A DNA stretch of 64,000 nt from Microlunatus phosphovorus NM-1 (GTDB lineage Bacteria > Actinomycetota > Actinomycetes > Propionibacteriales > Propionibacteriaceae), in the NCBI RefSeq assembly GCF_000270245.1, contig NC_015635.1, positions 1,860,001 to 1,924,000 of the forward strand, written 5' to 3'. Made by a program: the position numbers and the translations under genes. How positions within the stretch are numbered: position 1 is the first letter of the stretch; every line of letters starts with the position of its first letter. The notes beneath the pieces were generated by a model, which was not told the origin of the DNA, searched no databases, and was given only the letters and a program-made list of their open reading frames with translations. Below, piece by piece: positions 1 to 64,000 of the stretch.

Positions 1-186
<186 letters not shown>

Positions 187-279
187 CCTACAAAGATGCT
201 ACGCGTCCACTGTGCAGTTCCCGAGATACGGTCGGGAAGACTGGCGAGAAATCGCCGCCTGCGACACATCTCAATAGAG

Positions 280-397
280 TTTCGGTGATCATGGCGAGAG
301 GGAAACACCCGGCTCCATTCCGAACCCGGAAGTTAAGCTTCTCAGCGCCGATGGTACTGCACGGGGGACCGTGTGGGAGACTAGGACGTCGCCGGAC
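280..397 (+). rRNA. 5S ribosomal RNA
   Basis: The stretch has the usual 5S core (cattccgaacccggaagtta) and the loop E/helix IV region with ggtactgcacggg. The 5' end (ttcggtg) can pair with the 3' end (cgccgga) to form helix I. The length of about 118 bases is normal. It is the last gene of the rRNA operon and is followed directly by a terminator hairpin. Confidence 0.95.
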
Positions 398-401
398 AAC
401 A

Positions 402-441
402 CACTTCAAGGTCGACCACTTCGGTGGTCGGCCTTGAAGTG
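402..441 (+). terminator. rRNA operon terminator
   Basis: An 18-base arm starting cacttcaagg pairs with an 18-base arm ending ccttgaagtg around a TTCG tetraloop. Only one position is a wobble pair. The hairpin starts five bases after the 5S end and is followed by a short T-containing stretch (ggtttaag). This is a textbook rho-independent terminator for the rRNA operon. From its end to base 601 I see no gene. Confidence 0.9.
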
Positions 442-601
442 GTTTAAGGGGAAAGTTGTCTGCTCCCTTCTTGCGGAGGTCACGAGTGTTCGGCGCCTGG
501 GGGCCACGGATGACCGCCGATAAGGCGGAAGCTGCGTACGTCTTGCGGCGCCGGGTCATAGACGCTCGCAAATCGCGCGCAGGGCCCGCAGAACCACGAA
601 C

Positions 602-1387
602 CTATTCGGCCGAGACCACGGTGATGCCGGCATCGCTGAAGGGTGCCGTCTGGTGAGGCTGGGGCGTGCCTGCGGTCAGGATCTGATCGACCACGTCGAT
701 CGGAGCCGCCTGGATGAATCCCGGAAGGCCCAGTTTTTCGGCTTCGAGCATCAGCCAGATCTGGTTCGCGGAGCGGACTTCGGCGGCGATGATGGCGGCG
801 GCCATCGGGGTGTCGGCGAAGATGCCACCTTCGACGGTGACGCCGGTCGGTGCGAGCAGTGCCAGATCGATCTGGAACCGGCCGATCTCGTCGAGTGCCC
901 AACCGCCTTGCTGGGCACGGGTTTCCTGCTCGACGCCGCCACCGACGTTGTAGATGTGCAGGCGTTCGACTCGGGACATGACCACCGCGACATCGAGGCT
1001 GTTGGTCACGATGGTCATGCCCTCCGCCTGCGGCCGGCGGCTCAATGACTCAGCCAGCACCCAGGTGAGGGGCGATGCTCCGATGAACACCGTCGCATCC
1101 GCGGGAAGACGGTCGATCACCAGTTCGGCGAGCCGAAGGTGCTGAGGTGGGTGCTCGGGGGTCGTGCCATCGAATGGAGAGAGTGGACGTTCGGTCCGGC
1201 GGACCGCGCCACCGTGTACCCGCTGTAGCACGCCTTGTTGCTCGAGCAGACGGAGGTCGCGTCGGATCGTCTCCGGTGCCACATCCAGGCTGCTGGCCAG
1301 GGTGCCGACCTCGACCCGACCGACCGCGTCGAGCCGATCGATGATGTGTCGATGCCGATCGGCCGCCGCCTCCACCTGTGTGGTCAC
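602..1387 (-). CDS. DeoR/GlpR-family transcriptional regulator
   Basis: A 261-residue sugar-responsive repressor. It has an N-terminal winged helix (about residues 10-65, with VAPETIRRDLRLLEQQGVLQRVHGGA, the family's recognition helix and wing) followed by the DeoR sensor domain (SPLTWVLAESL, TNSLDVAVV, DLALLAPTGV). The start is GTG with a GGGAGG ribosome site just upstream; that site lies in a small hairpin (CCTCC-ctca-GGAGG, 1394-1407). The gene is last in the minus-strand polyol operon, 26 bases after the dehydrogenase gene. It probably senses a phosphorylated or free sugar made by the operon and may repress it. A second DeoR gene faces the operon at 5844, so either could be the local repressor. 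Confidence 0.9.
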   Translation of the reverse strand: MTTQVEAAADRHRHIIDRLDAVGRVEVGTLASSLDVAPETIRRDLRLLEQQGVLQRVHGGAVRRTERPLSPFDGTTPEHPPQHLRLAELVIDRLPADATVFIGASPLTWVLAESLSRRPQAEGMTIVTNSLDVAVVMSRVERLHIYNVGGGVEQETRAQQGGWALDEIGRFQIDLALLAPTGVTVEGGIFADTPMAAAIIAAEVRSANQIWLMLEAEKLGLPGFIQAAPIDVVDQILTAGTPQPHQTAPFSDAGITVVSAE

Positions 1388-1413
1388 TCCATGCCTCCCT
1401 CAGGAGGGTCCGA

Positions 1414-2436
1414 TCACAACAGCTGCACCGATTCCCGGGTCTGGGGTCGGATCTGCAGCTTCCGGCCCCTACCGGCCCGGAACGCCTCCAGGGCCTCACC
1501 GTAGTCGTCCAGCGGGTACGCGTGACTGACCATGCGAGCCGCGTTGAGGGCTCCGGCGGCGAACATCTCCACCGCACGCGCATACGACGCCAGCACGGCC
1601 ATCGAGCCGACCATGGTGATCTCGTCGTTGTAGACCCCGAAGGGCGAGAACCTGGCGGTCGCGTCGACAGGTGCGACACCGAACTGTTGGAACACCCCAC
1701 CCCGCCGGACGCGGGTGAGCGCGTCCTCGATCGCGGCGACGACGCCAGTGCAGTCGATCACCACGTCCCAGCCGCCGGCATGATCGGCTTCATCGGCCGA
1801 GAGCGCCACGTCATCGATGCCGACGTCCCTGGCCACCTCGAGTCGGTCCGGATTACGGTCGATGACCGTCACACTGGCGGCGCCGGCGCGTGGCGCGAGC
1901 TGAGCCATCATCAAGCCCATCGTCCCGGCACCGTAGATCAGATAGTGCTCACCCATCCGCCGGGGGAGCAGATCGTAGCCGTGGATGGCACAGGAGAGCG
2001 GCTCGACCAACGCCGCCAGCGCGAGATCGACTCCATCGGGGAGTCGGTGGACGTTCCGCACCGGCGCGACCGTCAACTCGGCGGTCGATCCGTTGGTCCT
2101 GGCCACTCCGGACCCGTTCCATTGCTCGCACAGGTTGGCCCGTCCGACGGCGCAATACGCGCACTCACCACAGGTCAGCGTCGGATCGACCGAGACCCTG
2201 TCACCGATGGCGATCTCGGTGACCAGTTCACCCACCGCTTCGACGATGCCGGAGGTCTCGTGACCTGGGATGATCGGATAACGCGTCGGGGCGAACTCCC
2301 CGTCCAGGACGTGGATGTCGGTGCCGCAGATGCCCACCGCTTCGACCCGGACCAGCACCTCGCGGGGCCCAGGAACCGGATCGGGCACCTCCTCCAGCGA
2401 GAACGACTTGGGCTCGGTGAAGACGATGGCGCGCAC
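1414..2436 (-). CDS. Zinc-dependent alcohol/polyol dehydrogenase (MDR superfamily)
   Basis: A 340-residue medium-chain dehydrogenase, predicted to oxidise a polyol to a ketose with NAD(P). Visible landmarks are the catalytic-zinc cysteine (VGICGTDIH), the GHE motif (IIPGHETSG) and the structural-zinc cluster (CGECAYCAVGRANLC). A Rossmann region follows (YLIYGAGTMGLMMAQLA); its glycine pattern differs a little from the usual GxGxxG. The GTG start shares one base with the permease stop codon (TAGTG), so the two are translationally coupled; the open frame continues upstream only as a shadow of the permease gene. The nearest families are L-iditol/sorbitol and threonine dehydrogenases. The neighbouring polyol-type transporter favours a polyol substrate, but the exact one cannot be read from the sequence. 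Confidence 0.9.
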   Translation of the reverse strand: MRAIVFTEPKSFSLEEVPDPVPGPREVLVRVEAVGICGTDIHVLDGEFAPTRYPIIPGHETSGIVEAVGELVTEIAIGDRVSVDPTLTCGECAYCAVGRANLCEQWNGSGVARTNGSTAELTVAPVRNVHRLPDGVDLALAALVEPLSCAIHGYDLLPRRMGEHYLIYGAGTMGLMMAQLAPRAGAASVTVIDRNPDRLEVARDVGIDDVALSADEADHAGGWDVVIDCTGVVAAIEDALTRVRRGGVFQQFGVAPVDATARFSPFGVYNDEITMVGSMAVLASYARAVEMFAAGALNAARMVSHAYPLDDYGEALEAFRAGRGRKLQIRPQTRESVQLL

Positions 2437-3329
2437 TACTTCACCGCCCCCATGGCGAGGCCGCGTACCAGTCGCTTCTGGGCGAGCCAGCCGGCCACGA
2501 TCACCGGCAGCACCGCGATGGTGGACGCCGCCGACAAGATGGCGAGGAATTGGCCGCGTCCGTCCACGAAGCTGCCCAGGAACGGCGGGGTGGTCCGGGC
2601 GACCACCGCGGTGAGCAGGTTGGCCAGGAAGTACTCGTTCCAGGCAAAGATGAAGCAGATCAAGGCAGCTGCGGCCGCGCCCGGAGCGACGATCGGCAGC
2701 GACACTCGCCACAACTCGCGAGAGTAGGAAGCACCGTCGATCTGTGCTGCCTCCACCACCGCGATGGGCACCTCGGCGAAGAAGGAACGCATCATCCACA
2801 CCGCGAGCGGGAGGTTGATGCCGAGATAGAGGACGCCGAGGGCCCACAGATTGTCCAGCAAGCCGAAGGTCCGCAGCAGCAGGAAGACCGGGATGATCGA
2901 CGCTGCGACGGGCATGAACTTGGTGGAGATGAAGAAGAACAAGCCGTCTTGCCAGCGGATGATCGGTCGGACCGACAGCGCGTACGCAGCGGGAATGGCG
3001 AGCAGCATGACCACGATCGTCGAGCCGACGGCCAGGAACAGCGAGTTCAGCAGATAGAGCCCCATGCCGCGGTCGAAGACTGCGGCGTAGCCGTCGAAGG
3101 TCGGCGTGAAAAGGAACTGGGGCGGGAAGGACGCTGCCTGTCCCTCGGTCTTGAAGCTGGTGATGATCATCCACAGCACCGGGAAGAAGAAGATCAGCAC
3201 CACCACCCAGGTGAGCAGCGTGATCAGATAACCGATCACCTTGCGGCGAGTGAACGGGTTGGGCCCAGTGCGTTCGCGGGTGGCCTGCTGGGTCGTGTTG
3301 GTCGGGCGGGTCTCCGTCGTGGCGGACAT
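2436..3329 (-). CDS. Carbohydrate (polyol) ABC transporter permease, MalG type
   Basis: A 297-residue inner-membrane permease with six predicted membrane segments. The first is VIGYLITLLTWVVVLIFFF near residue 35 and the last is LSAASTIAVLPVIVAGWLAQ. The EAA loop that contacts the ATPase is seen as EAAQIDGASYSRELWRVSLP. The stretch STKFMPVAASIIPVFLLLRTFGLLD resembles the SmoG/sorbitol-mannitol permeases. The ATG overlaps the stop of the preceding permease (TGATG). No ATP-binding subunit is encoded in the operon, so a shared MsmK-like ATPase from elsewhere in the genome probably energises it. Confidence 0.92.
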   Translation of the reverse strand: MSATTETRPTNTTQQATRERTGPNPFTRRKVIGYLITLLTWVVVLIFFFPVLWMIITSFKTEGQAASFPPQFLFTPTFDGYAAVFDRGMGLYLLNSLFLAVGSTIVVMLLAIPAAYALSVRPIIRWQDGLFFFISTKFMPVAASIIPVFLLLRTFGLLDNLWALGVLYLGINLPLAVWMMRSFFAEVPIAVVEAAQIDGASYSRELWRVSLPIVAPGAAAAALICFIFAWNEYFLANLLTAVVARTTPPFLGSFVDGRGQFLAILSAASTIAVLPVIVAGWLAQKRLVRGLAMGAVK

Positions 3330-4294
3330 CAGCGGGCCTCCTCGGTGAAGATCGAGAACATGGTGCGCAAGGCCAACGTGGCGAACACGATGGTCAAGAT
3401 GACCGTGATCACCCCGTACGCGGCCGCTTCCCCGACTTGTTGGCCGATGAAGGCGCGCTCGTAGAGCAGATAGGCAATGGTCTTGGTGTTGCCGGCGCCC
3501 TTGGTCATGATGTTGATCGGGTCGAACACCTGGATCATGAACACGGTGCCCAGCAGGATGGCCAACTCGGCGTAGCTGCGCAGGTGGGGCAGAGTCATGT
3601 AACGGAAGGTCTGGAGGGCGTTGGCGCCGTCGACGTCAGCGGCTTCCAGCACCTCTCCGGCCTGCGACTGCAGACCAGCCAGCAGGATCAACATCATGAA
3701 CGGCGTGTATTGCCAGGTCATGGTGAAGACGATGGTCAGTGCCGGATGGTCGGTGTTCCAGGCAACTGCATCGATGCCCACCAGGCTGAGCGCCCAGTTC
3801 ACCATGCCGGTGTTGACCTCGAGCAAGGAGTATTTCCAGATCAGCGCCGCGGCAGCGGGCATCACCAGAAACGGGGTGATCAGCAGCGTACGGGCCAAGG
3901 CGCGTCCCTTGAACTCCCGATCGAGCAGTATCGCCAGCAGCAGACCGAGGATCAGGGAGAGGATCATCGAGCCGCCGACGATCCGGATGGTCGCCCAGAT
4001 CGAGGGCAGGAAGGCCCCGTTGGTGATGACCGCGATGTAGTTGTCGAACCCGGCGAACGAACGTTCCTCAGGCCGGGCCAGGTTCCAGTCCTGGAACGAG
4101 TAGTAGATCGTGGCCACGAACGGGATCTGGGTGACCAGGATCGCCACGATCAACGCGGGCATGATCAGCTTGCGACCGAACTTCCGCTGTGCCAGGTCCT
4201 GGCCTCTGAGGTCGGCCATGGTGATCTTGGTCTTCTTGCCCGACGGCACGGTCTTCGGCGCCTGGATGGCCGGGGTCTCGTCAACCGTACTCAT
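3329..4294 (-). CDS. Carbohydrate (polyol) ABC transporter permease, MalF type
   Basis: A 321-residue membrane permease, partner of the MalG-type subunit next to it. It has a first membrane helix near residue 45 (LIMPALIVAILVTQIPFVATIYYSF) and an EAA loop (LEAADVDGANALQTFRYMTLPHL). The ATG at 4294 was chosen because GGGGA lies at the right distance upstream and the gene then starts just after the stop of the binding-protein gene. A longer start at 4321 would overlap that gene. The two permeases and the lipoprotein form one importer. Confidence 0.92.
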   Translation of the reverse strand: MSTVDETPAIQAPKTVPSGKKTKITMADLRGQDLAQRKFGRKLIMPALIVAILVTQIPFVATIYYSFQDWNLARPEERSFAGFDNYIAVITNGAFLPSIWATIRIVGGSMILSLILGLLLAILLDREFKGRALARTLLITPFLVMPAAAALIWKYSLLEVNTGMVNWALSLVGIDAVAWNTDHPALTIVFTMTWQYTPFMMLILLAGLQSQAGEVLEAADVDGANALQTFRYMTLPHLRSYAELAILLGTVFMIQVFDPINIMTKGAGNTKTIAYLLYERAFIGQQVGEAAAYGVITVILTIVFATLALRTMFSIFTEEAR

Positions 4295-4295
4295 C

Positions 4296-5660
4296 TCAGT
4301 TCCCCTGCTTCTGGTTGTCACCGGCGCGTTGGGCGATCTTCTGTCCTTGGTCCAGCGCCAGGTCGAGAGGTCGTCGGCCGGCGATCACGTCGGCGAGCAA
4401 CTGGGAGGTCTGGTTGCCGACGTCTTGGAACTCGGGGATCGTGACGTACTGGATCCCGACCCACGGCTGTGGGTCGACGCCGGGATGCGTGGGGTCGACC
4501 TCGCTCATGATCTTCGCGGTCAGGGGCGCGAACTCGCCGCCGGCCTTGATGTACTCCGGGATGAGGTAGGTCGACTTGCGGGTGCCCGGCGGGGTGCGGG
4601 ACCAGCCCAGCTCCGATCCGACCAGCTTCGCGTACTCCTTGCTGGTGGCCCACTGGACGAACTCCCAGGCCTGCTCCTTGTGCTTGGACTCGGCGTTGAT
4701 GCCCAGGTTCCACGACCACAGCCAGCCCGAGTTCTCGGTCTTGTCGACCGGGGCGCGGACATAGCCGACCTTGCCGGCCACCTTGGAGTTGTTCGGGTCC
4801 TCCACCGAGCCGGCGGCCGACGTGGCGTCGTACCACATCGCCGCCCGCTCCTGGGAGAACAGGTTCAGGCACTCGGTGAAGCCGAATGACACCGGGTCGC
4901 CCTCACCGGAGGCGGCGAGGGTGTCGATGTAGAACTTCACCGCTTCTTTGTAGGCCGGCGAGTTGACCTGGGCCTGCCATTCCATGTTGTACCACTGGCC
5001 GCCGAAGGTGTTGATCACCGTCGTCAGCGGTGCGAACATCTCGCCCCAGCCCGGCTTCGCCCGCAGGCAGATCCCCGCTCGATCCGTGCTCGGATCCTTC
5101 AGCTTGCCCGCGTACTCCGCGATCTGCTCCCAGGTAGGTCGCTCGGGCATGGTGATGCCGGCCTGCTCGAACAGGTCCTTGCGATACATCAGGAACGACG
5201 ACTCACCGTAGAAGGGCACCGCGTACAGCCGACCGTCGAAGGAGACCCCGTCACGAACCGGCTTGAAGAAGTCGTTCACGTCGTAGGAGGGATCCTGGGC
5301 GGCGAGATCCGTCAGATCTTCCAGCCACTTGTTCTGACCCCAGATCGGCACCTCGTACGCGCCGACGGTCATGATGTCGTACTGACCGCCCTTGGTGGCG
5401 ACGTCCTTGGTGGCGGCGTTCCGCAGGTCGTTCTCCTCCATGAAGATCATGTTGATCTTGATGTCGGGATGGGTCTTGTTGAATTCCGGCAGCAGCTGGG
5501 CCATGTCCTGCATCTGCGGGTTGTTGACGCTGGCCAGGGTCACCGTCGTCACTCCGGGCTCGGTGCCCAGGTTGCCGAAGCCGGCGCAGCCGGAGACCGC
5601 GAGCGAGAAGCTGAGAGCAAGCCCGGCACCTGCCAGGCGTCGTTGCGTGGTGGTGGTCAT
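4296..5660 (-). CDS. Extracellular polyol/sugar-binding lipoprotein of ABC transporter
   Basis: A 454-residue family 1 solute-binding protein. A basic and hydrophobic signal ends in a lipobox (SLAVSGC, Cys near residue 26), so it is anchored to the outer face of the membrane. The mature start (VTLASVNNPQMQDMAQLLPEFNKTHPDIKINMIFMEENDLR, then DVATKGGQYDIMTVGAYEVPIWG) closely resembles SmoE-type sorbitol/mannitol binding proteins, which is the main reason for calling the system a polyol importer. The ATG at 5660 is preceded by GGAAGGCGG. It is the first gene of the operon binding protein - two permeases - dehydrogenase - DeoR. The open frame continues upstream without support. Confidence 0.92.
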   Translation of the reverse strand: MTTTTQRRLAGAGLALSFSLAVSGCAGFGNLGTEPGVTTVTLASVNNPQMQDMAQLLPEFNKTHPDIKINMIFMEENDLRNAATKDVATKGGQYDIMTVGAYEVPIWGQNKWLEDLTDLAAQDPSYDVNDFFKPVRDGVSFDGRLYAVPFYGESSFLMYRKDLFEQAGITMPERPTWEQIAEYAGKLKDPSTDRAGICLRAKPGWGEMFAPLTTVINTFGGQWYNMEWQAQVNSPAYKEAVKFYIDTLAASGEGDPVSFGFTECLNLFSQERAAMWYDATSAAGSVEDPNNSKVAGKVGYVRAPVDKTENSGWLWSWNLGINAESKHKEQAWEFVQWATSKEYAKLVGSELGWSRTPPGTRKSTYLIPEYIKAGGEFAPLTAKIMSEVDPTHPGVDPQPWVGIQYVTIPEFQDVGNQTSQLLADVIAGRRPLDLALDQGQKIAQRAGDNQKQGN

Positions 5661-5722
5661 GAACCGCCTTCCGGGATCGGGCCGAGGTGGCTGCAGTTCG
5701 TCCCCTGAGTGTGTCTTGCGCC

Positions 5723-5794
5723 ACAGTAGTACCAGTCTCTGCCCGAAGTCCAGGCTTTGTGTCCGATTCTCTGCCCGTTTTCCAGGTTTAGGGT
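5723..5794. promoter_or_regulatory. Divergent promoter region with a paired direct-repeat operator
   Basis: Between the two divergent transcripts lies an imperfect direct repeat: TCTCTGCCCG-N3-TCCAGG at 5736-5754 and again at 5768-5786, exactly 32 bases apart (three helical turns). The first copy overlaps a possible promoter for the transporter operon (minus strand, -35 TGGACT at 5752-5747, -10 TACTGT at 5728-5723). The second lies just before TAGGGT (5789-5794), a possible -10 for the DeoR gene to the right. The layout suggests a regulator, probably one of the two DeoR proteins, binding both copies and controlling both directions. The repeat is seen directly; the protein that binds is inferred. 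Confidence 0.6.
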
Positions 5795-5843
5795 GTGGGA
5801 ATTGTTGTTGTTTGCCGGGCCTGGTTCGTGGTTGGATCGACTC

Positions 5844-6611
5844 GTGTATCCGCCGGAGCGTCAGCAAGCCATCGCCGACTACCTCGTGCGGAGCCCTGAT
5901 CGTCGTGCCGGCGTGGTGCAGATCAGCGAGCGGCTGGGGGTCACCACCGAGACGGTGCGCAAGGACCTCGACGTGCTGGAACGCCGCGGGGTGCTGCGTC
6001 GGGTACGGGGTGGTGCGGAGCTGTTGTCCACCACTCCGTTCGAGCAGGCGTTGGCTGCGCGGCACGCCGAGCAGTTCGAGGACAAGCTGGCCATCGCCCA
6101 GCGAGTGATGGCGGAGCTGCCCGATGACGGTGTGGTGATCCTGGACTCGGGCTCGTTGACCTTCGTCTGCGCTCAACTGATGCCTACTGACCGACCGCTC
6201 ACCCTAGTGACCAACAATCTGCCGGCCGCGCGCTACTTGGCTGGACGGACACGGATGCAGATCATGACTCTGCCGGGTTCGGTACGCGGGCTGACCTCGG
6301 CCGCCGTGGATCCGTGGACCACCAAGCGACTGGGCACGATCACGGCCGACATCGCGATCATCGGCGTCAATGCGCTCAGCGCCGAGCGGGGCCTGATGAC
6401 CACCAACCCGGAAGAGGCGTCGGTGAAACGGGCGATGCTGCTGGCGGCGCGGAGGAGGCTGGTCCCGGTCATCTCCGGCAAGCTCAGCCGGACCTCCTTC
6501 TGCACGTTCGGCGCAGTCTCGGAGGTCGACCTGGTGATCACCGACGGCGGTGCCTCGCCAGAGACGGTTGCCGACCTGAGTGCCGCTGGGCCCGCGGTCG
6601 TCATCGCCTGA
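5844..6611 (+). CDS. DeoR/GlpR-family transcriptional regulator
   Basis: A 255-residue regulator diverging from the polyol transporter operon. The N-terminal helix-turn-helix is clear (YPPERQQAIADYLVRS, VVQISERLGVTTETVRKDLDVLERRGVLRRVRGGAELL), followed by the DeoR sensor domain with VILDSGSLT, LTLVTNNLPAA and IIGVNALSAERGL. GTG at 5844 is chosen because family members start with a short (M)YPPERQ sequence. An in-frame ATG at 5757 would place the operator repeats inside the coding region. It is probably the local repressor of the transporter and of itself. How it shares this role with the DeoR gene at 602 is unknown. Confidence 0.88.
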   Translation: MYPPERQQAIADYLVRSPDRRAGVVQISERLGVTTETVRKDLDVLERRGVLRRVRGGAELLSTTPFEQALAARHAEQFEDKLAIAQRVMAELPDDGVVILDSGSLTFVCAQLMPTDRPLTLVTNNLPAARYLAGRTRMQIMTLPGSVRGLTSAAVDPWTTKRLGTITADIAIIGVNALSAERGLMTTNPEEASVKRAMLLAARRRLVPVISGKLSRTSFCTFGAVSEVDLVITDGGASPETVADLSAAGPAVVIA

Positions 6612-6694
6612 GCCGCGGACGTCTTGCGCCCGCGGGCCAGAGACGATCGGGGGCCCCTTTTGCGCGGGCCGGGGTGTGCGGCAAGGATGGGGCG

Positions 6695-7801
6695 GTGACA
6701 CAGAGCAGAGGGGAGCGGCCCGGCAAGGGATCGCGCCCGGGTGGCGGACGATCCGGCGGCGATCGAACTGGCCGCGGACAGTCAAACGGTGGACAGTCCA
6801 GCGGCGGACGGCCGGGCAGCGGTGGACGAGACGGCGGATCGGGACGCAGCGGCGGAGCCGGTCGCGGCGCCGGCTCAGCCGCGCGCCGGCCGCAAGGCTC
6901 CTCGAGTCGACCTGCGGGCGCGGGCGGGCAGCGTTCCGGAGGCCAGCAACGATCCGGGGATCGGGCGCGCCACGAGTACGCCCGTGGCCCCGAACCCAGG
7001 GACAGCCGATCGTCGGATCGCGAGGAACGTACGCCGCCGCCTCCTGGGCTGCAGCGACGCCCGGATGAGCCCAACCTTCCTCCGGACGTCGATGTCCGAG
7101 CGTTGCCGCGGGGCGTCAAGGCCGAGTTGCGCGGGCTGCCCAAGGACCTGGCCGAGGTCGTCGCCGGGCACCTGGTCACCGCGGGGCGGCTGATCGACGA
7201 CGAGCCGGAGCTGGCCTACCGGCATGCCGAGGCCGCACGCCGGCGGGCAGCTCGACTTCCGGTGGTCCGCGAGGCGGCGGCCGAGACCGCGTACGCGGCC
7301 GGTCACTGGGATGTGGCTCTGTCTGAGTTCCGGGCGCTACGCCGGATGACCGGCACCGACGATTTCCTGCCGGTGATGGCTGACTGCGAGCGGGCTCTGG
7401 GCCGGCCGCAAGCGGCGCTCAAGATCGCCAAGGAGGCTCGACGCAAGCAGCTGGACCCCGCGCTGGCCATCGAGATGATCATCGTCGAGTCCGGTGCCCG
7501 CAACGATCTCGGGCAGCAGCCCGAGGCCCGGCGGGTGCTGCATCAGGCCATCCTGGATCTCGACAACCGGCGGGCAGCTCAACTGGGCACGCCGGCCGCG
7601 CGGCTCTACTACGCGTACGCAGATCTGTTGGAGACCGCGGGCAAGCAATCGGAGGCGCGTCGCTGGTTCGACGAGGCCGCTGCGCACGACGCCGAGGGCG
7701 AGACCGATGCGATCGAGCGGCGCGACCTGCTCGACGGCATGCTGATCACCTTCGACGACAGCGAGCCGGAGCACCCCGAAGCCGCAGACGTCGATCGCTG
7801 A
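6695..7801 (+). CDS. Tetratricopeptide-like repeat protein with Gly/Arg-rich N-terminus (Rv1691-like)
   Basis: A 368-residue protein of unknown function. About the first 115 residues are low complexity (Gly, Ser, Arg, Gln), like an RNA-binding RGG tail. The rest is a helical domain starting near LPPDVDVRALPRGVKAELRGLPKDLAEVVAGHL, with TPR-like helices (AETAYAAGHWDVALSEFRALRRM, DCERALGRPQAALKIAKEA, ARLYYAYADLLETAGKQSEARRWFDEAA). The GTG start has AGGATGGGG upstream. It is the first gene of the conserved TPR - HAD - small protein - tlyA - nadK - recN block, matching M. tuberculosis Rv1691. The stop overlaps the next start (TGATG). Confidence 0.85.
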   Translation: MTQSRGERPGKGSRPGGGRSGGDRTGRGQSNGGQSSGGRPGSGGRDGGSGRSGGAGRGAGSAARRPQGSSSRPAGAGGQRSGGQQRSGDRARHEYARGPEPRDSRSSDREERTPPPPGLQRRPDEPNLPPDVDVRALPRGVKAELRGLPKDLAEVVAGHLVTAGRLIDDEPELAYRHAEAARRRAARLPVVREAAAETAYAAGHWDVALSEFRALRRMTGTDDFLPVMADCERALGRPQAALKIAKEARRKQLDPALAIEMIIVESGARNDLGQQPEARRVLHQAILDLDNRRAAQLGTPAARLYYAYADLLETAGKQSEARRWFDEAAAHDAEGETDAIERRDLLDGMLITFDDSEPEHPEAADVDR

Positions 7802-8838
7802 TGGTTGCTCAGCACGATCTGGCCGGTCCGGTGGTCGCCGCCGGCTATGACGCAGCGCTGTTCGACCTCGACGGGGTGATCTATCTCGGCCCGGTAGCGG
7901 TGCCGGGTGCGCCCGAGGGCATCACGGCCCTGCGCGCCCGAGGAACCCGGGTCGGTTTCGTCACCAACAACGCCGCCCGACCACCTGCGGCGGTGGCTGA
8001 GCACCTGACCGAGCTCGGGATCGCCGCCGGCTGCGAGGATGTGGTGACCTCCGCTCAGGCCGGAGCCCAGCTCGTGGCACGACGCTTCCCGCCCGGGTCG
8101 AAGGTGCTGGTCGTTGGTGGCCCTGGGGTCTGGGATGCCCTGGGCGAGGTCGGACTCGTGGGCGTGCGGTCGGCTGACGACCACCCAGTGGCCGTGTTGC
8201 AGGGGTACGGCTTCGATCTCACCTGGACGCAGCTGAACGAGGCCGCCTACGCGATCCAGCGCGGCGCGCACTGGGTGGCCACCAACATCGACCCCACCCG
8301 TCCCACCGAGCGCGGCATCGTGCCCGGAAACGGTGCGGCGGTCGATGCCGTCCGACTGACGGTCGACGTCGAGCCGGAGGTGGCCGGCAAGCCATACCGT
8401 CCTCTCGTCGACGCGACCGTGGCCCGACTAGGGGCTTCGCGCCCGATCTTCGTGGGGGACCGACTGGACACCGACATCGCGGGCGCAGTCGCGGCCGGAC
8501 TGGACAGCATGCTGGTGCTGACCGGGGCGCACGGTGCGGCCGAACTGCTCGCGGCCACCTCGGCCGAGCGGCCGACCCATCTCGGCTACGACCTGCGTGA
8601 TCTGCTGCAGCCCGCCCGGGCCTGTGACGAACGACCCGGAGAGGTGAGCTGCGGCGGTCAGACCGCGGTGATCGACTCGGGCCGGATCAAGTTGGTCGGT
8701 ACGCCGACGGATCGCGACGCCGCGGTCGATGCCCTCTGGGCAGCGGCGAACCTGGCCTGGCGCGCCGCTGACCGTGGGCAGCAGACCGACGCGACCCCAG
8801 CCGTCTCGATCATCACGGCAGTGCTGAGTCGGCGCTGA
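7801..8838 (+). CDS. HAD-superfamily (subclass IIA, NagD-like) phosphatase
   Basis: A 345-residue hydrolase. Motif I (DAALFDLDGVIYLG) holds the nucleophile and acid Asp, motif II is FVTNNAARPP, and motif IV is PIFVGDRLDTDIAGAVAAGLDSMLVLTG. The cap between them is of the NagD/p-nitrophenyl phosphatase type. It corresponds to Rv1692 of M. tuberculosis, for which a glycerol-3-phosphate phosphatase role has been proposed; I carry that over only as a possibility. The extra C-terminal 80 residues (from about LLQPARACDERPGE) are usual for this actinobacterial group. The ATG is coupled to the preceding gene. The 3' end overlaps the convergent GH13 gene by 26 bases. Confidence 0.9.
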   Translation: MVAQHDLAGPVVAAGYDAALFDLDGVIYLGPVAVPGAPEGITALRARGTRVGFVTNNAARPPAAVAEHLTELGIAAGCEDVVTSAQAGAQLVARRFPPGSKVLVVGGPGVWDALGEVGLVGVRSADDHPVAVLQGYGFDLTWTQLNEAAYAIQRGAHWVATNIDPTRPTERGIVPGNGAAVDAVRLTVDVEPEVAGKPYRPLVDATVARLGASRPIFVGDRLDTDIAGAVAAGLDSMLVLTGAHGAAELLAATSAERPTHLGYDLRDLLQPARACDERPGEVSCGGQTAVIDSGRIKLVGTPTDRDAAVDALWAAANLAWRAADRGQQTDATPAVSIITAVLSRR

Positions 8839-10618
8839 CCCAGGCGGTCGCGTCGGTGGGTAGCAGCCCGTCGACGAGTTCCACGCTGCTCAGCAGCACG
8901 GTGCCAAGGGGCAGCGGCACCGGCTGGTCACCGAAGTTGGTCACACTGTGCCAGCGGTCGCCGCGCCGGAAGTGCAACACCTCGGCATCAGACTCGACGA
9001 AGCTCAGCGACGGGTCAGTGGTCGGCAGAGGCACCGCCAGCTCGCGGCGGAGTGCGATGGCTCGCCGATAGAGCGTCAGCATCGACTGCTCGTCGTCGGC
9101 CTGGGTCGCCGCCGCGAGCTCGGCGAACCAGGCCGGCTGCGGCAGTTCCGTGGCTGCGGCACCGGCACCGAACCCGTATGAGGCGCCTGTTGCTGACCAG
9201 GGCAGTGGCACCCGGCAGCCATCGCGTCCCTTCTCCCGCCCGCCGGAGCGGGAGGCCACCGGGTCCTGCAAGACAGCCGCGGGCAGATCGGGCACTTCCG
9301 GCAGGCCCAGTTCCTCACCCTGATAGACGTACACCGAACCGGGCAGCGCCAGCAGCACCAGGATCGCGGCCCGAGCCCGACGGGTGCCGAGTGCCACGTC
9401 ACACTGCGGATCTGTGCCGTCGGTCAGCAGCCAGGAGCGGGCGACCTTGATCGGCGTCTGGTCATCGGCCACCGGCAGCCCGTAGCGAGAGACCACTCGT
9501 ACGGTGTCGTGACAGCCGAGCAGCCAGGTCGTGGTGGAGCCCTCCGCGATCATGTCCGAGACCCCGCTCTCGATCACCTCGCGGTAGTCCGTCAGCCGCC
9601 AGGCTGCTTCCTGCATGGCGAAGTTGAAGGCCTGGCCGAGACTGGTCGGCGCCGCGTAGCGGGCGCGCCGGGCCGGATGTACCCCTGCTTCGGCGACGGC
9701 GAACCGTGGCGGGTCGTAGGAGTCGAACACCGTGCGCCAGTCTCGATAGACCTCCTGCAGATCGTCGCGGTCCCACAGCGGGTGGCTGCCGTCGTCGCGC
9801 TCCATGTGCTCGAGCTCGGGCCAGGGTGCGTACGGGGTCGACAGGTCCTTGACCAGGCCGTGCGCGACATCGACCCGGAACCCGTCGACACCGCGATCCG
9901 ACCAGAACCGCAAGGTGGTACGGAAGTCCTCGCGTACCGATGCGTTGTCCCAGTTCAGATCGGGTTGCTCGGCGGCGAAGAGATGGAGATACCACTGGCC
10001 GTCGGCGACCTGCGCCCAGGCGGAGCCACCGAACAGCGACTGCCAGTCGTTCGGCGGCTCACTGCCGTCCGGGCCGGTGCCGTCGCGGAAGATGTAGCGG
10101 TCGCGGGCCGGCGACCCGGGCGGCGAGGCCAGCGCCTCAGCGAACCAGACGTGCCGATCGGAACTGTGATTGGGCACGATATCCACCAGCACCTTGATCC
10201 CGGCCGCGTGCAGAGTCGTCACCAGCTCGTCGAAGTCGGCCAAGCTGCCGATCCGTGGATCCACGTCCCGGTAGTCATCCACGTCGTAGCCGCCGTCGGC
10301 CAGGGCGGACGGATAGAACGGTGACAGCCAGACGGCGTCCACCCCCAACGCGGCCAGATAGGGCACCCGCGACACGATGCCCTGCAGGTCGCCCATGCCA
10401 TCGGCGTTGGCGTCGGCGAAGGAACGCGGATAGATCTGGTAGACCACGGCGGTGTGCCACCAGACCGGGGACGGGATGGTGGGAGGAGCCGAAGGGGGCG
10501 GGATGGTGGGAGGAGCCGAAGGGGGCGGGATGGTGGGAGGAATCGAAGGGGGCGGGATGGTGGGAGGAATCGAAGGGGGCGGGATGGTGGGAGGAATCAG
10601 GGGGTGCGAATCGCTCAC
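8813..10618 (-). CDS. GH13 alpha-glucosidase/alpha-amylase family enzyme with Pro-rich repeat N-terminus
   Basis: A 601-residue glycoside hydrolase. From residue 52 it has the alpha-glucosidase barrel (VWWHTAVVYQIYPRSFADANADGMGDLQGI). Catalytic residues are visible: nucleophile Asp in GFRVDVAHG, acid/base Glu in FAVAEAGVHP, and the stabilising Asp in WLLGCHDTVRV, where the usual NHD is CHD. It probably releases glucose from short alpha-glucosides. The first 50 residues are five copies of a nine-residue PPTIPPPS-type repeat encoded by tandem 27-base DNA units. With the GTG start at 10618 these are translated. A GTG at the VWWH position would give the normal family N-terminus without the repeats. 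No strong ribosome site is visible for either. There is no export signal. Confidence 0.9.
   Translation of the reverse strand: MSDSHPLIPPTIPPPSIPPTIPPPSIPPTIPPPSAPPTIPPPSAPPTIPSPVWWHTAVVYQIYPRSFADANADGMGDLQGIVSRVPYLAALGVDAVWLSPFYPSALADGGYDVDDYRDVDPRIGSLADFDELVTTLHAAGIKVLVDIVPNHSSDRHVWFAEALASPPGSPARDRYIFRDGTGPDGSEPPNDWQSLFGGSAWAQVADGQWYLHLFAAEQPDLNWDNASVREDFRTTLRFWSDRGVDGFRVDVAHGLVKDLSTPYAPWPELEHMERDDGSHPLWDRDDLQEVYRDWRTVFDSYDPPRFAVAEAGVHPARRARYAAPTSLGQAFNFAMQEAAWRLTDYREVIESGVSDMIAEGSTTTWLLGCHDTVRVVSRYGLPVADDQTPIKVARSWLLTDGTDPQCDVALGTRRARAAILVLLALPGSVYVYQGEELGLPEVPDLPAAVLQDPVASRSGGREKGRDGCRVPLPWSATGASYGFGAGAAATELPQPAWFAELAAATQADDEQSMLTLYRRAIALRRELAVPLPTTDPSLSFVESDAEVLHFRRGDRWHSVTNFGDQPVPLPLGTVLLSSVELVDGLLPTDATAWVSADSALP
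10473..10607. repeat. Tandem 27-bp repeat, five units
   Basis: Five units of 27 bases begin at 10473, 10500, 10527, 10554 and 10581, each starting gggatggtgggagga. Units 1 and 2 are identical, 3 and 4 are identical (they differ from 1-2 by two bases), and unit 5 diverges after 19 bases. Because 27 is a multiple of three, copy-number changes keep the frame and lengthen or shorten the Pro-rich N-terminus of the GH13 enzyme by nine residues per unit. This makes it a candidate variable-number repeat. Confidence 0.95.
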
Positions 10619-10707
10619 CGTGCGATTGTTCCAGGCTGGCGGACGGTGATCGTGATGCTGAGACGCTAACGTTGCGCAGGTAGGCAGTAACCAGCGAAGG
10701 TGGCGAG

Positions 10708-11232
10708 ATGGTCGCAGAACAGATCCAGAACTACGTGAACCTGGTCGGGGGCTTGACCAAGGCCACCAAGGCGAAGGCGACCGAGGCGGCGCAAGGGCTG
10801 CTGTCGGCCACGCACTTGGACGATGTCGCCACCGGTGCGAGCGGAAAGGTCGCTGCTCTGACGGAAGAGATCCTGGCCGCCAGCCGGGCCAACCGCGAGT
10901 TGCTGGCCAAGACGATCAGCGCTGAGGTGGACAAGGCCGCCGCCAAGCTCGGGTTCGCGCGGAACGAGGATCTCGACGCGTTGCGGAACGAGGTCGATGA
11001 ACTGCGGGCCGCGGTGGCCGAGCAGGCGGCGCGGGCCGAGGCAACGCAAGCCCAAGCTGAGCAGGCTCAGGCCGAGCCGGCGACGAAGAAGGCCACGGCC
11101 CGCAAGCGGGCGGCGGCCAAGAAGACCACCGCGGCGAAGAAGGCGGCTCCTGCCAAGCGGGCCGCTGCCAAGAAGACGGCCGAGCCGCCGGCGGAGGCCG
11201 CCGAGCCGGCTGACGCAGCGGCGACCGAGTGA
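10708..11232 (+). CDS. Phasin-like helical protein with histone H1-like Lys/Ala tail
   Basis: A 174-residue protein with no catalytic motif. Residues 1-110 are amphipathic helix and coiled coil (ELLAKTISAEVDKAAAKLGFARNEDLDALRNEVDELRAAVAEQ); this pattern resembles polyhydroxyalkanoate granule phasins of the PhaF/PhaI kind. Residues 125-165 are (A)AKK-type repeats (KKATARKRAAAKKTTAAKKAAPAKRAAAKK), like PhaF and histone H1 tails that bind DNA. The ATG has AAGGTGG upstream. It diverges from the GH13 gene and overlaps the next gene by four bases (GTGA). It may link storage granules or membrane to nucleoid, but that is inference. Confidence 0.75.
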   Translation: MVAEQIQNYVNLVGGLTKATKAKATEAAQGLLSATHLDDVATGASGKVAALTEEILAASRANRELLAKTISAEVDKAAAKLGFARNEDLDALRNEVDELRAAVAEQAARAEATQAQAEQAQAEPATKKATARKRAAAKKTTAAKKAAPAKRAAAKKTAEPPAEAAEPADAAATE

Positions 11233-11438
11233 GTCAGGACGCAGCGGCCGATCAGCAGCCGGCGACCGGGTTGACCGAGGTCGACGAAGCCCTGGCCGGA
11301 CTGGCCGACCTCGGGCGGCGTCCCGTGAGTGAGCACCCTGAGGCGCTGTCCGCGGTCCATGAGGTTCTGCACCAGACGCTGCAGACGCCGCCAGCGGTGC
11401 CTCAACGTCCTCCCATGCCCAGGCCTCCTGGAAGCTGA
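11229..11438 (+). CDS. Small conserved protein (Rv1693-position)
   Basis: A 69-residue acidic, Pro-rich peptide with one predicted helix (GLTEVDEALAGLADL, then HPEALSAVHEVLHQTLQ). It overlaps the preceding gene (GTGA) and its stop immediately precedes the tlyA start, so it is part of the operon. M. tuberculosis has a similarly placed small gene (Rv1693) before tlyA. The function is unknown. Confidence 0.75.
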   Translation: MSQDAAADQQPATGLTEVDEALAGLADLGRRPVSEHPEALSAVHEVLHQTLQTPPAVPQRPPMPRPPGS

Positions 11439-12212
11439 GTGTCGACCAGGCTCGATCGTGCAGTTGCCGAGCGCGGGCTGGCTCGTTCCCGGTCAGCTGC
11501 GGTCGCGCTGATCCGGGCGGGTCGAGTGCGAGTCAACGACGAGGTGGTCGTCCGCAGCTCCAGCACGGTGACGCCGGCCGATGCGATCAGCGTCGAGTCC
11601 GACCCGTACGTCTCCCGGGCCGCCCACAAGCTGGCCGGTGCCCTCGCGGACCTGGACCTCGACGTCGCCGGCTGCCGCGCGCTGGACGCCGGCGCCTCGA
11701 CCGGTGGGTTCACCCAGGTGCTGCCGCGATCGGGCTGCCGCGAGGTGATCGCCGTCGATGTCGGCCACGGCCAATTGGTTGCCGAGCTCCGGACCGATCC
11801 GCGTGTGATCAGCCATGAGCATCTCAACGTTCGTGAGCTGACCCTGACGCACGTGGGCGGACGGCTCGTCGATCTCGTCGTCGGCGATCTGTCGTTCATC
11901 TCCTTGACCCTGGTGCTGCCGGCGCTGACTCGCGTCGCGGATCCGGGCGGATCCCTGCTGCTGATGGTGAAGCCGCAGTTCGAGGTCGGCCGGGAGCGGC
12001 TGGGTGAGGGCGGTGTCGTACGCGATCCTGCGTTGCATGTGGCGGCCGTGAACGGGGTGATCGAGGCGGCCGCCGAGCTCGGCTGGGTCGCACATGCCGT
12101 GGTGCCGAGCCGGCTGCCGGGTCCGGCCGGCAACCGCGAGTTCTTCGTCCTGTTCGCCCGAGCCCAGGTCGCGGAACCGGTCGACATCGCTGCCGCCGTC
12201 GCCGCAACCTGA
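11439..12212 (+). CDS. tlyA: TlyA-family 16S/23S rRNA 2'-O-methyltransferase
   Basis: A 257-residue protein with an S4 RNA-binding domain (residues 1-60, RLDRAVAERGLARSRSAAVALIRAGRVRVNDE) and an FtsJ-like SAM methyltransferase domain. The conserved lysine lies in YVSRAAHKL (residue 64). The SAM site is ALDAGASTGGFT, the acidic residue is in VVGDLSFISL, and the second lysine is in LLMVKPQFEVG. In mycobacteria TlyA methylates cytidines in both rRNAs and determines capreomycin sensitivity; here the role is inferred by homology and gene order. The GTG start follows the previous stop without a gap. Confidence 0.93.
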   Translation: MSTRLDRAVAERGLARSRSAAVALIRAGRVRVNDEVVVRSSSTVTPADAISVESDPYVSRAAHKLAGALADLDLDVAGCRALDAGASTGGFTQVLPRSGCREVIAVDVGHGQLVAELRTDPRVISHEHLNVRELTLTHVGGRLVDLVVGDLSFISLTLVLPALTRVADPGGSLLLMVKPQFEVGRERLGEGGVVRDPALHVAAVNGVIEAAAELGWVAHAVVPSRLPGPAGNREFFVLFARAQVAEPVDIAAAVAAT

Positions 12213-12220
12213 CCCCCGCC

Positions 12221-12226
12221 TATGCT
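12221..12226 (+). promoter_or_regulatory. Leaderless-type -10 element of nadK (TATGCT)
   Basis: TATGCT fits the actinobacterial TANNNT -10 element and lies seven bases upstream of the GTG at 12234. This is the spacing expected for a transcript that starts at the start codon. No ribosome-binding site is seen. No clear -35 element is present. Confidence 0.5.
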
Positions 12227-12233
12227 GTGGCGC

Positions 12234-13205
12234 GTGACGCCACCGGATCCGGAGACCGACGACCTGACGGCGGGTCGACGGGTGGCGGTGTTGACGCATC
12301 TGGGTCGACGAGAGGCCGTCGAGACCGCCGCCGGCATCATCGAGCGGTTGGCGGCCGCAGGGATCACCGCCGTCGTACCCGCGTCCGACGCGGACGTTCT
12401 GAACGCGCGACTGACCACGGCGCGGGTGATCGGGGTGTCCCCGGAGCGGTTCAGCGACCAGGCTCGCGGCGTGGAGTTGATGCTGGTCCTCGGTGGCGAC
12501 GGGACCATCCTCCGCGGCGCGGAGAAGGTGATCACCTCGGACACGCCCCTGCTGGGGGTCAATCTCGGCCACGTCGGCTTCCTGGCGGAGGCGGAGGCGG
12601 CCGAGATCGACAGCATCGTGGAGCACGTGGTGCAGCGGACGTACACGGTCGAGGAGCGGTTCACGATCGACGTCACCCTCCGCGACCGCGGCGAGGTCAT
12701 CTGGTCGTCGTTCGCGGTCAACGAGGTGTCGATCGAGAAGGCAGCCCGGGAGCGGATGCTGGAGCTCGCCGTCGAGGTCGACGGGCTGCCGCTGTCCCGC
12801 TGGGCCTGCGACGGGATCCTGGTGTCGACGCCCACCGGATCGACCGCGTACGCATTCTCGGCCGGCGGTCCGGTGTTGTGGCCGGAGCTCGACGCGCTGC
12901 TGCTGGTGCCGCTCAGCGCACACGCCTTGTTCGCGCGGCCACTGGTGCTGGGGCCCAATTCGGTGATCACCGTCGATCTGATCCCGTCGGTGCGGACTCA
13001 CGGCGTGGTCTGGTGCGACGGCAGCCGGACGGTCGATCTGTGCCCTGGCATGGAGATCGAGGTCAGTCGCGGCGAGCATCGGCTCCGGCTGGCCCGGCTG
13101 TCGCAGTCCCCGTTCACCAACCGGCTGGTGAACAAATTCCAGCTGCCGGTGGAGGGCTGGCGGGGCAACTCCGAATGGGCCCGCGGTCGGGGCTCGCAGC
13201 AGTGA
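12234..13205 (+). CDS. nadK: NAD kinase
   Basis: A 323-residue ATP-NAD kinase (PpnK), which makes NADP. Visible motifs are GGDGTILRGAEKV (the family's GGDGT), NLGHVGFLAEAE, the NE pair in VNEVSIEK, and DGILVSTPTGSTAYAFSAGGPV (nucleotide and NAD site). GTG at 12234 is preferred over ATG at 12222 because the ATG lies inside the likely -10 element and neither has a ribosome site. The stop overlaps recN by four bases (GTGA). The order tlyA-nadK-recN is conserved in actinobacteria. Confidence 0.93.
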   Translation: MTPPDPETDDLTAGRRVAVLTHLGRREAVETAAGIIERLAAAGITAVVPASDADVLNARLTTARVIGVSPERFSDQARGVELMLVLGGDGTILRGAEKVITSDTPLLGVNLGHVGFLAEAEAAEIDSIVEHVVQRTYTVEERFTIDVTLRDRGEVIWSSFAVNEVSIEKAARERMLELAVEVDGLPLSRWACDGILVSTPTGSTAYAFSAGGPVLWPELDALLLVPLSAHALFARPLVLGPNSVITVDLIPSVRTHGVVWCDGSRTVDLCPGMEIEVSRGEHRLRLARLSQSPFTNRLVNKFQLPVEGWRGNSEWARGRGSQQ

Positions 13206-14905
13206 TCACCGAACTGCGGATCAGCGATCTCGGAGTGATCAGCGACGCCGTGCTCGCGCTGCATCCCGGGCTCACCGTGGTGACCGGTGAGACCGGCGCA
13301 GGCAAGACCATGATCGTGACCAGCATCGACTTGCTGCTCGGGGGCCGAGCGGACCCCAAGGCGGTCCGCACCGGCGCGCGCCGGGCCGTGGTCGAAGGTC
13401 GGTTCAGTGAGATCTCGGCGGATACCGTACGCCGGGTCGAGGAGGCCGGAGGGGAGCTCGACGCTGCTGCCGAAGCGGACGGCGAGGTCGACGCCGAGCT
13501 GCTGGTGGCACGGCAGGTCACCCCCGGCGGCCGGACCCGGGCCTTCGTCGGCGGCGCGCAGGTGCCGATCGGCCGGATCGAGGATCTGGTCGGCGATCTG
13601 GTCACCGTGCACGGACAGTCGGAACAGGTGCGGCTGGCCGGCCGGGATCGGCAACGCGAGCTGCTGGATCGATTCGCAGGCGTGGATCAGCAGGTGAGAC
13701 TGACGACGTACCGGACCTGCTACGACGAGTTGCGAGCCGCCCAGACCGAGCTCGATCGGTTGCGGACCGAGGCGCAGGAGCGGGCTCGGGAGATCGACCT
13801 GCTGCGGTTCGGACTGGACGAGATCGAGCGCGCTGCGCCGCAGCCGGGGGAGGATGTGGCGCTCGCGGAGGAGGCGCAACGGCTGCAGGCGAGTGACGAT
13901 CTGCGGGCGGATGCCGCCACGGCGATCGTGGCGTTGGCCGGTTCCGATGACGAGGCCGGCGGCGCGTTGGCGGGCTTGGCCCAGGCCCGGCGGGCCGTGG
14001 AACGGCTGGCTGCGGCCGACACCGAGGCCAAGCCGTTCGCCGGACGAGTCCGGGAGGTCGGCTATCTGCTGACCGAGTTGGCGGGAGATCTGTCCAGTTA
14101 TCTCGCGGGCCTGGAGGTCCAGCCGGGTCGGCTGGAGCAGATCGCGGAGCGTCGGTTCGAGCTGGCCGGCCTGTTGCGTAAGTACGGCTCCAGTTGCGAC
14201 GAGGTGCTGGCCTGGTCCGCTCGGGCTGCGGAACGACTCGCGGCACTGGAGCTGGCCGACGACCGGATCGGTGAGCTGACCGAGCGGATCACGGTCGTGC
14301 AGGGGCGGATCGAGGAACTGGCCGGTCAGTTGCACAGTGCGCGAGTCGCGGCTGCCGGAGAGTTCGTGGAGCGGGTCCGCGGTGAGCTGGCCGCGCTGGC
14401 GATGCCCCATGCCCGCCTGCAGTTCGAGCTGACCCCCGTCGATCTCGGGCCGACCGGTGCGGACCAGGTCGACCTGCTGTTCTCCGCCAATCCGGGCAGC
14501 GCACCGCGGAGCCTCGGCAAGGTTGCCTCCGGCGGTGAGATGTCCCGGGTCCGGCTGGCCGTGGAGGTGGTGTTGGCCGATGGCGGTGGCTCGGTGACGT
14601 TCGTGTTCGACGAGGTGGACGCCGGCGTGGGTGGCGCCGTCGCGGTCGAGATCGGCCGGCGGCTCGCACTGCTGGCCAGGCATCGGCAGGTCATCGTGGT
14701 CACCCACCTGGCCCAGGTCGCCGCCTTCGCCGACCGGCACTTCGCCGTGGTCAAATCCGACGACGGCCAGGTCACCACCAGCGGCGTACGCGAGGTCGCC
14801 GAACGTGACCGGGTAGTCGAGCTCGCCCGGATGATGGCCGGCATCGAGACCACCGAGTCGGCCCTGGCCCACGCCGGCGAACTGCTCGAGTTGGCGTCCC
14901 GCTGA
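13202..14905 (+). CDS. recN: DNA repair protein RecN
   Basis: A 567-residue SMC-like ATPase for double-strand break repair. Walker A is GETGAGKT (residues 29-36). A long coiled-coil middle follows (ELRAAQTELDRLRTEAQERAREID onward). The ABC signature is ASGGEMSRVRLAVEVVLA, Walker B is VTFVFDEVDAGVGG, and the switch His is in VVTHLAQVAAFADRH. The GTG start overlaps the nadK stop. The open frame extends well upstream through nadK in another frame, but that part is not real. Unlike M. tuberculosis, the Rv1697/Rv1698-type genes are absent after recN and a DUF222/HNH gene lies there instead. Confidence 0.93.
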   Translation: MITELRISDLGVISDAVLALHPGLTVVTGETGAGKTMIVTSIDLLLGGRADPKAVRTGARRAVVEGRFSEISADTVRRVEEAGGELDAAAEADGEVDAELLVARQVTPGGRTRAFVGGAQVPIGRIEDLVGDLVTVHGQSEQVRLAGRDRQRELLDRFAGVDQQVRLTTYRTCYDELRAAQTELDRLRTEAQERAREIDLLRFGLDEIERAAPQPGEDVALAEEAQRLQASDDLRADAATAIVALAGSDDEAGGALAGLAQARRAVERLAAADTEAKPFAGRVREVGYLLTELAGDLSSYLAGLEVQPGRLEQIAERRFELAGLLRKYGSSCDEVLAWSARAAERLAALELADDRIGELTERITVVQGRIEELAGQLHSARVAAAGEFVERVRGELAALAMPHARLQFELTPVDLGPTGADQVDLLFSANPGSAPRSLGKVASGGEMSRVRLAVEVVLADGGGSVTFVFDEVDAGVGGAVAVEIGRRLALLARHRQVIVVTHLAQVAAFADRHFAVVKSDDGQVTTSGVREVAERDRVVELARMMAGIETTESALAHAGELLELASR

Positions 14906-14918
14906 GCTGCATCCGGGC

Positions 14919-15017
14919 TCAGCCGGGCAGATGGGCCCGGATCGAGTACGGGGCTGGCAGTTGGTGTGGGGCGATCTCGTCCCAGAACGCCTGGTTCACG
15001 ACAGGATGCTCGTTCAT
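14919..15017 (-). CDS. Possible 32-residue peptide or gene remnant
   Basis: A short minus-strand frame begins with ATG at 15017 (GGTGG upstream) and encodes MNEHPVVNQAFWDEIAPHQL and 12 more residues. The beginning resembles N-termini of SAM-dependent methyltransferases (NxxFWDxxA), so this may be the stub of a degraded gene. It lies between the recN stop and the HNH gene. It is too short to be sure that it is translated. Confidence 0.25.
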   Translation of the reverse strand: MNEHPVVNQAFWDEIAPHQLPAPYSIRAHLPG

Positions 15018-15068
15018 GGGTCCACCGTGCCAGACGCGCCGATCAACCGTGATCCGGCTCAGTCGATG

Positions 15069-17018
15069 TCAGCGGGATACTGCGGCCGCGGGCTGGGATG
15101 CTTGCCAGACCTGTTGGGCGAAGGGGTTGTCGCCGAGCAGGAGGGTGCCTTGGTTGGTGACAAGGGAGATCCAGCCGTGGGGTGATCGCCAGAGGTGGGT
15201 GCCGGGGTCGGGTTGGTGGGTTTGCCAGCCGCCGAGGGTTTTGGTTCGGTGTTCGCTGCGGGTGAGGGGTCCGAGGTTGCCGACTCGGGTCTGTCCGGGT
15301 GGCCCGTTCTTCTGGTACGGAATCGAGTGATCCAAGTCGAGTCGGCCGCCGGTGGTGATTTCGGTAGCCGGGCTGTAGGGGTAGACCGATCCCGGATGGC
15401 GGGCTTGGACGGCTTCGCGGATCGTCGTGGGGATCTCGTAGTTGTCGACGGCGGCCACGTCGGCGGGGTCGAGGACGGGCCGGATGGTGATGTTGGCGTC
15501 GCTGTCGGTGAGCCAGCGGCGGAATTGTTCGAGGGTGATGGGTCCGTCGGCGGTGCGGAGCACGCCGTGGTGGTTGATCAGGGTCTGGTCGCTGACATGC
15601 ACGTGGACGACGGCGCGAGTCCGGTTCGCGTTCAGTTCCGCCGAGGTCATGGGTCGCAGGTCGAAAGTGGATCCGCAGGCGCAGCCGCAGCAGTGACCGG
15701 CTCGTCCGTCGTGGTCTCTGGCGGCGGCACGGTCGAAGGCTGCGGGGATCAGGCTCGAGGCGGACGGGTTCGTAGAGGTGCGGGAAGTCTCATTGTGGTC
15801 GGCGGCCCCAGCATGGTCGTCGTCGCTGGCGCTGTCGGGCCGTTGCTGGTCGTCATCGCGCAGATCCTCGTCAGACCCATCGTTATCGCTGGCACCGCCG
15901 TGGGCACCGTCGCGTTGTTGTTGATCGTTGTTACGGCCGGTCGCCTCGCGATGGTCGCCGTGGGCGTTGTCGGCATCATCGCGTTGCTGCTCATGCCAGG
16001 TCCGATCTGCCTCGCTGATCGGCGCTTCTTCCTGGTCGTCAGGAGCTGGATCGCCGGAGTCGGGGGTTTGCGCGTTCCGCGAGTCGTCGAGATCGTCGAA
16101 GCTGGGTTGGTGGTAGTTGCCGTGTCGGCTGGTTTCCCAGCCGGCCGGGGGTAGGTCGTCTTCGGCCCACGGGTCGGTGGGGTTGTCGAGGTGCGTGTTG
16201 ACACGGTCTTCAGGATGCCGGGGGTCGTGGGGTTGGTCGGCGTGCCGGGCCAACAGATCCCTCAAGCGTGCTTGGTGGGCGATGATGCCGACGGCTTTGG
16301 CGCGGCGGGCCCCGATGGGGTCGTCGTCGCCTTCGTCGGCGAGGCATTCGGCGACCCGGTCCACGAGGGCTTGGAAGGCGAGGGCGTCCCCGGCTTCGAT
16401 TTTGGCGATCAGGGTCCGGAGTCCGTGTTCGCCTCGGTAGGTGCGGACGTCCTTGTGCCCCGCGGCTTCGTCGGCTCGTTGCTGGTAGGTGGCCTCGTCC
16501 ACCTCGAGGAGGGTGGCGTCGAGTAGGTCGAGGAACCTCGGCCAGGCCATGGTCTCGACGTGCCGGGTGATTTTCAGGTCGACGAGCCAGGACGACAGGC
16601 CGCCGAGGTGGCGGGTCTTGTCGGCGTACTGCATCGCTTTCCACGCCCACACGTCACCGGCTGTGACGCGGTCCCACAGGCGGGGGAGGCGGTGTCGGAT
16701 GGTCAGGGCGCAGGCGACCAGCCGACGCGCGGCGCCGAGACTGGTCTGCAGCGAATGCCCGAGCTCGGACGGACTGAACTCGGCGACCAGGGGCGTAGCC
16801 GCCCCGCCCAGTCGCACGAATCGTTCCTCACAGAGGTCTTGCACGGGTTCACCGTCGACCAGCTCGAGGTCGGCGGGTGCGCTGTGGCAGTCGGCCCAGG
16901 CGGCGGCGATCAGGAGTTTGCGGCAGCCGGCGGTGCGTTCGGTGAGCATCGTGTCCGCGGCCAGGTTGAGCAGGGCGCGGGGGTTCCCGAGCGACTCCTC
17001 CAACCGATCCTCGAACAT
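15069..17018 (-). CDS. DUF222 domain / HNH endonuclease protein (13E12-like)
   Basis: A 649-residue protein of the actinobacterial DUF222-HNH family. The DUF222 part covers roughly residues 10-260 (ELGHSLQTSLGAARRLVACALTIRHRLPRLWDRVTAGDVWAWKAMQYADKTRHL). A long acidic, Asp/Gln/His-rich linker follows (about 270-430). The C-terminus is an HNH-like nuclease (GRLDLDHSIPYQKNGPPGQTRVGNLGPLTRSEHRTKT). These genes occur in many copies per genome and behave like dispersed, possibly mobile nucleases. The ATG at 17018 has AGGTG upstream, and TAGAAT (a good -10 hexamer) overlaps this region. An in-frame extension upstream to 17459 looks noncoding. It separates recN from pyrG, on the opposite strand. Confidence 0.88.
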   Translation of the reverse strand: MFEDRLEESLGNPRALLNLAADTMLTERTAGCRKLLIAAAWADCHSAPADLELVDGEPVQDLCEERFVRLGGAATPLVAEFSPSELGHSLQTSLGAARRLVACALTIRHRLPRLWDRVTAGDVWAWKAMQYADKTRHLGGLSSWLVDLKITRHVETMAWPRFLDLLDATLLEVDEATYQQRADEAAGHKDVRTYRGEHGLRTLIAKIEAGDALAFQALVDRVAECLADEGDDDPIGARRAKAVGIIAHQARLRDLLARHADQPHDPRHPEDRVNTHLDNPTDPWAEDDLPPAGWETSRHGNYHQPSFDDLDDSRNAQTPDSGDPAPDDQEEAPISEADRTWHEQQRDDADNAHGDHREATGRNNDQQQRDGAHGGASDNDGSDEDLRDDDQQRPDSASDDDHAGAADHNETSRTSTNPSASSLIPAAFDRAAARDHDGRAGHCCGCACGSTFDLRPMTSAELNANRTRAVVHVHVSDQTLINHHGVLRTADGPITLEQFRRWLTDSDANITIRPVLDPADVAAVDNYEIPTTIREAVQARHPGSVYPYSPATEITTGGRLDLDHSIPYQKNGPPGQTRVGNLGPLTRSEHRTKTLGGWQTHQPDPGTHLWRSPHGWISLVTNQGTLLLGDNPFAQQVWQASQPAAAVSR

Positions 17019-19914
<2,896 letters not shown>

Positions 19915-20028
19915 CCTGTCTGCTCACCCGAAGCGACTTCGAGGTGGGCCTGGTGATCGGGAGGCGGTGGGTGTTCCCGTAAGGGGCGAGGTGGGGTCTG
20001 CTGCTGGTTTCGAGAGGGTCCGCACCGG

Positions 20029-20742
20029 ATGGCCGGCGCCGGGATCGAGACGAGCATGCCAGCCATGACCTCGACCAGCACACCCGTCGTCACGCGGTCC
20101 AAGGCCGATCGTCCTTCACGCGTACGACGCGCGGGCTGGGTGATCATGACCGTGTTTGCCCTCGCAGTAGGCGCATACGCCGTGATCCTGGTGGCCAGCG
20201 GCTTCCGGCTCGTGCCGGGCGAGGTCGCGGCGAACCGCTTCCCGACCCCGCTGGGACTCCGGGTCCACATCGTCGCTGCCGGTTTGGCCTTGCTGACTGG
20301 TCCGTTCCAGTTCGCTCGCCGGCTGCGAAACCGGCTGCCTCGGGTGCACCGTTGGCTCGGTCGCACGTACGTCGTCGCCTGCCTGGTGGGTGGCATCTCC
20401 GGGGGAGCGATCGCCCTGTTCTCCACCAGCGGTCTGGTCGCGGGTGCCGGGTTCCTCGGCCTGGCGATCTGCTGGGTCGGGGCCACTGTGATCGGGTTTC
20501 TGGCGATCCGCGGCGGGGACATAGCGCGGCACCGGCGCTGGATGACCAGGTCCTTCGCGCTGACGTACGCGGCCGTGATGCTGCGGATCTATCTGCCGAC
20601 CGCCACTGGACTGGGCATGGAGTTTGCGCAGGCCTATCCGGCGATCGCCTGGCTCTGCTGGCTGCCGAACCTGGTGGTGGCCCAGTGGCTGGTGGGCGAC
20701 AGGGGCGAAGGTCACTCCCCGAAGCCGGATCGGCAGCATTAG
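20029..20742 (+). CDS. DUF2306-family membrane protein
   Basis: A protein of about 237 residues with six or seven hydrophobic segments (AGWVIMTVFALAVGAYAVILVA, VHIVAAGLALLTGPFQFA, TYVVACLVGGISGGAIAL, AGAGFLGLAICWVGATVIGFLAI, FAQAYPAIAWLCWLPNLVVAQWL). Conserved polar motifs are RNRLPRVHRWLGRTYV and RHRRWMTRSFALTYAAVMLRIYLP, with His residues that may bind a ligand or metal. This pattern is DUF2306, whose role is unknown. The start is uncertain: ATG codons at 20029, 20056 and 20065 are all possible and none has a strong ribosome site. It is not part of the conserved block in M. tuberculosis. Confidence 0.75.
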   Translation: MAGAGIETSMPAMTSTSTPVVTRSKADRPSRVRRAGWVIMTVFALAVGAYAVILVASGFRLVPGEVAANRFPTPLGLRVHIVAAGLALLTGPFQFARRLRNRLPRVHRWLGRTYVVACLVGGISGGAIALFSTSGLVAGAGFLGLAICWVGATVIGFLAIRGGDIARHRRWMTRSFALTYAAVMLRIYLPTATGLGMEFAQAYPAIAWLCWLPNLVVAQWLVGDRGEGHSPKPDRQH

Positions 20743-20745
20743 GAT
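20740..20745 (+). promoter_or_regulatory. Leaderless-type -10 element of ald (TAGGAT)
   Basis: TAGGAT (TANNNT) lies seven bases before the ATG of the alanine dehydrogenase gene and overlaps the end of the preceding gene. No ribosome site is present, so a leaderless transcript is likely. Confidence 0.5.
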
Positions 20746-20752
20746 CCGAGGC

Positions 20753-21868
20753 ATGAAGGTAGGCGTGCCGACCGAGATCAAGAACCACGAGTACCGGGTG
20801 GCCATCACCCCCTCCGGCGTGCACGAACTGGTCCGTCATGGGCACGAGGTCAGCGTCGAAGCCGGCGCCGGGCTGGGCTCCTCGATCAGCGATGCGGAGT
20901 TCGTCGCCGCCGGCGCCAACATCGTGAGCGGGCCCGACCCGGTCTGGTCGGAAGCCGAGATGATCTTGAAGGTGAAGGAGCCGATGCCGGCCGAGTACGA
21001 CCGGATGCAGCCCGGGCAGGTGCTCTTCACCTATCTGCATCTGGCCGCCAACCGCGACTGCACTCACGCCCTGCTGAATCGCCGGGTGACCGGTATCGCG
21101 TACGAGACAGTGCAGCTGCCGAACGGGCAATTGCCGTTGCTGGCTCCGATGAGCGAGGTGGCCGGCCGGCTCTCCACCCAGGTCGGTGCCTACCACCTGA
21201 TGCGGCAAGGCGGCGGTCGCGGCACCTTGATGGGTGGTGTCTCCGGTGTCTATGCGGCCAAGACCGTGGTCCTCGGCGCCGGCGTGGCGGGAATGAACGC
21301 GGCGGCGATCGCGCTCGGCATGCAGGCCGAGGTGCTCCTGCTGGACAAGAACATCGACAAGCTGCGGGACGCCGACCGGATCTATCAGGGGCACCTGCAG
21401 ACGATCGCGTCGAACGCCTTCGAGGTGGAGCGGGCGATCCTGGACGCCGACCTGGTGATCGGCGCGGTGCTGGTGCCGGGGGCGAAGGCACCCAGGCTGA
21501 TCAGCAACGAGCAGGTGTCGCGAATGAAGCCCGGCAGCGTCTTGGTCGATATCGCGATCGACCAGGGTGGCTGCTTCGAGGACAGCCGGCCGACCACGCA
21601 CGCCGAACCGACGTACCTGGTGCACAACTCGATCTTCTACTGCGTGGCGAACATGCCGGGGGCGGTGCCGCACACCTCGACGTATGCGCTGACCAATGTG
21701 ACGCTGCCGTACGCGGTCAGTCTCGCCGACCGCGGCTGGCAGTCCGCGTGCCAGGCTGATCCGGCGCTGGCGCTCGGCCTGAACACCTACGACGGAGAGA
21801 TCGTCAACGCTCCGGTTGCGCACGCTCACGGCCAGCCGCACCGGGAACTCGCCGACGTGCTCGGCTGA
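20753..21868 (+). CDS. ald: Alanine dehydrogenase
   Basis: A 371-residue NAD-dependent enzyme interconverting L-alanine and pyruvate plus ammonia. The N-terminus ([32 protein letters not shown]) and the substrate lysine and histidine ([24 protein letters not shown]) are diagnostic. The nucleotide site is [31 protein letters not shown], and the C-terminus has [21 protein letters not shown]. The length equals that of characterised homologues. It lies between the nudix and xerD genes, where M. tuberculosis has no such gene, so it was inserted into an otherwise conserved order. Confidence 0.97.
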
Positions 21869-22830
21869 GCTCGTCACGACAGCGAGAACCGACGATCGCG
21901 ACCACGACCAGTGCGGCACAGGCCGTCGAGGGCTATCTTGACCATCTTCGGGTGGAGCGGGGAGCCTCACCCCACACCGTGGCGGCCTATCGTCGTGACC
22001 TTCGCCGGTATGTGGATTTCCTGCATCGGCAAGGCCTCGACGAACTCGCAGGGGTGACGCCCGCGATGGTGACCGAGTTCGCCGGCGATCTCCGGGAGAG
22101 TGCGCTGGCACCGGCCAGCACGGCGCGAATCGTGGTCGCGGTGCGCAGCCTGCACCGGTTCGCACTCGAGGACGGTCTGAGCGACACCGATCCGGCGCGG
22201 GAGGTCACCCCACCCAAGGCCGGTCGACGGCTGCCGAAGGGACTCAGCCTGGCCGAGGTCCAGGCGCTGTTGGATACGCCGATGGTCGAGACCCAGCTCG
22301 GGCTACGGGATGCCGCGCTGCTGGAACTGCTCTATGGCACCGGCGCCCGGATCTCCGAAGTGGTCGGCCTCGATGTGGATGACGTGAGCCGGGCGGTCGA
22401 GACGCCGATCGATGAGCCGGCCGGTCTGCGGCTGTTCGGCAAGGGCAGCAAGGAGCGCTGGGTGCCGCTCGGGTCGTATGCCCGCGAGTCACTGCGGGCC
22501 TATCTGACCCGGTCCCGACCCGGACTGGTCGCCAAGGGCAAGGGCACTCCCGCGCTGCTGGTCAACAGCCGGGGCGGTCGGCTCTCCCGACAGAGCGCCT
22601 GGACGATCCTGCGGACCGCCGCGGAGCGGGCCGGGATCACCGCCGAGGTGTCACCACACACGTTGCGACACAGCTATGCCACCCACCTGCTGGAGGGCGG
22701 CGCCGACGTACGCGTCGTGCAGGAACTGCTCGGACATGCGTCGGTGACCACCACGCAGATCTACACGATGGTGACCGTGGACCACCTGCGCGAGGTGTAT
22801 CGCTCCGCCCACCCCCGAGCGATGGGCTGA
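21865..22830 (+). CDS. xerD: Tyrosine recombinase XerD, probably with a non-standard start codon
   Basis: A site-specific recombinase that resolves chromosome dimers at dif with XerC. Catalytic residues are Arg in [13 protein letters not shown], Lys in [12 protein letters not shown], and the HxLRH/H/Y set in [41 protein letters not shown]. The conserved N-terminal helix ([28 protein letters not shown]) is encoded from about 21919, but no ATG, GTG or TTG lies in frame upstream of it. The first standard start (GTG 21952) would cut this helix. CTG at 21865 forms a CTGA overlap with the ald stop, like the GTGA overlaps elsewhere here, and ATC at 21895 is another option. The start is therefore uncertain; the rest is clear. 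Confidence 0.85.
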
Positions 22831-22912
22831 TGGGAGTGTCGGTCGGCGGGAATGTCGATAAAGCGCCAGGGACTGGGGCTAGGCTGCGCGTGGCGATATG
22901 AGGAGGCCGGGA

Positions 22913-23917
22913 GTGGAGCACGGCGGCGAGGCCGGGTACGACGAGAGTGGTGTGGCTGAGGACCGAGAGGTGACCCAGCCGGACCATGAGCCGACGACCC
23001 AGCGGGCCAAGGAGACCAAGGAGACCAAGGACGGATCGGACGCCTTGTTCGAGCTGCCGGCGGTCGATCCCGGACCGGAGTTGGGCCCGACCGGGCGACC
23101 GTTGCCGGACCTGCCCGATCCGGAGCCGCTGACCAGCCATGGTCCGGCCGTAGTGATCGCCATGTGCAACCAGAAGGGCGGCGTCGGGAAGACCACGACG
23201 ACCATCAACCTGGGTGCCGCGCTGGCGGAGCTGGGCCGCACGGTGCTGTTGGTCGACTTCGACCCGCAGGGCTCGCTGTCGGTCGGGCTCGGCATCAACC
23301 CGCACACCCTCGAGCTCAGCATCTACAACCTGCTGCTAGGTCGCGATGCCACGCTGGAGGAGGTGATCCAGCCGACGGTGATGGATGGCGTGGACATCAT
23401 GCCGGCGAACATCGACCTGTCGGCGGCCGAGATCCAGCTCGTCTCGGAGGTGGCCCGGGAACAGACGCTGCAGCGACTGCTGCGTCGGGTACGTGATCGC
23501 TACGACTTCGTGCTGATCGACTGCGCGCCCTCGCTCGGGCTGTTGACGATCAACGCGCTGACGGCCTCGGACAAGGTGATCATGCCGCTGGGGTGCGAGT
23601 TCTTCGCGCTGCGGGGGATCGCGCTGCTCACCGACACGATCAGCAAGGTCCAAGATCGGCTCAACCCTGACCTCGAGATCCTCGGCATCCTCGGCACCAT
23701 GTACGACCCGCGCACCCTGCACGCCCGCGAGGTGCTGGATCGCGTCGTCGATGCCTTCGGCGACGTGGTGTTCCACTCCGTCATCCGGCGTACGGTCAAG
23801 TTCCCCGAGACCACCGTGGCCGGCGAGCCGATCACCAGCTACGCGTCGTCCTCACCGGGTGCTGACGCGTACCGGATGCTGGCCAAGGAGGTCGTGCAGC
23901 GGTGTCACGCCGAGTGA
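22913..23917 (+). CDS. ParA/Soj-family ATPase (Rv1708-like)
   Basis: A 334-residue Walker ATPase for chromosome segregation or positioning. The first 80 residues are a charged, probably disordered tail (TTQRAKETKETKDGSD). The deviant Walker A is CNQKGGVGKTTTTINLGAAL, followed by LLVDFDPQGSLSVGLG and FVLIDCAPSLGLLTINAL. GTG at 22913 is chosen because a perfect AGGAGG lies six bases upstream; an in-frame ATG at 22898 overlaps that site. TAGGCT near 22880 may be the -10. It is followed by scpA/scpB as in M. tuberculosis Rv1708-Rv1710, so it is the second ParA of the genome rather than the one beside oriC. Confidence 0.92.
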   Translation: MEHGGEAGYDESGVAEDREVTQPDHEPTTQRAKETKETKDGSDALFELPAVDPGPELGPTGRPLPDLPDPEPLTSHGPAVVIAMCNQKGGVGKTTTTINLGAALAELGRTVLLVDFDPQGSLSVGLGINPHTLELSIYNLLLGRDATLEEVIQPTVMDGVDIMPANIDLSAAEIQLVSEVAREQTLQRLLRRVRDRYDFVLIDCAPSLGLLTINALTASDKVIMPLGCEFFALRGIALLTDTISKVQDRLNPDLEILGILGTMYDPRTLHAREVLDRVVDAFGDVVFHSVIRRTVKFPETTVAGEPITSYASSSPGADAYRMLAKEVVQRCHAE

Positions 23918-24318
23918 AGCTGCCCGGGGCCGCTGAGCTGTTCCGTTCGACCGGCGGCGAAGGCTCCGAACTGCCCGCCGCCGGTGCGGCAGCGGTGACG
24001 GGGCCGATCGCGTCAGGCACGCCGGCTGTCCCCAACTCGGTCCCCAGACCGGCTGCCGACCAGGTCGCCGCCGACCAGCGCGCCCAGGGTGCACCGACGG
24101 GCGGCACCGGGCGGGTTCGGCATGACGAGAAGATCACCGTGTATGTCAGCCGGGAGGAGTTGCTCGCCTTGGAGCAGGCCCGGCTGCGGTTGCGAGGCGA
24201 GCTGGGCGTCGCGGTCGACCGTGGCCGGCTGGTGCGCGCGGCGATGGCCCTGGCCCTGGCCGATCTGGACGCGGCCGGCGAGGGCAGCGAGTTCGTCCGG
24301 CGTCTGACGGCCTCTTGA
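23902..24318 (+). CDS. Hypothetical protein with ribbon-helix-helix-like C-terminus
   Basis: A 138-residue protein overlapping the end of the parA gene by 16 bases. The first 75 residues are low complexity (Ala/Pro/Gly). The last 60 (DEKITVYVSREELLALEQARLRLRGELGVAVDRGRLVRAAMALALADLD) look like one beta strand followed by helices, the pattern of small ribbon-helix-helix DNA-binding proteins. Its coupling to parA suggests that it may be the ParA partner, but that is inference. It ends in a TTGA overlap with scpA. Confidence 0.7.
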   Translation: MSRRVKLPGAAELFRSTGGEGSELPAAGAAAVTGPIASGTPAVPNSVPRPAADQVAADQRAQGAPTGGTGRVRHDEKITVYVSREELLALEQARLRLRGELGVAVDRGRLVRAAMALALADLDAAGEGSEFVRRLTAS

Positions 24319-25184
24319 GCACCGCGGTGACCTCGTCAGCAGAACCCGGCGCTCCGGTCGAGCCGGCTGAGAACGAGGGTGTCTTTCAGGTCCATCTGAG
24401 CAACTTCACCGGTCCGTTCGACCTGCTGCTGCAGCTCATCTCCAGACACAAGCTGGATGTCACCGAGGTCGCCCTGTCGGCGGTCACCGACGAGTTCATC
24501 GCACACATCAAGAACGCGGGCGACAGCTGGGACCTGGAGCAGACCAGTCAGTTCATCGTGGTCGCGGCGACCCTGCTGGACCTGAAAGCGGCCCGGCTGC
24601 TGCCCTCGGGGGAGATGACCGACTCCGAGGACCTCGCCCTGCTGGAAGCCCGGGACCTGCTGTTCGCCAGACTCTTGCAGTACAAGGCGTACAAGCAAGT
24701 GGCCGCGATCCTGGCGGAGCGGCTGCTGGCCGAGGGGCGGCGGCACGCCCGGCAGGTCGGACCGGATCCGCGGTTCGCCGGTCTGCTGCCCGAGATCCAG
24801 CTGCGGATCACTCCCGAGGAGCTGGCGGCTCTGGCGGCCGGGGCGATGGCACCCAAGCAGGCCGACATCATCTCGCTGGCCCATCTGCACACCTCGACGG
24901 TCAGTGTCCGCGAACAGGCTCAGCTCCTGGTGGACCGGCTGCGCCGATCCGGCACCCTCACTTTCCGGGCGCTGACCGCCGACGCCGAGAACACCGTGAC
25001 TACGGTGGCCCGCTTCCTGGCGTTGCTGGAGCTGTTCCGCGAACAGGCGGTCGCCTTCGAGCAACTCACACCGCTGGGGGAGCTGACCGTTCGTTGGACC
25101 GGCAGCGACTCCGGGGAGCTGGACATCTCCGACGAATTCGATGAGGAGCAGACTGCTCCACAGCCCAAGGGGGATGAACGGTGA
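24315..25184 (+). CDS. scpA: Segregation and condensation protein A
   Basis: A 289-residue kleisin that bridges Smc heads with ScpB. The family start is clear (FQVHLSNFTGPFDLLLQLISRHKLDVTEVALSAVTDEFIAHI), as is the C-terminal winged helix (TVTTVARFLALLELFREQAVAFEQLTPLGELTVRW). TTG at 24315 overlaps the previous stop (TTGA); GTG at 24327 is a possible alternative. It is coupled to scpB by a GTGA overlap. Confidence 0.93.
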   Translation: MSTAVTSSAEPGAPVEPAENEGVFQVHLSNFTGPFDLLLQLISRHKLDVTEVALSAVTDEFIAHIKNAGDSWDLEQTSQFIVVAATLLDLKAARLLPSGEMTDSEDLALLEARDLLFARLLQYKAYKQVAAILAERLLAEGRRHARQVGPDPRFAGLLPEIQLRITPEELAALAAGAMAPKQADIISLAHLHTSTVSVREQAQLLVDRLRRSGTLTFRALTADAENTVTTVARFLALLELFREQAVAFEQLTPLGELTVRWTGSDSGELDISDEFDEEQTAPQPKGDER

Positions 25185-25882
25185 GCGACCCGTCCGTGTC
25201 CGCGGCCGAGCCGTTGCCGCTGAAGACCGCCGAGGAGATCGCCGGCGGGCTGGAGGCGCTGCTGCTGATCGCCGACGAGCCGATGCCGACCGCCGAGCTG
25301 GCTGCCGCGCTCGATGCGACTACGGCCGTGGTGACCGAGGCGCTGGCCGAGCTGGTCGCCTTCTACGACGAGACCGGCCGCGGTTTCGAGCTCCGGGAGG
25401 TCGGCGGCGGCTGGCGCTACTACACCCGCGCGGAGCACCATGAGCTGATCTCGAGCCATCTGCTGGAGGGCCAGCAGGCCAAGCTCTCGCAGGCCGCGCT
25501 GGAGACGCTGGCAGTGGTCGCGTACCAGCAGCCGATCGCTCGCGGTCGGATCTCCGCGATCCGCGGCGTGAGCGTCGATGGCGTCATGCGTACGCTGTTG
25601 CAGCGTGGGCTGATCGGCGAGGCCGGACCCGACCCCGAGTCCGGTGCCATGCTGTTCCGGACCACCGGCTACTTCCTGGAGCGGATGGGGCTGCGCAGTC
25701 TGGACGAGCTGCCCGCCCTGGCGCCCCACCTGCCCGACGCCGCCGAGCTGGAAGCTGAGCTGAGCCAGATCGCCCGGCCCGAACCCGTACCCGAGTTGTC
25801 GGACTCCGTCGTCGCTCCAGCGACCACAGCGCCGCCAACCACAGGATCTGACAACTCGGAGGAAGAGACAGATGATGAGTGA
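25181..25882 (+). CDS. scpB: Segregation and condensation protein B
   Basis: A 233-residue partner of ScpA in the Smc complex. It has two winged-helix domains; the second carries LSQAALETLAVVAYQQPIARGRISAIRGVSVDGVMRTLLQRGLI, the family hallmark. The C-terminal 50 residues are a Pro/Glu-rich tail. It overlaps scpA by four bases and the pseudouridine synthase gene by eleven. Confidence 0.93.
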   Translation: MSDPSVSAAEPLPLKTAEEIAGGLEALLLIADEPMPTAELAAALDATTAVVTEALAELVAFYDETGRGFELREVGGGWRYYTRAEHHELISSHLLEGQQAKLSQAALETLAVVAYQQPIARGRISAIRGVSVDGVMRTLLQRGLIGEAGPDPESGAMLFRTTGYFLERMGLRSLDELPALAPHLPDAAELEAELSQIARPEPVPELSDSVVAPATTAPPTTGSDNSEEETDDE

Positions 25883-26684
25883 AGCTGCTGAGGGTGTCCG
25901 CCTGCAGAAGGTGTTGGCGGGTGCCGGCATCGCCTCCCGCCGGGCCGCCGAGATCATGATCAGCCAGGGTCGGGTCGAGGTGAACGGCCGGCTGGTGATC
26001 GAGCAGGGGATGCGGATCGACCCGGACCGTGATGTGGTCCGGGTGGACGGTTCCCGCATTCCGCCGCCCCGCCGCCATCTCTATCTCGCGCTGAACAAGC
26101 CGCGCGGGTATGTCTCCACCATGGACGATCCGGAGGGGCGCCGGAATCTCACCGACCTGTTGGCTCAGAGCAATCAGCGGGTCGCGCAGAAGGAACGGCT
26201 GTTCCACGTCGGCCGGCTGGACACCGACACCGAGGGGCTGCTGCTGCTCACCAACGACGGCGAGCTCGCGCACAAGCTGGCGCACCCCTCGTTCAAGGTG
26301 CCGAAGGTGTATCTCGTCGAAGTGGAGGGGCTGATCTCCACGGACACCTTGAGGCGGTTGCGCAAGGGCGTTCGGCTCGAGGACGGCTGGGTCAACCCGG
26401 ACACCGTCAAGATCGTCTCCACCGCCGCGGAACGCACCATGGTGCGAGTCGTGCTGAGTGAAGGCCGCAACCGCATCGTGCGCCGTACGATGGAAGCGGT
26501 CGGGCATCCGGTGCGACGCCTCTCCAGGACAGCGATCGGTCCGGTCCGTCTCGGCAATCTGCCGCAGGGCCAGACCCGGGATCTGACCCGCGAGGAGCTC
26601 GGTGCGCTGCTCGACCTGGTGGAGAAGTCGTCGGGGCCGACCCAGCAGGACCAAAGCAAGCAGGGCCGAACCAACCGGGACTGA
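25872..26684 (+). CDS. 23S rRNA pseudouridine synthase, RluB/RsuA family
   Basis: A 270-residue enzyme. The N-terminal S4 domain is VRLQKVLAGAGIASRRAAEIMISQGRVEVNGRLV. The catalytic domain has the Asp motif in FHVGRLDTDTEGLLLLTNDGELAH and the RsuA-type end VLSEGRNRIVRRTMEAVGHPVRRLSRTAIGPV. It corresponds to Rv1711. The ATG (25872 or 25875) follows GGAGGAAGAGACAG. The last 20 codons lie at the start of an imperfect repeat (aagcaggg-type) that runs to the next gene. In M. tuberculosis cmk and a der-like gene follow; here pafA follows instead, so two conserved blocks meet at this point. Confidence 0.93.
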   Translation: MMSEAAEGVRLQKVLAGAGIASRRAAEIMISQGRVEVNGRLVIEQGMRIDPDRDVVRVDGSRIPPPRRHLYLALNKPRGYVSTMDDPEGRRNLTDLLAQSNQRVAQKERLFHVGRLDTDTEGLLLLTNDGELAHKLAHPSFKVPKVYLVEVEGLISTDTLRRLRKGVRLEDGWVNPDTVKIVSTAAERTMVRVVLSEGRNRIVRRTMEAVGHPVRRLSRTAIGPVRLGNLPQGQTRDLTREELGALLDLVEKSSGPTQQDQSKQGRTNRD

Positions 26685-26732
26685 CCAAGCAGGGCTTGAA
26701 CCAAGCAGGACTGAACTGAGCAGGGGGTGGCA

Positions 26733-28109
26733 ATGGATCGCCGCATCTACGGTCTGGAGACGGAGTATGGCGTCGCTTGCACCTCCGGCGGCACCCGCCG
26801 GCTCACTCCGGACGAGGTCGCCCGCTATCTGTTCCGCCGGGTGGTCACCTGGGGACGTTCGTCGAACGTGTTCCTGCGCAACGGGTCGCGGATCTATCTC
26901 GACGTCGGATCGCACCCGGAGTATGCGACCGCCGAGTGCGACGACCTGGTGCAGCTAATCAACCATGACCGGGCCGGCGAGCGGATCCTCGAGGACCTGA
27001 TCATCGACGCCGAGCAGCGGCTCGCGAGCGAAGGCATCAGCGGTGACATCTTCTTGTTCAAGAACAACACCGACAGCCACGGCAACTCCTACGGCTGCCA
27101 CGAGAACTACCTGATCTCCCGGGTGGGGGACTTCGCTCGGATCACCGATGTGCTGGTGCCGTTCCTGGTGTCGCGGCAGTTGATCTGCGGATCCGGGAAG
27201 GTGCTGCACACCGCGCGCGGCGCCGAATACAGCGTGAGCCAACGCGCCGAGCACATCTGGGAGAGCGTGTCGTCGGCGACCACCCGAAGCCGGCCGATCA
27301 TCAACACGCGCGACGAGCCGCACGCCGATCCGGAGCGATATCGGCGACTGCACGTGATCGTCGGCGACTCCACCATGAGCGAGACCACCACACTGCTGAA
27401 GGTCGGCAGCGCGGAGCTGGTGCTGCGGCTGATCGAGGCCGGAGTGCCGATGCGGGATCTCACCCTGGAGAACCCGATCCGGGCGATCCGCGATCTCAGC
27501 CGGGACGCGACCGGGCGGGTCACGGTCGCGCTGTCCAACGGCCGTCGTGCCTCTGCGCTGGATCTGCAGAGCGAGTACTATGAGAAGGTCAGCGAGTTCG
27601 TCCAACGGGAGGGACTTGGCACCCAGACGATCGTCCTGGTGCTGGACCTGTGGGAGCGCACCCTGCGGGCGGTGGCCGAGGACAAGCTGGCCCTGGTCGA
27701 CACCGAGATCGACTGGGTGATCAAGCGCAAGCTGCTGGATCAGTACGCCGTCAAGCACGGCCTCGGCCTGGAGGATCCGCGGATCGCGCAACTGGACCTC
27801 GCGTACCACGACATCCGCCGGGGACGCGGCCTGTTCGACCTGCTGGAGCGGCGGGGGATGGCTGCTCGGGTGACCAACGACCTGGACATCTTCCGGGCCA
27901 AGTCGGTGCCGCCGCAGACCACTCGTGCCAAGCTTCGTGGTGACTTCATTAGGGCCGCCCAGGAGCGGCGTACCGACTACACCGTCGACTGGGTGCACCT
28001 GAAGCTGAACGACCAGGCGCAGCGTACGGTGCTGTGCAAGGATCCGTTCGTCGCCGCCGACGAGCGGGTCGATCGGCTGATCGCCGCCATGCGCCGCCCT
28101 GGCACCTGA
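26733..28109 (+). CDS. pafA: Pup-protein ligase PafA
   Basis: A 458-residue glutamine-synthetase-like ligase that attaches the prokaryotic ubiquitin-like protein Pup to lysines of target proteins. Typical stretches are [32 protein letters not shown] (with the catalytic Asp), [17 protein letters not shown] and [25 protein letters not shown] at 26733 has AGGGGG at the right distance; a GTG at 26727 is less likely. Pup, the proteasome subunits and Dop are not in the window. pafB and pafC lie downstream beyond a lipoprotein gene and gluQ, which resembles the pafABC order of mycobacteria. Confidence 0.96.
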
Positions 28110-28260
28110 GTTCCGTTGCGAGCGGCCGTGAAGCGGAGCGCCCGGTTCCGTCTGGACTGACGAGGGAGCAAACGACGCTTTTCCGTTTGCGAGCGAGGAA
28201 GACGGAATCAATCGGCGCGCAGCGGAACAGCGAGTGACGACCAACACAGTTCTCTCCGGG

Positions 28261-28266
28261 TAAGGT
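28261..28266 (+). promoter_or_regulatory. Leaderless-type -10 element of the FKBP lipoprotein gene (TAAGGT)
   Basis: TAAGGT (TANNNT) lies six bases before the GTG at 28273 and no ribosome site is visible. It is the fourth case in this window of a -10 element at leaderless distance. Confidence 0.5.
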
Positions 28267-28272
28267 TTGCCG

Positions 28273-29322
28273 GTGCCTGTTGACCTGCCTGTACGTCCCG
28301 TACGTGCGATGCGGCCCCGCCGCGCCGTGAAGTCCCTGCTGGTGGCCGGAGTCGCCGTCTCGGTGAGCCTGCTGGGCGCCTGCGGCAACGAGGGCGATCC
28401 AGCGACCGAAGCCTCCCCGAGCGCGTCGGCGTCCGCGTCGCCCTCGGCCAGCGCCAGCGCGTCGCCGTCGAAGGCCGCGGTGAAGGCGTCGGACAACCTG
28501 GACGCCATCAAGGTCACGGGCGCGTACGGCAAGTCGCCCAAGGTCAGCTTCAAGGCGCCGTGGGCGATCGACAAGACGCGTACGGAGGTGCTCAGCAAGG
28601 GCGACGGGCCGGCCATCAAGGAAGGCTCGATGGTCACCGTCGACTACTACGGGGTGAACGGGCGCACCGGAAAGAAGTTCGACGACTCCTTCAGCCGGGG
28701 CGAGCCGGCGACCTTCAGCCTGGCCCAGGTGGTGCCGGGGTTCAGTAAGGGCTTGGCCGGTCAGAAGCAGGGCAGCCGGGTGCTGATCGCGATGCCGGGC
28801 AAGGACGGCTACGACGCCAGCGGCGGCAGCCCGCAGGCCGGGATCGAGGTCGGCGACACGCTGCTGTTCGTGGTCGACGTGGTGGCCGTGCCGCTGGAGG
28901 GCCCCGAGGGCAAGGCGGTCGCACCGAAGGACGGCCTGCCCACCGTGACGGACAAGGGCGGGGTCCCCGGGGTCACGATTCCGAAGACGGATCCGCCGAG
29001 CAAACTCGTGGCGCAGCCGATCATCAAGGGCAACGGGGCCAAGGTGTCCGAGTCTGACACGATCGTGTTCAACTACCGGTGGTACACCTGGGACGGCAAG
29101 CTGGTCGAGGAGTCCTACAAGGACGGCCCGCAGACCTATCAGGTGAGCGGACTGCTGCCGGGCATGGTGAAGGGTCTTGCGGGCCAGACCGTCGGCAGCC
29201 GGGTGCTGTTGGTCATCCCGCCCGCGGACGGCTATCCGGACGGAAACAAGGACCCCAAGATCGAGAAGGGCACCACGCTGGTGATGGTGGTCGACCTGCT
29301 GTTCGCCGCCGCCGGCCAGTGA
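28273..29322 (+). CDS. Lipoprotein with two FKBP-type peptidyl-prolyl isomerase domains
   Basis: A 349-residue surface foldase. A signal peptide (AVKSLLVAGVAVSVSLLGAC) ends in the lipobox LGAC near residue 36. A Ser/Ala/Pro linker of about 25 residues follows (SASASASPSASASASPS). FKBP domain 1 has SMVTVDYYGVNGRTGKKFDDSFSRGEPATFSLAQVVPGFSKGLAGQKQGSRVLIAMP, and domain 2 has DTIVFNYRWYTWDGKLVEESYKDGPQTYQVSGLLPGMVKGLAGQTVGSRVLLVIPPADGY. Both keep much of the usual core, although whether they are active is not certain. It should help proteins fold outside the membrane. The region before it (28110-28260) has no gene. Confidence 0.93.
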   Translation: MPVDLPVRPVRAMRPRRAVKSLLVAGVAVSVSLLGACGNEGDPATEASPSASASASPSASASASPSKAAVKASDNLDAIKVTGAYGKSPKVSFKAPWAIDKTRTEVLSKGDGPAIKEGSMVTVDYYGVNGRTGKKFDDSFSRGEPATFSLAQVVPGFSKGLAGQKQGSRVLIAMPGKDGYDASGGSPQAGIEVGDTLLFVVDVVAVPLEGPEGKAVAPKDGLPTVTDKGGVPGVTIPKTDPPSKLVAQPIIKGNGAKVSESDTIVFNYRWYTWDGKLVEESYKDGPQTYQVSGLLPGMVKGLAGQTVGSRVLLVIPPADGYPDGNKDPKIEKGTTLVMVVDLLFAAAGQ

Positions 29323-29376
29323 GCTCCGTGAGTCAGTGGTAGAAAGTGACGGAAATCCGCCCCTCGACCACGACAC

Positions 29377-29393
29377 GCGGCGCGACACGCCGC
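29377..29393. terminator. Short hairpin between convergent genes
   Basis: GCGGCG-cgaca-CGCCGC forms a perfect six-base stem between the FKBP gene and the convergent gluQ gene. There is no T-run, so a terminator role is only possible. Confidence 0.3.
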
Positions 29394-29420
29394 TCAGCGG
29401 TCAGCGAGAGAAGATCTCCA

Positions 29421-30365
29421 TCACTTCGGTGGGCTGACCAGCTCCGCCGGACGCACGATCCAGGGCGTGCATGGCAATCGCTCGGGATCGAAGCGGTGCA
29501 GCAGCGCGGTGGTGGTGACGGGCTCGCCCGGTTCCGCCAGGTTCAGTGAGGTCGCCAGCAGCCCGAGCACCCGGTCGGCTGTCCAGCCCAAGGGAGCGAG
29601 ATCGGCGAGGGTGACCGCGCCGTCTCGCTTGGCCAACCGGCGTCCCTCGCTGTTCAACGCCAGCGGGACGTGCGCGTACGTGGGCACCGGCAGTCCCAGC
29701 TGCCGAGCCAGCCAGGCCTGGGTGACGGCGGAGGACAGCAGGTCGTCGCCGCGCACCACCTGATCGACACCCGTGGCGCCGTCGTCGACGACCACCGCCA
29801 ACTGATAGGCGGCGACGCCGTCGTTCCGGCGCACCACAACGTCGTCGACCAGGCCGGTCACCTCGCCCTGCAGCAGATCGGTGATCGTGACCTCAGCCCG
29901 GTCGGCGCGGATCCGCAGGGCCGGCTCCCGCCCGGTGCGGCGACGCTCGGCCCGTTCCGCCTCGGTCAGCTCCCGGCAGGTCCCCGGATAACGCCCCGGC
30001 TCGCTGTGCGGAGCCGAGGCCGCCTCGGCGATCTCTCGCCGGGTGCAGTAGCACTCGTACGTCAGTCCGCCGCGGGCCAGTTCGGTCAGGGCATCGGCGT
30101 AGACGGCCGCGCGCTCCGACTGCACCAGCAGCGGTGGGTCGAAGTCGATCCCGAGTGATGCCAGATCGGTCCGCTGCCGGTCCGCCACGCCCGGTCGGAC
30201 CCGACCGGTGTCGAGGTCCTCGAACCGCAGCAGGAACCTCCTGCCGGTCGATCGGGCGAACAGCCAGGCCAGCAGCCCGGTGCGTAGATTGCCCAGATGC
30301 AGGTCCCCGGTCGGGCTGGGTGCATAGCGACCGGCGCCGACTCCGGTGGTCCCCGGCCAGGTCAT
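29421..30365 (-). CDS. gluQ: Glutamyl-Q tRNA(Asp) synthetase
   Basis: A 314-residue catalytic-domain paralogue of glutamyl-tRNA synthetase that attaches glutamate to queuosine in tRNA-Asp. The HIGH-like motif is GRYAPSPTGDLHLGNLRTGLLAW, the KMSKS-like motif is GRRLAKRDGAVTL, and the zinc site is YECYCTRREI with GRYPGTCREL. The anticodon-binding domain is absent, as expected. ATG at 30365 has AAGGA upstream; a longer frame to 30458 is not supported. It lies on the opposite strand inside the paf block. Confidence 0.93.
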   Translation of the reverse strand: MTWPGTTGVGAGRYAPSPTGDLHLGNLRTGLLAWLFARSTGRRFLLRFEDLDTGRVRPGVADRQRTDLASLGIDFDPPLLVQSERAAVYADALTELARGGLTYECYCTRREIAEAASAPHSEPGRYPGTCRELTEAERAERRRTGREPALRIRADRAEVTITDLLQGEVTGLVDDVVVRRNDGVAAYQLAVVVDDGATGVDQVVRGDDLLSSAVTQAWLARQLGLPVPTYAHVPLALNSEGRRLAKRDGAVTLADLAPLGWTADRVLGLLATSLNLAEPGEPVTTTALLHRFDPERLPCTPWIVRPAELVSPPK

Positions 30366-30420
30366 CGGAAATCCTTTCGAATGCTGGTAGCGTGGCCCGT
30401 CGGCACGCCGGGAGTTGAGC

Positions 30421-31452
30421 ATGACATCACGCAAGACGGAGCGGATCCTCAACCTCACGATCTGCCTGCTCGTGTCGGGCCGTTATCTGCCCAAGAGCCA
30501 GATCCGCGAGGCAGTGGAGGGGTATCACGAGCTGTCCGACGCTGCCTTCGAGCGCACCTTCGAGCGCGACAAGGACGAGTTGCGGGCCCTGGGGGTGCCG
30601 ATCGAGGTCGGCTCGTTCGACCCGCTCTTCGATGACGAGCCGGGCTACCGAATCAAGCCGTCGGAGTTCGAGCTGCCGTCGGTCGAGCTGAGCGCCGACG
30701 AGGCGGCGGTGGTCGGGGTAGCCGCTCGAGTCTGGCAGCACGCGAGCGTGGCCGAGTCGACCAGGAGCGCGCTGGCCAAGCTCCGGGCCGCCGGGGTCGA
30801 GCCGGACACCTCTCAACTGGCGGCGCTGGAGCCGTCGGTGCAGGCGCGCGAAGAGGCGTTCGAGCCGTTGTGGACCGCGGTGCTGGACCGGGTCCGGGTG
30901 TCCTTCACCTATCGGCGCGGTGAGAAGCGCACGCTGGAGCCCTGGGGGATGACGGCGTCCAAGGGACGTTGGTATGTGATCGGCTGGGACACCGACCGGA
31001 AGGCCACCCGGATGTTCAAGCTGACCCGGATCCTCGACAAGCCGCGCCGGGTCTCCAAGGTCGGCGCCTACCAGGTGCCCGAAGACCTGGATCTGCGGGC
31101 GTTGGCCCGGTCGCTTGCGCCGAAGGAACCGCACCGCACGGCCCTGATCGCCGTTCGCGGCGCGAAGGGACCGACGTTGCGTCGCCGCGGTCAGCTGGCC
31201 GAGGGCGTGGGCGAGATCCCGTTGCCGGCGGGTTTCGAGACCTTCACCGTGCCGTTCTCCGACCTGCGCACGCTGGCGGAGGAGGTCGTCCGGTACGGGG
31301 CTGATGTCGTGGTGCTTGATCCTCCCGAGCTGCGGGACCGGGTGCTCACCATGCTGACGGCGGTGGCCGTGACCGTTGATGAGCTGCGTGACCGGAGCCG
31401 GGAACGTGTGCAAGACAACGTGGATCTCGGTGGCGGGCGGGCCTCGGCATGA
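30421..31452 (+). CDS. pafB: WYL-domain transcriptional regulator PafB
   Basis: A 343-residue regulator with an N-terminal winged helix (RKTERILNLTICLLVSGRYLPKSQIREAVEGYHELSDAAFERTFERDKDELRALGVPIE) and a WYL domain (TLEPWGMTASKGRWYVIGWDTDRKATRMFKLTRI) plus a C-terminal WCX domain. In mycobacteria PafB and PafC together activate many DNA-damage genes independently of LexA, and this pair is expected to do the same. ATG at 30421 has GGGAG upstream. TAGCGT at 30388-30393 may be its -10. It overlaps pafC by ATGA. Confidence 0.93.
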   Translation: MTSRKTERILNLTICLLVSGRYLPKSQIREAVEGYHELSDAAFERTFERDKDELRALGVPIEVGSFDPLFDDEPGYRIKPSEFELPSVELSADEAAVVGVAARVWQHASVAESTRSALAKLRAAGVEPDTSQLAALEPSVQAREEAFEPLWTAVLDRVRVSFTYRRGEKRTLEPWGMTASKGRWYVIGWDTDRKATRMFKLTRILDKPRRVSKVGAYQVPEDLDLRALARSLAPKEPHRTALIAVRGAKGPTLRRRGQLAEGVGEIPLPAGFETFTVPFSDLRTLAEEVVRYGADVVVLDPPELRDRVLTMLTAVAVTVDELRDRSRERVQDNVDLGGGRASA

Positions 31453-32417
31453 TGACCTCCCGCGCCCAGGTGCGCCGCTTGTTGTCCCTGGTGCCTTATC
31501 TGCGCGAGCACGACGGCGCACCGTTGACCGAGGTCGCTGCGGCTTTCGGGATCAGCCCGGTGACCCTGCGGGCAGATCTGGACGTGCTGTGGATGTGCGG
31601 CATGCCGGGTCTCACCCCCGGCGACCTGATCGACATCGACATGGACGCCGTCGACGGCGAGGGCGTCATTCACCTCTCCAACGCCGACTATCTGCCCCGG
31701 CCGTTGCGGTTGTCGGCGGATGAGGCGTTGGCCTTGGTGCTGGCGCTGCGGACGCTGCGGGGGATTGCCGGGCCCGGCAAACGGGCGGCGATCGACTCCG
31801 CGCTCGCGAAGCTGGAGGCGGTCGCGGGCAGTCAGGCTCATTCCGAGCAGGCTGCGGTGTTGGTGCAGGGAGCACGCGACGACATCCAGGCCCGCGTCAC
31901 CGATGCCTTGCAGCAGGGCAAGCGGCTCGATCTCACGTATGACGTCGCCACCCGGGCAGAGACCACCCGTCGACAGGTGGATCCGCTGCGGGTGTTCGTC
32001 CTGGATGGCTACGGCTATCTGGATGCCTGGTGCTATCTGGCCGGTGGCCTGCGTACCTTCCGGCTGGATCGGATCGCCGCGGTCGAGGTCACCGAGATCG
32101 ACGTCGCCGAGCATGCGGTCGAGTTGCGTGACCTGTCCGGTGGTTGGTTCGACACGCTGACCGACGCGCCGCTGGTGACCTTGGAGCTCGATCCGCAGGC
32201 GGCCTGGATCGCGGAGTACTACCCGACCGAGCAGGTGACCGGGCGGCCTGAAGGAGGTCTGGTCGTCACGTTGCGGGTCACCCATCCGCTCTGGCTGGAG
32301 GGCATGCTGCTGCGCCTCGGCGGGCACGCCCGGGTGCTCAGCCCCGAAGGTGCGGGAGACTCGGCGGCTCAGGTGGCGCGCGAGGCGATCGAGCAGTACG
32401 CCGCGCTCGGTCTGTAG
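31449..32417 (+). CDS. pafC: WYL-domain transcriptional regulator PafC
   Basis: A 322-residue partner of PafB. The helix-turn-helix is RRLLSLVPYLREHDGAPLTEVAAAFGISPVTLRADLDVLWMCGMPG, and the WYL domain is VDPLRVFVLDGYGYLDAWCYLAGGLRTFRLDRIAAVEV; its core keeps the usual positions with YLDAW in place of WYL-type residues. The start overlaps the pafB stop (ATGA), so both proteins should be made in equal amounts, fitting a heterodimer. Confidence 0.92.
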   Translation: MMTSRAQVRRLLSLVPYLREHDGAPLTEVAAAFGISPVTLRADLDVLWMCGMPGLTPGDLIDIDMDAVDGEGVIHLSNADYLPRPLRLSADEALALVLALRTLRGIAGPGKRAAIDSALAKLEAVAGSQAHSEQAAVLVQGARDDIQARVTDALQQGKRLDLTYDVATRAETTRRQVDPLRVFVLDGYGYLDAWCYLAGGLRTFRLDRIAAVEVTEIDVAEHAVELRDLSGGWFDTLTDAPLVTLELDPQAAWIAEYYPTEQVTGRPEGGLVVTLRVTHPLWLEGMLLRLGGHARVLSPEGAGDSAAQVAREAIEQYAALGL

Positions 32418-32426
32418 GCTGCCGGG

Positions 32427-32468
32427 GTGCTGACTGGCGTGTTATGTCCCTGGCTGGGGCTCCCATGA
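32427..32468 (+). CDS. Putative 13-residue leader peptide
   Basis: TAGGCT at 32415-32420 is followed after six bases by a GTG that opens a 13-codon frame, MLTGVLCPWLGLP. Its TGA stop overlaps the ATG of the next gene (ATGA at 32465). This looks like a leaderless mini-ORF that delivers ribosomes to the downstream gene. It could also be chance, since the next gene has an in-frame ATG at 32444. Confidence 0.3.
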   Translation: MLTGVLCPWLGLP

Positions 32469-32710
32469 CCGGGTGGCCGTTGGTGTGGGTCTTCGTCGGC
32501 ATCGCACTGGCGGGGCTGGTCATGGTGATCTGTTTCGGCGTGTGGCTGTGGCGCAAGGCGACCGCGCTGCTGCGTGAGGTCGGCGAACTGCTGGATCGGG
32601 CCGGGCAGCTGCTCGATCTGCTCGAGGAGATCGAGCAGCCGGAGTATCCGCAACCGACGGACGACATCGAGGTCCCGTCAATGGACCTCACTCCCGAGTC
32701 GGCGACGTAG
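32465..32710 (+). CDS. Small single-span membrane protein
   Basis: An 81-residue protein (88 if it starts at ATG 32444). One hydrophobic span (WPLVWVFVGIALAGLVMVICFGVWLW) is followed by an amphipathic, Leu-rich helix (ATALLREVGELLDRAGQLLDLLEEIEQP) and an acidic tail. The topology is like TatA, and it sits directly before tatA, but the conserved TatA FG hinge is missing. The function is unknown; a role near the Tat translocon is only suggested by position. Confidence 0.65.
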   Translation: MTGWPLVWVFVGIALAGLVMVICFGVWLWRKATALLREVGELLDRAGQLLDLLEEIEQPEYPQPTDDIEVPSMDLTPESAT

Positions 32711-32725
32711 GATGGCCGACGACCT

Positions 32726-32761
32726 TCGACCCGACTCAGAGGATCGACCCGACTCAGAGGA
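32726..32761. repeat. Perfect 18-bp tandem duplication carrying the tatA ribosome site
   Basis: TCGACCCGACTCAGAGGA occurs twice head to tail (32726-32743 and 32744-32761). The AGAGGA of the second copy is the ribosome-binding site of tatA, six bases before its ATG. A TAGGAT at 32708-32713 is a likely -10 for tatA. A 19-codon frame from ATG 32712 runs through both copies and ends in an ATGA overlap with tatA. Confidence 0.9.
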
Positions 32762-32767
32762 CCAGCT

Positions 32768-33049
32768 ATGACACCTCTCATCTTCAATCTCGGCCCGATG
32801 GAGCTGGTGATCATCCTGGTCATCGTGCTTCTGCTGTTCGGGGGCTCCCGGCTGGCCGGCCTGGGCAAGAGCACCGGACGGGCGCTGAAGGAGTTCAAGG
32901 AGGAGACCAAGGATCTCAAGGGGGACAAGAAGTCGGAACTCGACGCCCCCGGCGACCAGCCGTCGGCCGGGCAGCAGTCCAGCAGCCAGCAGACCCCGCA
33001 GAGCCCGATTCAGGACCCGGCGGCCAACGATGTCCGCAAGGACGGATGA
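32768..33049 (+). CDS. tatA: Sec-independent (Tat) translocase subunit TatA
   Basis: A 93-residue subunit that forms the protein-conducting part of the twin-arginine translocon. It has a short N-terminal membrane helix (GPMELVIILVIVLLLFGGSRLAGLGKSTGRALKEFKEE) with the family's FG hinge and the following amphipathic helix, then a Gln/Ser/Pro-rich cytoplasmic tail. It is followed by tatC after 29 bases. Confidence 0.95.
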   Translation: MTPLIFNLGPMELVIILVIVLLLFGGSRLAGLGKSTGRALKEFKEETKDLKGDKKSELDAPGDQPSAGQQSSSQQTPQSPIQDPAANDVRKDG

Positions 33050-33078
33050 ACTAGCGGTCACCGCCGCGAAGTCCACCT

Positions 33079-33984
33079 ATGGCACTGACCGTCCTGGGCC
33101 GCCCGGTTCGGCTGAACCTGAGTTGGCTCAAGCCACCCCCCGCACCGCCCGATGGGTCGATGACCCTGTTCGAGCACCTGCGTGAGCTGCGTTATCGGCT
33201 GATCATCGCAGCCCTGGCGATCATCGTCGGCATGATCGTCTCGGCGTTCTTCTATCCCCAGTTGCTGGACATTCTGAAGTATCCGTACAACATCGGCGTC
33301 GAGCAGCAGCAGGCAAAGGACCCGGATGCCACCAACCTGCTGGTCAACACGAACATCACCTCGCCGTTGACCCTGGCGCTGAAGGTCAGCATGGTGTCGG
33401 GCATGGTATTGACCGCGCCAGTGTGGCTCTACCAGCTGTGGGCGTTCATCATGCCCGGACTGCTGGCCAAGGAGAAGAAGTGGGCGCTGGTCTTCATCGG
33501 CTGCGCCACGCCGCTGTTCCTCGCCGGGGTCGCGCTCGGCTACTACATCATGCCCAAGGGCATCGCCGTGCTGCTCGGCTTCACCCAGTCGGGCATCACC
33601 AACCTGCAGGACATCAACGTGTTCCTGTCCTTCCTGCTCCGGGTGATGGTCGTGTTCGGGATCGCCTTCCTGATCCCGCTGATCGTGCTGATGCTCAACT
33701 TCCTCGGAGTGATCAAGGCCAGACAGCTGGCCAAGGCACGGGTGTACGTCATCTTCGCCACCTTCGTCTTCGGGGCCGTGGCAACACCGTCGACCGACCC
33801 GTTCTCGATGCTCGCCTTGGCGATTCCGATGAGTCTGCTGTTCCTGGTGGCCGAGTTGATCGCCCATGTTCACGACCGTCGCCAGGAGAAGCGGGCACTG
33901 GCCGGTGACAGGCCTGTGGTGCTGCACGACAAGGCACTCGATGACCTGCAGGAGCCCGATCCTCCGTCGCCGATCGACGACTGA
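33079..33984 (+). CDS. tatC: Sec-independent (Tat) translocase subunit TatC
   Basis: A 301-residue membrane receptor for twin-arginine signal peptides. The family signature is seen at the N-terminus (MTLFEHLRELRYRLIIAALAIIVGMIVSAFFY), and six membrane spans follow, including VSMVSGMVLTAPVWLYQLWAFIMPGLLAKEKKW. The C-terminal tail is charged. TatB is not next to it, as is usual in actinobacteria. Confidence 0.96.
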   Translation: MALTVLGRPVRLNLSWLKPPPAPPDGSMTLFEHLRELRYRLIIAALAIIVGMIVSAFFYPQLLDILKYPYNIGVEQQQAKDPDATNLLVNTNITSPLTLALKVSMVSGMVLTAPVWLYQLWAFIMPGLLAKEKKWALVFIGCATPLFLAGVALGYYIMPKGIAVLLGFTQSGITNLQDINVFLSFLLRVMVVFGIAFLIPLIVLMLNFLGVIKARQLAKARVYVIFATFVFGAVATPSTDPFSMLALAIPMSLLFLVAELIAHVHDRRQEKRALAGDRPVVLHDKALDDLQEPDPPSPIDD

Positions 33985-33987
33985 GCC

Positions 33988-34896
33988 GTGACAGATCTCG
34001 GGGCATCTGGTCGGGGACCAGGCAACATCGCTTTGGTGGTCAATCCAGCTGCCGGCAAGGGTCAGGCGCAGCGGCTGCTGCCGGAGGTCGCCGGACTGTT
34101 CCGTGATGCCGGACACCACCTGGAGATCCTGCTCAGCCGCACCGTCGACGAGGCCCGCGAGATGGCGATCGATGCCGTCGACCGGGAGGTCGGCACCCTG
34201 GTCGTGATGGGCGGCGACGGCATGATGCATCTGGGGATCAATGTGGTCGCCGACCGCCCTGGTGTCTCCAATCTCGGCATGATCCCGGCCGGCACGGGGA
34301 ACGATCTGTGCCGCGGACTCGGCATGACGTCGAAGGATCCGGTCTCGGCGGCCAGGGCCATTGCCAGCGGCACACCGCGGCCGATCGACGTGTTGAAGGT
34401 GGGTGACCGCTATGTCGGCGGGGTGGTGGCGACCGGCTTCGACGCCGCCGTCAACGCCCGGGCGAACGCGATGCCCCGACCCAAGGGTGCGCTCCGCTAT
34501 GCCATCGCCGCCCTGGTCGAGCTCGGCTCCTTCGCACCGCTGCCGTACCGGCTGACGGTCGACGGCGAGACCCGGGAGTTGGAGGGCATGCTGATCGCCG
34601 TCGGCAACAGCGCGTACTACGGCGGTGGCATGCGAGTGTGCCCGGTGGCGGACCCTGCCGACGGGCTGGCCGACCTGACCATCGTGCACACCGCGAGCCG
34701 GCTCAAGCTGCTGCGGCTGCTGCCGGAGATGTTCTCGGGAAGCTTCATCCGCGACCCCTGCGTGGAGCTGCTGCGGGCGCGCAGCGTACGGATCGAGCGC
34801 CCGGACCTGGCCGGCTATGGGGACGGCGAGCCCCTTTCGCCCGGTCCGCTGGACATCGAGGTCTGCCCCGGCCTGCTCTGCGTCTTCGCCCCCTGA
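33988..34896 (+). CDS. Diacylglycerol/lipid kinase (DagK family)
   Basis: A 302-residue lipid kinase of the DgkB/YegS group. The nucleotide site is GGDGMMHLGINVV (the family GGDG), and PAGTGNDLCRGLGM and VVATGFDAAVNARA are typical. The substrate is probably diacylglycerol or a related glycolipid precursor such as those for phosphatidylinositol mannosides. GTG at 33988 starts three bases after the tatC stop. It sits between tatC and helY, where M. tuberculosis has no such gene. Confidence 0.88.
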   Translation: MTDLGASGRGPGNIALVVNPAAGKGQAQRLLPEVAGLFRDAGHHLEILLSRTVDEAREMAIDAVDREVGTLVVMGGDGMMHLGINVVADRPGVSNLGMIPAGTGNDLCRGLGMTSKDPVSAARAIASGTPRPIDVLKVGDRYVGGVVATGFDAAVNARANAMPRPKGALRYAIAALVELGSFAPLPYRLTVDGETRELEGMLIAVGNSAYYGGGMRVCPVADPADGLADLTIVHTASRLKLLRLLPEMFSGSFIRDPCVELLRARSVRIERPDLAGYGDGEPLSPGPLDIEVCPGLLCVFAP

Positions 34897-34948
34897 CCCT
34901 CACAGCCCACGCCCGCCCGCACTCCCCGCGATCCCGGCGCCCTGACCA

Positions 34949-34995
34949 AATTCCGGTGATCTGTCCACGTCCACGGTGGACAGAAGCCCGGAAAT
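34949..34995. repeat. Long imperfect inverted repeat before helY
   Basis: The arm at 34949-34968 (ending CTGTCCAC) matches the reverse complement of 34976-34995 at 16 of 20 positions, around a seven-base centre; the inner TGTCCAC/GTGGACA is perfect. It lies just after the lipid kinase gene and 23 bases before the helY -10 element. It may be a transcription terminator or an operator. Confidence 0.6.
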
Positions 34996-35017
34996 GGGGC
35001 CTAGGTGGCGCGTTAGG

Positions 35018-35023
35018 TAGCGT
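35018..35023 (+). promoter_or_regulatory. Leaderless-type -10 element of helY (TAGCGT)
   Basis: TAGCGT (TANNNT) ends seven bases before the helY ATG at 35031, and there is no ribosome site. Confidence 0.5.
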
Positions 35024-35030
35024 GGCGGGC

Positions 35031-37880
35031 ATGGTCGAACCGAGCCCGGCGGGGGCGTACGCGCGGTTTCGCAGCAATCAGGCCACGCCGGAGTTGACCG
35101 CCTTCGCCGACGGGTACGGGTTCGGCTTCGACGACTACCAGCGCGAGGCATGTGCGCACCTGGAGAGCGGGTCCGGCGTGCTGGTCGCCGCGCCGACCGG
35201 CGCCGGCAAGACGATCGTCGGTGAGTTCGCGGTCTGGTTGGCGCTGCAGCGCGGCCGGAAGGCCTTCTACACCACCCCGATCAAGGCGCTGTCGAACCAG
35301 AAGTACGCCGACCTGGTACGTCGGCACGGTGCCGAGAACGTCGGGCTGCTGACCGGCGACTCGACCATCAACTCCGAAGCGCCCGTGGTGGTGATGACCA
35401 CCGAGGTGCTGCGGAACATGATCTACGCCGGCTCCTCGACGCTGGACAACCTCGGCTTCGTGGTGATGGACGAGGTGCACTACCTCGCCGACCGGTTCCG
35501 CGGTGCGGTCTGGGAAGAGGTCATCATCGGGCTGGCCGCCTCGATCCAGCTGGTCGCGCTCTCGGCCACGGTGAGCAACGCCGAGGAGTTCGGCGACTGG
35601 CTGTCGGAAGTCCGCGGCGAGATGGCGGTAGTCGTCTCCGAGCGTCGTCCGGTGCCGCTGTTCCAGCACGTGCTGGTCGGCAAGCGGCTCTACGACCTGT
35701 TCGCCGACGAGGCGCCGACCGCGGTCGCGCTGCCGAGCCAGTCCACCGCGGAGGTCAATCCGGCACTGGTGAAGGTGAGCAAGGAGGAGGCCCGGCACGT
35801 CCGCGACGACTCCCGCCGGCCCCGAGGCCGCAGTGGCAAGGGCAAACGCGCAGTGGCGTACGGCAGTGGCAAGTACGGCGGCGCCGCGCATCGCTCGCAC
35901 ACCGATGCCCGCTCGGGGAGGCCCCGGTCCCTGGCGGTCGCCTCGCGGCCGGACCTGGTGACAGCGCTGGACGCCGAGGGACTGCTGCCGGCCATCGTGT
36001 TCATCTTCTCCCGGCAGGGCTGCGACGCCGCCGTCGGCCAGCTGCTCGCCTCCGGCATCCGGCTGACCAATGCCGAGGAGCGCGCCGAGCTGGCCGAGAT
36101 CGCCGACCGCCACGTCGCGGGGCTGACTGCAGCCGACCTGCGGGCGTTGGACTACAGCCGATTCATGGAGGCGCTGCAGCGGGGGGTGGCCGCCCACCAC
36201 GCCGGCATGCTCCCTGCCTTCAAGGAAGCCGTCGAGGAAGCCTTCGTGAAAGGCCTGGTCAAAGCCGTCTTCGCGACCGAGACGCTGGCGCTGGGCATCA
36301 ACATGCCGGCCCGCAGCGTGGTGCTGGAGAAGCTGGTCAAGTACAACGGCGAGACCCATGCCGACATCACGCCGGGGGAATACACCCAGCTTACCGGCCG
36401 GGCAGGGCGTCGCGGCATCGACGTCGAGGGTCACGCGGTTGTGGTCTGGCAGCCCGGCCTCGACCCGCGTGCGGTCGCCGGACTGGCGTCGCGCCGCACG
36501 TACCCGCTGAAGAGCTCGTTCGCGCCGACCTACAACATGGCCGTCAACCTCGTGGGCGCCGTCGGCCGGGAAAGGGCCCGATCCCTGCTGGAGCAGTCGT
36601 TCGCGCAGTTCCAGACCGACCGTTCGGTGGTCGGGCTGGCTCGGTCGCTGGTCCGCAACAACGAGGCGATCGCCGAGCTGTGGGCCAAGGCGACGTGTGA
36701 CCGCGGGGACGCCCAGGAGTACGCGCGGCTGCGGGCCGAGATCTCCGCCGTGGAAGCCGAAGCCAGTCGGGAGCGGTCCGCCGATCGGCGCGCCGAGGCG
36801 ACCCAGACGTTGTTGTCCCTGATGCCGGGCGACATCATCCGGGTGCCCAGCGGTAAGAACCAAGGCTGGGCGGTGGTCATCGATCCCGACACGCGCAGCG
36901 GCGACCGGGACAATCCGCGGCCGCTGGTGCTGACCGAGGACCGGCACATCCGCCGACTGTCGCAGGTCGACTTCCCGGTGCCGCCGCCGGTGGCAGGGCG
37001 GATGCGGATCCCCAAGCACTTCAATCCCAAGGAGCCGGCATCGCGCCGCAATCTCGGTGCGGCCTTCCGGTCCAAGCTGGCGCAGGTCGACCTCGATCCG
37101 CAGCGCTACCGACCGGCCCGAGTCAGCGCGGAGGTGGCCGAGCAGCTCGACGAGTTGCGGGACCGGCTGCGCCGACACCCGTGCCACACCTGTCCGGACC
37201 GGGAGACCCATGCCCGCTATGCGGAGCGGGCGCTGCGGCTGGAACGGGAGAACGAGCGTGCCCAGCAGCGGGTGTCATCGCGGACCAACACCATCGCCAA
37301 CCAGTTCGACAAGATCTGTACGGTGCTGGGGTCGCTCGGCTATCTCGGTGGGGAGACCAGCGACGAGGTGACGGCCGAAGGGCGGATGCTGGCCCGGATC
37401 TATGCCGAGCTCGATCTGGTGGCCGCCGAGTGCATCCGCGCCGGCGTGTTCGACGATCTGACCCCGGCGCAACTGGTCGCCGTGCTCGCCTCGCTGGTGT
37501 ACGAGTCGCGCCGCAGCGACGACCACTGGCGCAAACCCCGGATGCCCGATCTGGTCACCGAGAACGCGATGACCACGGTCCGGCGGATCTGGCGCGAGGT
37601 GTCCCTGGTCGAGCGGGACAACCGGTTGTCTCGCGGACCGGAACCAGACATCGGGTTCAGCCAGTCGGCGTACGGCTGGGCGTCCGGCCGCCCGCTGGCC
37701 GATGTGCTCGCCGACGGTCATTTGACGGCGGGTGACTTCGTCCGCTGGGTGCGTCAGGTGCTCGACTTCGCCGGCCAGGTCGCTGATGCGGCCGGGCCCG
37801 GACCACTGCGGGAGACTGCCCATGCCGCGGTCCGTGCGATGCGACGCGGGGTGGTGGCCTACTCGCCGGACGAGGAGTGA
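35031..37880 (+). CDS. helY: DEAD/DEAH-box RNA helicase HelY (Ski2/Mtr4-like)
   Basis: A 949-residue superfamily 2 helicase. Motif I is APTGAGKTIVGEF, motif II is VVMDEVHYLADRFRG, SATVSN is motif III, and motif VI is YTQLTGRAGRRGIDVEGHA. A basic insert (SRRPRGRSGKGKRAVAYGSGKY) separates parts of the core. The C-terminal half has the DSHCT domain (LDLVAAECIRAGVFDDLTPAQLVAVLASLVYESRR). It probably unwinds RNA for decay or processing. It follows tatC as in M. tuberculosis (Rv2092c), apart from the inserted lipid kinase. The start is set by homology and by the -10 element; the frame is open further upstream. Confidence 0.95.
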   Translation: MVEPSPAGAYARFRSNQATPELTAFADGYGFGFDDYQREACAHLESGSGVLVAAPTGAGKTIVGEFAVWLALQRGRKAFYTTPIKALSNQKYADLVRRHGAENVGLLTGDSTINSEAPVVVMTTEVLRNMIYAGSSTLDNLGFVVMDEVHYLADRFRGAVWEEVIIGLAASIQLVALSATVSNAEEFGDWLSEVRGEMAVVVSERRPVPLFQHVLVGKRLYDLFADEAPTAVALPSQSTAEVNPALVKVSKEEARHVRDDSRRPRGRSGKGKRAVAYGSGKYGGAAHRSHTDARSGRPRSLAVASRPDLVTALDAEGLLPAIVFIFSRQGCDAAVGQLLASGIRLTNAEERAELAEIADRHVAGLTAADLRALDYSRFMEALQRGVAAHHAGMLPAFKEAVEEAFVKGLVKAVFATETLALGINMPARSVVLEKLVKYNGETHADITPGEYTQLTGRAGRRGIDVEGHAVVVWQPGLDPRAVAGLASRRTYPLKSSFAPTYNMAVNLVGAVGRERARSLLEQSFAQFQTDRSVVGLARSLVRNNEAIAELWAKATCDRGDAQEYARLRAEISAVEAEASRERSADRRAEATQTLLSLMPGDIIRVPSGKNQGWAVVIDPDTRSGDRDNPRPLVLTEDRHIRRLSQVDFPVPPPVAGRMRIPKHFNPKEPASRRNLGAAFRSKLAQVDLDPQRYRPARVSAEVAEQLDELRDRLRRHPCHTCPDRETHARYAERALRLERENERAQQRVSSRTNTIANQFDKICTVLGSLGYLGGETSDEVTAEGRMLARIYAELDLVAAECIRAGVFDDLTPAQLVAVLASLVYESRRSDDHWRKPRMPDLVTENAMTTVRRIWREVSLVERDNRLSRGPEPDIGFSQSAYGWASGRPLADVLADGHLTAGDFVRWVRQVLDFAGQVADAAGPGPLRETAHAAVRAMRRGVVAYSPDEE

Positions 37881-38703
37881 GTTCTCCGACCCATGGCGAG
37901 CAGACAGCTGAAGGGTGCCTCGATTCGGCCGTCGGTCGTGGTGAACGCCTGCAGCGCCGCACCTGCATCGGCCCGGATCGCGGCATAGGTGGACTCATCG
38001 ATCCGCTCGATCAGTGGCGTGCTCTCCACCTCGGTCCGTACCATCCCGCCGACGGCGCCTGGTAGATCCCGTGACGCTGCTCGACCCGGACGTCGGCCAG
38101 CCCGGCATCGACCAGCAGCCCAGCGAGTGCGGCCTCGTCCCCGCAGACGAAGTAGCTGGAGAGCAGCCCCACCGCGTCCGGGCCGGCATGCCGCGACGCG
38201 ACCGTCACGAACGGTGTGAAGCCGGGCTGGTCGTCGAGTGGCCCCGGCACCAGCAGCGCCAGCACTCCACCAGGTCGCAGCACTCGGCTCATCTCCGTGA
38301 CAGCCGCGCGCCGGTCGGCGAAGAACATCAGCGCCATCTGGCAGAGCACGGCGTCGAAGGAACGGTCAGGGAACGGGAGCGCGGCCGCCTCACCCCGCTG
38401 GAACTCCAGCTCCGGGGCGACCCGGCGGGCCACCGTGAGCATGGCCTCGTTCGCGTCCAGGCCGATCACCTGGCCCGATGGCGCAACCAGGGGACTGGCG
38501 GTTCGGGCGACGATGCCGGTGCCGCAGGCCACATCCAGCACTCGAGCGCCGGGTGACAGCCCGGCCGCCTCGCACAGCATCGGCGCCCACTGGGCGAAGA
38601 ACGCAGGGACGAAGACACGCTCGTAGTTCTCGGCTATCTCCAGGGGCAGGTCAAAGGCCTCGGTATGGGGCGATGCTTGGCTGGACTGCGCGGATTCGGA
38701 CAT
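37859..38703 (-). pseudogene. SAM-dependent methyltransferase, frameshifted
   Basis: The first reading frame (ATG 38703) gives a class I methyltransferase: ENYERVFVPAFFAQWA, VLDVACGTGIVARTASPLV (SAM motif I), VIGLDANEAMLTVARRV and LPFPDRSFDAVLCQMALMFFADR. Near 38045-38050 the frame breaks. The first frame continues into a meaningless tail ending at 38011, while the expected C-terminus (MVRTEVESTPLIERIDESTYAAIRADAGAALQAF) continues in another frame to 37859. One missing base would explain it. It is either a recent loss or a sequencing error. The 3' end overlaps the helY end by 22 bases, convergently. Confidence 0.8.
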
Positions 38704-38741
38704 GGCTCCAGGATCCGCTCGTCGGCAGCCGGGAGCATCGG

Positions 38742-40361
38742 TCAGTTGACCCATTCCCGGCCGGCCGTGTAGGCAGCTGCGGCTGCCCGGTTCCGCAGGC
38801 TCAGCTTGGTCAGCACCCGGCTGACGTGATGCGCGACAGTCTTGCGACTGATGTGCAGCCGGGCCGCGATCTCCGGGTTGCTCAGCCCCCGGCCGAGCAG
38901 CACCAGCACCTGCTGCTCCCGGTCGGTCAGGGTCGTGTGCCCGCGGGGACCTCCTGGGGTTGGCACGCCCAGAGCCCGGAGCAGTTCGGCGGCCCGATCC
39001 GTGCCCGGTGCGGCGTCCAAGGTGTGGAACCCGATCCAGGCGTCACGTGCCGCCTCGACGGCCCGGCCGGGGTCTGCCAGTCGCCAGGCCCGGGCGAGCG
39101 CCAGTCGACAGTCGGCCAGCACGTACGGCAGATCGAGCTCGACCAGCAGCCTCTCCCCGGCGGTCAGTGCCGTCACGGCGGCCGCTCGGTCGTCCCGCAG
39201 CAGGGCGACCCGGCCGTCGGCAACGGCGGCTGCCGCACCGATCCGCGGTCGATTGGTCGTCTCGGCCAGTCGGCGGAGCGCCGCCGCAAGCGTGAGGGCG
39301 GCCGGGTCCCCGACGGCAGTGGCTGCCTCGACCAGCAGTCCCAGCGCATCTGCCTGTCGGCCGGCGTCGGGCGCCATCGCCGGGTCGAGCCGATCGGTGA
39401 CCTGCGCGGGTCGGCCGCACGCCAGCGACAGCTCGGCCACTGCGAGCCGGGAGTCGAACAGGTCATCGGTTTCCTCCAGCAGTCCTGCGGCATCCTCCAG
39501 CCGGCCGCGACGGATCCACAGTCGGGCCAGTCGGCTGCGGCCCGTGGCCCGCAACGCGGGGGCCACGGTCGTGGTCGCCAGGCGCTGCAGCTGCTCGGCC
39601 GACTGGTCCCAGTCACCGTGGTCGAGCAGCACGCTGCCGTAGGCGAGCCGGCACTCTGCGTCGAGAAACGGGCACCCGTAGCGGGCAATGAAGTCCTCCG
39701 CCAAACGGCACCAGTCAGCGACCCGGTTCGAGTCGCCCGCGACCTCGCAGGCGCTGACCAGGTCGCAGCAGGTGTAGGCGACGGTGTCGAGACCTGCCTC
39801 GCCGGCGAGGCTGGCGGTGACGGCCTCCTCCAACAGAGTGAACCCGGCGGCAAACTCGCCTCGTTCCACCTGGATCCGACCGAGCTGGGCCAGCGCCACC
39901 AGCTCCAGGTCGACGTCCGCTGTCGCGCGGGCACAGACATGCGCATCGTGGGTGAGGCGGTCGGCGGTGTCGAGGTCGGCCAGCCGGTAGGCGCGGGCGA
40001 TCTTCACCCAGGCGTGCAGCGGTCCGGGCGGTTCGCCCACCAGCAGCCGCTCGGCCCGGGCGATCCAGCCGTTGGCAGCAACCTGGTTGTGGTAGTTCGA
40101 CTTGTGCACGATTGACAACCAGACGGCGGTCGAGACGCTGCCGACACGGTCGGACCGCCGTCGATAGCCGGCGTAAGCATCCTGCGCGTGCCGGACGGCG
40201 AGATCGGTCTCGCCCAGCCACCACAGGGCGTCGGCGAGTCCGCGGTGGACGGGAGCCGGATTCGGCGTGTCCTGCTCCAGCGCGGCGGAGAAGTCGATCC
40301 GAGCCTGCACCCAGTCACCGCGGGCCAGCGCCGCGGACCCGTCCTCGAAGGACTCGCTCAC
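38742..40361 (-). CDS. LuxR-family regulator with TPR-like sensor domain
   Basis: A 539-residue regulator. Most of it (about residues 1-465) is helical repeats (FEDGSAALARGDWVQARIDFSAALEQ, LGRIQVERGEFAAGFTLLEEAV, CRLAYGSVLLDHGDWDQSAEQL), TPR/MalT-like. The last 65 residues are the LuxR helix-turn-helix (LTDREQQVLVLLGRGLSNPEIAARLHISRKTVAHHVSRVLTKLSLRNR). There is no N-terminal ATPase domain as in LAL regulators. GTG at 40361 has GGAGAA upstream; a longer frame to 40631 is unsupported. It diverges from the secreted protein gene at 40490 and may control it. Confidence 0.88.
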   Translation of the reverse strand: MSESFEDGSAALARGDWVQARIDFSAALEQDTPNPAPVHRGLADALWWLGETDLAVRHAQDAYAGYRRRSDRVGSVSTAVWLSIVHKSNYHNQVAANGWIARAERLLVGEPPGPLHAWVKIARAYRLADLDTADRLTHDAHVCARATADVDLELVALAQLGRIQVERGEFAAGFTLLEEAVTASLAGEAGLDTVAYTCCDLVSACEVAGDSNRVADWCRLAEDFIARYGCPFLDAECRLAYGSVLLDHGDWDQSAEQLQRLATTTVAPALRATGRSRLARLWIRRGRLEDAAGLLEETDDLFDSRLAVAELSLACGRPAQVTDRLDPAMAPDAGRQADALGLLVEAATAVGDPAALTLAAALRRLAETTNRPRIGAAAAVADGRVALLRDDRAAAVTALTAGERLLVELDLPYVLADCRLALARAWRLADPGRAVEAARDAWIGFHTLDAAPGTDRAAELLRALGVPTPGGPRGHTTLTDREQQVLVLLGRGLSNPEIAARLHISRKTVAHHVSRVLTKLSLRNRAAAAAYTAGREWVN

Positions 40362-40489
40362 CGGACCATTCTCCGCCCGGGATAACGATTCCTTCACGGC
40401 TGGACATCGATTGTGCAACTGATCTTGTCGCGCGTGGTCGGCAGAGGCCACCATCAGGAGAATCGCCGCCGATCCTTCTGGAGACAGCC

Positions 40490-41266
40490 ATGCCCACCGC
40501 CCGCTCGCCACGCTCGTGGCGCTCGGTTGTTGTGGTGTTGGCGATGTTCCTGGGGCCGTTGGGACTGGTCGTGGGTTCGACGATGCCGGCGAATGCGTTG
40601 CCACTCGACGCATCTCCATCCGACGTATCACCGGTCACCGTCCGGCCAGCCACCGGAACGCCGGGCGGCGGAGGCGTCGCGCCGGTGCTGACCCTGCCGA
40701 CCGACGTCACATTCGTCGTTGGCCAGCCGGGTGACTCGTACACCATCGAGGCGAACGGCGACCCGGAGCCCAACGTCAGCGTCGACGGGCTGCCGCCGGG
40801 CTTGCGGCTGACGGTGTACGGCGATGGCAGCGCGGTCCTGCACGGCACCCCGAGCGGCCCGGCGGGCGTGACAACGGTCGAGGTACGCGCCGCGAATGCC
40901 GATGCCATCAGCTACCAGTCGCTGCCGGTCGTCGTTCGGCAGCAACCCGCGTTCGTCGACCGAGAGCGACTGGTATTCAACACCGGTGTGTTCACCGGTC
41001 TGACTATCCGTACCACCGGGTTTCCCGCGCCGGGGATCGGCCTGGACGGCGATCTGCCCACCGGACTGATGTTCCTCGATCATGGCGATGGCACCGGCAT
41101 GATCTTCGGTACGCCGCTCGGTGGTCCGGAGATCGCACCGATCACGCTGACTGCCGTGAACGAGGTGTCCGACGTCTCCTGGACGACCACCGTCGAGGTG
41201 GTCCCGGCTCCCGGCGGCTCTCCGCATTCGCCCCATGTTGGCTCCGCCGACGGGCAGACTCGATAG
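40490..41266 (+). CDS. Secreted protein with two putative Ig-like (He_PIG-type) domains
   Basis: A 258-residue exported protein. A basic and hydrophobic signal (RSWRSVVVVLAMFLGPLGLVVGSTMPANA) ends in an AxA-type cleavage site. Two repeats follow with the putative Ig pattern GLPPGL...GTP: VDGLPPGLRLTVYGDGSAVLHGTPSGPAGVTTVEVRAAN and LDGDLPTGLMFLDHGDGTGMIFGTPLGGPEIAPITLTAVN. Such domains usually belong to long adhesins; here they stand alone with no anchor. ATG at 40490 has GGAG upstream. The intergenic region on its left is shared with the LuxR gene. Confidence 0.78.
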   Translation: MPTARSPRSWRSVVVVLAMFLGPLGLVVGSTMPANALPLDASPSDVSPVTVRPATGTPGGGGVAPVLTLPTDVTFVVGQPGDSYTIEANGDPEPNVSVDGLPPGLRLTVYGDGSAVLHGTPSGPAGVTTVEVRAANADAISYQSLPVVVRQQPAFVDRERLVFNTGVFTGLTIRTTGFPAPGIGLDGDLPTGLMFLDHGDGTGMIFGTPLGGPEIAPITLTAVNEVSDVSWTTTVEVVPAPGGSPHSPHVGSADGQTR

Positions 41267-41382
41267 GCGCCCTGATCCGCGCCTCAACGGCGAGGTGCGG
41301 GTCAGGTCTCTCAAGCACTTCCTCCTGCTGTCCTGCCACGGGCATCCTGTCCATGAAGATCCCGCCCACGAAAGGACCCCTG

Positions 41383-41859
41383 ATGGCTCGCAGCATCGCC
41401 ACCAACACCGCCGTCGACCTGACCGAGCTGCTGGATTTCGTCCGGCCCCGCCATCGGTTTCTGCTGGCGACCACCCGACGCGACGGGCGGCCACAACTGT
41501 CGCCGGTCTCCGGCGGTGTCGACGACGCGGGCCGGCTGGTGATCTCCAGCTACCCGGGCCGGGCGAAGGCAGTGAACGCCGAGCGAGACCCACGCGTGTC
41601 GGTGTGCGTGCTCTCCGATGACTGGAACGGTCCCTGGGTGCAGGTGGACGGCGATGCCGAGGTCGTGCAGATGCCCGAGGCGGAGGATGCGCTCGTCGAC
41701 TATTTCCGTTGCATTGCCGGCGAACATCCTGACTGGGATGAGTATCGCGCTGCGATGCGGTTGCAGAACAAGTCGCTGATCAGGATCACTCCGACGCGGT
41801 GGGGGCCGATTGCCACCGGCGGCTTTCCGGCCGACGTCGCCGCGCGGTTGGATCCCTAG
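41383..41859 (+). CDS. PPOX-class (pyridoxamine oxidase-like) F420/flavin-dependent enzyme
   Basis: A 158-residue split-barrel flavoprotein. The family pattern is FLLATTRRDGRPQLSPVSGGVDDAGRLVISSYPGRAKAVNAERDPRVSVCVL, followed by WVQVDGDAEVVQMPEAEDALVDYFRCIAGEHPDWDEYRAAM. The group is known for F420-dependent reductases in actinobacteria, but FMN is also possible and the substrate is unknown. ATG at 41383 has AAAGGA upstream. Its stop shares bases with the stop of the convergent gene (CTAG palindrome). Confidence 0.85.
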   Translation: MARSIATNTAVDLTELLDFVRPRHRFLLATTRRDGRPQLSPVSGGVDDAGRLVISSYPGRAKAVNAERDPRVSVCVLSDDWNGPWVQVDGDAEVVQMPEAEDALVDYFRCIAGEHPDWDEYRAAMRLQNKSLIRITPTRWGPIATGGFPADVAARLDP

Positions 41860-42674
41860 GAACAAGGCTGACTTTGCCGCAGCAGACCGTCGACGTTGGG
41901 CAGCTGCTCGTACCGGGTGAATGTCCCGACCTCGGCGATCTCGCGGGCCGCCTCCAGGAACCCTCGCCACGCCGTGCGGGCCAGAGTGCCGCCGACGCTG
42001 ATCCGTCGCACGCCCAGCTGCGCGGCCTCGGCGGCGGCGATGAACGGAGAGTTGATCAGCAGATTGACCGGCTTCGGTGCCGCTGCGGCGACGACGGCGG
42101 TCACCTGTGCGACAGTGTCGATCCGCGGTGCATAGAGACAGTCGGCACCGGCGGCGGCGTACGCCTGCAGCCGTCGAACCGTCTCGTCGATGTCGGGACG
42201 GCCGCAGACGAATCCTTCTGACCTGGCGGTCAGAAGGACACCCGTGCCGCTTCGATCGATCGCCTCCCGGGCCGCGCGGATCCGATCCACGGCCAGCTCG
42301 ATGTCATAGAGCGGATTGTCGGAGTCGCCGGTGGAGTCCTCGATCGACAGCCCGGCGATCCCGGTGGCGGCCGCTGCGGTGACGTGCACGCCCACGCCTT
42401 CGGGATCGCTCGCGTACCCGCCCTCGAAGTCGGCGTTGACCGGGACCGCCACAGCCGCCGCGATCTGGCGCAGATGGGCGAGTGCCTCCTCCAGGGTCAC
42501 ACCGTTGTCAGGACGGCCCAACGTCCAGGCGAAACCGGCACTGGTCGTGGCGAGCGCCGGAAAGCCGAACTGCTCCAAGGCTCGCGCGGTTCCGACGTCC
42601 CAGGGGTTCGGCATCACGAAGCAGCCGGACTCGTGCAACCGACGGAACGTGTCTACCCGATCGTCGAAGGTCAT
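41856..42674 (-). CDS. Isocitrate lyase/PEP mutase superfamily enzyme
   Basis: A 272-residue alpha/beta barrel of the PEP mutase/ICL superfamily. Visible are MPNPWDVGTARALEQFGFPALATTSAGFAWTLG, NADFEGGYASDPEGV (metal-binding acidic cluster), GLSIEDSTGD, LLTARSEGF and AGADCLYAPRI. The isocitrate lyase KKCGH motif is absent, so a C-C lyase or oxaloacetate/2-methylisocitrate-like hydrolase is more likely; the substrate cannot be told. A very good ribosome site (AAGGAGAGG) precedes the ATG. The tldE gene lies 33 bases upstream in the same direction. Confidence 0.85.
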   Translation of the reverse strand: MTFDDRVDTFRRLHESGCFVMPNPWDVGTARALEQFGFPALATTSAGFAWTLGRPDNGVTLEEALAHLRQIAAAVAVPVNADFEGGYASDPEGVGVHVTAAAATGIAGLSIEDSTGDSDNPLYDIELAVDRIRAAREAIDRSGTGVLLTARSEGFVCGRPDIDETVRRLQAYAAAGADCLYAPRIDTVAQVTAVVAAAAPKPVNLLINSPFIAAAEAAQLGVRRISVGGTLARTAWRGFLEAAREIAEVGTFTRYEQLPNVDGLLRQSQPCS

Positions 42675-42707
42675 GGTCCCTCTCCTTCCGGCTCCTTCCG
42701 GCCCGTG

Positions 42708-44099
42708 TCAGCTCGCCTGCGACACTGTCGACATGTTGAAGTCTGGCACCCGGATGGCCGGCATGGCAGTCCGATTGAAGTAGTCGTTCCACTCCCGGCA
42801 CAGCACCTTCTCGGTCCGTCCGACCTCGGTGATCCGGCCGAGCAGTTCCAGCGGTGACTCGTTGAATCGGAAGTTGTTGACCGCTCCGGTCACCTGGCCG
42901 TCTTCCACCAGATAGACCCCGTCCCGGGTCAGACCGGTGAGCAGCAGGCGTTCGGGGTCGACCTCCCGGATGTACCACAGACAGGTCAGCAGCAGCCCGC
43001 GCTCGGTGCTGGCGATCATCTCCTCCAACGTCGCGCTTCCGCCGCCGTCCAGGATCAGGTTGTCGACCGGCGGCGTCGCGGCACGCTCGGTCTTGGCCGC
43101 CCAAGCTCGGTTGCGGATCAACTCCTGCCAGATCCCGTCGCTCATCCAGTCGACCGGCTGGATCGGCAGTCCGAGGTCGAAGGTGAAGGAGGTCCCATCC
43201 GGGCCACCGACGAAGTCGACGAAGGGTGTGCACTCCAGGCCCGGGTAAGTCGGGTCGGAGTGCAGCCGCAGCGGCAGTTCTGACATTCGGCTGCCGATCA
43301 AGGTGGCGCCGCCGGGAGCCGCGTAGGCGTTCTGACCCTCCTCGGCGTCGCGAGCCGAGGCCGTCCAGTACGCATAGATCATCAGGTCCGCCGTGGGCCC
43401 TGGCGGCAGGATCGTCTCGTAGCGGCCCGGTGGCAGCTCGATCCGCCGTTCTGCCCAGCCGAGTCTGGTGTCGAGCTCGGCGGCCATCGCGATGACGTCG
43501 ACATCGGTGAAGTCGCGGCTGGCTGCCCCGACCCAGGCTGATCGGCTGCCGTCGTCGGATTTGGCGTTCAGTTCCAGCCGGCCGGTCGGCTGGACCCCGC
43601 GCAGGCGCAGCCCGGTCGAGCTGCCCAGATAGCTCGTCGTGCAGATGTGCTCGGCGAACCCGTAGAGCCGTTGCCCGCGGGCGGCCATCTCGCCGAAGGA
43701 GGTGCCGAGGTCGCGGGCCACCTGCGCCAGCACGTCGATGCTGGTCCCGACCGGTTCTTCGGCGAAGCTCTCGGCATCGCCCCAGGACTCGACCAGCTCG
43801 GCGGCGTCGGTCGACGGAGGTGCGGATCGTGCCAGTGCCTCGGCGGCACGGACCAGATCGGTGACCTGTGCGGGGTCGGCCACCTCCTGGCTGACCGTCC
43901 CGACCCCGGTGCCGCCCGGCACGGCCGCGGTCGCGACCACCGTCAAGGAGGTGCTGGTCATCTCGCCGTTGGTGGTGAGCGCGTTGCCGGCCCAACGCAG
44001 GTTGGCCTGTGCCGTCTCATCCGCGTAGGCGATGGTCGGGCCGCCGGCGACGGCCAGGGCCTGTTCGACCAGCTCGGCTGCTCTGCTCCGGTTGCTCAT
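42708..44099 (-). CDS. tldE: TldE/PmbA-family protein
   Basis: A 463-residue partner of TldD. The N-terminal part has TIAYADETAQANLRWAGNALTTNGEMTSTSLTVV, the family's modulator domain, and the C-terminal part has ERLLLTGLTRDGVYLVEDGQVTGAVNNFRFNESPLELLGRIT. TldD and TldE form a heterodimeric metalloprotease that degrades small unfolded peptides and matures some peptide toxins. The ATG overlaps the tldD stop (ATGA). Confidence 0.92.
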   Translation of the reverse strand: MSNRSRAAELVEQALAVAGGPTIAYADETAQANLRWAGNALTTNGEMTSTSLTVVATAAVPGGTGVGTVSQEVADPAQVTDLVRAAEALARSAPPSTDAAELVESWGDAESFAEEPVGTSIDVLAQVARDLGTSFGEMAARGQRLYGFAEHICTTSYLGSSTGLRLRGVQPTGRLELNAKSDDGSRSAWVGAASRDFTDVDVIAMAAELDTRLGWAERRIELPPGRYETILPPGPTADLMIYAYWTASARDAEEGQNAYAAPGGATLIGSRMSELPLRLHSDPTYPGLECTPFVDFVGGPDGTSFTFDLGLPIQPVDWMSDGIWQELIRNRAWAAKTERAATPPVDNLILDGGGSATLEEMIASTERGLLLTCLWYIREVDPERLLLTGLTRDGVYLVEDGQVTGAVNNFRFNESPLELLGRITEVGRTEKVLCREWNDYFNRTAMPAIRVPDFNMSTVSQAS

Positions 44100-45586
44100 G
44101 CCTGGCCCCCTTCGGCCGCGGTGTTCAAGATGTTGACGCCTCGGAACAGGGCCGACGGGCAGCCGTGGGAGACCGGCGCGACCTGGCCGGGTTGCCCCTT
44201 GCCGCAATTCAGCGCGCCGCCGAGCAGATAGGTGCCCGGACCCCCGACGGCCTCCATCGACCGCCAGAAGTCGGTCGTCGTTGCCTGGTAGGCCACGTCC
44301 TTCAGCTGCCCGGCCAGCTGGCCGTTCTCGATCCGGAAGAACCGCTGCCCGGTGAACTGGAAGTTGTAGCGCTGCATGTCGATCGACCAGGACTTGTCGC
44401 CGACGACGTAGATGCCGCGTTCGACCCGGCTGATCAGTTCGTCGGTGCTCGGTCCGTCGGCAGCCGGCTGCAGCGACACGTTCGGCATCCGCTGCATCGG
44501 GATGTGACCGGCGGAGTCGGCGAAGGCGCAGCCGTTGGAGCGGGGGAGGCCCCGTAGGGCAGCCATCTGCCGGTCGAGCTGATAGCCGACCAGGACCCCG
44601 TCGGCGATGATGTCGAACTGCTGGGCCGCCACGCCCTCGTCATCCCAGCCGATCGTGGCCAGCCCGTGCTCGGCAACCCGGTCGCCCGTCACGTTCATCA
44701 CCGGGCTGCCGTACTGCAAGGTGCCGAGTTGGTCGACGGTGGCGAACGAGGTTCCCGCGTACGCCGCTTCGTAGCCCAGCGCACGGTCCAGCTCGGTGGC
44801 GTGTCCGATCGACTCGTGGATGGTCAGCCAGAGGTTGGTCGGGTCGATCACCAGGTCGTAGTGCCCGGCGTCGACCGACGGAGCCGCGACGTGCTCGGCC
44901 AACAGCGACGGCAGCCCGGCGATCTCGGCGTCGAAGTCCCAGCCGTCCCCGGACAGATACTCCCAGCCGCGACCCACGGGTGGGGCGACCGTTGACATGG
45001 TCGCGAATCCCGCCTCGCTCACCGAGATCGCGGTGAACCGCGGGAGTTGCCGAACGCGCTGTTGGGTCGTCCGGGTGCCGGCCAGGTTGGCGAAGAACGA
45101 GTTCTCCTGGGTGACCTCGAGTCCCGCACTGGTGTGGCTGACCCCGGGCGCGTCCAGCAGTCGGCCGATCAGCTCCAGCAGGCGACCGTTGCGCTCGGCG
45201 TCGGCGACCTCGAACGGATTGATGTCGTACGCCGACACCCACTCCCCGACATGCACCGGCTCGTCGGCCAACTCGACCCGATGGGGCGTCAACGGGCGGG
45301 ACACCTTCGCGGTCGCGACGGCACGTTCGGCCAGTCGAACGGCCTCGTCCGTGGTCAGCGTGATGCCCGCGGCGAAGCCCCACACCCCGTCGTGCACGAC
45401 CCGCACCGACAGTCCCAGCGACGCGACATCGCTGCTGGACTCCAGGTCACGGTCGCGGAAGCTGCGGGACAACTGCCGCTCCCGCCGAACCCGTACGTCG
45501 GCGTGGCTGCAGCCCAACTCGCTGGCGCGGCTCAGCGCCGCGTCGGCCAGGGCTTGCAGCGGCAACGCCGTGAAAGTCTCGTCCAT
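44096..45586 (-). CDS. tldD: TldD-family metalloprotease
   Basis: A 496-residue catalytic subunit. The zinc motif is LWLTIHESIGHATELDRALGYEAAYAGTSFA (HExxxH type), with ATIGWDDEGVAAQQFDIIADGVLVGYQLDRQMAA downstream. The N-terminus has SHADVRVRRERQLSRSFRDRDLESSSD. ATG at 45586 is preceded by an AGGTGAG-type sequence; an in-frame start at 45625 is possible. The pair lies 80 bases downstream of the MerR gene in the same direction and might be co-transcribed with it. Confidence 0.92.
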   Translation of the reverse strand: MDETFTALPLQALADAALSRASELGCSHADVRVRRERQLSRSFRDRDLESSSDVASLGLSVRVVHDGVWGFAAGITLTTDEAVRLAERAVATAKVSRPLTPHRVELADEPVHVGEWVSAYDINPFEVADAERNGRLLELIGRLLDAPGVSHTSAGLEVTQENSFFANLAGTRTTQQRVRQLPRFTAISVSEAGFATMSTVAPPVGRGWEYLSGDGWDFDAEIAGLPSLLAEHVAAPSVDAGHYDLVIDPTNLWLTIHESIGHATELDRALGYEAAYAGTSFATVDQLGTLQYGSPVMNVTGDRVAEHGLATIGWDDEGVAAQQFDIIADGVLVGYQLDRQMAALRGLPRSNGCAFADSAGHIPMQRMPNVSLQPAADGPSTDELISRVERGIYVVGDKSWSIDMQRYNFQFTGQRFFRIENGQLAGQLKDVAYQATTTDFWRSMEAVGGPGTYLLGGALNCGKGQPGQVAPVSHGCPSALFRGVNILNTAAEGGQA

Positions 45587-45666
45587 CCTGCTCACCTGCC
45601 AGACACTACTGGCCACCACCGACAACCGGTTCGCAGTGATCTTGCTGGCTGATCTCGAGATCCAGG

Positions 45667-46578
45667 TCAGGCGTCACCGGCAGCCAGACTCCGATGCAGA
45701 GTCCTGGCTGCCGTGGCGACGGAATCCGGCAGCTGCCGGGCACCGTGCACGGCAGTGCGGTGTGAGCCTCCGATCCAGACCGACAGCGGCGGGCTGACGG
45801 AGGCGAGTTGGTCGGCAACCGCCTGCGCCTGAGGCACCTCGTAGTCGGCGGTCACCCCGATGACGGCGGCTCGGGCCCGGCGGCGGTGCGCGGCGTCGCG
45901 CCAGGCGTCCTCGGGGATGTCGGCGCCCAGGTACACCACCGCGCTGCCCAACCGCCGCAGGCAGGTCGCGAAGCAGAAGATCGCGAGCTCGTGGCGGGCA
46001 CCGCGGGGGAGTCCGACCAGCACCACCGCGCCGGACGAGGAGCGGGGCGCGGCGTCGTACACGGCGGAGACGGCGCGCATCAGACCGGCACTGGCGAAGT
46101 GTTCCTGGGCCACCGATATGCGGCCGGTCTCCCAAGCCTCGCCCAGCAGGACCAGTTGCGGCAGCAGCCACTGCTCGACCACCTGCTCGAACGAGGCCTG
46201 GTGGAATGCCTGGTCGATGACCGACCACAGCAGCTGCGGATCCAGCGAGTAGGCAGCCGCGACGAGATCAGGCTCCCCCCCGGCCGCAACTGCCGTCTCG
46301 TTGCCAGTGCTCTCATGCGCGACCGGATCGGGCTGCGCGGCCATCTCTGCCACATCGCTGCCTGGCGATGCGGTCAGCACCCGCGCTGCCGCCGAGGCCG
46401 GGACCCCGTTGGTCACCAGCGTCGCCATCTCCCGCAACACGGTGACCTGGTCCTCGTCATAGAGCCGGTAGCCACCAGCAGAACGGGCAGGCTCGACCAC
46501 CCGGTAGCGGCGTTCCCAGGCACGCAGCCGGGCCTCGCCGACCCCGGTCAGCGCCGAGACCTGCCTGATCGTGTACAC
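45667..46578 (-). CDS. MerR-family regulator with B12-binding domain (CarH/LitR-like photoreceptor)
   Basis: A 303-residue regulator. The N-terminal MerR helix-turn-helix is TIRQVSALTGVGEARLRAWERRYRVVEPARSAGGYRLYDEDQV. After a linker comes a cobalamin-binding helical domain with W149-x9-E159-H160 (WETGRISVAQEH), the motif that holds adenosylcobalamin in CarH. A Rossmann part follows with RH196E at the place of the cobalt-ligand His (GLPRGARHELAIF) and YLGADIPEDAW. In CarH/LitR, dark-state B12 keeps a tetramer on the operator and light releases it, switching on carotenoid genes. The location beside the crt genes fits that role. The GTG start has a GGGAGG sequence some bases upstream. Confidence 0.9.
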   Translation of the reverse strand: MYTIRQVSALTGVGEARLRAWERRYRVVEPARSAGGYRLYDEDQVTVLREMATLVTNGVPASAAARVLTASPGSDVAEMAAQPDPVAHESTGNETAVAAGGEPDLVAAAYSLDPQLLWSVIDQAFHQASFEQVVEQWLLPQLVLLGEAWETGRISVAQEHFASAGLMRAVSAVYDAAPRSSSGAVVLVGLPRGARHELAIFCFATCLRRLGSAVVYLGADIPEDAWRDAAHRRRARAAVIGVTADYEVPQAQAVADQLASVSPPLSVWIGGSHRTAVHGARQLPDSVATAARTLHRSLAAGDA

Positions 46579-46654
46579 GCCGGACCTCAGTTCCTCCCGC
46601 TACCGACGGTTGTCTCCGTCGGACGTCGTCGGCGCTCGAACGGTAGCAAAGCGG

Positions 46655-46671
46655 TTGGACAAACGTTGACC
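46655..46671. promoter_or_regulatory. Proposed CarH-like operator 1
   Basis: TTGGACAAACGTTGACC resembles the two other sites in the locus (46773 and 61533), though its second half-site is degenerate (TTGACC). It lies on the merR side of the divergent merR-crt region. On the minus strand TACCGT (46647-46642) downstream of it is a weak -10 candidate, so it may serve autoregulation. Confidence 0.5.
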
Positions 46672-46681
46672 ACGACGCCTC

Positions 46682-46753
46682 CTGGGTATGCGTTGCGCCG
46701 AAGGCGTACTGGGTATGCGTTGCGTACTGGGTATGCATTGCGCCGAAGGCGTG
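46682..46753. repeat. Three tandem repeats (27, 18 and 27 bp) upstream of the crt promoter
   Basis: Units start at 46682, 46709 and 46727. Each begins ctgggtatgc(g/a)ttgcg; units 1 and 3 continue ccgaaggcgt, while the middle unit lacks nine bases of this. The third unit contains the likely -35 (TTGCGC, 46738-46743). The array lies between operators 1 and 2, so copy number would change the spacing of the regulatory sites by 18 or 27 bases. Confidence 0.9.
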
Positions 46754-46766
46754 GACTCGTTAAAGT
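46738..46766 (+). promoter_or_regulatory. Probable promoter of the idi-crtE operon
   Basis: TTGCGC (46738-46743) and TAAAGT (46761-46766) are 17 bases apart, a good spacing for a sigma-70-type promoter. Transcription would start near 46773, within the operator that follows. Confidence 0.5.
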
Positions 46767-46772
46767 CAAACC

Positions 46773-46790
46773 TTAGACAAACATTGGACA
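46773..46790. promoter_or_regulatory. Proposed CarH-like operator 2
   Basis: TTAGACAAACATTGGACA is two copies of a TTRGACA half-site spaced 11 bases, ending at the first base of the crt ATG. As I recall, characterised CarH operators consist of 11-bp direct repeats with a T..ACA core, and this site fits. A bound repressor would cover the transcription start and the start codon. Confidence 0.6.
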
Positions 46791-48460
46791 TGATGACAGC
46801 CTTCCTGACTCCTCCCCGCGGAATCCGACTCTCCGACGTCGGCGACGACGTCGTGCTCGTCGACGAGGCCGGGCAGCCGGTCGGCTGCGCCGACCGCGCC
46901 ACTGTCCATACCGATGCGACCCCGCTGCACCTGGCGTTCTCCACGTATCTGTTCGATCGGACCGGCGCCGTGCTGGTGACCAGGCGTGCTTTGGCCAAGT
47001 CGACTTGGCCGGGCGTCTGGACGAATTCCTGCTGCGGCCATCCGCGTCCCGGTGAGTCCGTCGAGGAAGCGGTACGCCGCCGGGTTTGGGAGGAGCTGGG
47101 ACTTCAACTGGGGCCGCTGATGCCACTGCTGCCGGACTTCCGGTACCGCGCGATCGACGCGTCAGGAATCGTCGAGCACGAGATCTGCCCCGTGTACGCG
47201 GGCTTCGTCGCCCATCGGGAGCTGGCGCCGGATCCGGAAGAAGTGGCGGAGTGGGCCTGGGTGCCCTGGCCGGATCTGGTCGCTGCGGTGTCGGCGACGC
47301 CGCAGGTCTACAGCCCATGGGCGGCGCTGCAGGTGCCGCTGATCGACATCGCGTTCCCCGGCGCGCAGTTTGCCGGAGACCGACAGCACATCGAGGCGGA
47401 CGTGGACTCCGCCGTTCGCGACGTAGAGGCGCTACTGGCGGACGAGATCGAGTCTCTGGCGGGAGAGTGGGAGACGTACGCGGGCGGACTCCGGCCGGAC
47501 ATCCTGGCCGAGGACCTTCCCGGTTGGCTGGGGGAACTGCTGCTCGGGCGCGGGAAGCGGGTCCGGGTGATGATGGCCTACTGGGGATATCTGGCGGCCG
47601 GCGGTACGCACGATTCGGCCGCGTACCGCTCGCTGGTGCGAGCCGCTGCAGCGGTCGAGGTGTTGCACCTGTTCGCCCTGCTGCACGACGACGTGATGGA
47701 CGAGTCGACCTCGCGCCGCGGCCGGCCGTCGGCGCAGGTCCAGGCCGCCGAGTGGCATCGGCTGGCCGGAGGGTTGGGCGAGCGGGAGCTGTTCGGCCGG
47801 AATCTCGCGGTCCTGCTCGGCGACCTCGCACACACGATTGCCGATCGGCTGGTCGACGGGCTGCCGCCGGAGCTACGGAAGATCTGGTACGTCATGTCGG
47901 TGGAACTGATCGCCGGGCAGCGCGCGGATCTCACCGGCGCCGCCGCGGGTCGCCGCGACCGGGCTCACGCCGAGCATGTGGCAGCGACGACTTCCGGGCG
48001 GTACACGGTGACCAGGCCGCTGCAGCTGGGGGCGGCTGCGGCCGGCGCTTCGACGACGATCGTCGAGACGCTGACCGCGTACGGCGATCACCTCGGACGG
48101 GCCTTCGCACTGCGGGACGACTATCTGGGCGTCTGGGGCGACCCCGCGGTGACGGGGAAGCCGGCAGGTGACGACCTGGTCGAGGCCAAGGCCACCGTGC
48201 TGCTGGCGCTGGCGGAGGAGCGGCTGACCGGTCGCGCGGCCGAGTTGCTGCAACGGGTCGGCACCGCCGCCTTCGGCTGTGAGGACGCAGCGGCGCTGTC
48301 CGCTGCCATGCGCGATGCAGGCATCGACACCGGGCTCGATCGGCTGGTCTCGGAGGCGGTCGCGGCGGGCTTCACGGTGCTGGACTCATCGACGCTGACC
48401 TCGGTCGGGATATCGGGGCTGCGCGCAGCGGGTCGGGCCCTGGCCTGGAGAGACGCGTGA
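46790..48460 (+). CDS. Fusion of isopentenyl-diphosphate isomerase (Idi) and geranylgeranyl-diphosphate synthase (CrtE)
   Basis: A 556-residue two-domain enzyme. Residues about 10-190 are type I IPP isomerase: TNSCCGHPRPGES with the active Cys, the nudix helix ESVEEAVRRRVWEELGL and EHEICPVYAGF with the active Glu. Residues about 200-556 are a short-chain prenyl synthase: LLGRGKRVRV (diphosphate binding), FALLHDDVMDESTSRRGRPS (first Asp-rich motif, residues 300-304) and LRDDYLGVWGDPAVTGKPAGDD (second motif, with the last Asp replaced by Gly, as in related synthases). It would convert IPP to DMAPP and then to GGPP in one polypeptide. ATG 46790 or 46793; the frame is open through the upstream repeats but that part is not needed. 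Confidence 0.92.
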   Translation: MMTAFLTPPRGIRLSDVGDDVVLVDEAGQPVGCADRATVHTDATPLHLAFSTYLFDRTGAVLVTRRALAKSTWPGVWTNSCCGHPRPGESVEEAVRRRVWEELGLQLGPLMPLLPDFRYRAIDASGIVEHEICPVYAGFVAHRELAPDPEEVAEWAWVPWPDLVAAVSATPQVYSPWAALQVPLIDIAFPGAQFAGDRQHIEADVDSAVRDVEALLADEIESLAGEWETYAGGLRPDILAEDLPGWLGELLLGRGKRVRVMMAYWGYLAAGGTHDSAAYRSLVRAAAAVEVLHLFALLHDDVMDESTSRRGRPSAQVQAAEWHRLAGGLGERELFGRNLAVLLGDLAHTIADRLVDGLPPELRKIWYVMSVELIAGQRADLTGAAAGRRDRAHAEHVAATTSGRYTVTRPLQLGAAAAGASTTIVETLTAYGDHLGRAFALRDDYLGVWGDPAVTGKPAGDDLVEAKATVLLALAEERLTGRAAELLQRVGTAAFGCEDAAALSAAMRDAGIDTGLDRLVSEAVAAGFTVLDSSTLTSVGISGLRAAGRALAWRDA

Positions 48461-48470
48461 GGGACATCGC

Positions 48471-49997
48471 GTGAACGTCCGACGGACACCTTCATCGGCG
48501 CGGCGCACCGCCGCGGCGAGCACACCGGCTCACGTGGTCGTGGTCGGGGCCGGTCTCTCCGGTCTGGCTGCGGCGCTCCATCTGGCCGGCGCGGGGCATC
48601 GGGTGACGGTGCTCGAACGAGAGACCGTGCCGGGCGGACGGTGCGGCTCGCTGGTGCAGGACGGGTTCCGGTTCGACACGGGCCCGACGGTGTTCACGAT
48701 GGTCGGTCTGCTGGACGAGGCGCTGCGCGCCGTGGGACGGTCTGCGGCCGAGGAGCTCGATCTCCGGCTGCTCGACCCGGCGTACCACACGTTCTTCGCC
48801 GACTCCTCCCGCCTGCGGGTCCGGCCCGGTCAGGAACCGATGCGGGCCGAGATCGCCGCCGAGTGCGGCAGCCGGGATGTGGCGGCCTTCGACCGTTTCG
48901 TGGCCTGGCTGAAACGGCTGCACGACGTCGAGCTGCCGCACTTCATCGACGCCAACTTCGACTCGCCGCTCGGTCTGCTGCGCTCACCCCGGGCGGTCGC
49001 CGAGCTGCTGCGACTGGGTGCTTTTCGCCGACTCGGACCCGAGATCGCCCGCCGTTTCGACGACGAGCGGCTCCGCCGGGTCTTCAGCTTCCAGGCGATG
49101 TACGCCGGACTCGCGCCGGCCCGGGCGCTCGCGCTGTACGCCGTCATCACCTATATGGACGTGATCGAAGGGGTGTGGTTCCCGGCCGGCGGCATGCACG
49201 CGGTGCCGCGGGCGATGGCCCGGGTGGCGGCCGAGAGCGGCGTGGAGTTTCGCTGGTCCACGACGGTCCAGCGGGTGGCTCGGCACTCGGACGGAGCGGT
49301 CGCCGGAGTGGTGCTGCCCGACGACGAGCTGGTCACCGCGGACGCGGTGGTCGTCACGGCGGACCTGCCCGCCGCGTACCAGCAGCTGCTGCCGGACCTC
49401 TCGCCGCCGCGCGGCGTGCGCAGGGGCCGCTACTCGCCGAGCGCGCTGGTCTGGCATCTGGGCGTCCGCGGTCCGCTGCCGGAAGGTACTGGTCACCACA
49501 ACATCCACTTCGGCGCTGCGTGGGACGACGCGTTCGCCGACCTGCTCGACCGGGGGATCCCGATGACCGACCCGTCCAGGTTCGTCGCGGTTCCTTCCCT
49601 GGACGATCCGACTGCCGCCCCGCCTGGCCAGCACACCGTCTATGTGCTGGAGCCGGTCCCCAACTTGGCGGTCGGCCGTCTGGACTGGGCCGTCGAGGGT
49701 CCCCGGCTACGCGAACGGATGCGGTCCTTCCTGGACGACGTCGGCTATCCCGCCGACATCGTGACCGAACAGCTCGTCACCCCGGTCGACTGGGCCGAGC
49801 AGGGCATGGCGGCAGGCACCCCCTTCGCGCTGGCCCACTCGTTCGGCCAGTCCGGACCCTTCCGGCCCCGCAACGTCGACCGGCGAGTCCCGGGTCTGGT
49901 CTTCGCCGGGTCGAGCACGACGCCGGGCGTCGGCATCCCGATGGTGCTGATCTCCGGCAAGCTCGCGGCTCGCCGGGTCCAGGAGGCACTGCGGTGA
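48471..49997 (+). CDS. crtI: Phytoene desaturase
   Basis: A 508-residue FAD enzyme taking phytoene to lycopene. The dinucleotide site is HVVVVGAGLSGLAAALHLAGAGHRVTVLERETVPGGRCGSLVQDGFRFDTGPTVFTM. The C-terminal carotenoid oxidoreductase signature is PGLVFAGSSTTPGVGIPMVLISGKLAARRV. The GTG start has GAGGGA upstream and lies 10 bases after the fusion gene. It overlaps crtB by GTGA. Confidence 0.95.
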   Translation: MNVRRTPSSARRTAAASTPAHVVVVGAGLSGLAAALHLAGAGHRVTVLERETVPGGRCGSLVQDGFRFDTGPTVFTMVGLLDEALRAVGRSAAEELDLRLLDPAYHTFFADSSRLRVRPGQEPMRAEIAAECGSRDVAAFDRFVAWLKRLHDVELPHFIDANFDSPLGLLRSPRAVAELLRLGAFRRLGPEIARRFDDERLRRVFSFQAMYAGLAPARALALYAVITYMDVIEGVWFPAGGMHAVPRAMARVAAESGVEFRWSTTVQRVARHSDGAVAGVVLPDDELVTADAVVVTADLPAAYQQLLPDLSPPRGVRRGRYSPSALVWHLGVRGPLPEGTGHHNIHFGAAWDDAFADLLDRGIPMTDPSRFVAVPSLDDPTAAPPGQHTVYVLEPVPNLAVGRLDWAVEGPRLRERMRSFLDDVGYPADIVTEQLVTPVDWAEQGMAAGTPFALAHSFGQSGPFRPRNVDRRVPGLVFAGSSTTPGVGIPMVLISGKLAARRVQEALR

Positions 49998-50893
49998 GCA
50001 ACCTGCTCGATGTCGGCTACTCCCGCTGCGCCGACCTGACCAAGCGCTACGGCACCACCTACTACTGGGGGGCCCGGCTGCTGCCGGTTGCGCAGCGCCG
50101 TGACGTCCACGCCGTGTACGCGCTGTGCCGGCTGGCTGACGACATCGTCGACGAGCCGGAGCGGGACAACCCGGCAGTGTCGCGCCGAGGCACGGCTGCG
50201 GAGCGTCTGGAAGTGTTCCGGCACCAGTTCTTCACCGCCTTGTCCCGTGGCACCTCGCCGGAGCCGGTGATGGCGGCCGTCGTCGACAGCATCCGGCGTC
50301 GCGGCACGGATCCGGAGTGCTTCGAGCGCTTCTTCGACGCCATGGCCGCCGACCTGACGCGGACCACCTGGGCGACCTGGGAGGAACTGCGCGATGGCTA
50401 CATGGAAGGGTCGGCGGCGGTCATCGGCGAGATGATGCTGCCGGTGCTGCAGCCGTACACCCCGGCTGCGATCGGCCCGGCTCGATCGCTGGGCCTGGCA
50501 TTCCAACTGACCAATTTTCTTCGCGACGTCGGCGAGGACCTCGACCGAGGCCGGGTCTACCTGCCTCAGGCCGATCTGGCCCGGCACCGCGCCGACCCGC
50601 GGCTGCGGCGGGTGACGCCGGCGTGGCGAACCATGATGGCCGAGCAGGTCGCCCGCAACCGTCAGCTGTATGCCCACGCCCAGACCGGGTTGCCGCTGCT
50701 GCCGCCGCCCTCGCAGCGCTGTGTGGGCACGGCGCTGGTGCTGTACAGCCGGATTCTCGACCGCATCGAGGCGGCTGACTACGACGTCTTCACCGAGCGC
50801 ATTCGGGTGCCGGATCGCGAGAAGCTCCATCTCCTGGTCCGGGCGGTGACCATCGGCGTTCCGGAGGTCGACTTCCAGCCGCGGGCGGCCTGA
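49994..50893 (+). CDS. crtB: Phytoene synthase
   Basis: A 299-residue squalene/phytoene synthase condensing two GGPP. The first Asp-rich motif is VYALCRLADDIVDEPE, and the second is QLTNFLRDVGEDLDRGRVYLP. GYMEGSAAVIGEMMLPVL is also typical. It is the last gene of the plus-strand crt operon. Its TGA lies at the edge of the IS1380 element: the five bases CTGAG that include the stop are the element's target duplication. Confidence 0.95.
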   Translation: MSNLLDVGYSRCADLTKRYGTTYYWGARLLPVAQRRDVHAVYALCRLADDIVDEPERDNPAVSRRGTAAERLEVFRHQFFTALSRGTSPEPVMAAVVDSIRRRGTDPECFERFFDAMAADLTRTTWATWEELRDGYMEGSAAVIGEMMLPVLQPYTPAAIGPARSLGLAFQLTNFLRDVGEDLDRGRVYLPQADLARHRADPRLRRVTPAWRTMMAEQVARNRQLYAHAQTGLPLLPPPSQRCVGTALVLYSRILDRIEAADYDVFTERIRVPDREKLHLLVRAVTIGVPEVDFQPRAA

Positions 50894-52439
50894 GCCCTGA
50901 TCCACCGAGCCTTATCGGATCGTGGATTCTGGCTGATTTTGTCGGCTGATTCTTGGTCTGTTTGGGAATGGGCGTGACGGTGTCGCCGGTCTGCTCGGCA
51001 TTTCCACTGTCGTTGTCCTTGGTCGTGCCCGGGTGAGGCGGGTGGTCAGGCGGTCTGGGCGAGGGGTGGCCCCAATGTCGCTTCTTTTAGGGTTGGGGTG
51101 GTTTGAGGGGGTGGAGGACGATGGTGTGGGTGACGGTGCGGACTGGTGCGGCGTTGCTCTTGCGGCGTTCGTAGCGGTGGGAGCCGCCGCGTTTACGGGC
51201 GCGGGGTGCGGTGCGGCCGTCGCGGGTGGGGATCAGGTTGGCGGGTTTGGTCAGTTGCGTGGCGAGGTGGGCCAGGGCGCGGGTCAGGTCGGCTGGGGGG
51301 AGAGAGCCGCCCGGGTCGTGGAGTCCTGGGCGGCTTGGAAGGCGCGTTTGAAGCTGATCCGGCCGGGGTCGAGCCCGGCGGGTGTGGCGTAGCCGATCAG
51401 GTCGCGGATCGCCTGGTAGACGCACAGCATGGCCCAGAATTCTTGCTCGACCATGATGGGGGTCTTGGAGCGGAGCAGCACTTCGGGGCCGCCGCGGATG
51501 GTGGTCTTCAGGTCGGCGATACCGGTCTCGGCCTGCCAGCGGGCGTGGTAGAGCTGGGCCAGCTCGATCGCCGGGTACGCCTGCGCGTCGAGCAGGGTGG
51601 TGGCCAGCGCGAACAGTTCGGAGGTCTCGACCCCGTGGGTGTCGGTGGTGGTCACCGAGTACTCGACCACCCGGACCGGGATCGGGTCGCCGTCCTTCTT
51701 GGAGGGCGGGTTCAGCTGGGACAGGTAGGTGCCGTCGTCCAGCACCTGCCGCACTGGCAGAGTGAACGATGCCGACATCCGCCAGCACAGCTGCGCGCCG
51801 GTCCCGGCGGCCGCCTGCCACAGCTTCCAGGAGGCGAAGTTCCGGTCGGCCAGCACCAGCATCCCGCTGTCGAGCGCGGGCAGCAGATCGACGGCCAGGG
51901 TCTGCTCGCCGGTGCTGGACGGCCCATGGGCGGCGGCCAGCAGCACCCGGGTTCCGGACTCGGCCAGCACCAGCGCCCGCAGCTGCGGATACGGATTCTG
52001 CGACCTGCTGCCGTTGCCACCACGGCCGAAGAACCCCTCGTTCGCCGCCGTGTCCGGCACATCCAGGGTGAACCCGTCGACCGTCACCACCCGCAGCCCG
52101 GCATGAAAGACCCCGGGCGTCACAGGCGTCCCCGCCGGCACCGTCGTCCGCGCAAACAACAGCTTGAACGGCTCCGCGCCCAGCTTCGCCTTCGCCTTCG
52201 TGATCGATCCCGTTCCCGGAGCCTGCCAGTCTCCCCAGCCGCCACCCGTCAACGCCTGCGCATCGGCCAGCCTCGACAGCACCAACCCGTACCCCGACCG
52301 CATGAACAGCCAGCACGCCAGCGTGAATACCATCATCAACCGAGCCGGCAGCCGCCGATACCGGACCTCCTGTGGACTTCCCCCCGTTTGACGGACACCT
52401 GACCTGAGGTGGCCACTGGTCACCAGGGAGGATGTCGTT

Positions 52440-52733
52440 GTGCCTGCTCCTCACCCGCCTGAGTTCCGCCGTCGTGCGGTCGAGCTTGCTCGTGAGCGGT
52501 CCAAGCCAGTTGCTGAGTTGGCGAAAGATCTGGGAATTTCCGAATCGTGTCTGCGTCGCTGGATGGAGCAGTCCGAGACCGACGCTGCCGGTGGTAGCGA
52601 GACGGCGTTGACCAGTCGGGAGAAGAAGGAGCTGGTCGAGCTGCGCCGGGATAAACGGCGCCTGGAGATGGAAGTCGAGATCTTGAAAAGGGCGGCCGCC
52701 TATTTTGCCCAGGAGAATGTTCTCCCAAAATAG
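52440..52733 (+). CDS. IS3-family transposase OrfA (helix-turn-helix)
   Basis: A 97-residue DNA-binding protein: HPPEFRRRAVELARERSKPVAELAKDLGISESCLRRWMEQ is the helix-turn-helix, followed by a leucine-zipper region (ELVELRRDKRRLEMEVEILKRAAAYFAQEN). The GTG start has AGGGAGG upstream. Near its stop is CCCAAAA in the frame C CCA AAA, a slippery heptamer that allows -1 frameshifting into orfB. Confidence 0.9.
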   Translation: MPAPHPPEFRRRAVELARERSKPVAELAKDLGISESCLRRWMEQSETDAAGGSETALTSREKKELVELRRDKRRLEMEVEILKRAAAYFAQENVLPK

Positions 52734-53623
52734 TGTACGGGCTGGTCCATGAAATGGCCGATGACGGGATTGATGTCGCGGTGGCTTGCCGGGTGCTGAA
52801 TGTGTCGCGGTCGGGATACTACGACTGGCGCGGCCGGCCTGCATCGGCACGGGAACAGGAGAACACGCTGCTGTTGAAGCTGATCGAGGAGATCCATGCC
52901 GATGAGGACATGAAGACGTACGGGGCGCCGCGGGTGCACGCCGAGCTGGTCTTGGGGCACGACCTGCAGGTGAACCAGAAGCGGGTCGCCCGGCTGATGC
53001 GCCAGGCCGGCATCCAGGGCCTGTACCGGCGGCGTCGGTCGTGGACCACGATCCGGGACCCGCACGCCATCCCCGCCAAGGACCTCGTCAACCGCCGGTT
53101 CACGGTGGACGGTCCGAACCGGTTGTGGCTGACCGACATCACCGAGCACCCGACGGTGGAGGGCAAGGTGTACTGCGCCGCGGTCATGGACGCCTGGTCC
53201 CGCCGGGTCCTGGGCTGGTCCATCGACGACAACATGCGGAAGGAGCTCGTGGTCGACGCGCTCGGGATGGCGGTGCTGCGGCGCAACCCGATGGACGTCG
53301 ACAATAACACGATCATGCATTCCGATCACGGGTCGCAATTCACATCGTGGGCATTCAGTCAGAAAGTCTATGATGCCGGGCTGGTGCCGTCGATGGGCAG
53401 TGTGGGCGACTGCTACGACAATGCGATGATGGAGTCCTTCTGGGAGAGAATGCAACTCGAGCTGCTCGATTCGCAGGTATGGTTCACCCGGGACGAGCTT
53501 GCCAACGCGATGTTTCGATGGATAGAATCATGGTATAATCGGAGACGTCGGCATTCGAGTATTGGAATGCTGTCGCCGATAGAGTTTGAAACCCGTTCCA
53601 CAGGGTCAGACCGTCCGGGCTGA
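52733..53623 (+). CDS. IS3-family transposase OrfB (DDE integrase)
   Basis: A 296-residue catalytic protein. An HTH_21 domain (TYGAPRVHAELVLGHDLQVNQKRVARLMRQAGIQGLYRRR) precedes the rve core. DDE residues lie in NRLWLTDITEHPTVEGKVY, MHSDHGSQFTSW and SVGDCYDNAMMESFWERMQLELL. The end is WYNRRRRHSSIGMLSPIEFE. It appears intact. It is probably made mainly as an OrfAB fusion by -1 frameshifting (TAGTG overlap, CCCAAAA). The last 250 bases are more AT-rich than the rest. Confidence 0.93.
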   Translation: MYGLVHEMADDGIDVAVACRVLNVSRSGYYDWRGRPASAREQENTLLLKLIEEIHADEDMKTYGAPRVHAELVLGHDLQVNQKRVARLMRQAGIQGLYRRRRSWTTIRDPHAIPAKDLVNRRFTVDGPNRLWLTDITEHPTVEGKVYCAAVMDAWSRRVLGWSIDDNMRKELVVDALGMAVLRRNPMDVDNNTIMHSDHGSQFTSWAFSQKVYDAGLVPSMGSVGDCYDNAMMESFWERMQLELLDSQVWFTRDELANAMFRWIESWYNRRRRHSSIGMLSPIEFETRSTGSDRPG

Positions 53624-53817
53624 CCCTCAACCCCGAGTGTCCGTGGAACAGGGGGAACCTCACCCGCACCCCTGCCGCCTCGATCACCTCATCCAGCACC
53701 GCCGCCGGGAACGACCGTGCCAGCACCCCGATCGAGACCCGATCAGGCAACCGCTCCTCCGCCGACCTCACCTCACGCGTCACACCAGCCACAAACAGAG
53801 ACTACACCCATGTAACT

Positions 53818-55218
53818 CTAAAGAAGCGACATTGGGGGTGGCCCGGTCGCGCCGTCGAATGTCTGCTGCCATTGGTCGGCCCAGGCCCAGTCGCGGGGCA
53901 GGTGCAGGATCATCGTGCGGGCGGTGGTGGCGATCCGGGCGGGCAGGTTGATCAACTGGGCACGGAGAGTGGCCCACCGGGCTCGGGCATGGGCCTTGCC
54001 GGCGAGGACACCGATGGCGCGGGCCAGGTTGAACGCGATCACCGCGTGCGCGAGCCAGGCCGCGTTCGCCCCGTAACGGCCGGACGGTAGGTGGGCGAGC
54101 GGTCCGTCTTTGAGCTCGGCGATGACCTGCTCGATGATCGCGTGGTCACGATGGTGTTGATCGGCGGCGATCGTGGTCAGGGTGGAGTTGGTGATGAACG
54201 CGTGGTGGCGGTGTGCGGCGAACAGCTCACCCTGCACGGTGCCGTCGGAGGCGGTTGGCTGCAGCCGGCGGACCCGCCGCACCACGAGTCGGCAGGGCAC
54301 CTGCTGAGCCTTCTTCTTGCTGGAGAACGCGACAAAGGAGGTCTCGGCGACCTCAGCATCGGAGACCCAGTAGCCGCCACCGGGCACGGTGTCATCGGCT
54401 TCCCAGACCGCGTTCGGATACTTGATCGGAACCCATGCCTGCTCAGGGATGCGGGTGATCGCGGTCTTCACCGCCGTGTTCTTCCGGGCCGTCACCGAGA
54501 ACCACATCTTGGCTTTGATCATGGCCGTGACCAGGTCATGGCGGTAGAACGCTGAGTCCGCCCGACCCATCAGCCGGCCACTCACACCGGCCTGCCGGGC
54601 CGTCGCCGCGGCGCGGGTCAGCATCCGCGCCGACCCTTTTCCCGAGGCGGTGTTCCCTCGGCGCAGTGCGGAGGCCACGATCACCGGTGCCGTCAACGGG
54701 GTCGAGCAGACTGCGAGCATCGCGTTCAACCCGAACACCTTGGAGTAGCCGTAGGCGGCGGCCTGCTTGGCGTAGCCGTGGACCTCACGGATCGTGTCGT
54801 CCACGTCGAGGAACGCGATCCCGTCCCGGTCGCTTCCACCGCGGATCAGGTCCGGCACCCGGGCCGTGAGCCCGGCCAGCAACCGGGAGTTGACCGCATC
54901 GAGCTGCTGGACGTGTCCGTGGGTGAACGAACGCAGATAGGTGCCGTACGTGGACGGGGCCCGGGTCCCGCCGAGCAACCTTGGCATCCCACCATGGCGC
55001 ACCACGTTCAAGTCGTCGATGCTGTCCGCCCCGGTCAACATCCCCGCGATCACCCCAGCCGACTTCACCACCGGGTTCGGGCAGTCCACACTCACATGCT
55101 CACCGAGCAGCTCATGCAGACCCGCTGACTCACCCAACAGCAGCGCCGGCACCAAACCGGCGCAACCCACCAGATTCGGATCATCGAAAACCGGCCGAAC
55201 GGTATGGCATGCTTTCAC
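53818..55218 (-). CDS. IS1380-family transposase, C-terminus altered by IS4 insertion
   Basis: A 466-residue DDE transposase. Catalytic regions are GIAFLDVDDTIREVHGYAKQAAAYGYSKVFGLNAM, SGRLMGRADSAFYRHDLV and RDHAIIEQVIAELKDGPLAHLPSGRYGANAAWL. The IS4 insertion changed only the last residues: the present end is GATGPP-PMSLL, whereas the sequence beyond the insertion (read across 51064) would restore GATGPP-LAQTA. It may still be functional. ATG 55218. Confidence 0.9.
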   Translation of the reverse strand: MKACHTVRPVFDDPNLVGCAGLVPALLLGESAGLHELLGEHVSVDCPNPVVKSAGVIAGMLTGADSIDDLNVVRHGGMPRLLGGTRAPSTYGTYLRSFTHGHVQQLDAVNSRLLAGLTARVPDLIRGGSDRDGIAFLDVDDTIREVHGYAKQAAAYGYSKVFGLNAMLAVCSTPLTAPVIVASALRRGNTASGKGSARMLTRAAATARQAGVSGRLMGRADSAFYRHDLVTAMIKAKMWFSVTARKNTAVKTAITRIPEQAWVPIKYPNAVWEADDTVPGGGYWVSDAEVAETSFVAFSSKKKAQQVPCRLVVRRVRRLQPTASDGTVQGELFAAHRHHAFITNSTLTTIAADQHHRDHAIIEQVIAELKDGPLAHLPSGRYGANAAWLAHAVIAFNLARAIGVLAGKAHARARWATLRAQLINLPARIATTARTMILHLPRDWAWADQWQQTFDGATGPPPMSLL

Positions 55219-55350
55219 CTACGAGATGTCCCCTCTGACTTGCTCGAATGACGGCGTCGTAACCACCATTCTCCCTGGTCAGGGGGACATTCTCGGTCTC
55301 AGGACACGCCCCCAAAGCCACCAGATTTCATGATCATCGGTGGATCAGGG

Positions 55351-55364
55351 CTGAGTCACCGTCG
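55351..55364. repeat. Left copy of the 14-bp direct repeat flanking the NACHT gene
   Basis: CTGAGTCACCGTCG here is identical to 58471-58484. The right copy is the 3' end of crtU with its stop codon. The left copy would join directly to the crtB stop if the IS1380 element were removed. The two copies bound a 3.1-kb segment that holds only the NACHT NTPase gene. Confidence 0.85.
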
Positions 55365-55376
55365 GACGCTGAACCT

Positions 55377-55408
55377 CACCTGACCTGCACCTGATCTCAC
55401 CTGACCTG
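55377..55408. repeat. Three CACCTGA direct repeats, 10-11 bp apart
   Basis: CACCTGA occurs at 55377, 55388 and 55398, on one face of the helix. The outer two lie within a longer repeat, CTCACCTGACCTG, at 55375-55387 and 55396-55408. They sit between the left direct repeat and the 3' end of the NACHT gene. They could be recombinase or regulator binding sites. Confidence 0.75.
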
Positions 55409-55443
55409 GGGCGAATAGGAGCACTTGCACTTGCACTCGCCGT

Positions 55444-58425
55444 CTACGGCTTTGCAGTAAGCTTCTCCCAAAATCGCCTGACATCCTCCTGGTGGCGACC
55501 GCGAAGGATGACGTTGAGGGGATAATTAAACGTCACAACCAACTTTGCCGGACCTGAGGCATTCAGGGGTTTGGAGTTTGCCACTTCCGAATCCAGCGCT
55601 GCGCTGGTAATTGCCGCCCATTCTTGACTCTTCGGTTTGTACAACCCCTTTGGGGTGTTTTCGCCTGGAATTCGATTGGACTTCTGTACAACAAAGAAGT
55701 ATTCTTCGCGCTGTAGCATCCGCGTGAGGGCGGCTTCAGCGAACTCCTCGATCGGCGATCGTGAGGAACTAGCAACATTCTCTACAATCCGATCTTGGGC
55801 GCCCGTCACTCCCAGTCTGTCCAGTTCTGGCCAGATGTGTCGTTGAGTAGCGAAGTATCGAACTCCGGAACCATCCGACGTTATGACTAGTTCGTCGATA
55901 CTCGTCGAACCGTCAATAGACAGTGTTGACGAAACGGCGGAAATTGCCGAAATCTGAAGTTGGCCGATGGAGCATTCCGAAAGCGAAATGTGAGCACGCA
56001 TGGGTGTGTGTACTGCAGCTAGCTTGCAGTTCACCAGCGAGATCGAAGTATCGGCGGTATCCGGTGAGACTCTCACCTCCTGCAGATCGCACGATTCGAT
56101 GACGGCAATGTGTCGACTCTCGCCGGATGACAGTAGGTGCCCGGCGAGCGCCGAGCAATTCTGGCGTAAGTAGCTATCGACGACACACCTAGCTACGGCA
56201 GCTTCCAAGGTGTGTAAGACTTCGGGGCGGTGATTGGCAACGAGATCCTCGATAGTCTTGTCGCCAAGAGCTCCCCGATTCAAGAAATCAGCGCAGCGCG
56301 AGTAGTTTGTGGATTCGAAGAATTGCTGTACTATGTACGATGCCAGGAATGACTCGTAGAAGAGGTCGTGCTCGAATCGGAATCCGATGGAACCTTGCTC
56401 TCCTGTTACAGATAGGCCGCATAGCACCGACATTCTGGCAGCCAGGGCCCGATGCCTGGAGTCCGATAGCTCTATACCGAGTGCGTAAGACGCGGCGTCC
56501 TCAAACTCGACCTGAGTCACTGAGGCGCTCGTTGATTCGTAGATTAGGCCAGCAATTTCACGGAACACCGTATGCAAGATGTCGGTCGTGATTTCATCTT
56601 TGGTAGATGGTTCCAGTTTGCCAATTTCCCTGTCCAGATAGCCGTCAATTAGGACCGCGTGTAAGTCAATCGTGGCAGGAGCGGTTTTAATGGTTGCTGC
56701 GTAGGAGTTGAACATCCGACTGAAGAATGGTACGCCAAGTAGGGCGAGATCTTCCTTCGTAAGGAGAGGGCGCAGTTTTCGCCAATGGGGATTCGCCTTG
56801 AAGAGGGAGTCGACCTCGGTCGGCGTCCATCTTTCGAGCTCCAGTACGGTGTGACGAGCTGAGGTGTACCCGACAGCGTGCTCGCGCTTGCGGAGGCTGG
56901 ACCTATATTGGTTTGCAAGATATGAGGAGCGGGCTGATACGATTAGGACGCCACGATCACCTAGGCGCTCGATCGTGGGTGCAAGGACTTTGTATGCATC
57001 GTTGTACCCAGCACCTTCAATCAGCTCGTCAAATCCATCGATTACAACTACAAGAAGTCCGTTTCTGCAAAGGGCCAAGACTGAGTCGAAGTTTAGGTTT
57101 TGAGTATTTACAACCTCTGAATTGACAATCTCGGCAAAGGTTTGCAGGCTTCTTCCGGCACAGCTTATGTATAGGAAAATTGGAACGTCGATGTTGTTGT
57201 CATTCGATACCGCTTGGTGGCGAGCTTTGGTCATCTCAAGAAGGTTGTAAGTCTTCCCAATGCCGGCCTCGCCGGTCAGGAAGAAGACCTGCGGTAGGCC
57301 GGCAGTCGAACGTGCGGCATCATCGAGTGCTTTGCTGAGATCAGTAGTGTCATCAATACCTTCTGCAATATCGGCACCTAGTAGAACTTGTGGCCGGAAC
57401 TTGGTACGGATATCATTCGGTATTTGCAGCATCTTCGACTCTGAGGCTATGCGCTGGGCCTCGATGTGGTCGTCGTCGTAGATCTTGTCGAACCTAGTGT
57501 GAAGGCGCCTGACGACGACTCCCCAGTTGACTATATCTCGAATAAAGGCTGAATAGCTTACCCATTCATTCCGGGGATCTCGCCACTGACGTTGATTGTC
57601 GGCGGCAACTCTGAAAACTTCACTGCGGGGAACGTCGTTTGAACTAGTGCGTTGGGTCCATTCGAGGCTAATCTGTCCGTCGCGCAGATATTCGAACGTT
57701 GCGTTTGTGTCGTCTGCTGTCAGTCCCTCGATATCTGATTTAATGGACTGAATCAGCAGGTGCAATTGCTGATAGCGCTGCGACCGAGGTGCTTCGAGAA
57801 GGTTCCTGAGGACGCTCGTGGCCGACTCGTCCGGCAATTCTACGGGCGGTGCTGCCGCGCCGACCAGTATATACGATGGCGGTTTTCCGTTTCGCCAAGA
57901 ATGAAAGAGTAGTGCCGTTTCTCCACTCGGGATTAGTAGCGGCCAAATTGGCGTGGAGCCGATGTGCATGACATTGTTGCTGACGTGTAGTCCGCCTGAA
58001 TCTGCAATGAATTTCGTAAGTGCATCGGTTGCTGCTTGGGCAGAGTTGCGCCATCGGTCAACGGCTTCTTTGTCCTGTGTAGGCAGTCCACCGTGGCTGA
58101 TGGTGTTTCGTTCTTCGAGCGCGTCGACATAGCCGATTGTGTGTGGCCGAGACCACGTTTCAACGATGAGCGAGCAGAGGGTTCTTGCTGCTGGGGACAC
58201 GTTAGAGGAGAGGCTCAGTACCTGGTGCAGACTCCGGAATGTTCCGGCGCCACCCGACCGGGGATATCGAACGTCGAGCGTGGTTCCTGCCGACGTTGTG
58301 AGGACTAGGGCCGCCGCGATCCGACTCAGTAGCTCTAGGTAGCTGCCAAACTGGTTTGTGCTTGCGCGTGCGCTCCATCCGTCGTGACGAGACATCAGAG
58401 GCAGGTGCACTGGTCGCTGAGTCAT
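55444..58425 (-). CDS. NACHT-type STAND NTPase with HEPN-like N-terminus (probable anti-phage defence protein)
   Basis: A 993-residue protein. Residues 1-145 are helical and hold RNTISH (R106-H111), the RN-x3-H pattern of HEPN ribonucleases. Residues about 345-620 form the NTPase: Walker A FFLTGEAGIGKTYNLLEM (385-392) and Walker B LLVVVIDGFDELIEG (D463, D466, E467), then VLIVSARSS. The helical end FRFEHDLFYESFLASYIVQQFF (683-704) is typical of NACHT proteins. Residues about 770-855 are short beta repeats (ISLVNCKLAAVH, ISLSECSIGQLQ, LSIDGSTSIDELVI), like a pentapeptide or beta-solenoid sensor. The bases are visibly poorer in GC than the flanks. No known operon partner. Domain roles are inferred from families such as Avs and bacterial NACHT. 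ATG 58425 lacks a clear ribosome site; ATG 58395 is possible. Confidence 0.82.
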   Translation of the reverse strand: MTQRPVHLPLMSRHDGWSARASTNQFGSYLELLSRIAAALVLTTSAGTTLDVRYPRSGGAGTFRSLHQVLSLSSNVSPAARTLCSLIVETWSRPHTIGYVDALEERNTISHGGLPTQDKEAVDRWRNSAQAATDALTKFIADSGGLHVSNNVMHIGSTPIWPLLIPSGETALLFHSWRNGKPPSYILVGAAAPPVELPDESATSVLRNLLEAPRSQRYQQLHLLIQSIKSDIEGLTADDTNATFEYLRDGQISLEWTQRTSSNDVPRSEVFRVAADNQRQWRDPRNEWVSYSAFIRDIVNWGVVVRRLHTRFDKIYDDDHIEAQRIASESKMLQIPNDIRTKFRPQVLLGADIAEGIDDTTDLSKALDDAARSTAGLPQVFFLTGEAGIGKTYNLLEMTKARHQAVSNDNNIDVPIFLYISCAGRSLQTFAEIVNSEVVNTQNLNFDSVLALCRNGLLVVVIDGFDELIEGAGYNDAYKVLAPTIERLGDRGVLIVSARSSYLANQYRSSLRKREHAVGYTSARHTVLELERWTPTEVDSLFKANPHWRKLRPLLTKEDLALLGVPFFSRMFNSYAATIKTAPATIDLHAVLIDGYLDREIGKLEPSTKDEITTDILHTVFREIAGLIYESTSASVTQVEFEDAASYALGIELSDSRHRALAARMSVLCGLSVTGEQGSIGFRFEHDLFYESFLASYIVQQFFESTNYSRCADFLNRGALGDKTIEDLVANHRPEVLHTLEAAVARCVVDSYLRQNCSALAGHLLSSGESRHIAVIESCDLQEVRVSPDTADTSISLVNCKLAAVHTPMRAHISLSECSIGQLQISAISAVSSTLSIDGSTSIDELVITSDGSGVRYFATQRHIWPELDRLGVTGAQDRIVENVASSSRSPIEEFAEAALTRMLQREEYFFVVQKSNRIPGENTPKGLYKPKSQEWAAITSAALDSEVANSKPLNASGPAKLVVTFNYPLNVILRGRHQEDVRRFWEKLTAKP

Positions 58426-58470
58426 GAGTGAGTTTTGCACACTGGGAATGCGATTGGTGAGCGGCCCAAG

Positions 58471-58484
58471 CTGAGTCACCGTCG
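58471..58484. repeat. Right copy of the 14-bp direct repeat flanking the NACHT gene
   Basis: CTGAGTCACCGTCG, identical to 55351-55364. It includes the TGA stop codon of crtU (complement of TCA at 58476-58478), so the insertion used the end of crtU as one border. Part of it (GCTGAGTCA) is found once more at 58416-58424 at the start of the NACHT gene. Confidence 0.85.
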
Positions 58485-60014
58485 TCCCAACAGTCCCCGC
58501 ATCGGCACCGTCCACAGGTCCACGCCGGCAACGCCCCAGTCCTCGAGCAGCGCATTGGCCGCCAGGAAGCCGGTCGTCGCGGCGCGCTCCATCAACGCCA
58601 CCGGGTAGTCGCAGCGGACCCAATCCCCGGCGAGCATCAGCCGCGGCGACGGGGTCCGAACACCAGGCCGTTCTGTCCATCGATCGGGTCCGATCAGGGT
58701 GCAGTCGTCGCGGACCAGCAGCTCCTGCGCGGTGACGGTCGCAGCGGCGGTCTCGGGATAGGCCCGATGCAGTTCTGCCTGCAGCCGAGCGGCGAGTGCG
58801 GCGGCGTCTGGATCCGAGCCGACCGCGGGGTCGCAGGCGTACGCGTGCAACTCCACCACCGAGCCGCGGTGCTCACGGCTCCAGCGGGCTGCGCCTGCTT
58901 CGAAGCGTTCCAGCACCGAGACATTGTCGAGCGGTCCGTAGCCCGAGGTGCCGAGGAAGGCCGGCCGCGCGCCGTCGACAGGTTCGTCGAGCCAGAGCCG
59001 GACCACCGCGAAAGGCGGGGCATTGCGAGTGGCGGCCACCGCGGCCCGCCAGCCGGAGACCTTGTCGCGGTCCTGGTGGTCGCCTTGCTGAGCGGCCACC
59101 AGCTTCCTGGCCGAGCGAGGATCTGTGGCCAGCACCACGGCATCGCAGCCGATCGACTGCTCGTCGAGCCCGACGATCGCGCCGTCCTCGGTCAGGTCGA
59201 GGGAGTGGACGGGCGCGCCGGTCGCCAGCTCGACCCCGAGTCCACGAAGTCGCTCGGCCAGCGGAGCCCAGAGGACCGTGTCGTAGTCGTCGGTGGGCAC
59301 GTCGAAGAGCAGCCCCTCGGCCGAACCCAGGAAATAGGTGTGGAACATGGCCACCAGCTCACCGGCGCCGAACTCGGCCGGGTCGGCGAAGAAGGACCGG
59401 GCGAATACCTCCAACGCCAGATCGCGGGCGTCCGTGGGAAATCGGAGCCGGTCCAGGAACGCGGCGGCCGACTCTCCGTCATAGGCGGAGTAGGTCTCGG
59501 GAAACCGGACCCGGAGCAGCTCCAGCGCCGCCGAGGCGTCGACCCGCGACAGCCCGCGAAGCGTGAACGCCGGGCTGCGCAGCACGAACTGCAGCAGCGA
59601 CCAGGGCGGGGTCTTGGCGAGCCCGGTGAAGGAGTCACGCAGACCGTCCGGTCGCTGCAACGGGTAGTCCTCGATCGGGGTGAGGAAGGCCAGATCCGGA
59701 TCGATGCGCCGCAGCAGACTGCGCAGGTTGTAGTACTGCCGGAAGAAGGCATGGAAGCCCCGGCTCATGGTGCGGCCGTCGCCCAGCGGCCACGACGCCA
59801 CCCGACCACCGAGGCGGTCGGTCGCCTCCAGAAGCGTCACGCGTACGCCGCGCTCGGCGAGCGCGGTGGCCGCCGCCAGGCCGGCGACGCCGCCGCCGAT
59901 CACCACGACGTGCCGGGGTTCGGTCGCTCGGGGAGCGCCGACCGGGCCGGGGTGGCGTACGGCACGGCGATCCCTTCCGGGCCGGGCGACGGCGGAACGC
60001 CGAGCACGGGTCAC
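58476..60014 (-). CDS. crtU: Isorenieratene synthase (beta-carotene desaturase/methyltransferase) CrtU
   Basis: A 512-residue FAD protein. The nucleotide site is HVVVIGGGVAGLAAATALAERGVRVTLLEATDRLGGRVASWPLGDGRTMSRGFHAFFRQYYNLRSLLRR; the second half of this stretch matches CrtU of Streptomyces and Brevibacterium rather than CrtI. LALEVFARSFFADPAEFGAGELVAMFHTYFLGSAEGLLFDVPTDDYD is also typical. It should convert beta-carotene to the aromatic isorenieratene by desaturation with methyl shift. The GTG start overlaps the methyltransferase stop (GTGA). It is the last gene of the minus-strand crt operon. Confidence 0.9.
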   Translation of the reverse strand: MTRARRSAVARPGRDRRAVRHPGPVGAPRATEPRHVVVIGGGVAGLAAATALAERGVRVTLLEATDRLGGRVASWPLGDGRTMSRGFHAFFRQYYNLRSLLRRIDPDLAFLTPIEDYPLQRPDGLRDSFTGLAKTPPWSLLQFVLRSPAFTLRGLSRVDASAALELLRVRFPETYSAYDGESAAAFLDRLRFPTDARDLALEVFARSFFADPAEFGAGELVAMFHTYFLGSAEGLLFDVPTDDYDTVLWAPLAERLRGLGVELATGAPVHSLDLTEDGAIVGLDEQSIGCDAVVLATDPRSARKLVAAQQGDHQDRDKVSGWRAAVAATRNAPPFAVVRLWLDEPVDGARPAFLGTSGYGPLDNVSVLERFEAGAARWSREHRGSVVELHAYACDPAVGSDPDAAALAARLQAELHRAYPETAAATVTAQELLVRDDCTLIGPDRWTERPGVRTPSPRLMLAGDWVRCDYPVALMERAATTGFLAANALLEDWGVAGVDLWTVPMRGLLGRR

Positions 60015-60784
60015 GTGGACCGGTCCGGTTTGCGGGCGACGAAGGTGTGCAGCACACCCCGCTGCCAGCCGGTGGCGGTGCGATGTGCGACGTCGGTGAA
60101 CCCGGCGGCCAGCAGCCGCTCTGCGAACCGGTCGACCGGGTCGAAGTTCAGCACGCTGCGCCAGAGGTATCGGTAGAGATCGCGGTTGCGGTCGACCAGG
60201 ATGCCCAGCGGGATGATCACGCCGAGGCAGACGGCGTCCCAGACCCGGCGGGCGCGTGGGTTGCCCGCCACCGAGTATTCCTGGACGACGAGCCACCCAC
60301 CCGGCCGCAACAGGTCGTAGGTCTCCCTGACGGCAAGGTCGCGCTGGTCGGCAGCGACGTTTCGGAACAGATAGCAGGTCAGCACCCCGTCGTGCCGACC
60401 GCGGCCGATCACGTCCACGTCCAAAGTCCCGGCCACTGCACGATCGAACCGAACCTCCGCCGGCCAGTCCTTGGCGGTCGCCTGAGCCAGCATGCCCGGT
60501 GAGGCATCGAGACCGAGGACGGCGGTGCGGGGTGGCGCCGCATCGACCAGGGCTCGGGTGGACGCGCCGGATCCGCAGGCGAGGTCGATGAAGGAGAGGT
60601 CGTTGGAGGGGATGTCGATCGAGGGGAGGTCGATGACCGAGGGGGAGCCCCGCCGCCGGCAGATCTCGGTCCGCTCGACGAGTGCGGCGGCGGCCCGACG
60701 CAGCTCCCGGTGGTAGCCGGGGTTGAGGGCGACCATCAGGTCGTACCTGGCCGCGCCCCGATCGAACGCCTGAGCCACGCTCAC
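60011..60784 (-). CDS. SAM-dependent methyltransferase in the crt cluster (CrtT-like)
   Basis: A 257-residue class I methyltransferase with FDRGAARYDLMVALNPGYHRELRRAA at the N-terminus (UbiE/MenG-like), FIDLACGSGASTRALVDAA as SAM motif I, and VLGLDASPGMLAQA and LLRPGGWLVVQEYS. Streptomyces crt clusters have a methyltransferase gene (crtT) at a similar place beside crtU; its product role is not settled. A repeat (SIDIPSNDLSFIDL) inserts about 14 residues before motif I. It overlaps both neighbours by four bases. Confidence 0.82.
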   Translation of the reverse strand: MSVAQAFDRGAARYDLMVALNPGYHRELRRAAAALVERTEICRRRGSPSVIDLPSIDIPSNDLSFIDLACGSGASTRALVDAAPPRTAVLGLDASPGMLAQATAKDWPAEVRFDRAVAGTLDVDVIGRGRHDGVLTCYLFRNVAADQRDLAVRETYDLLRPGGWLVVQEYSVAGNPRARRVWDAVCLGVIIPLGILVDRNRDLYRYLWRSVLNFDPVDRFAERLLAAGFTDVAHRTATGWQRGVLHTFVARKPDRST

Positions 60785-61107
60785 TGGTCGCGCCTCTCGG
60801 GTGCCGTGCGACGTCCCAACCGGACCCAGATGATGATGGTCAGGGTCACCATCGCCCAGCCGAATCCGAAGTCCTCGATCGGGATGTCCCACGGGAATCG
60901 CACTCCGAGGTACGCCCCCGGGTGGTAGAGCACGATCGGTGCCGACAGTTTCGTCAGCCACCCGTCCACCAGCACCTGGAAGCCGACGACGATCGCGATG
61001 GCCAGCCAGTACTGCGCGGTCCGGAACACCCCGGTGCGCAGCCAGACCAGCTCGATGGCCGCCACCACGACGATCGCCAGTGCGGTCAGCACGGTGTATT
61101 CAGGCAC
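60781..61107 (-). CDS. crtYd: Lycopene cyclase subunit CrtYd
   Basis: A 108-residue membrane subunit with three spans (YTVLTALAIVVVAAIELVWL, YWLAIAIVVGFQVLVDGWL, FGFGWAMVTLTIIIWVRL) and the conserved PWDIPIEDFGFGW. Together with CrtYc it forms the heterodimeric beta-cyclase found in actinobacteria. The GTG at 61107 overlaps crtYc by eight bases. A longer frame upstream is not needed. Confidence 0.92.
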   Translation of the reverse strand: MPEYTVLTALAIVVVAAIELVWLRTGVFRTAQYWLAIAIVVGFQVLVDGWLTKLSAPIVLYHPGAYLGVRFPWDIPIEDFGFGWAMVTLTIIIWVRLGRRTAPERRDQ

Positions 61108-61450
61108 GGCCCGCACCCCGCGCGCGTACCCGACCGCGGAGGTTGAGCACCCAGCCGACGGCCTCATACGTCAGCAGTCCGCAGATCGGGATCACCAGGA
61201 AGAACAGCAACTCCTCCAACGGCATCGGCCCGAGCATGATGCCGGAGGTGAACCGCTCGCTGTAGGACCAGTGCCCACGAACGATCCCCACCAGATCCCA
61301 GGCCACGAACACGACCACAGTCGGCAGCAGCGCCAGCGCGAGGCGCACCGGTCGGCGGTAGACATGGGCGCGCAGCACGAACTCGAGCGGCAGCGTGATG
61401 AGCAGGCAGCCGGCCAGCAGCGCGAGGTAGTGATAGTGATCGGGGATCAC
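61100..61450 (-). CDS. crtYc: Lycopene cyclase subunit CrtYc
   Basis: A 116-residue partner of CrtYd with three spans (YHYLALLAGCLLITLPLEFVL, LALALLPTVVVFVAWDLVGI, LEELLFFLVIPICGLLTYEAVGWVL). The conserved PMPLEELLFFLVIP, which parallels PWDIPIEDFGF of CrtYd, holds the essential acidic residues. The GTG start has AGGAGGT upstream. It is the first gene of the crtYc-crtYd-methyltransferase-crtU operon. Confidence 0.92.
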   Translation of the reverse strand: MIPDHYHYLALLAGCLLITLPLEFVLRAHVYRRPVRLALALLPTVVVFVAWDLVGIVRGHWSYSERFTSGIMLGPMPLEELLFFLVIPICGLLTYEAVGWVLNLRGRVRARGAGRA

Positions 61451-61522
61451 CGGTTCCGGACCTCCTGACAGGTCTTTCCTGCTGTAGCGCGATGCGGGGC
61501 CGCTGGCACAGCAGTTCTGACC

Positions 61523-61551
61523 ACCCTAGGGGTTGGACAAACTCTGGACAA
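61523..61551 (-). promoter_or_regulatory. crtYc promoter with overlapping CarH-like operator 3
   Basis: On the minus strand TTGTCC (61551-61546) and TAGGGT (61528-61523) are 17 bases apart. The spacer and -35 are covered by the plus-strand site TTGGACAAACTCTGGACA (61533-61550), two half-sites with an 11-base period, the same as at 46773. This position between -35 and -10 is usual for MerR-family operators. Transcription would start about 65 bases before crtYc. Confidence 0.6.
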
Positions 61552-61554
61552 CGG

Positions 61555-62766
61555 TCAGAGCGCCAAGCTCAGCCGTAGCCCGCGGAGCGTGTATCCCTCG
61601 ATCAGCGCGTCCCAACCGACGGCGGGATGGGTGAGCATCGTCGGGCGGCGGGCCAGCAGCCTGGTCAGCAGCACCTCGGTCTCGGTGATCGCCAGTGACT
61701 GTCCGGGGCACTTGTGCGCCCCGTCCCCGAACGTGAGGCCGGCGGCGTTGACGCCCGGCGGTAGCGGTCGCCTGGGGCACAGCCGCTCCGGCTCGGTGCC
61801 CACGGTGGCCGCGTCGGCGTTGGCCTGCCGGATGCAGACGTCGATCAGATCGCCGGGTTGGATGGTCGCCTGTTTGCCGTTGCCGTTGCCGTTGCCGTCG
61901 ATCTCGATGGGGCTGACGGCGCGTCGGTACAGATGACCGACCGGCGGCTCCAGCCGGATGATCTCGTGCAGGATGGCGTGTCGTTCGGTCGTGTCGGCCG
62001 CCAGATAGCGCTCAGCCAGCGGAGCGTCCTCGAGCAGGTGCCAGGCCGCCATCGTGATGAACTCGCGGGTGGTGACCATGCCTGCGGTCGCGTACGTGAC
62101 GCACTCCACGAGGATGTCCAGATCGGTGTAGCCCTCGGCGATCAGATGAGTGATCACGTCGTCGGCCGGGCTCCGGCGACGGCGACGGATCGCCGGGCGG
62201 ACATCGGCCAGATAGAACTGTGCGATCGGGGCCAGGCCGTTGACCGCCGCCTGCAGCCATTGCCGCCGGGTCCGGCCGAGATCGGCGCGGGTGATGTCGA
62301 GCGGTGGCTGCCGGAAGAAGGCCACCAGGCGTCGCGACATCTTCGGGACCGGTCGCTCGGTGAGACCGACGATCCGGGCTGTCACTTCCACCGAGTAGTG
62401 CAGGGCCAGCTCGTCCAGACTGATCGTGTCTTCGGTGCAGGCCTGGGCGAGCAGCCGTTCGGCGCACTCGACCAGGTGTGCGTGATGTCGATCGGCGACC
62501 ACGGCGGGCGCGAAGAAGCGGGCCACCTTGGAGCGCTGCTCATCGTGCAAGGGACCGTCCGAGATGAGGATCGGATGATGCTCGAGGCGCCCCTTCGGGA
62601 TGAACTCGGCGGTGAATCCCGCCTGGGTCGTCGCGTGTCGGGCTCGGAGGACCTGCCGGGCGGCCGGCAGCGAACGAATCCGCCAGATCCGCCCTTGCCG
62701 CTCGATCCTGGGCTCGGTCGACTCGCCGGGCCTGATCGCCCGGCGTTGGCTCACCTCATCGGCCAC
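61555..62766 (-). CDS. Cytochrome P450, probable carotenoid hydroxylase
   Basis: A 403-residue bacterial class P450. The I helix is ATAGMVTTREFITMAAWHLL, the ExxR motif is HEIIRLEPPVGHLYRR, and the heme loop is LTFGDGAHKCPGQSLAITE with the Cys ligand. A Gly/Asn run (NGNGNGNG) lies in the beta region. It sits 104 bases before crtYc on the same strand. In Brevibacterium a P450 is reported to hydroxylate isorenieratene, which fits this context, but substrate assignment here is inference. The GTG (62766 or 62769) has AGGA upstream. Confidence 0.88.
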   Translation of the reverse strand: MADEVSQRRAIRPGESTEPRIERQGRIWRIRSLPAARQVLRARHATTQAGFTAEFIPKGRLEHHPILISDGPLHDEQRSKVARFFAPAVVADRHHAHLVECAERLLAQACTEDTISLDELALHYSVEVTARIVGLTERPVPKMSRRLVAFFRQPPLDITRADLGRTRRQWLQAAVNGLAPIAQFYLADVRPAIRRRRRSPADDVITHLIAEGYTDLDILVECVTYATAGMVTTREFITMAAWHLLEDAPLAERYLAADTTERHAILHEIIRLEPPVGHLYRRAVSPIEIDGNGNGNGKQATIQPGDLIDVCIRQANADAATVGTEPERLCPRRPLPPGVNAAGLTFGDGAHKCPGQSLAITETEVLLTRLLARRPTMLTHPAVGWDALIEGYTLRGLRLSLAL

Positions 62767-62798
62767 CACTGCATCCTGCCGCAGGCGGCAAAGACCGG

Positions 62799-62816
62799 CA
62801 GGCTGTAGACAGCCTG
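62799..62816. promoter_or_regulatory. Perfect palindrome in the P450-hisF intergenic region
   Basis: CAGGCTG-TAGA-CAGCCTG, an 18-base palindrome 33 bases upstream of the P450 start. It may be an operator or a 5' hairpin. It does not resemble the CarH-like sites. Confidence 0.4.
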
Positions 62817-62867
62817 ATCTCCGGTGTGGCGGATTTTCGATAACGGTCGTCGCCCGCCGGGGGCGGT

Positions 62868-62873
62868 TAGGGT
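62868..62873 (+). promoter_or_regulatory. Leaderless-type -10 element of hisF (TAGGGT)
   Basis: TAGGGT (TANNNT) ends seven bases before the GTG of hisF, with no ribosome site. Confidence 0.5.
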
Positions 62874-62880
62874 TTCTGCC

Positions 62881-63669
62881 GTGAGTGTGGCAGTCCGCGT
62901 CATCCCGTGTCTGGACGTCCATGACGGCCGAGTCGTCAAGGGCGTCAACTTCGTCGACCTGCGCGATGCCGGTGACCCGGTCGCGCTCGGTGGGGTGTAC
63001 GACGCCGAGGGCGCCGACGAGTTGACCTTCCTCGATATCTCCGCCTCGGTCGAGGGCCGGGAGACCACACTCGAGGTGGTCCGCCGGACTGCGGAGACCG
63101 TGTTCATCCCGCTCACCGTCGGCGGCGGGGTCAGCAGTGTGCGTGATGTCGACCAACTGCTCCGGGCAGGCGCGGACAAGGTCGCCATCAACACCGGTGC
63201 GATCCACCGTCCCGAGGTGATCGCCGAGATCACCCGGCGGTTCGGCAACCAGGTGCTGGTGCTCTCGGTCGATGCCCGACGCAGCCCCGAGCAGCCCTCC
63301 GGCTTCGAGGTGACTACTCACGGCGGCCGCAAGAGCGCGGGCCTGGACGCGATCGAGTGGGCCAAGAGAGGCGTCGATCTGGGGGTAGGGGAGATCCTGC
63401 TCAACTCGATGGACGCCGACGGCACCACCGCCGGCTTCGATCTGGAGATGATCGCGGCGGTCCGGCAGGTCGTCGACGTACCGTTGATCGCGTCCGGCGG
63501 CGCCGGCCGAGCCGAGGACTTCCCACCGGCGGTGGCGGCCGGAGCAGATGCGGTGCTCGCTGCCAGCGTGTTCCACTTCGGTACGCTCCGGATCGCCGAC
63601 GTGAAGCAGGCCCTCGCCGACGCGGGCTACCCAGTCCGGCTGCCCTCGGCTGTCAGTGCCGGCGGCTAG
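62881..63669 (+). CDS. hisF: Imidazole glycerol phosphate synthase, cyclase subunit
   Basis: A 262-residue barrel enzyme of histidine synthesis. [31 protein letters not shown] opens with the catalytic Asp, and [49 protein letters not shown] (second catalytic Asp) and [13 protein letters not shown] follow. No other his gene is in the window. GTG 62881 is set by the family start. Confidence 0.96.
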
Positions 63670-63702
63670 CGTCGGCAGCTGACCATCAAGGAGGAGAACT
63701 GC

Positions 63703-64000
63703 ATGGGCGACATCGTGGCGTGGCTGCCGTATGCCTCGCCGGAAGAGGCTGCGGAGCGGCTCGGCGGGCTGCCGGACGGCGTACGGGTGGAGTGCTACCG
63801 CGCCGACGGCGACGACCTCCCCGACTCCGTCGGTGATGTGCAGTTCTACGTCCTGCCGTACATGAAGGGGGAGGAGGTGCTTGCCCGAGCACCGGAGATG
63901 TCCGGCCTCCGGGTGATCCAGACCCTGACCGCGGGATATGAGAACTTCCTGCCCCACGTGCCGGCTGGTGTCACCCTCTGCAATGCCGCCGGTGTGCACG
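63703..64000 (+). CDS. D-isomer-specific 2-hydroxyacid dehydrogenase (partial, N-terminal part)
   Basis: An open frame from ATG 63703 with a perfect AAGGAGGAG ribosome site runs off the window. The 99 residues seen (VAWLPYASPEEAAERLGGLPDGVRVECYRADGDDLPDSV, VQFYVLPYMKGEEVLARAPEMSGLRVIQTLTAGYENFLPHVPAGVTLCNAAGVH) match the catalytic domain of the family (LRVIQTxxAGYEN, LCNAxGVH). The nucleotide-binding domain lies beyond the window. Confidence 0.85.
   Translation, partial: MGDIVAWLPYASPEEAAERLGGLPDGVRVECYRADGDDLPDSVGDVQFYVLPYMKGEEVLARAPEMSGLRVIQTLTAGYENFLPHVPAGVTLCNAAGVH

Follow-up and report, generated by a model that had tools for sequence, protein, structure and literature searches.

A candidate single-gene NACHT immune receptor with a HEPN-like N-terminus at a convergent crtB-crtU junction in Microlunatus phosphovorus

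Bacterial HEPN domains fused to STAND NTPases were described in 2013 by Anantharaman et al. (PMC3710099), and section 6 of that paper gives the marks of the domain: an Rx4-6H motif with a polar residue after the arginine, an acidic residue often lying in an Ex3[KR] motif, and a length of about 100-120 amino acids. In the excerpts available of related work, NACHT antiphage proteins with N-terminal effectors are reported (PMC12169576), as are newly validated systems in which NACHT (DS-8, which also has a metallophosphatase) or HEPN domains occur (PMC13092281); the prior art, in similar excerpts, further includes PMC7159879, PMC8195603, PMC9122126 and PMC10853773. The original prediction, which took the HEPN-like motif, NACHT NTPase and beta-rich C-terminus of the protein studied here for a combination not recognised as a named system, was overstated, since HEPN-STAND fusions have been in print since 2013. 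An exchange of NYN for HEPN domains is not described in the portions consulted of the open-licence literature on HEPN, NACHT and NYN in bacteria, and the same literature, as far as searched, yielded neither a paper on nor a name for the two-gene NYN-like + NACHT cassette discussed below.

Here we analyse an insert at positions 55351-58484 of a 64,000-nt stretch of DNA from Microlunatus phosphovorus NM-1 (the whole stretch is called the window below), in which 3,106 bp carrying a single gene lie between two identical 14-bp words, CTGAGTCACCGTCG. We regard the insert, with moderate confidence, as a single-gene NACHT (STAND) immune receptor that was acquired by horizontal transfer, has a HEPN-like, putatively RNA-cutting arm and is lodged in a convergent crtB-crtU junction. 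Both the composition of the insert, which is foreign, and the geometry of its insertion can be read directly from the DNA. The left copy of CTGAGTCACCGTCG (55351..55364) and the right copy (58471..58484), identified by their identity and by a genome-wide word count, are the only two in the 5,683,123-bp genome, both on the forward strand. With an IS1380-family element at the left edge removed, the longest word common to the two 100-nt insert edges is 14 bases long (the repeat measures 15 bp with the element kept in place), while 3,000 first-order Markov simulations of such edges gave common words of at most 12; together with the genome count of two this rules out a chance repeat. Among 3,000 random pairs of genomic windows, three shared a 15-base word, which we take to be the CTGAGTCACCGTCG repeat itself. 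The segment has a GC content of 53.8%, and the third-position GC of its gene is 57% against 85% for crtU and 88% for crtB, so that the predicted picture of a lower-GC, one-gene segment bounded by identical 14-bp repeats is confirmed.

Both neighbours are pigment genes that remain whole. On the left, crtB (phytoene synthase; 49994..50893, plus strand; Pfam SQS_PSY, 9.7e-66) is intact to its stop, TGA at 50891-50893; on the right, crtU (58476..60002, minus strand, start codon not fixed; Pfam Amino_oxidase, 3.5e-39) runs in the same direction as the inserted gene and is followed on its own strand, according to profile matches, by a methyltransferase gene and two lycopene cyclase subunit genes. 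The left edge of the insert is interrupted by the IS1380-family element (50895..55350; inverted ends, NCBIfam IS1380 at 4.9e-86), itself split by nested IS4-type (NCBIfam, 5.3e-45) and IS3-type (6.4e-94) elements and flanked by a CTGAG target duplication (50890..50894 and 55351-55355 in the sequence). The crtU stop, TCA at 58476-58478, lies within the right CTGAGTCACCGTCG copy together with the last two crtU codons. Once the IS1380 element and its CTGAG duplication are taken out, the left copy joins the crtB stop, as had been predicted: its first base is the last one of crtB's final codon, and after it come the crtB stop, a single base and the closing nine bases of crtU. The word therefore reads as the old crtB-crtU junction, now present in duplicate.

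This arrangement might also be explained if the IS1380 element itself had carried the gene in, in the manner of ISEcp1, units of which type carry adjacent genes. An outer CTGAG pair (50890-50894 and 58471-58475) does flank the whole block of IS and gene, and on its left side the repeat shares an exact boundary with the IS target duplication. We nevertheless regard this route as improbable, because it requires a chance match between the target and the 14 bp immediately within the IS end, and the right end of the insert is unlike the IS end.

Related genomes show what the junction looks like when it lacks the insert. A search of 147 genomes of the family supplied the best 29 crtU loci outside the genome itself, and 20 of 28 such loci were used for the genus (L021-L023, L029-L031, L033 and L034 being left out), each of these 49 loci covering about 2.9-4.5 kb. 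A crtU-like match, in several cases short, occurs in 19 of 20 genus genomes, the present genome being among the 20. By tblastn identity, the crtU studied here stands nearer to the loci of other family genera (66-75%) than to the genus loci (57-63%). The crtB gene is in view at 21 of the 29 family loci and convergent on crtU in 16 of them, the other five being arranged differently. Of the 16 convergent loci, 14 have crtB and crtU no more than 228 nt apart, and two have a gap of 0.9-1.2 kb (L112, where a Rieske gene intervenes, and L091); the gap of L097 is unreliable, as only crtB residues 1-176 were aligned. When stop positions are taken from in-frame extension of the tblastn ends, the stops overlap (L087, L096, L101) or lie at most 33 nt apart (L088, 0 nt; L110, 3; L085, 4; L095, 12; L090, 19; L099, 33) in nine of the 16, which supports the idea of an ancestral junction of two convergent genes with nearly touching stops. 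The exact 14-mer was not seen in single copy at the related junctions examined.

The NACHT gene is missing from these loci: tblastn found no match in any of the 49, so that close relatives do not all carry the gene without repeats. With its product, P0001, as query, the 19 other genomes of the genus gave nothing at E 1e-3, and on these searches a gene ancestral to the genus was rejected. The genus junctions themselves would be misleading as empty sites, since a Rieske/DUF5914-type gene lies between crtB and crtU at the seven genus loci with crtB in view. Comparison with other species of the family thus supports the entry of the insert into a pre-existing convergent crtB-crtU junction.

The inserted gene (55444..58425, minus strand, no internal stop) encodes the 993-aa P0001 and leaves 79 bp of the insert downstream (55365..55443) and 45 bp upstream (58426..58470). 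P0001 is a NACHT (STAND) NTPase. Residues 380-512 (56890..57288, minus strand) match Pfam NACHT PF05729 at E 4.7e-6, with 27.0 bits, just above the cutoff of 26.7, and contain GEAGIGKT at 385-392 and IDGFDEL at 462-468; GxGK and DGFDEL are invariant across a 10-row alignment. A structure model built from P0001 and nine viral relatives has a mean pLDDT of 58.8, with the NACHT region mostly at 60-85. Its best Foldseek matches in the PDB are NLRC4, NLRP9, NLRP3, NAIP5 and CED-4 (E 4e-8 to 2e-6), with ORC/Cdc6 ATPases close behind and query-normalised TM-scores low, at most 0.26 in the PDB list; at the top of the matches in a viral library (1.3e-9) stands a phage protein whose name refers to NLR family CARD proteins. 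The predicted NACHT NTPase is borne out by the Pfam match and by the NLR-type structural matches, at these low TM-scores, the latter also speaking against the absence of a NACHT fold. P0001 matched no family of PADLOC-DB at E 1 and had no match in NCBIfam. A PHROGs search gave nothing below 0.01. Towards the C-terminus, residues 774-848 (55882..56106, minus strand) form a stretch rich in model strands that aligns with pentapeptide-like stretches of relatives, in which Pentapeptide_4 matches stay below the cutoff; P0001 has none.

Relatives of P0001 are of two kinds. Searches with the protein or a two-row profile covered 146, 396, 199, 394, 66 and 391 genomes, the draws overlapping and each taken from the phylum of the window, and across these draws a second full-length fused protein appeared only in genome G391 (921 aa, 29% identical to P0001). 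The other kind, in which the NACHT protein is paired with an NYN-like gene, was found in G084 (at two places), G540 and G1137, and G093 has a more distant NACHT protein. Large NACHT proteins of actinomycete type, likewise more distant, were dropped, their blastp matches falling mostly within the NACHT part. At 1e-5, tblastn found no match to P0001 or to the G391 protein in 72,556 plasmid records, nor to P0001 in 50,697 phage records, and an origin on a known plasmid or phage was rejected.

The paired kind also occurs in viral contigs, a scan of which gave 11 loci whose NACHT proteins measure 710-739 aa (one being cut by the contig end); nine of these proteins, when aligned, match P0001 from about residue 222 to its C-terminus, and P0001 is by this alignment kin to the cassettes, a kinship that the original prediction had missed. 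Directly before the NACHT gene, in 10 of the 11 loci (the eleventh contig ends there), stands a gene of 205-263 aa, from a 23-nt overlap to 2 nt apart with mechanically assigned start codons. Eleven such partners (eight viral, with those of G1137, G084 and G540) share five invariant Asp residues and a K-x-V-D-T block. Pfam NYN came up in four of seven partners scanned, reaching the cutoff exactly in P0003 (5.3e-5) and staying under it in the other three; PADLOC gave HEC-09 at 2e-5 to 9e-5 in three of the seven, a weak AbiH in one and nothing in three; and a PDB search with the partner alignment had no match. Given these partial matches, NYN is a reasonable, not a formal, label for the partner. 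What is new here is that the nearest relatives of P0001 include these pairs of NYN-like RNase and NACHT protein, in viral contigs and in other genomes, so that on one NACHT body plan a HEPN-like domain in cis seems to take the place of NYN in trans. In a 15-row tree the two fused proteins join (97/96), but both lie on long branches and the program flags the grouping as a possible artefact; the tree gives no order of the fused and two-gene states.

The N-terminus of P0001 is likely a HEPN-like domain, as judged from its motifs. Residues 24-142 (58000..58356, minus strand) are helical in both available models, at low confidence (a single-sequence model of residues 1-350 has a pLDDT of 34.6), and bear R106-N-x3-H111 and, upstream, E31-x3-R35, in agreement with the motif marks given in section 6 of PMC3710099. 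The RNTISH motif at 106-111 (58093..58110, minus strand), a predicted RNase motif, keeps R106, N107 and H111 invariant with the G391 relative, which has E-x3-K and R-N-x3-H at aligned places. The claim of a HEPN-like RNTISH motif therefore holds as far as the motif is concerned, while the HEPN fold has neither a profile nor a fold match: no HEPN profile in Pfam and no HEPN sequence in the PDB matched the N-terminus. Its best hit in the PDB, to 28 residues of the CRADD death domain, is non-significant (E 0.13) and, with the missing profile match, would favour some other helical domain, such as a Death-like adaptor, in a gene that works otherwise than by an RNase. We find this doubtful, as both HEPN motifs are kept in the G391 relative at 26% identity in the N-terminal region and the sister cassettes have an RNase-like partner. 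We thus retain the HEPN-like reading, under which the domain would be a putative RNase.

How the insert entered can be narrowed by what its ends lack. It has no terminal inverted repeats and no integrase, and the genome holds no second copy of the insert or its ends; the window contains no tRNA gene, which rules out a tRNA insertion site. A repeat of the CTGAGTCACCGTCG kind can arise by three routes, namely integration of a circle at a chance identity, fill-in of a staggered break, or a transposase acting in trans, and PMC6563490, in the passages available, separates repeats left by homologous-site recombination from target duplications left by staggered cleavage and fill-in. We lean towards the absence of any dedicated mobile element: a gene-bearing circle or plasmid piece would have recombined with the chromosome where 14 bp happened to be identical, or else a staggered break would have been filled in and joined to foreign DNA. 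About 132 chance shared 14-mers are expected between a 3.1-kb circle and the genome under uniform bases, and the bare ends, single copy and missing integrase fit; the end product, on the other side, is the same as that of transposition. The position would be set by survivorship, since loss of either stop would harm a pigment gene. A transposase or integrase in trans that moved the gene as a cassette, with a 14-bp target duplication, is in our judgement unlikely, given the absence of terminal inverted repeats and of another copy, and the G391 gene, whose flanks show no repeat beyond GC-rich words; in favour of such an enzyme, cassettes without a transposase do exist (MIC231). Long duplications are also on record, in the part available of PMC2266710, at 10-13 bp for IS4 subgroups and 8-514 bp for two IS1634-family elements. 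Of the original proposal that a mobile unit without its own integrase had targeted and duplicated the junction, the insertion at a pre-existing junction and the lack of an integrase are supported, and targeting is not, since survivorship suffices.

Both fused genes are GC-poor against their own hosts, face a convergent gene and closely follow a co-directional metabolic one: the P0001 gene starts 50 nt past the crtU stop and the G391 gene 41 nt past that of a carboxyltransferase. Two cases make no rule, and selection against stop-codon loss is enough to explain both positions. G391 was rejected as a second clean insertion, its congeners being arranged otherwise and similarity ending at the carboxyltransferase stop. 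The NACHT gene may be the last cistron behind crtU, a possibility that the original prediction had missed. No promoter-like or terminator-like sites are listed between crtU and the NACHT gene, a scan giving no more sites than shuffled sequence, so that the gene is probably expressed by read-through from crtU.

Putting these points together, we propose that the insertion left 14 bp with both stops on either side and both pigment genes whole, and that the NACHT gene would be expressed on transcripts running on from crtU. The C-terminal part of P0001 would be the sensor, responding to an invader or to the effects of one; the NACHT module would bind ATP and oligomerise, and the oligomer would pair the N-terminal HEPN-like domains, which would cut RNA and stop the infected cell. 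These RNase, sensing and defence roles we infer. For this explanation speak the unique repeat, the gene-free family junctions, the GC and GC3 far below those of the host (in G391 likewise), the NACHT matches, the HEPN marks, the sister cassettes and the lack of a terminator or promoter after crtU, and against it the missing HEPN match, the low-confidence N-terminal models, the low TM-scores, the NACHT score near its cutoff, the lack of PADLOC or NCBIfam matches and the single other full-length relative. A far more speculative extension, to which we give little credence, is that the RNase of one family of NACHT receptors alternates between a separate NYN gene and a fused HEPN domain, and that the fused form travels bare, with neither integrase nor terminal repeats, a trans-acting enzyme setting it down as the final cistron after host operons and duplicating 14 bp.

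At this locus the acquisition of a bacterial NLR-like protein is clearly delimited, with a foreign gene, an inferable empty site and intact neighbours, and an orphan gene is linked to a NYN-like + NACHT cassette that seems to be widespread. Should the RNase swap prove real, it could be asked directly whether a single NACHT body plan drives two RNases of unrelated kind, one in cis and the other in trans. A predicted defence gene that moves with no more than 45 + 79 bp of flanking DNA of its own is relevant to how such genes spread outside defence islands. Among described systems, the HEPN-STAND fusions (PMC3710099) share with P0001 an N-terminal HEPN or HEPN-like domain, a STAND NTPase and the Rx4-6H and Ex3[KR] marks; P0001 has a strand-rich C-terminal part and an N-terminus without a profile-level HEPN match. 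The bNACHT antiphage proteins, in the excerpts of PMC12169576, have the same plan of effector, NACHT and C-terminal sensor; their clade 6 bears a PD-(D/E)XK DNase effector and their clade 14 none discernible, whereas P0001 has a HEPN-like one and a putative defence role. Avs proteins share the STAND plan, and the viral relative L141 has a weak PADLOC match to Avs4 (0.0036), whereas no PADLOC model matches P0001. The NYN-like + NACHT cassettes (L140-L150, L135, L040, L043 and L004) align with P0001 throughout, from the NACHT domain to the C-terminus, and differ in keeping the RNase-like partner as a separate gene in place of an N-terminal HEPN-like part.

The crtU gene to the right of the insert (58476–60002, reverse strand) is 66–75% identical to its counterparts in other genera of the family, versus 57–63% to those at the 20 loci tested from its own genus, a pattern of sequence kinship that would fit either a move of the pigment cluster or a mixed genus. 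Members of the genus have retained, between crtB and crtU, a Rieske/DUF5914 gene, whose stop codon overlaps that of crtU at the genus locus L008 (420–1439).

To the left of the insert, the IS1380 element (50895–55350) is host to nested insertion sequences: inside it lies an IS4-type element, whose inverted ends are at 51070–51087 and 53820–53837 and which itself contains an IS3-type transposase. On its left side the 14-bp repeat starts exactly where the 5-bp IS1380 duplication (55351/50890) has its edge, and CTGAG also stands on both sides of the whole block of insertion sequence plus gene.

Two-gene cassettes in which a NYN-like partner gene accompanies a separate NACHT gene are carried by viral contigs and several genomes (L135, at 357–3384; L140–L150; L040, at 1910–5049; L043; L004). 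Two such pairs occur in genome G084 (L040, 1–12000), one of them on a small contig and adjoining an ORF that, judged by eye only, is transposase-like. In PADLOC the cassettes had no system-level match, and three of the cassette partners matched HEC-09.
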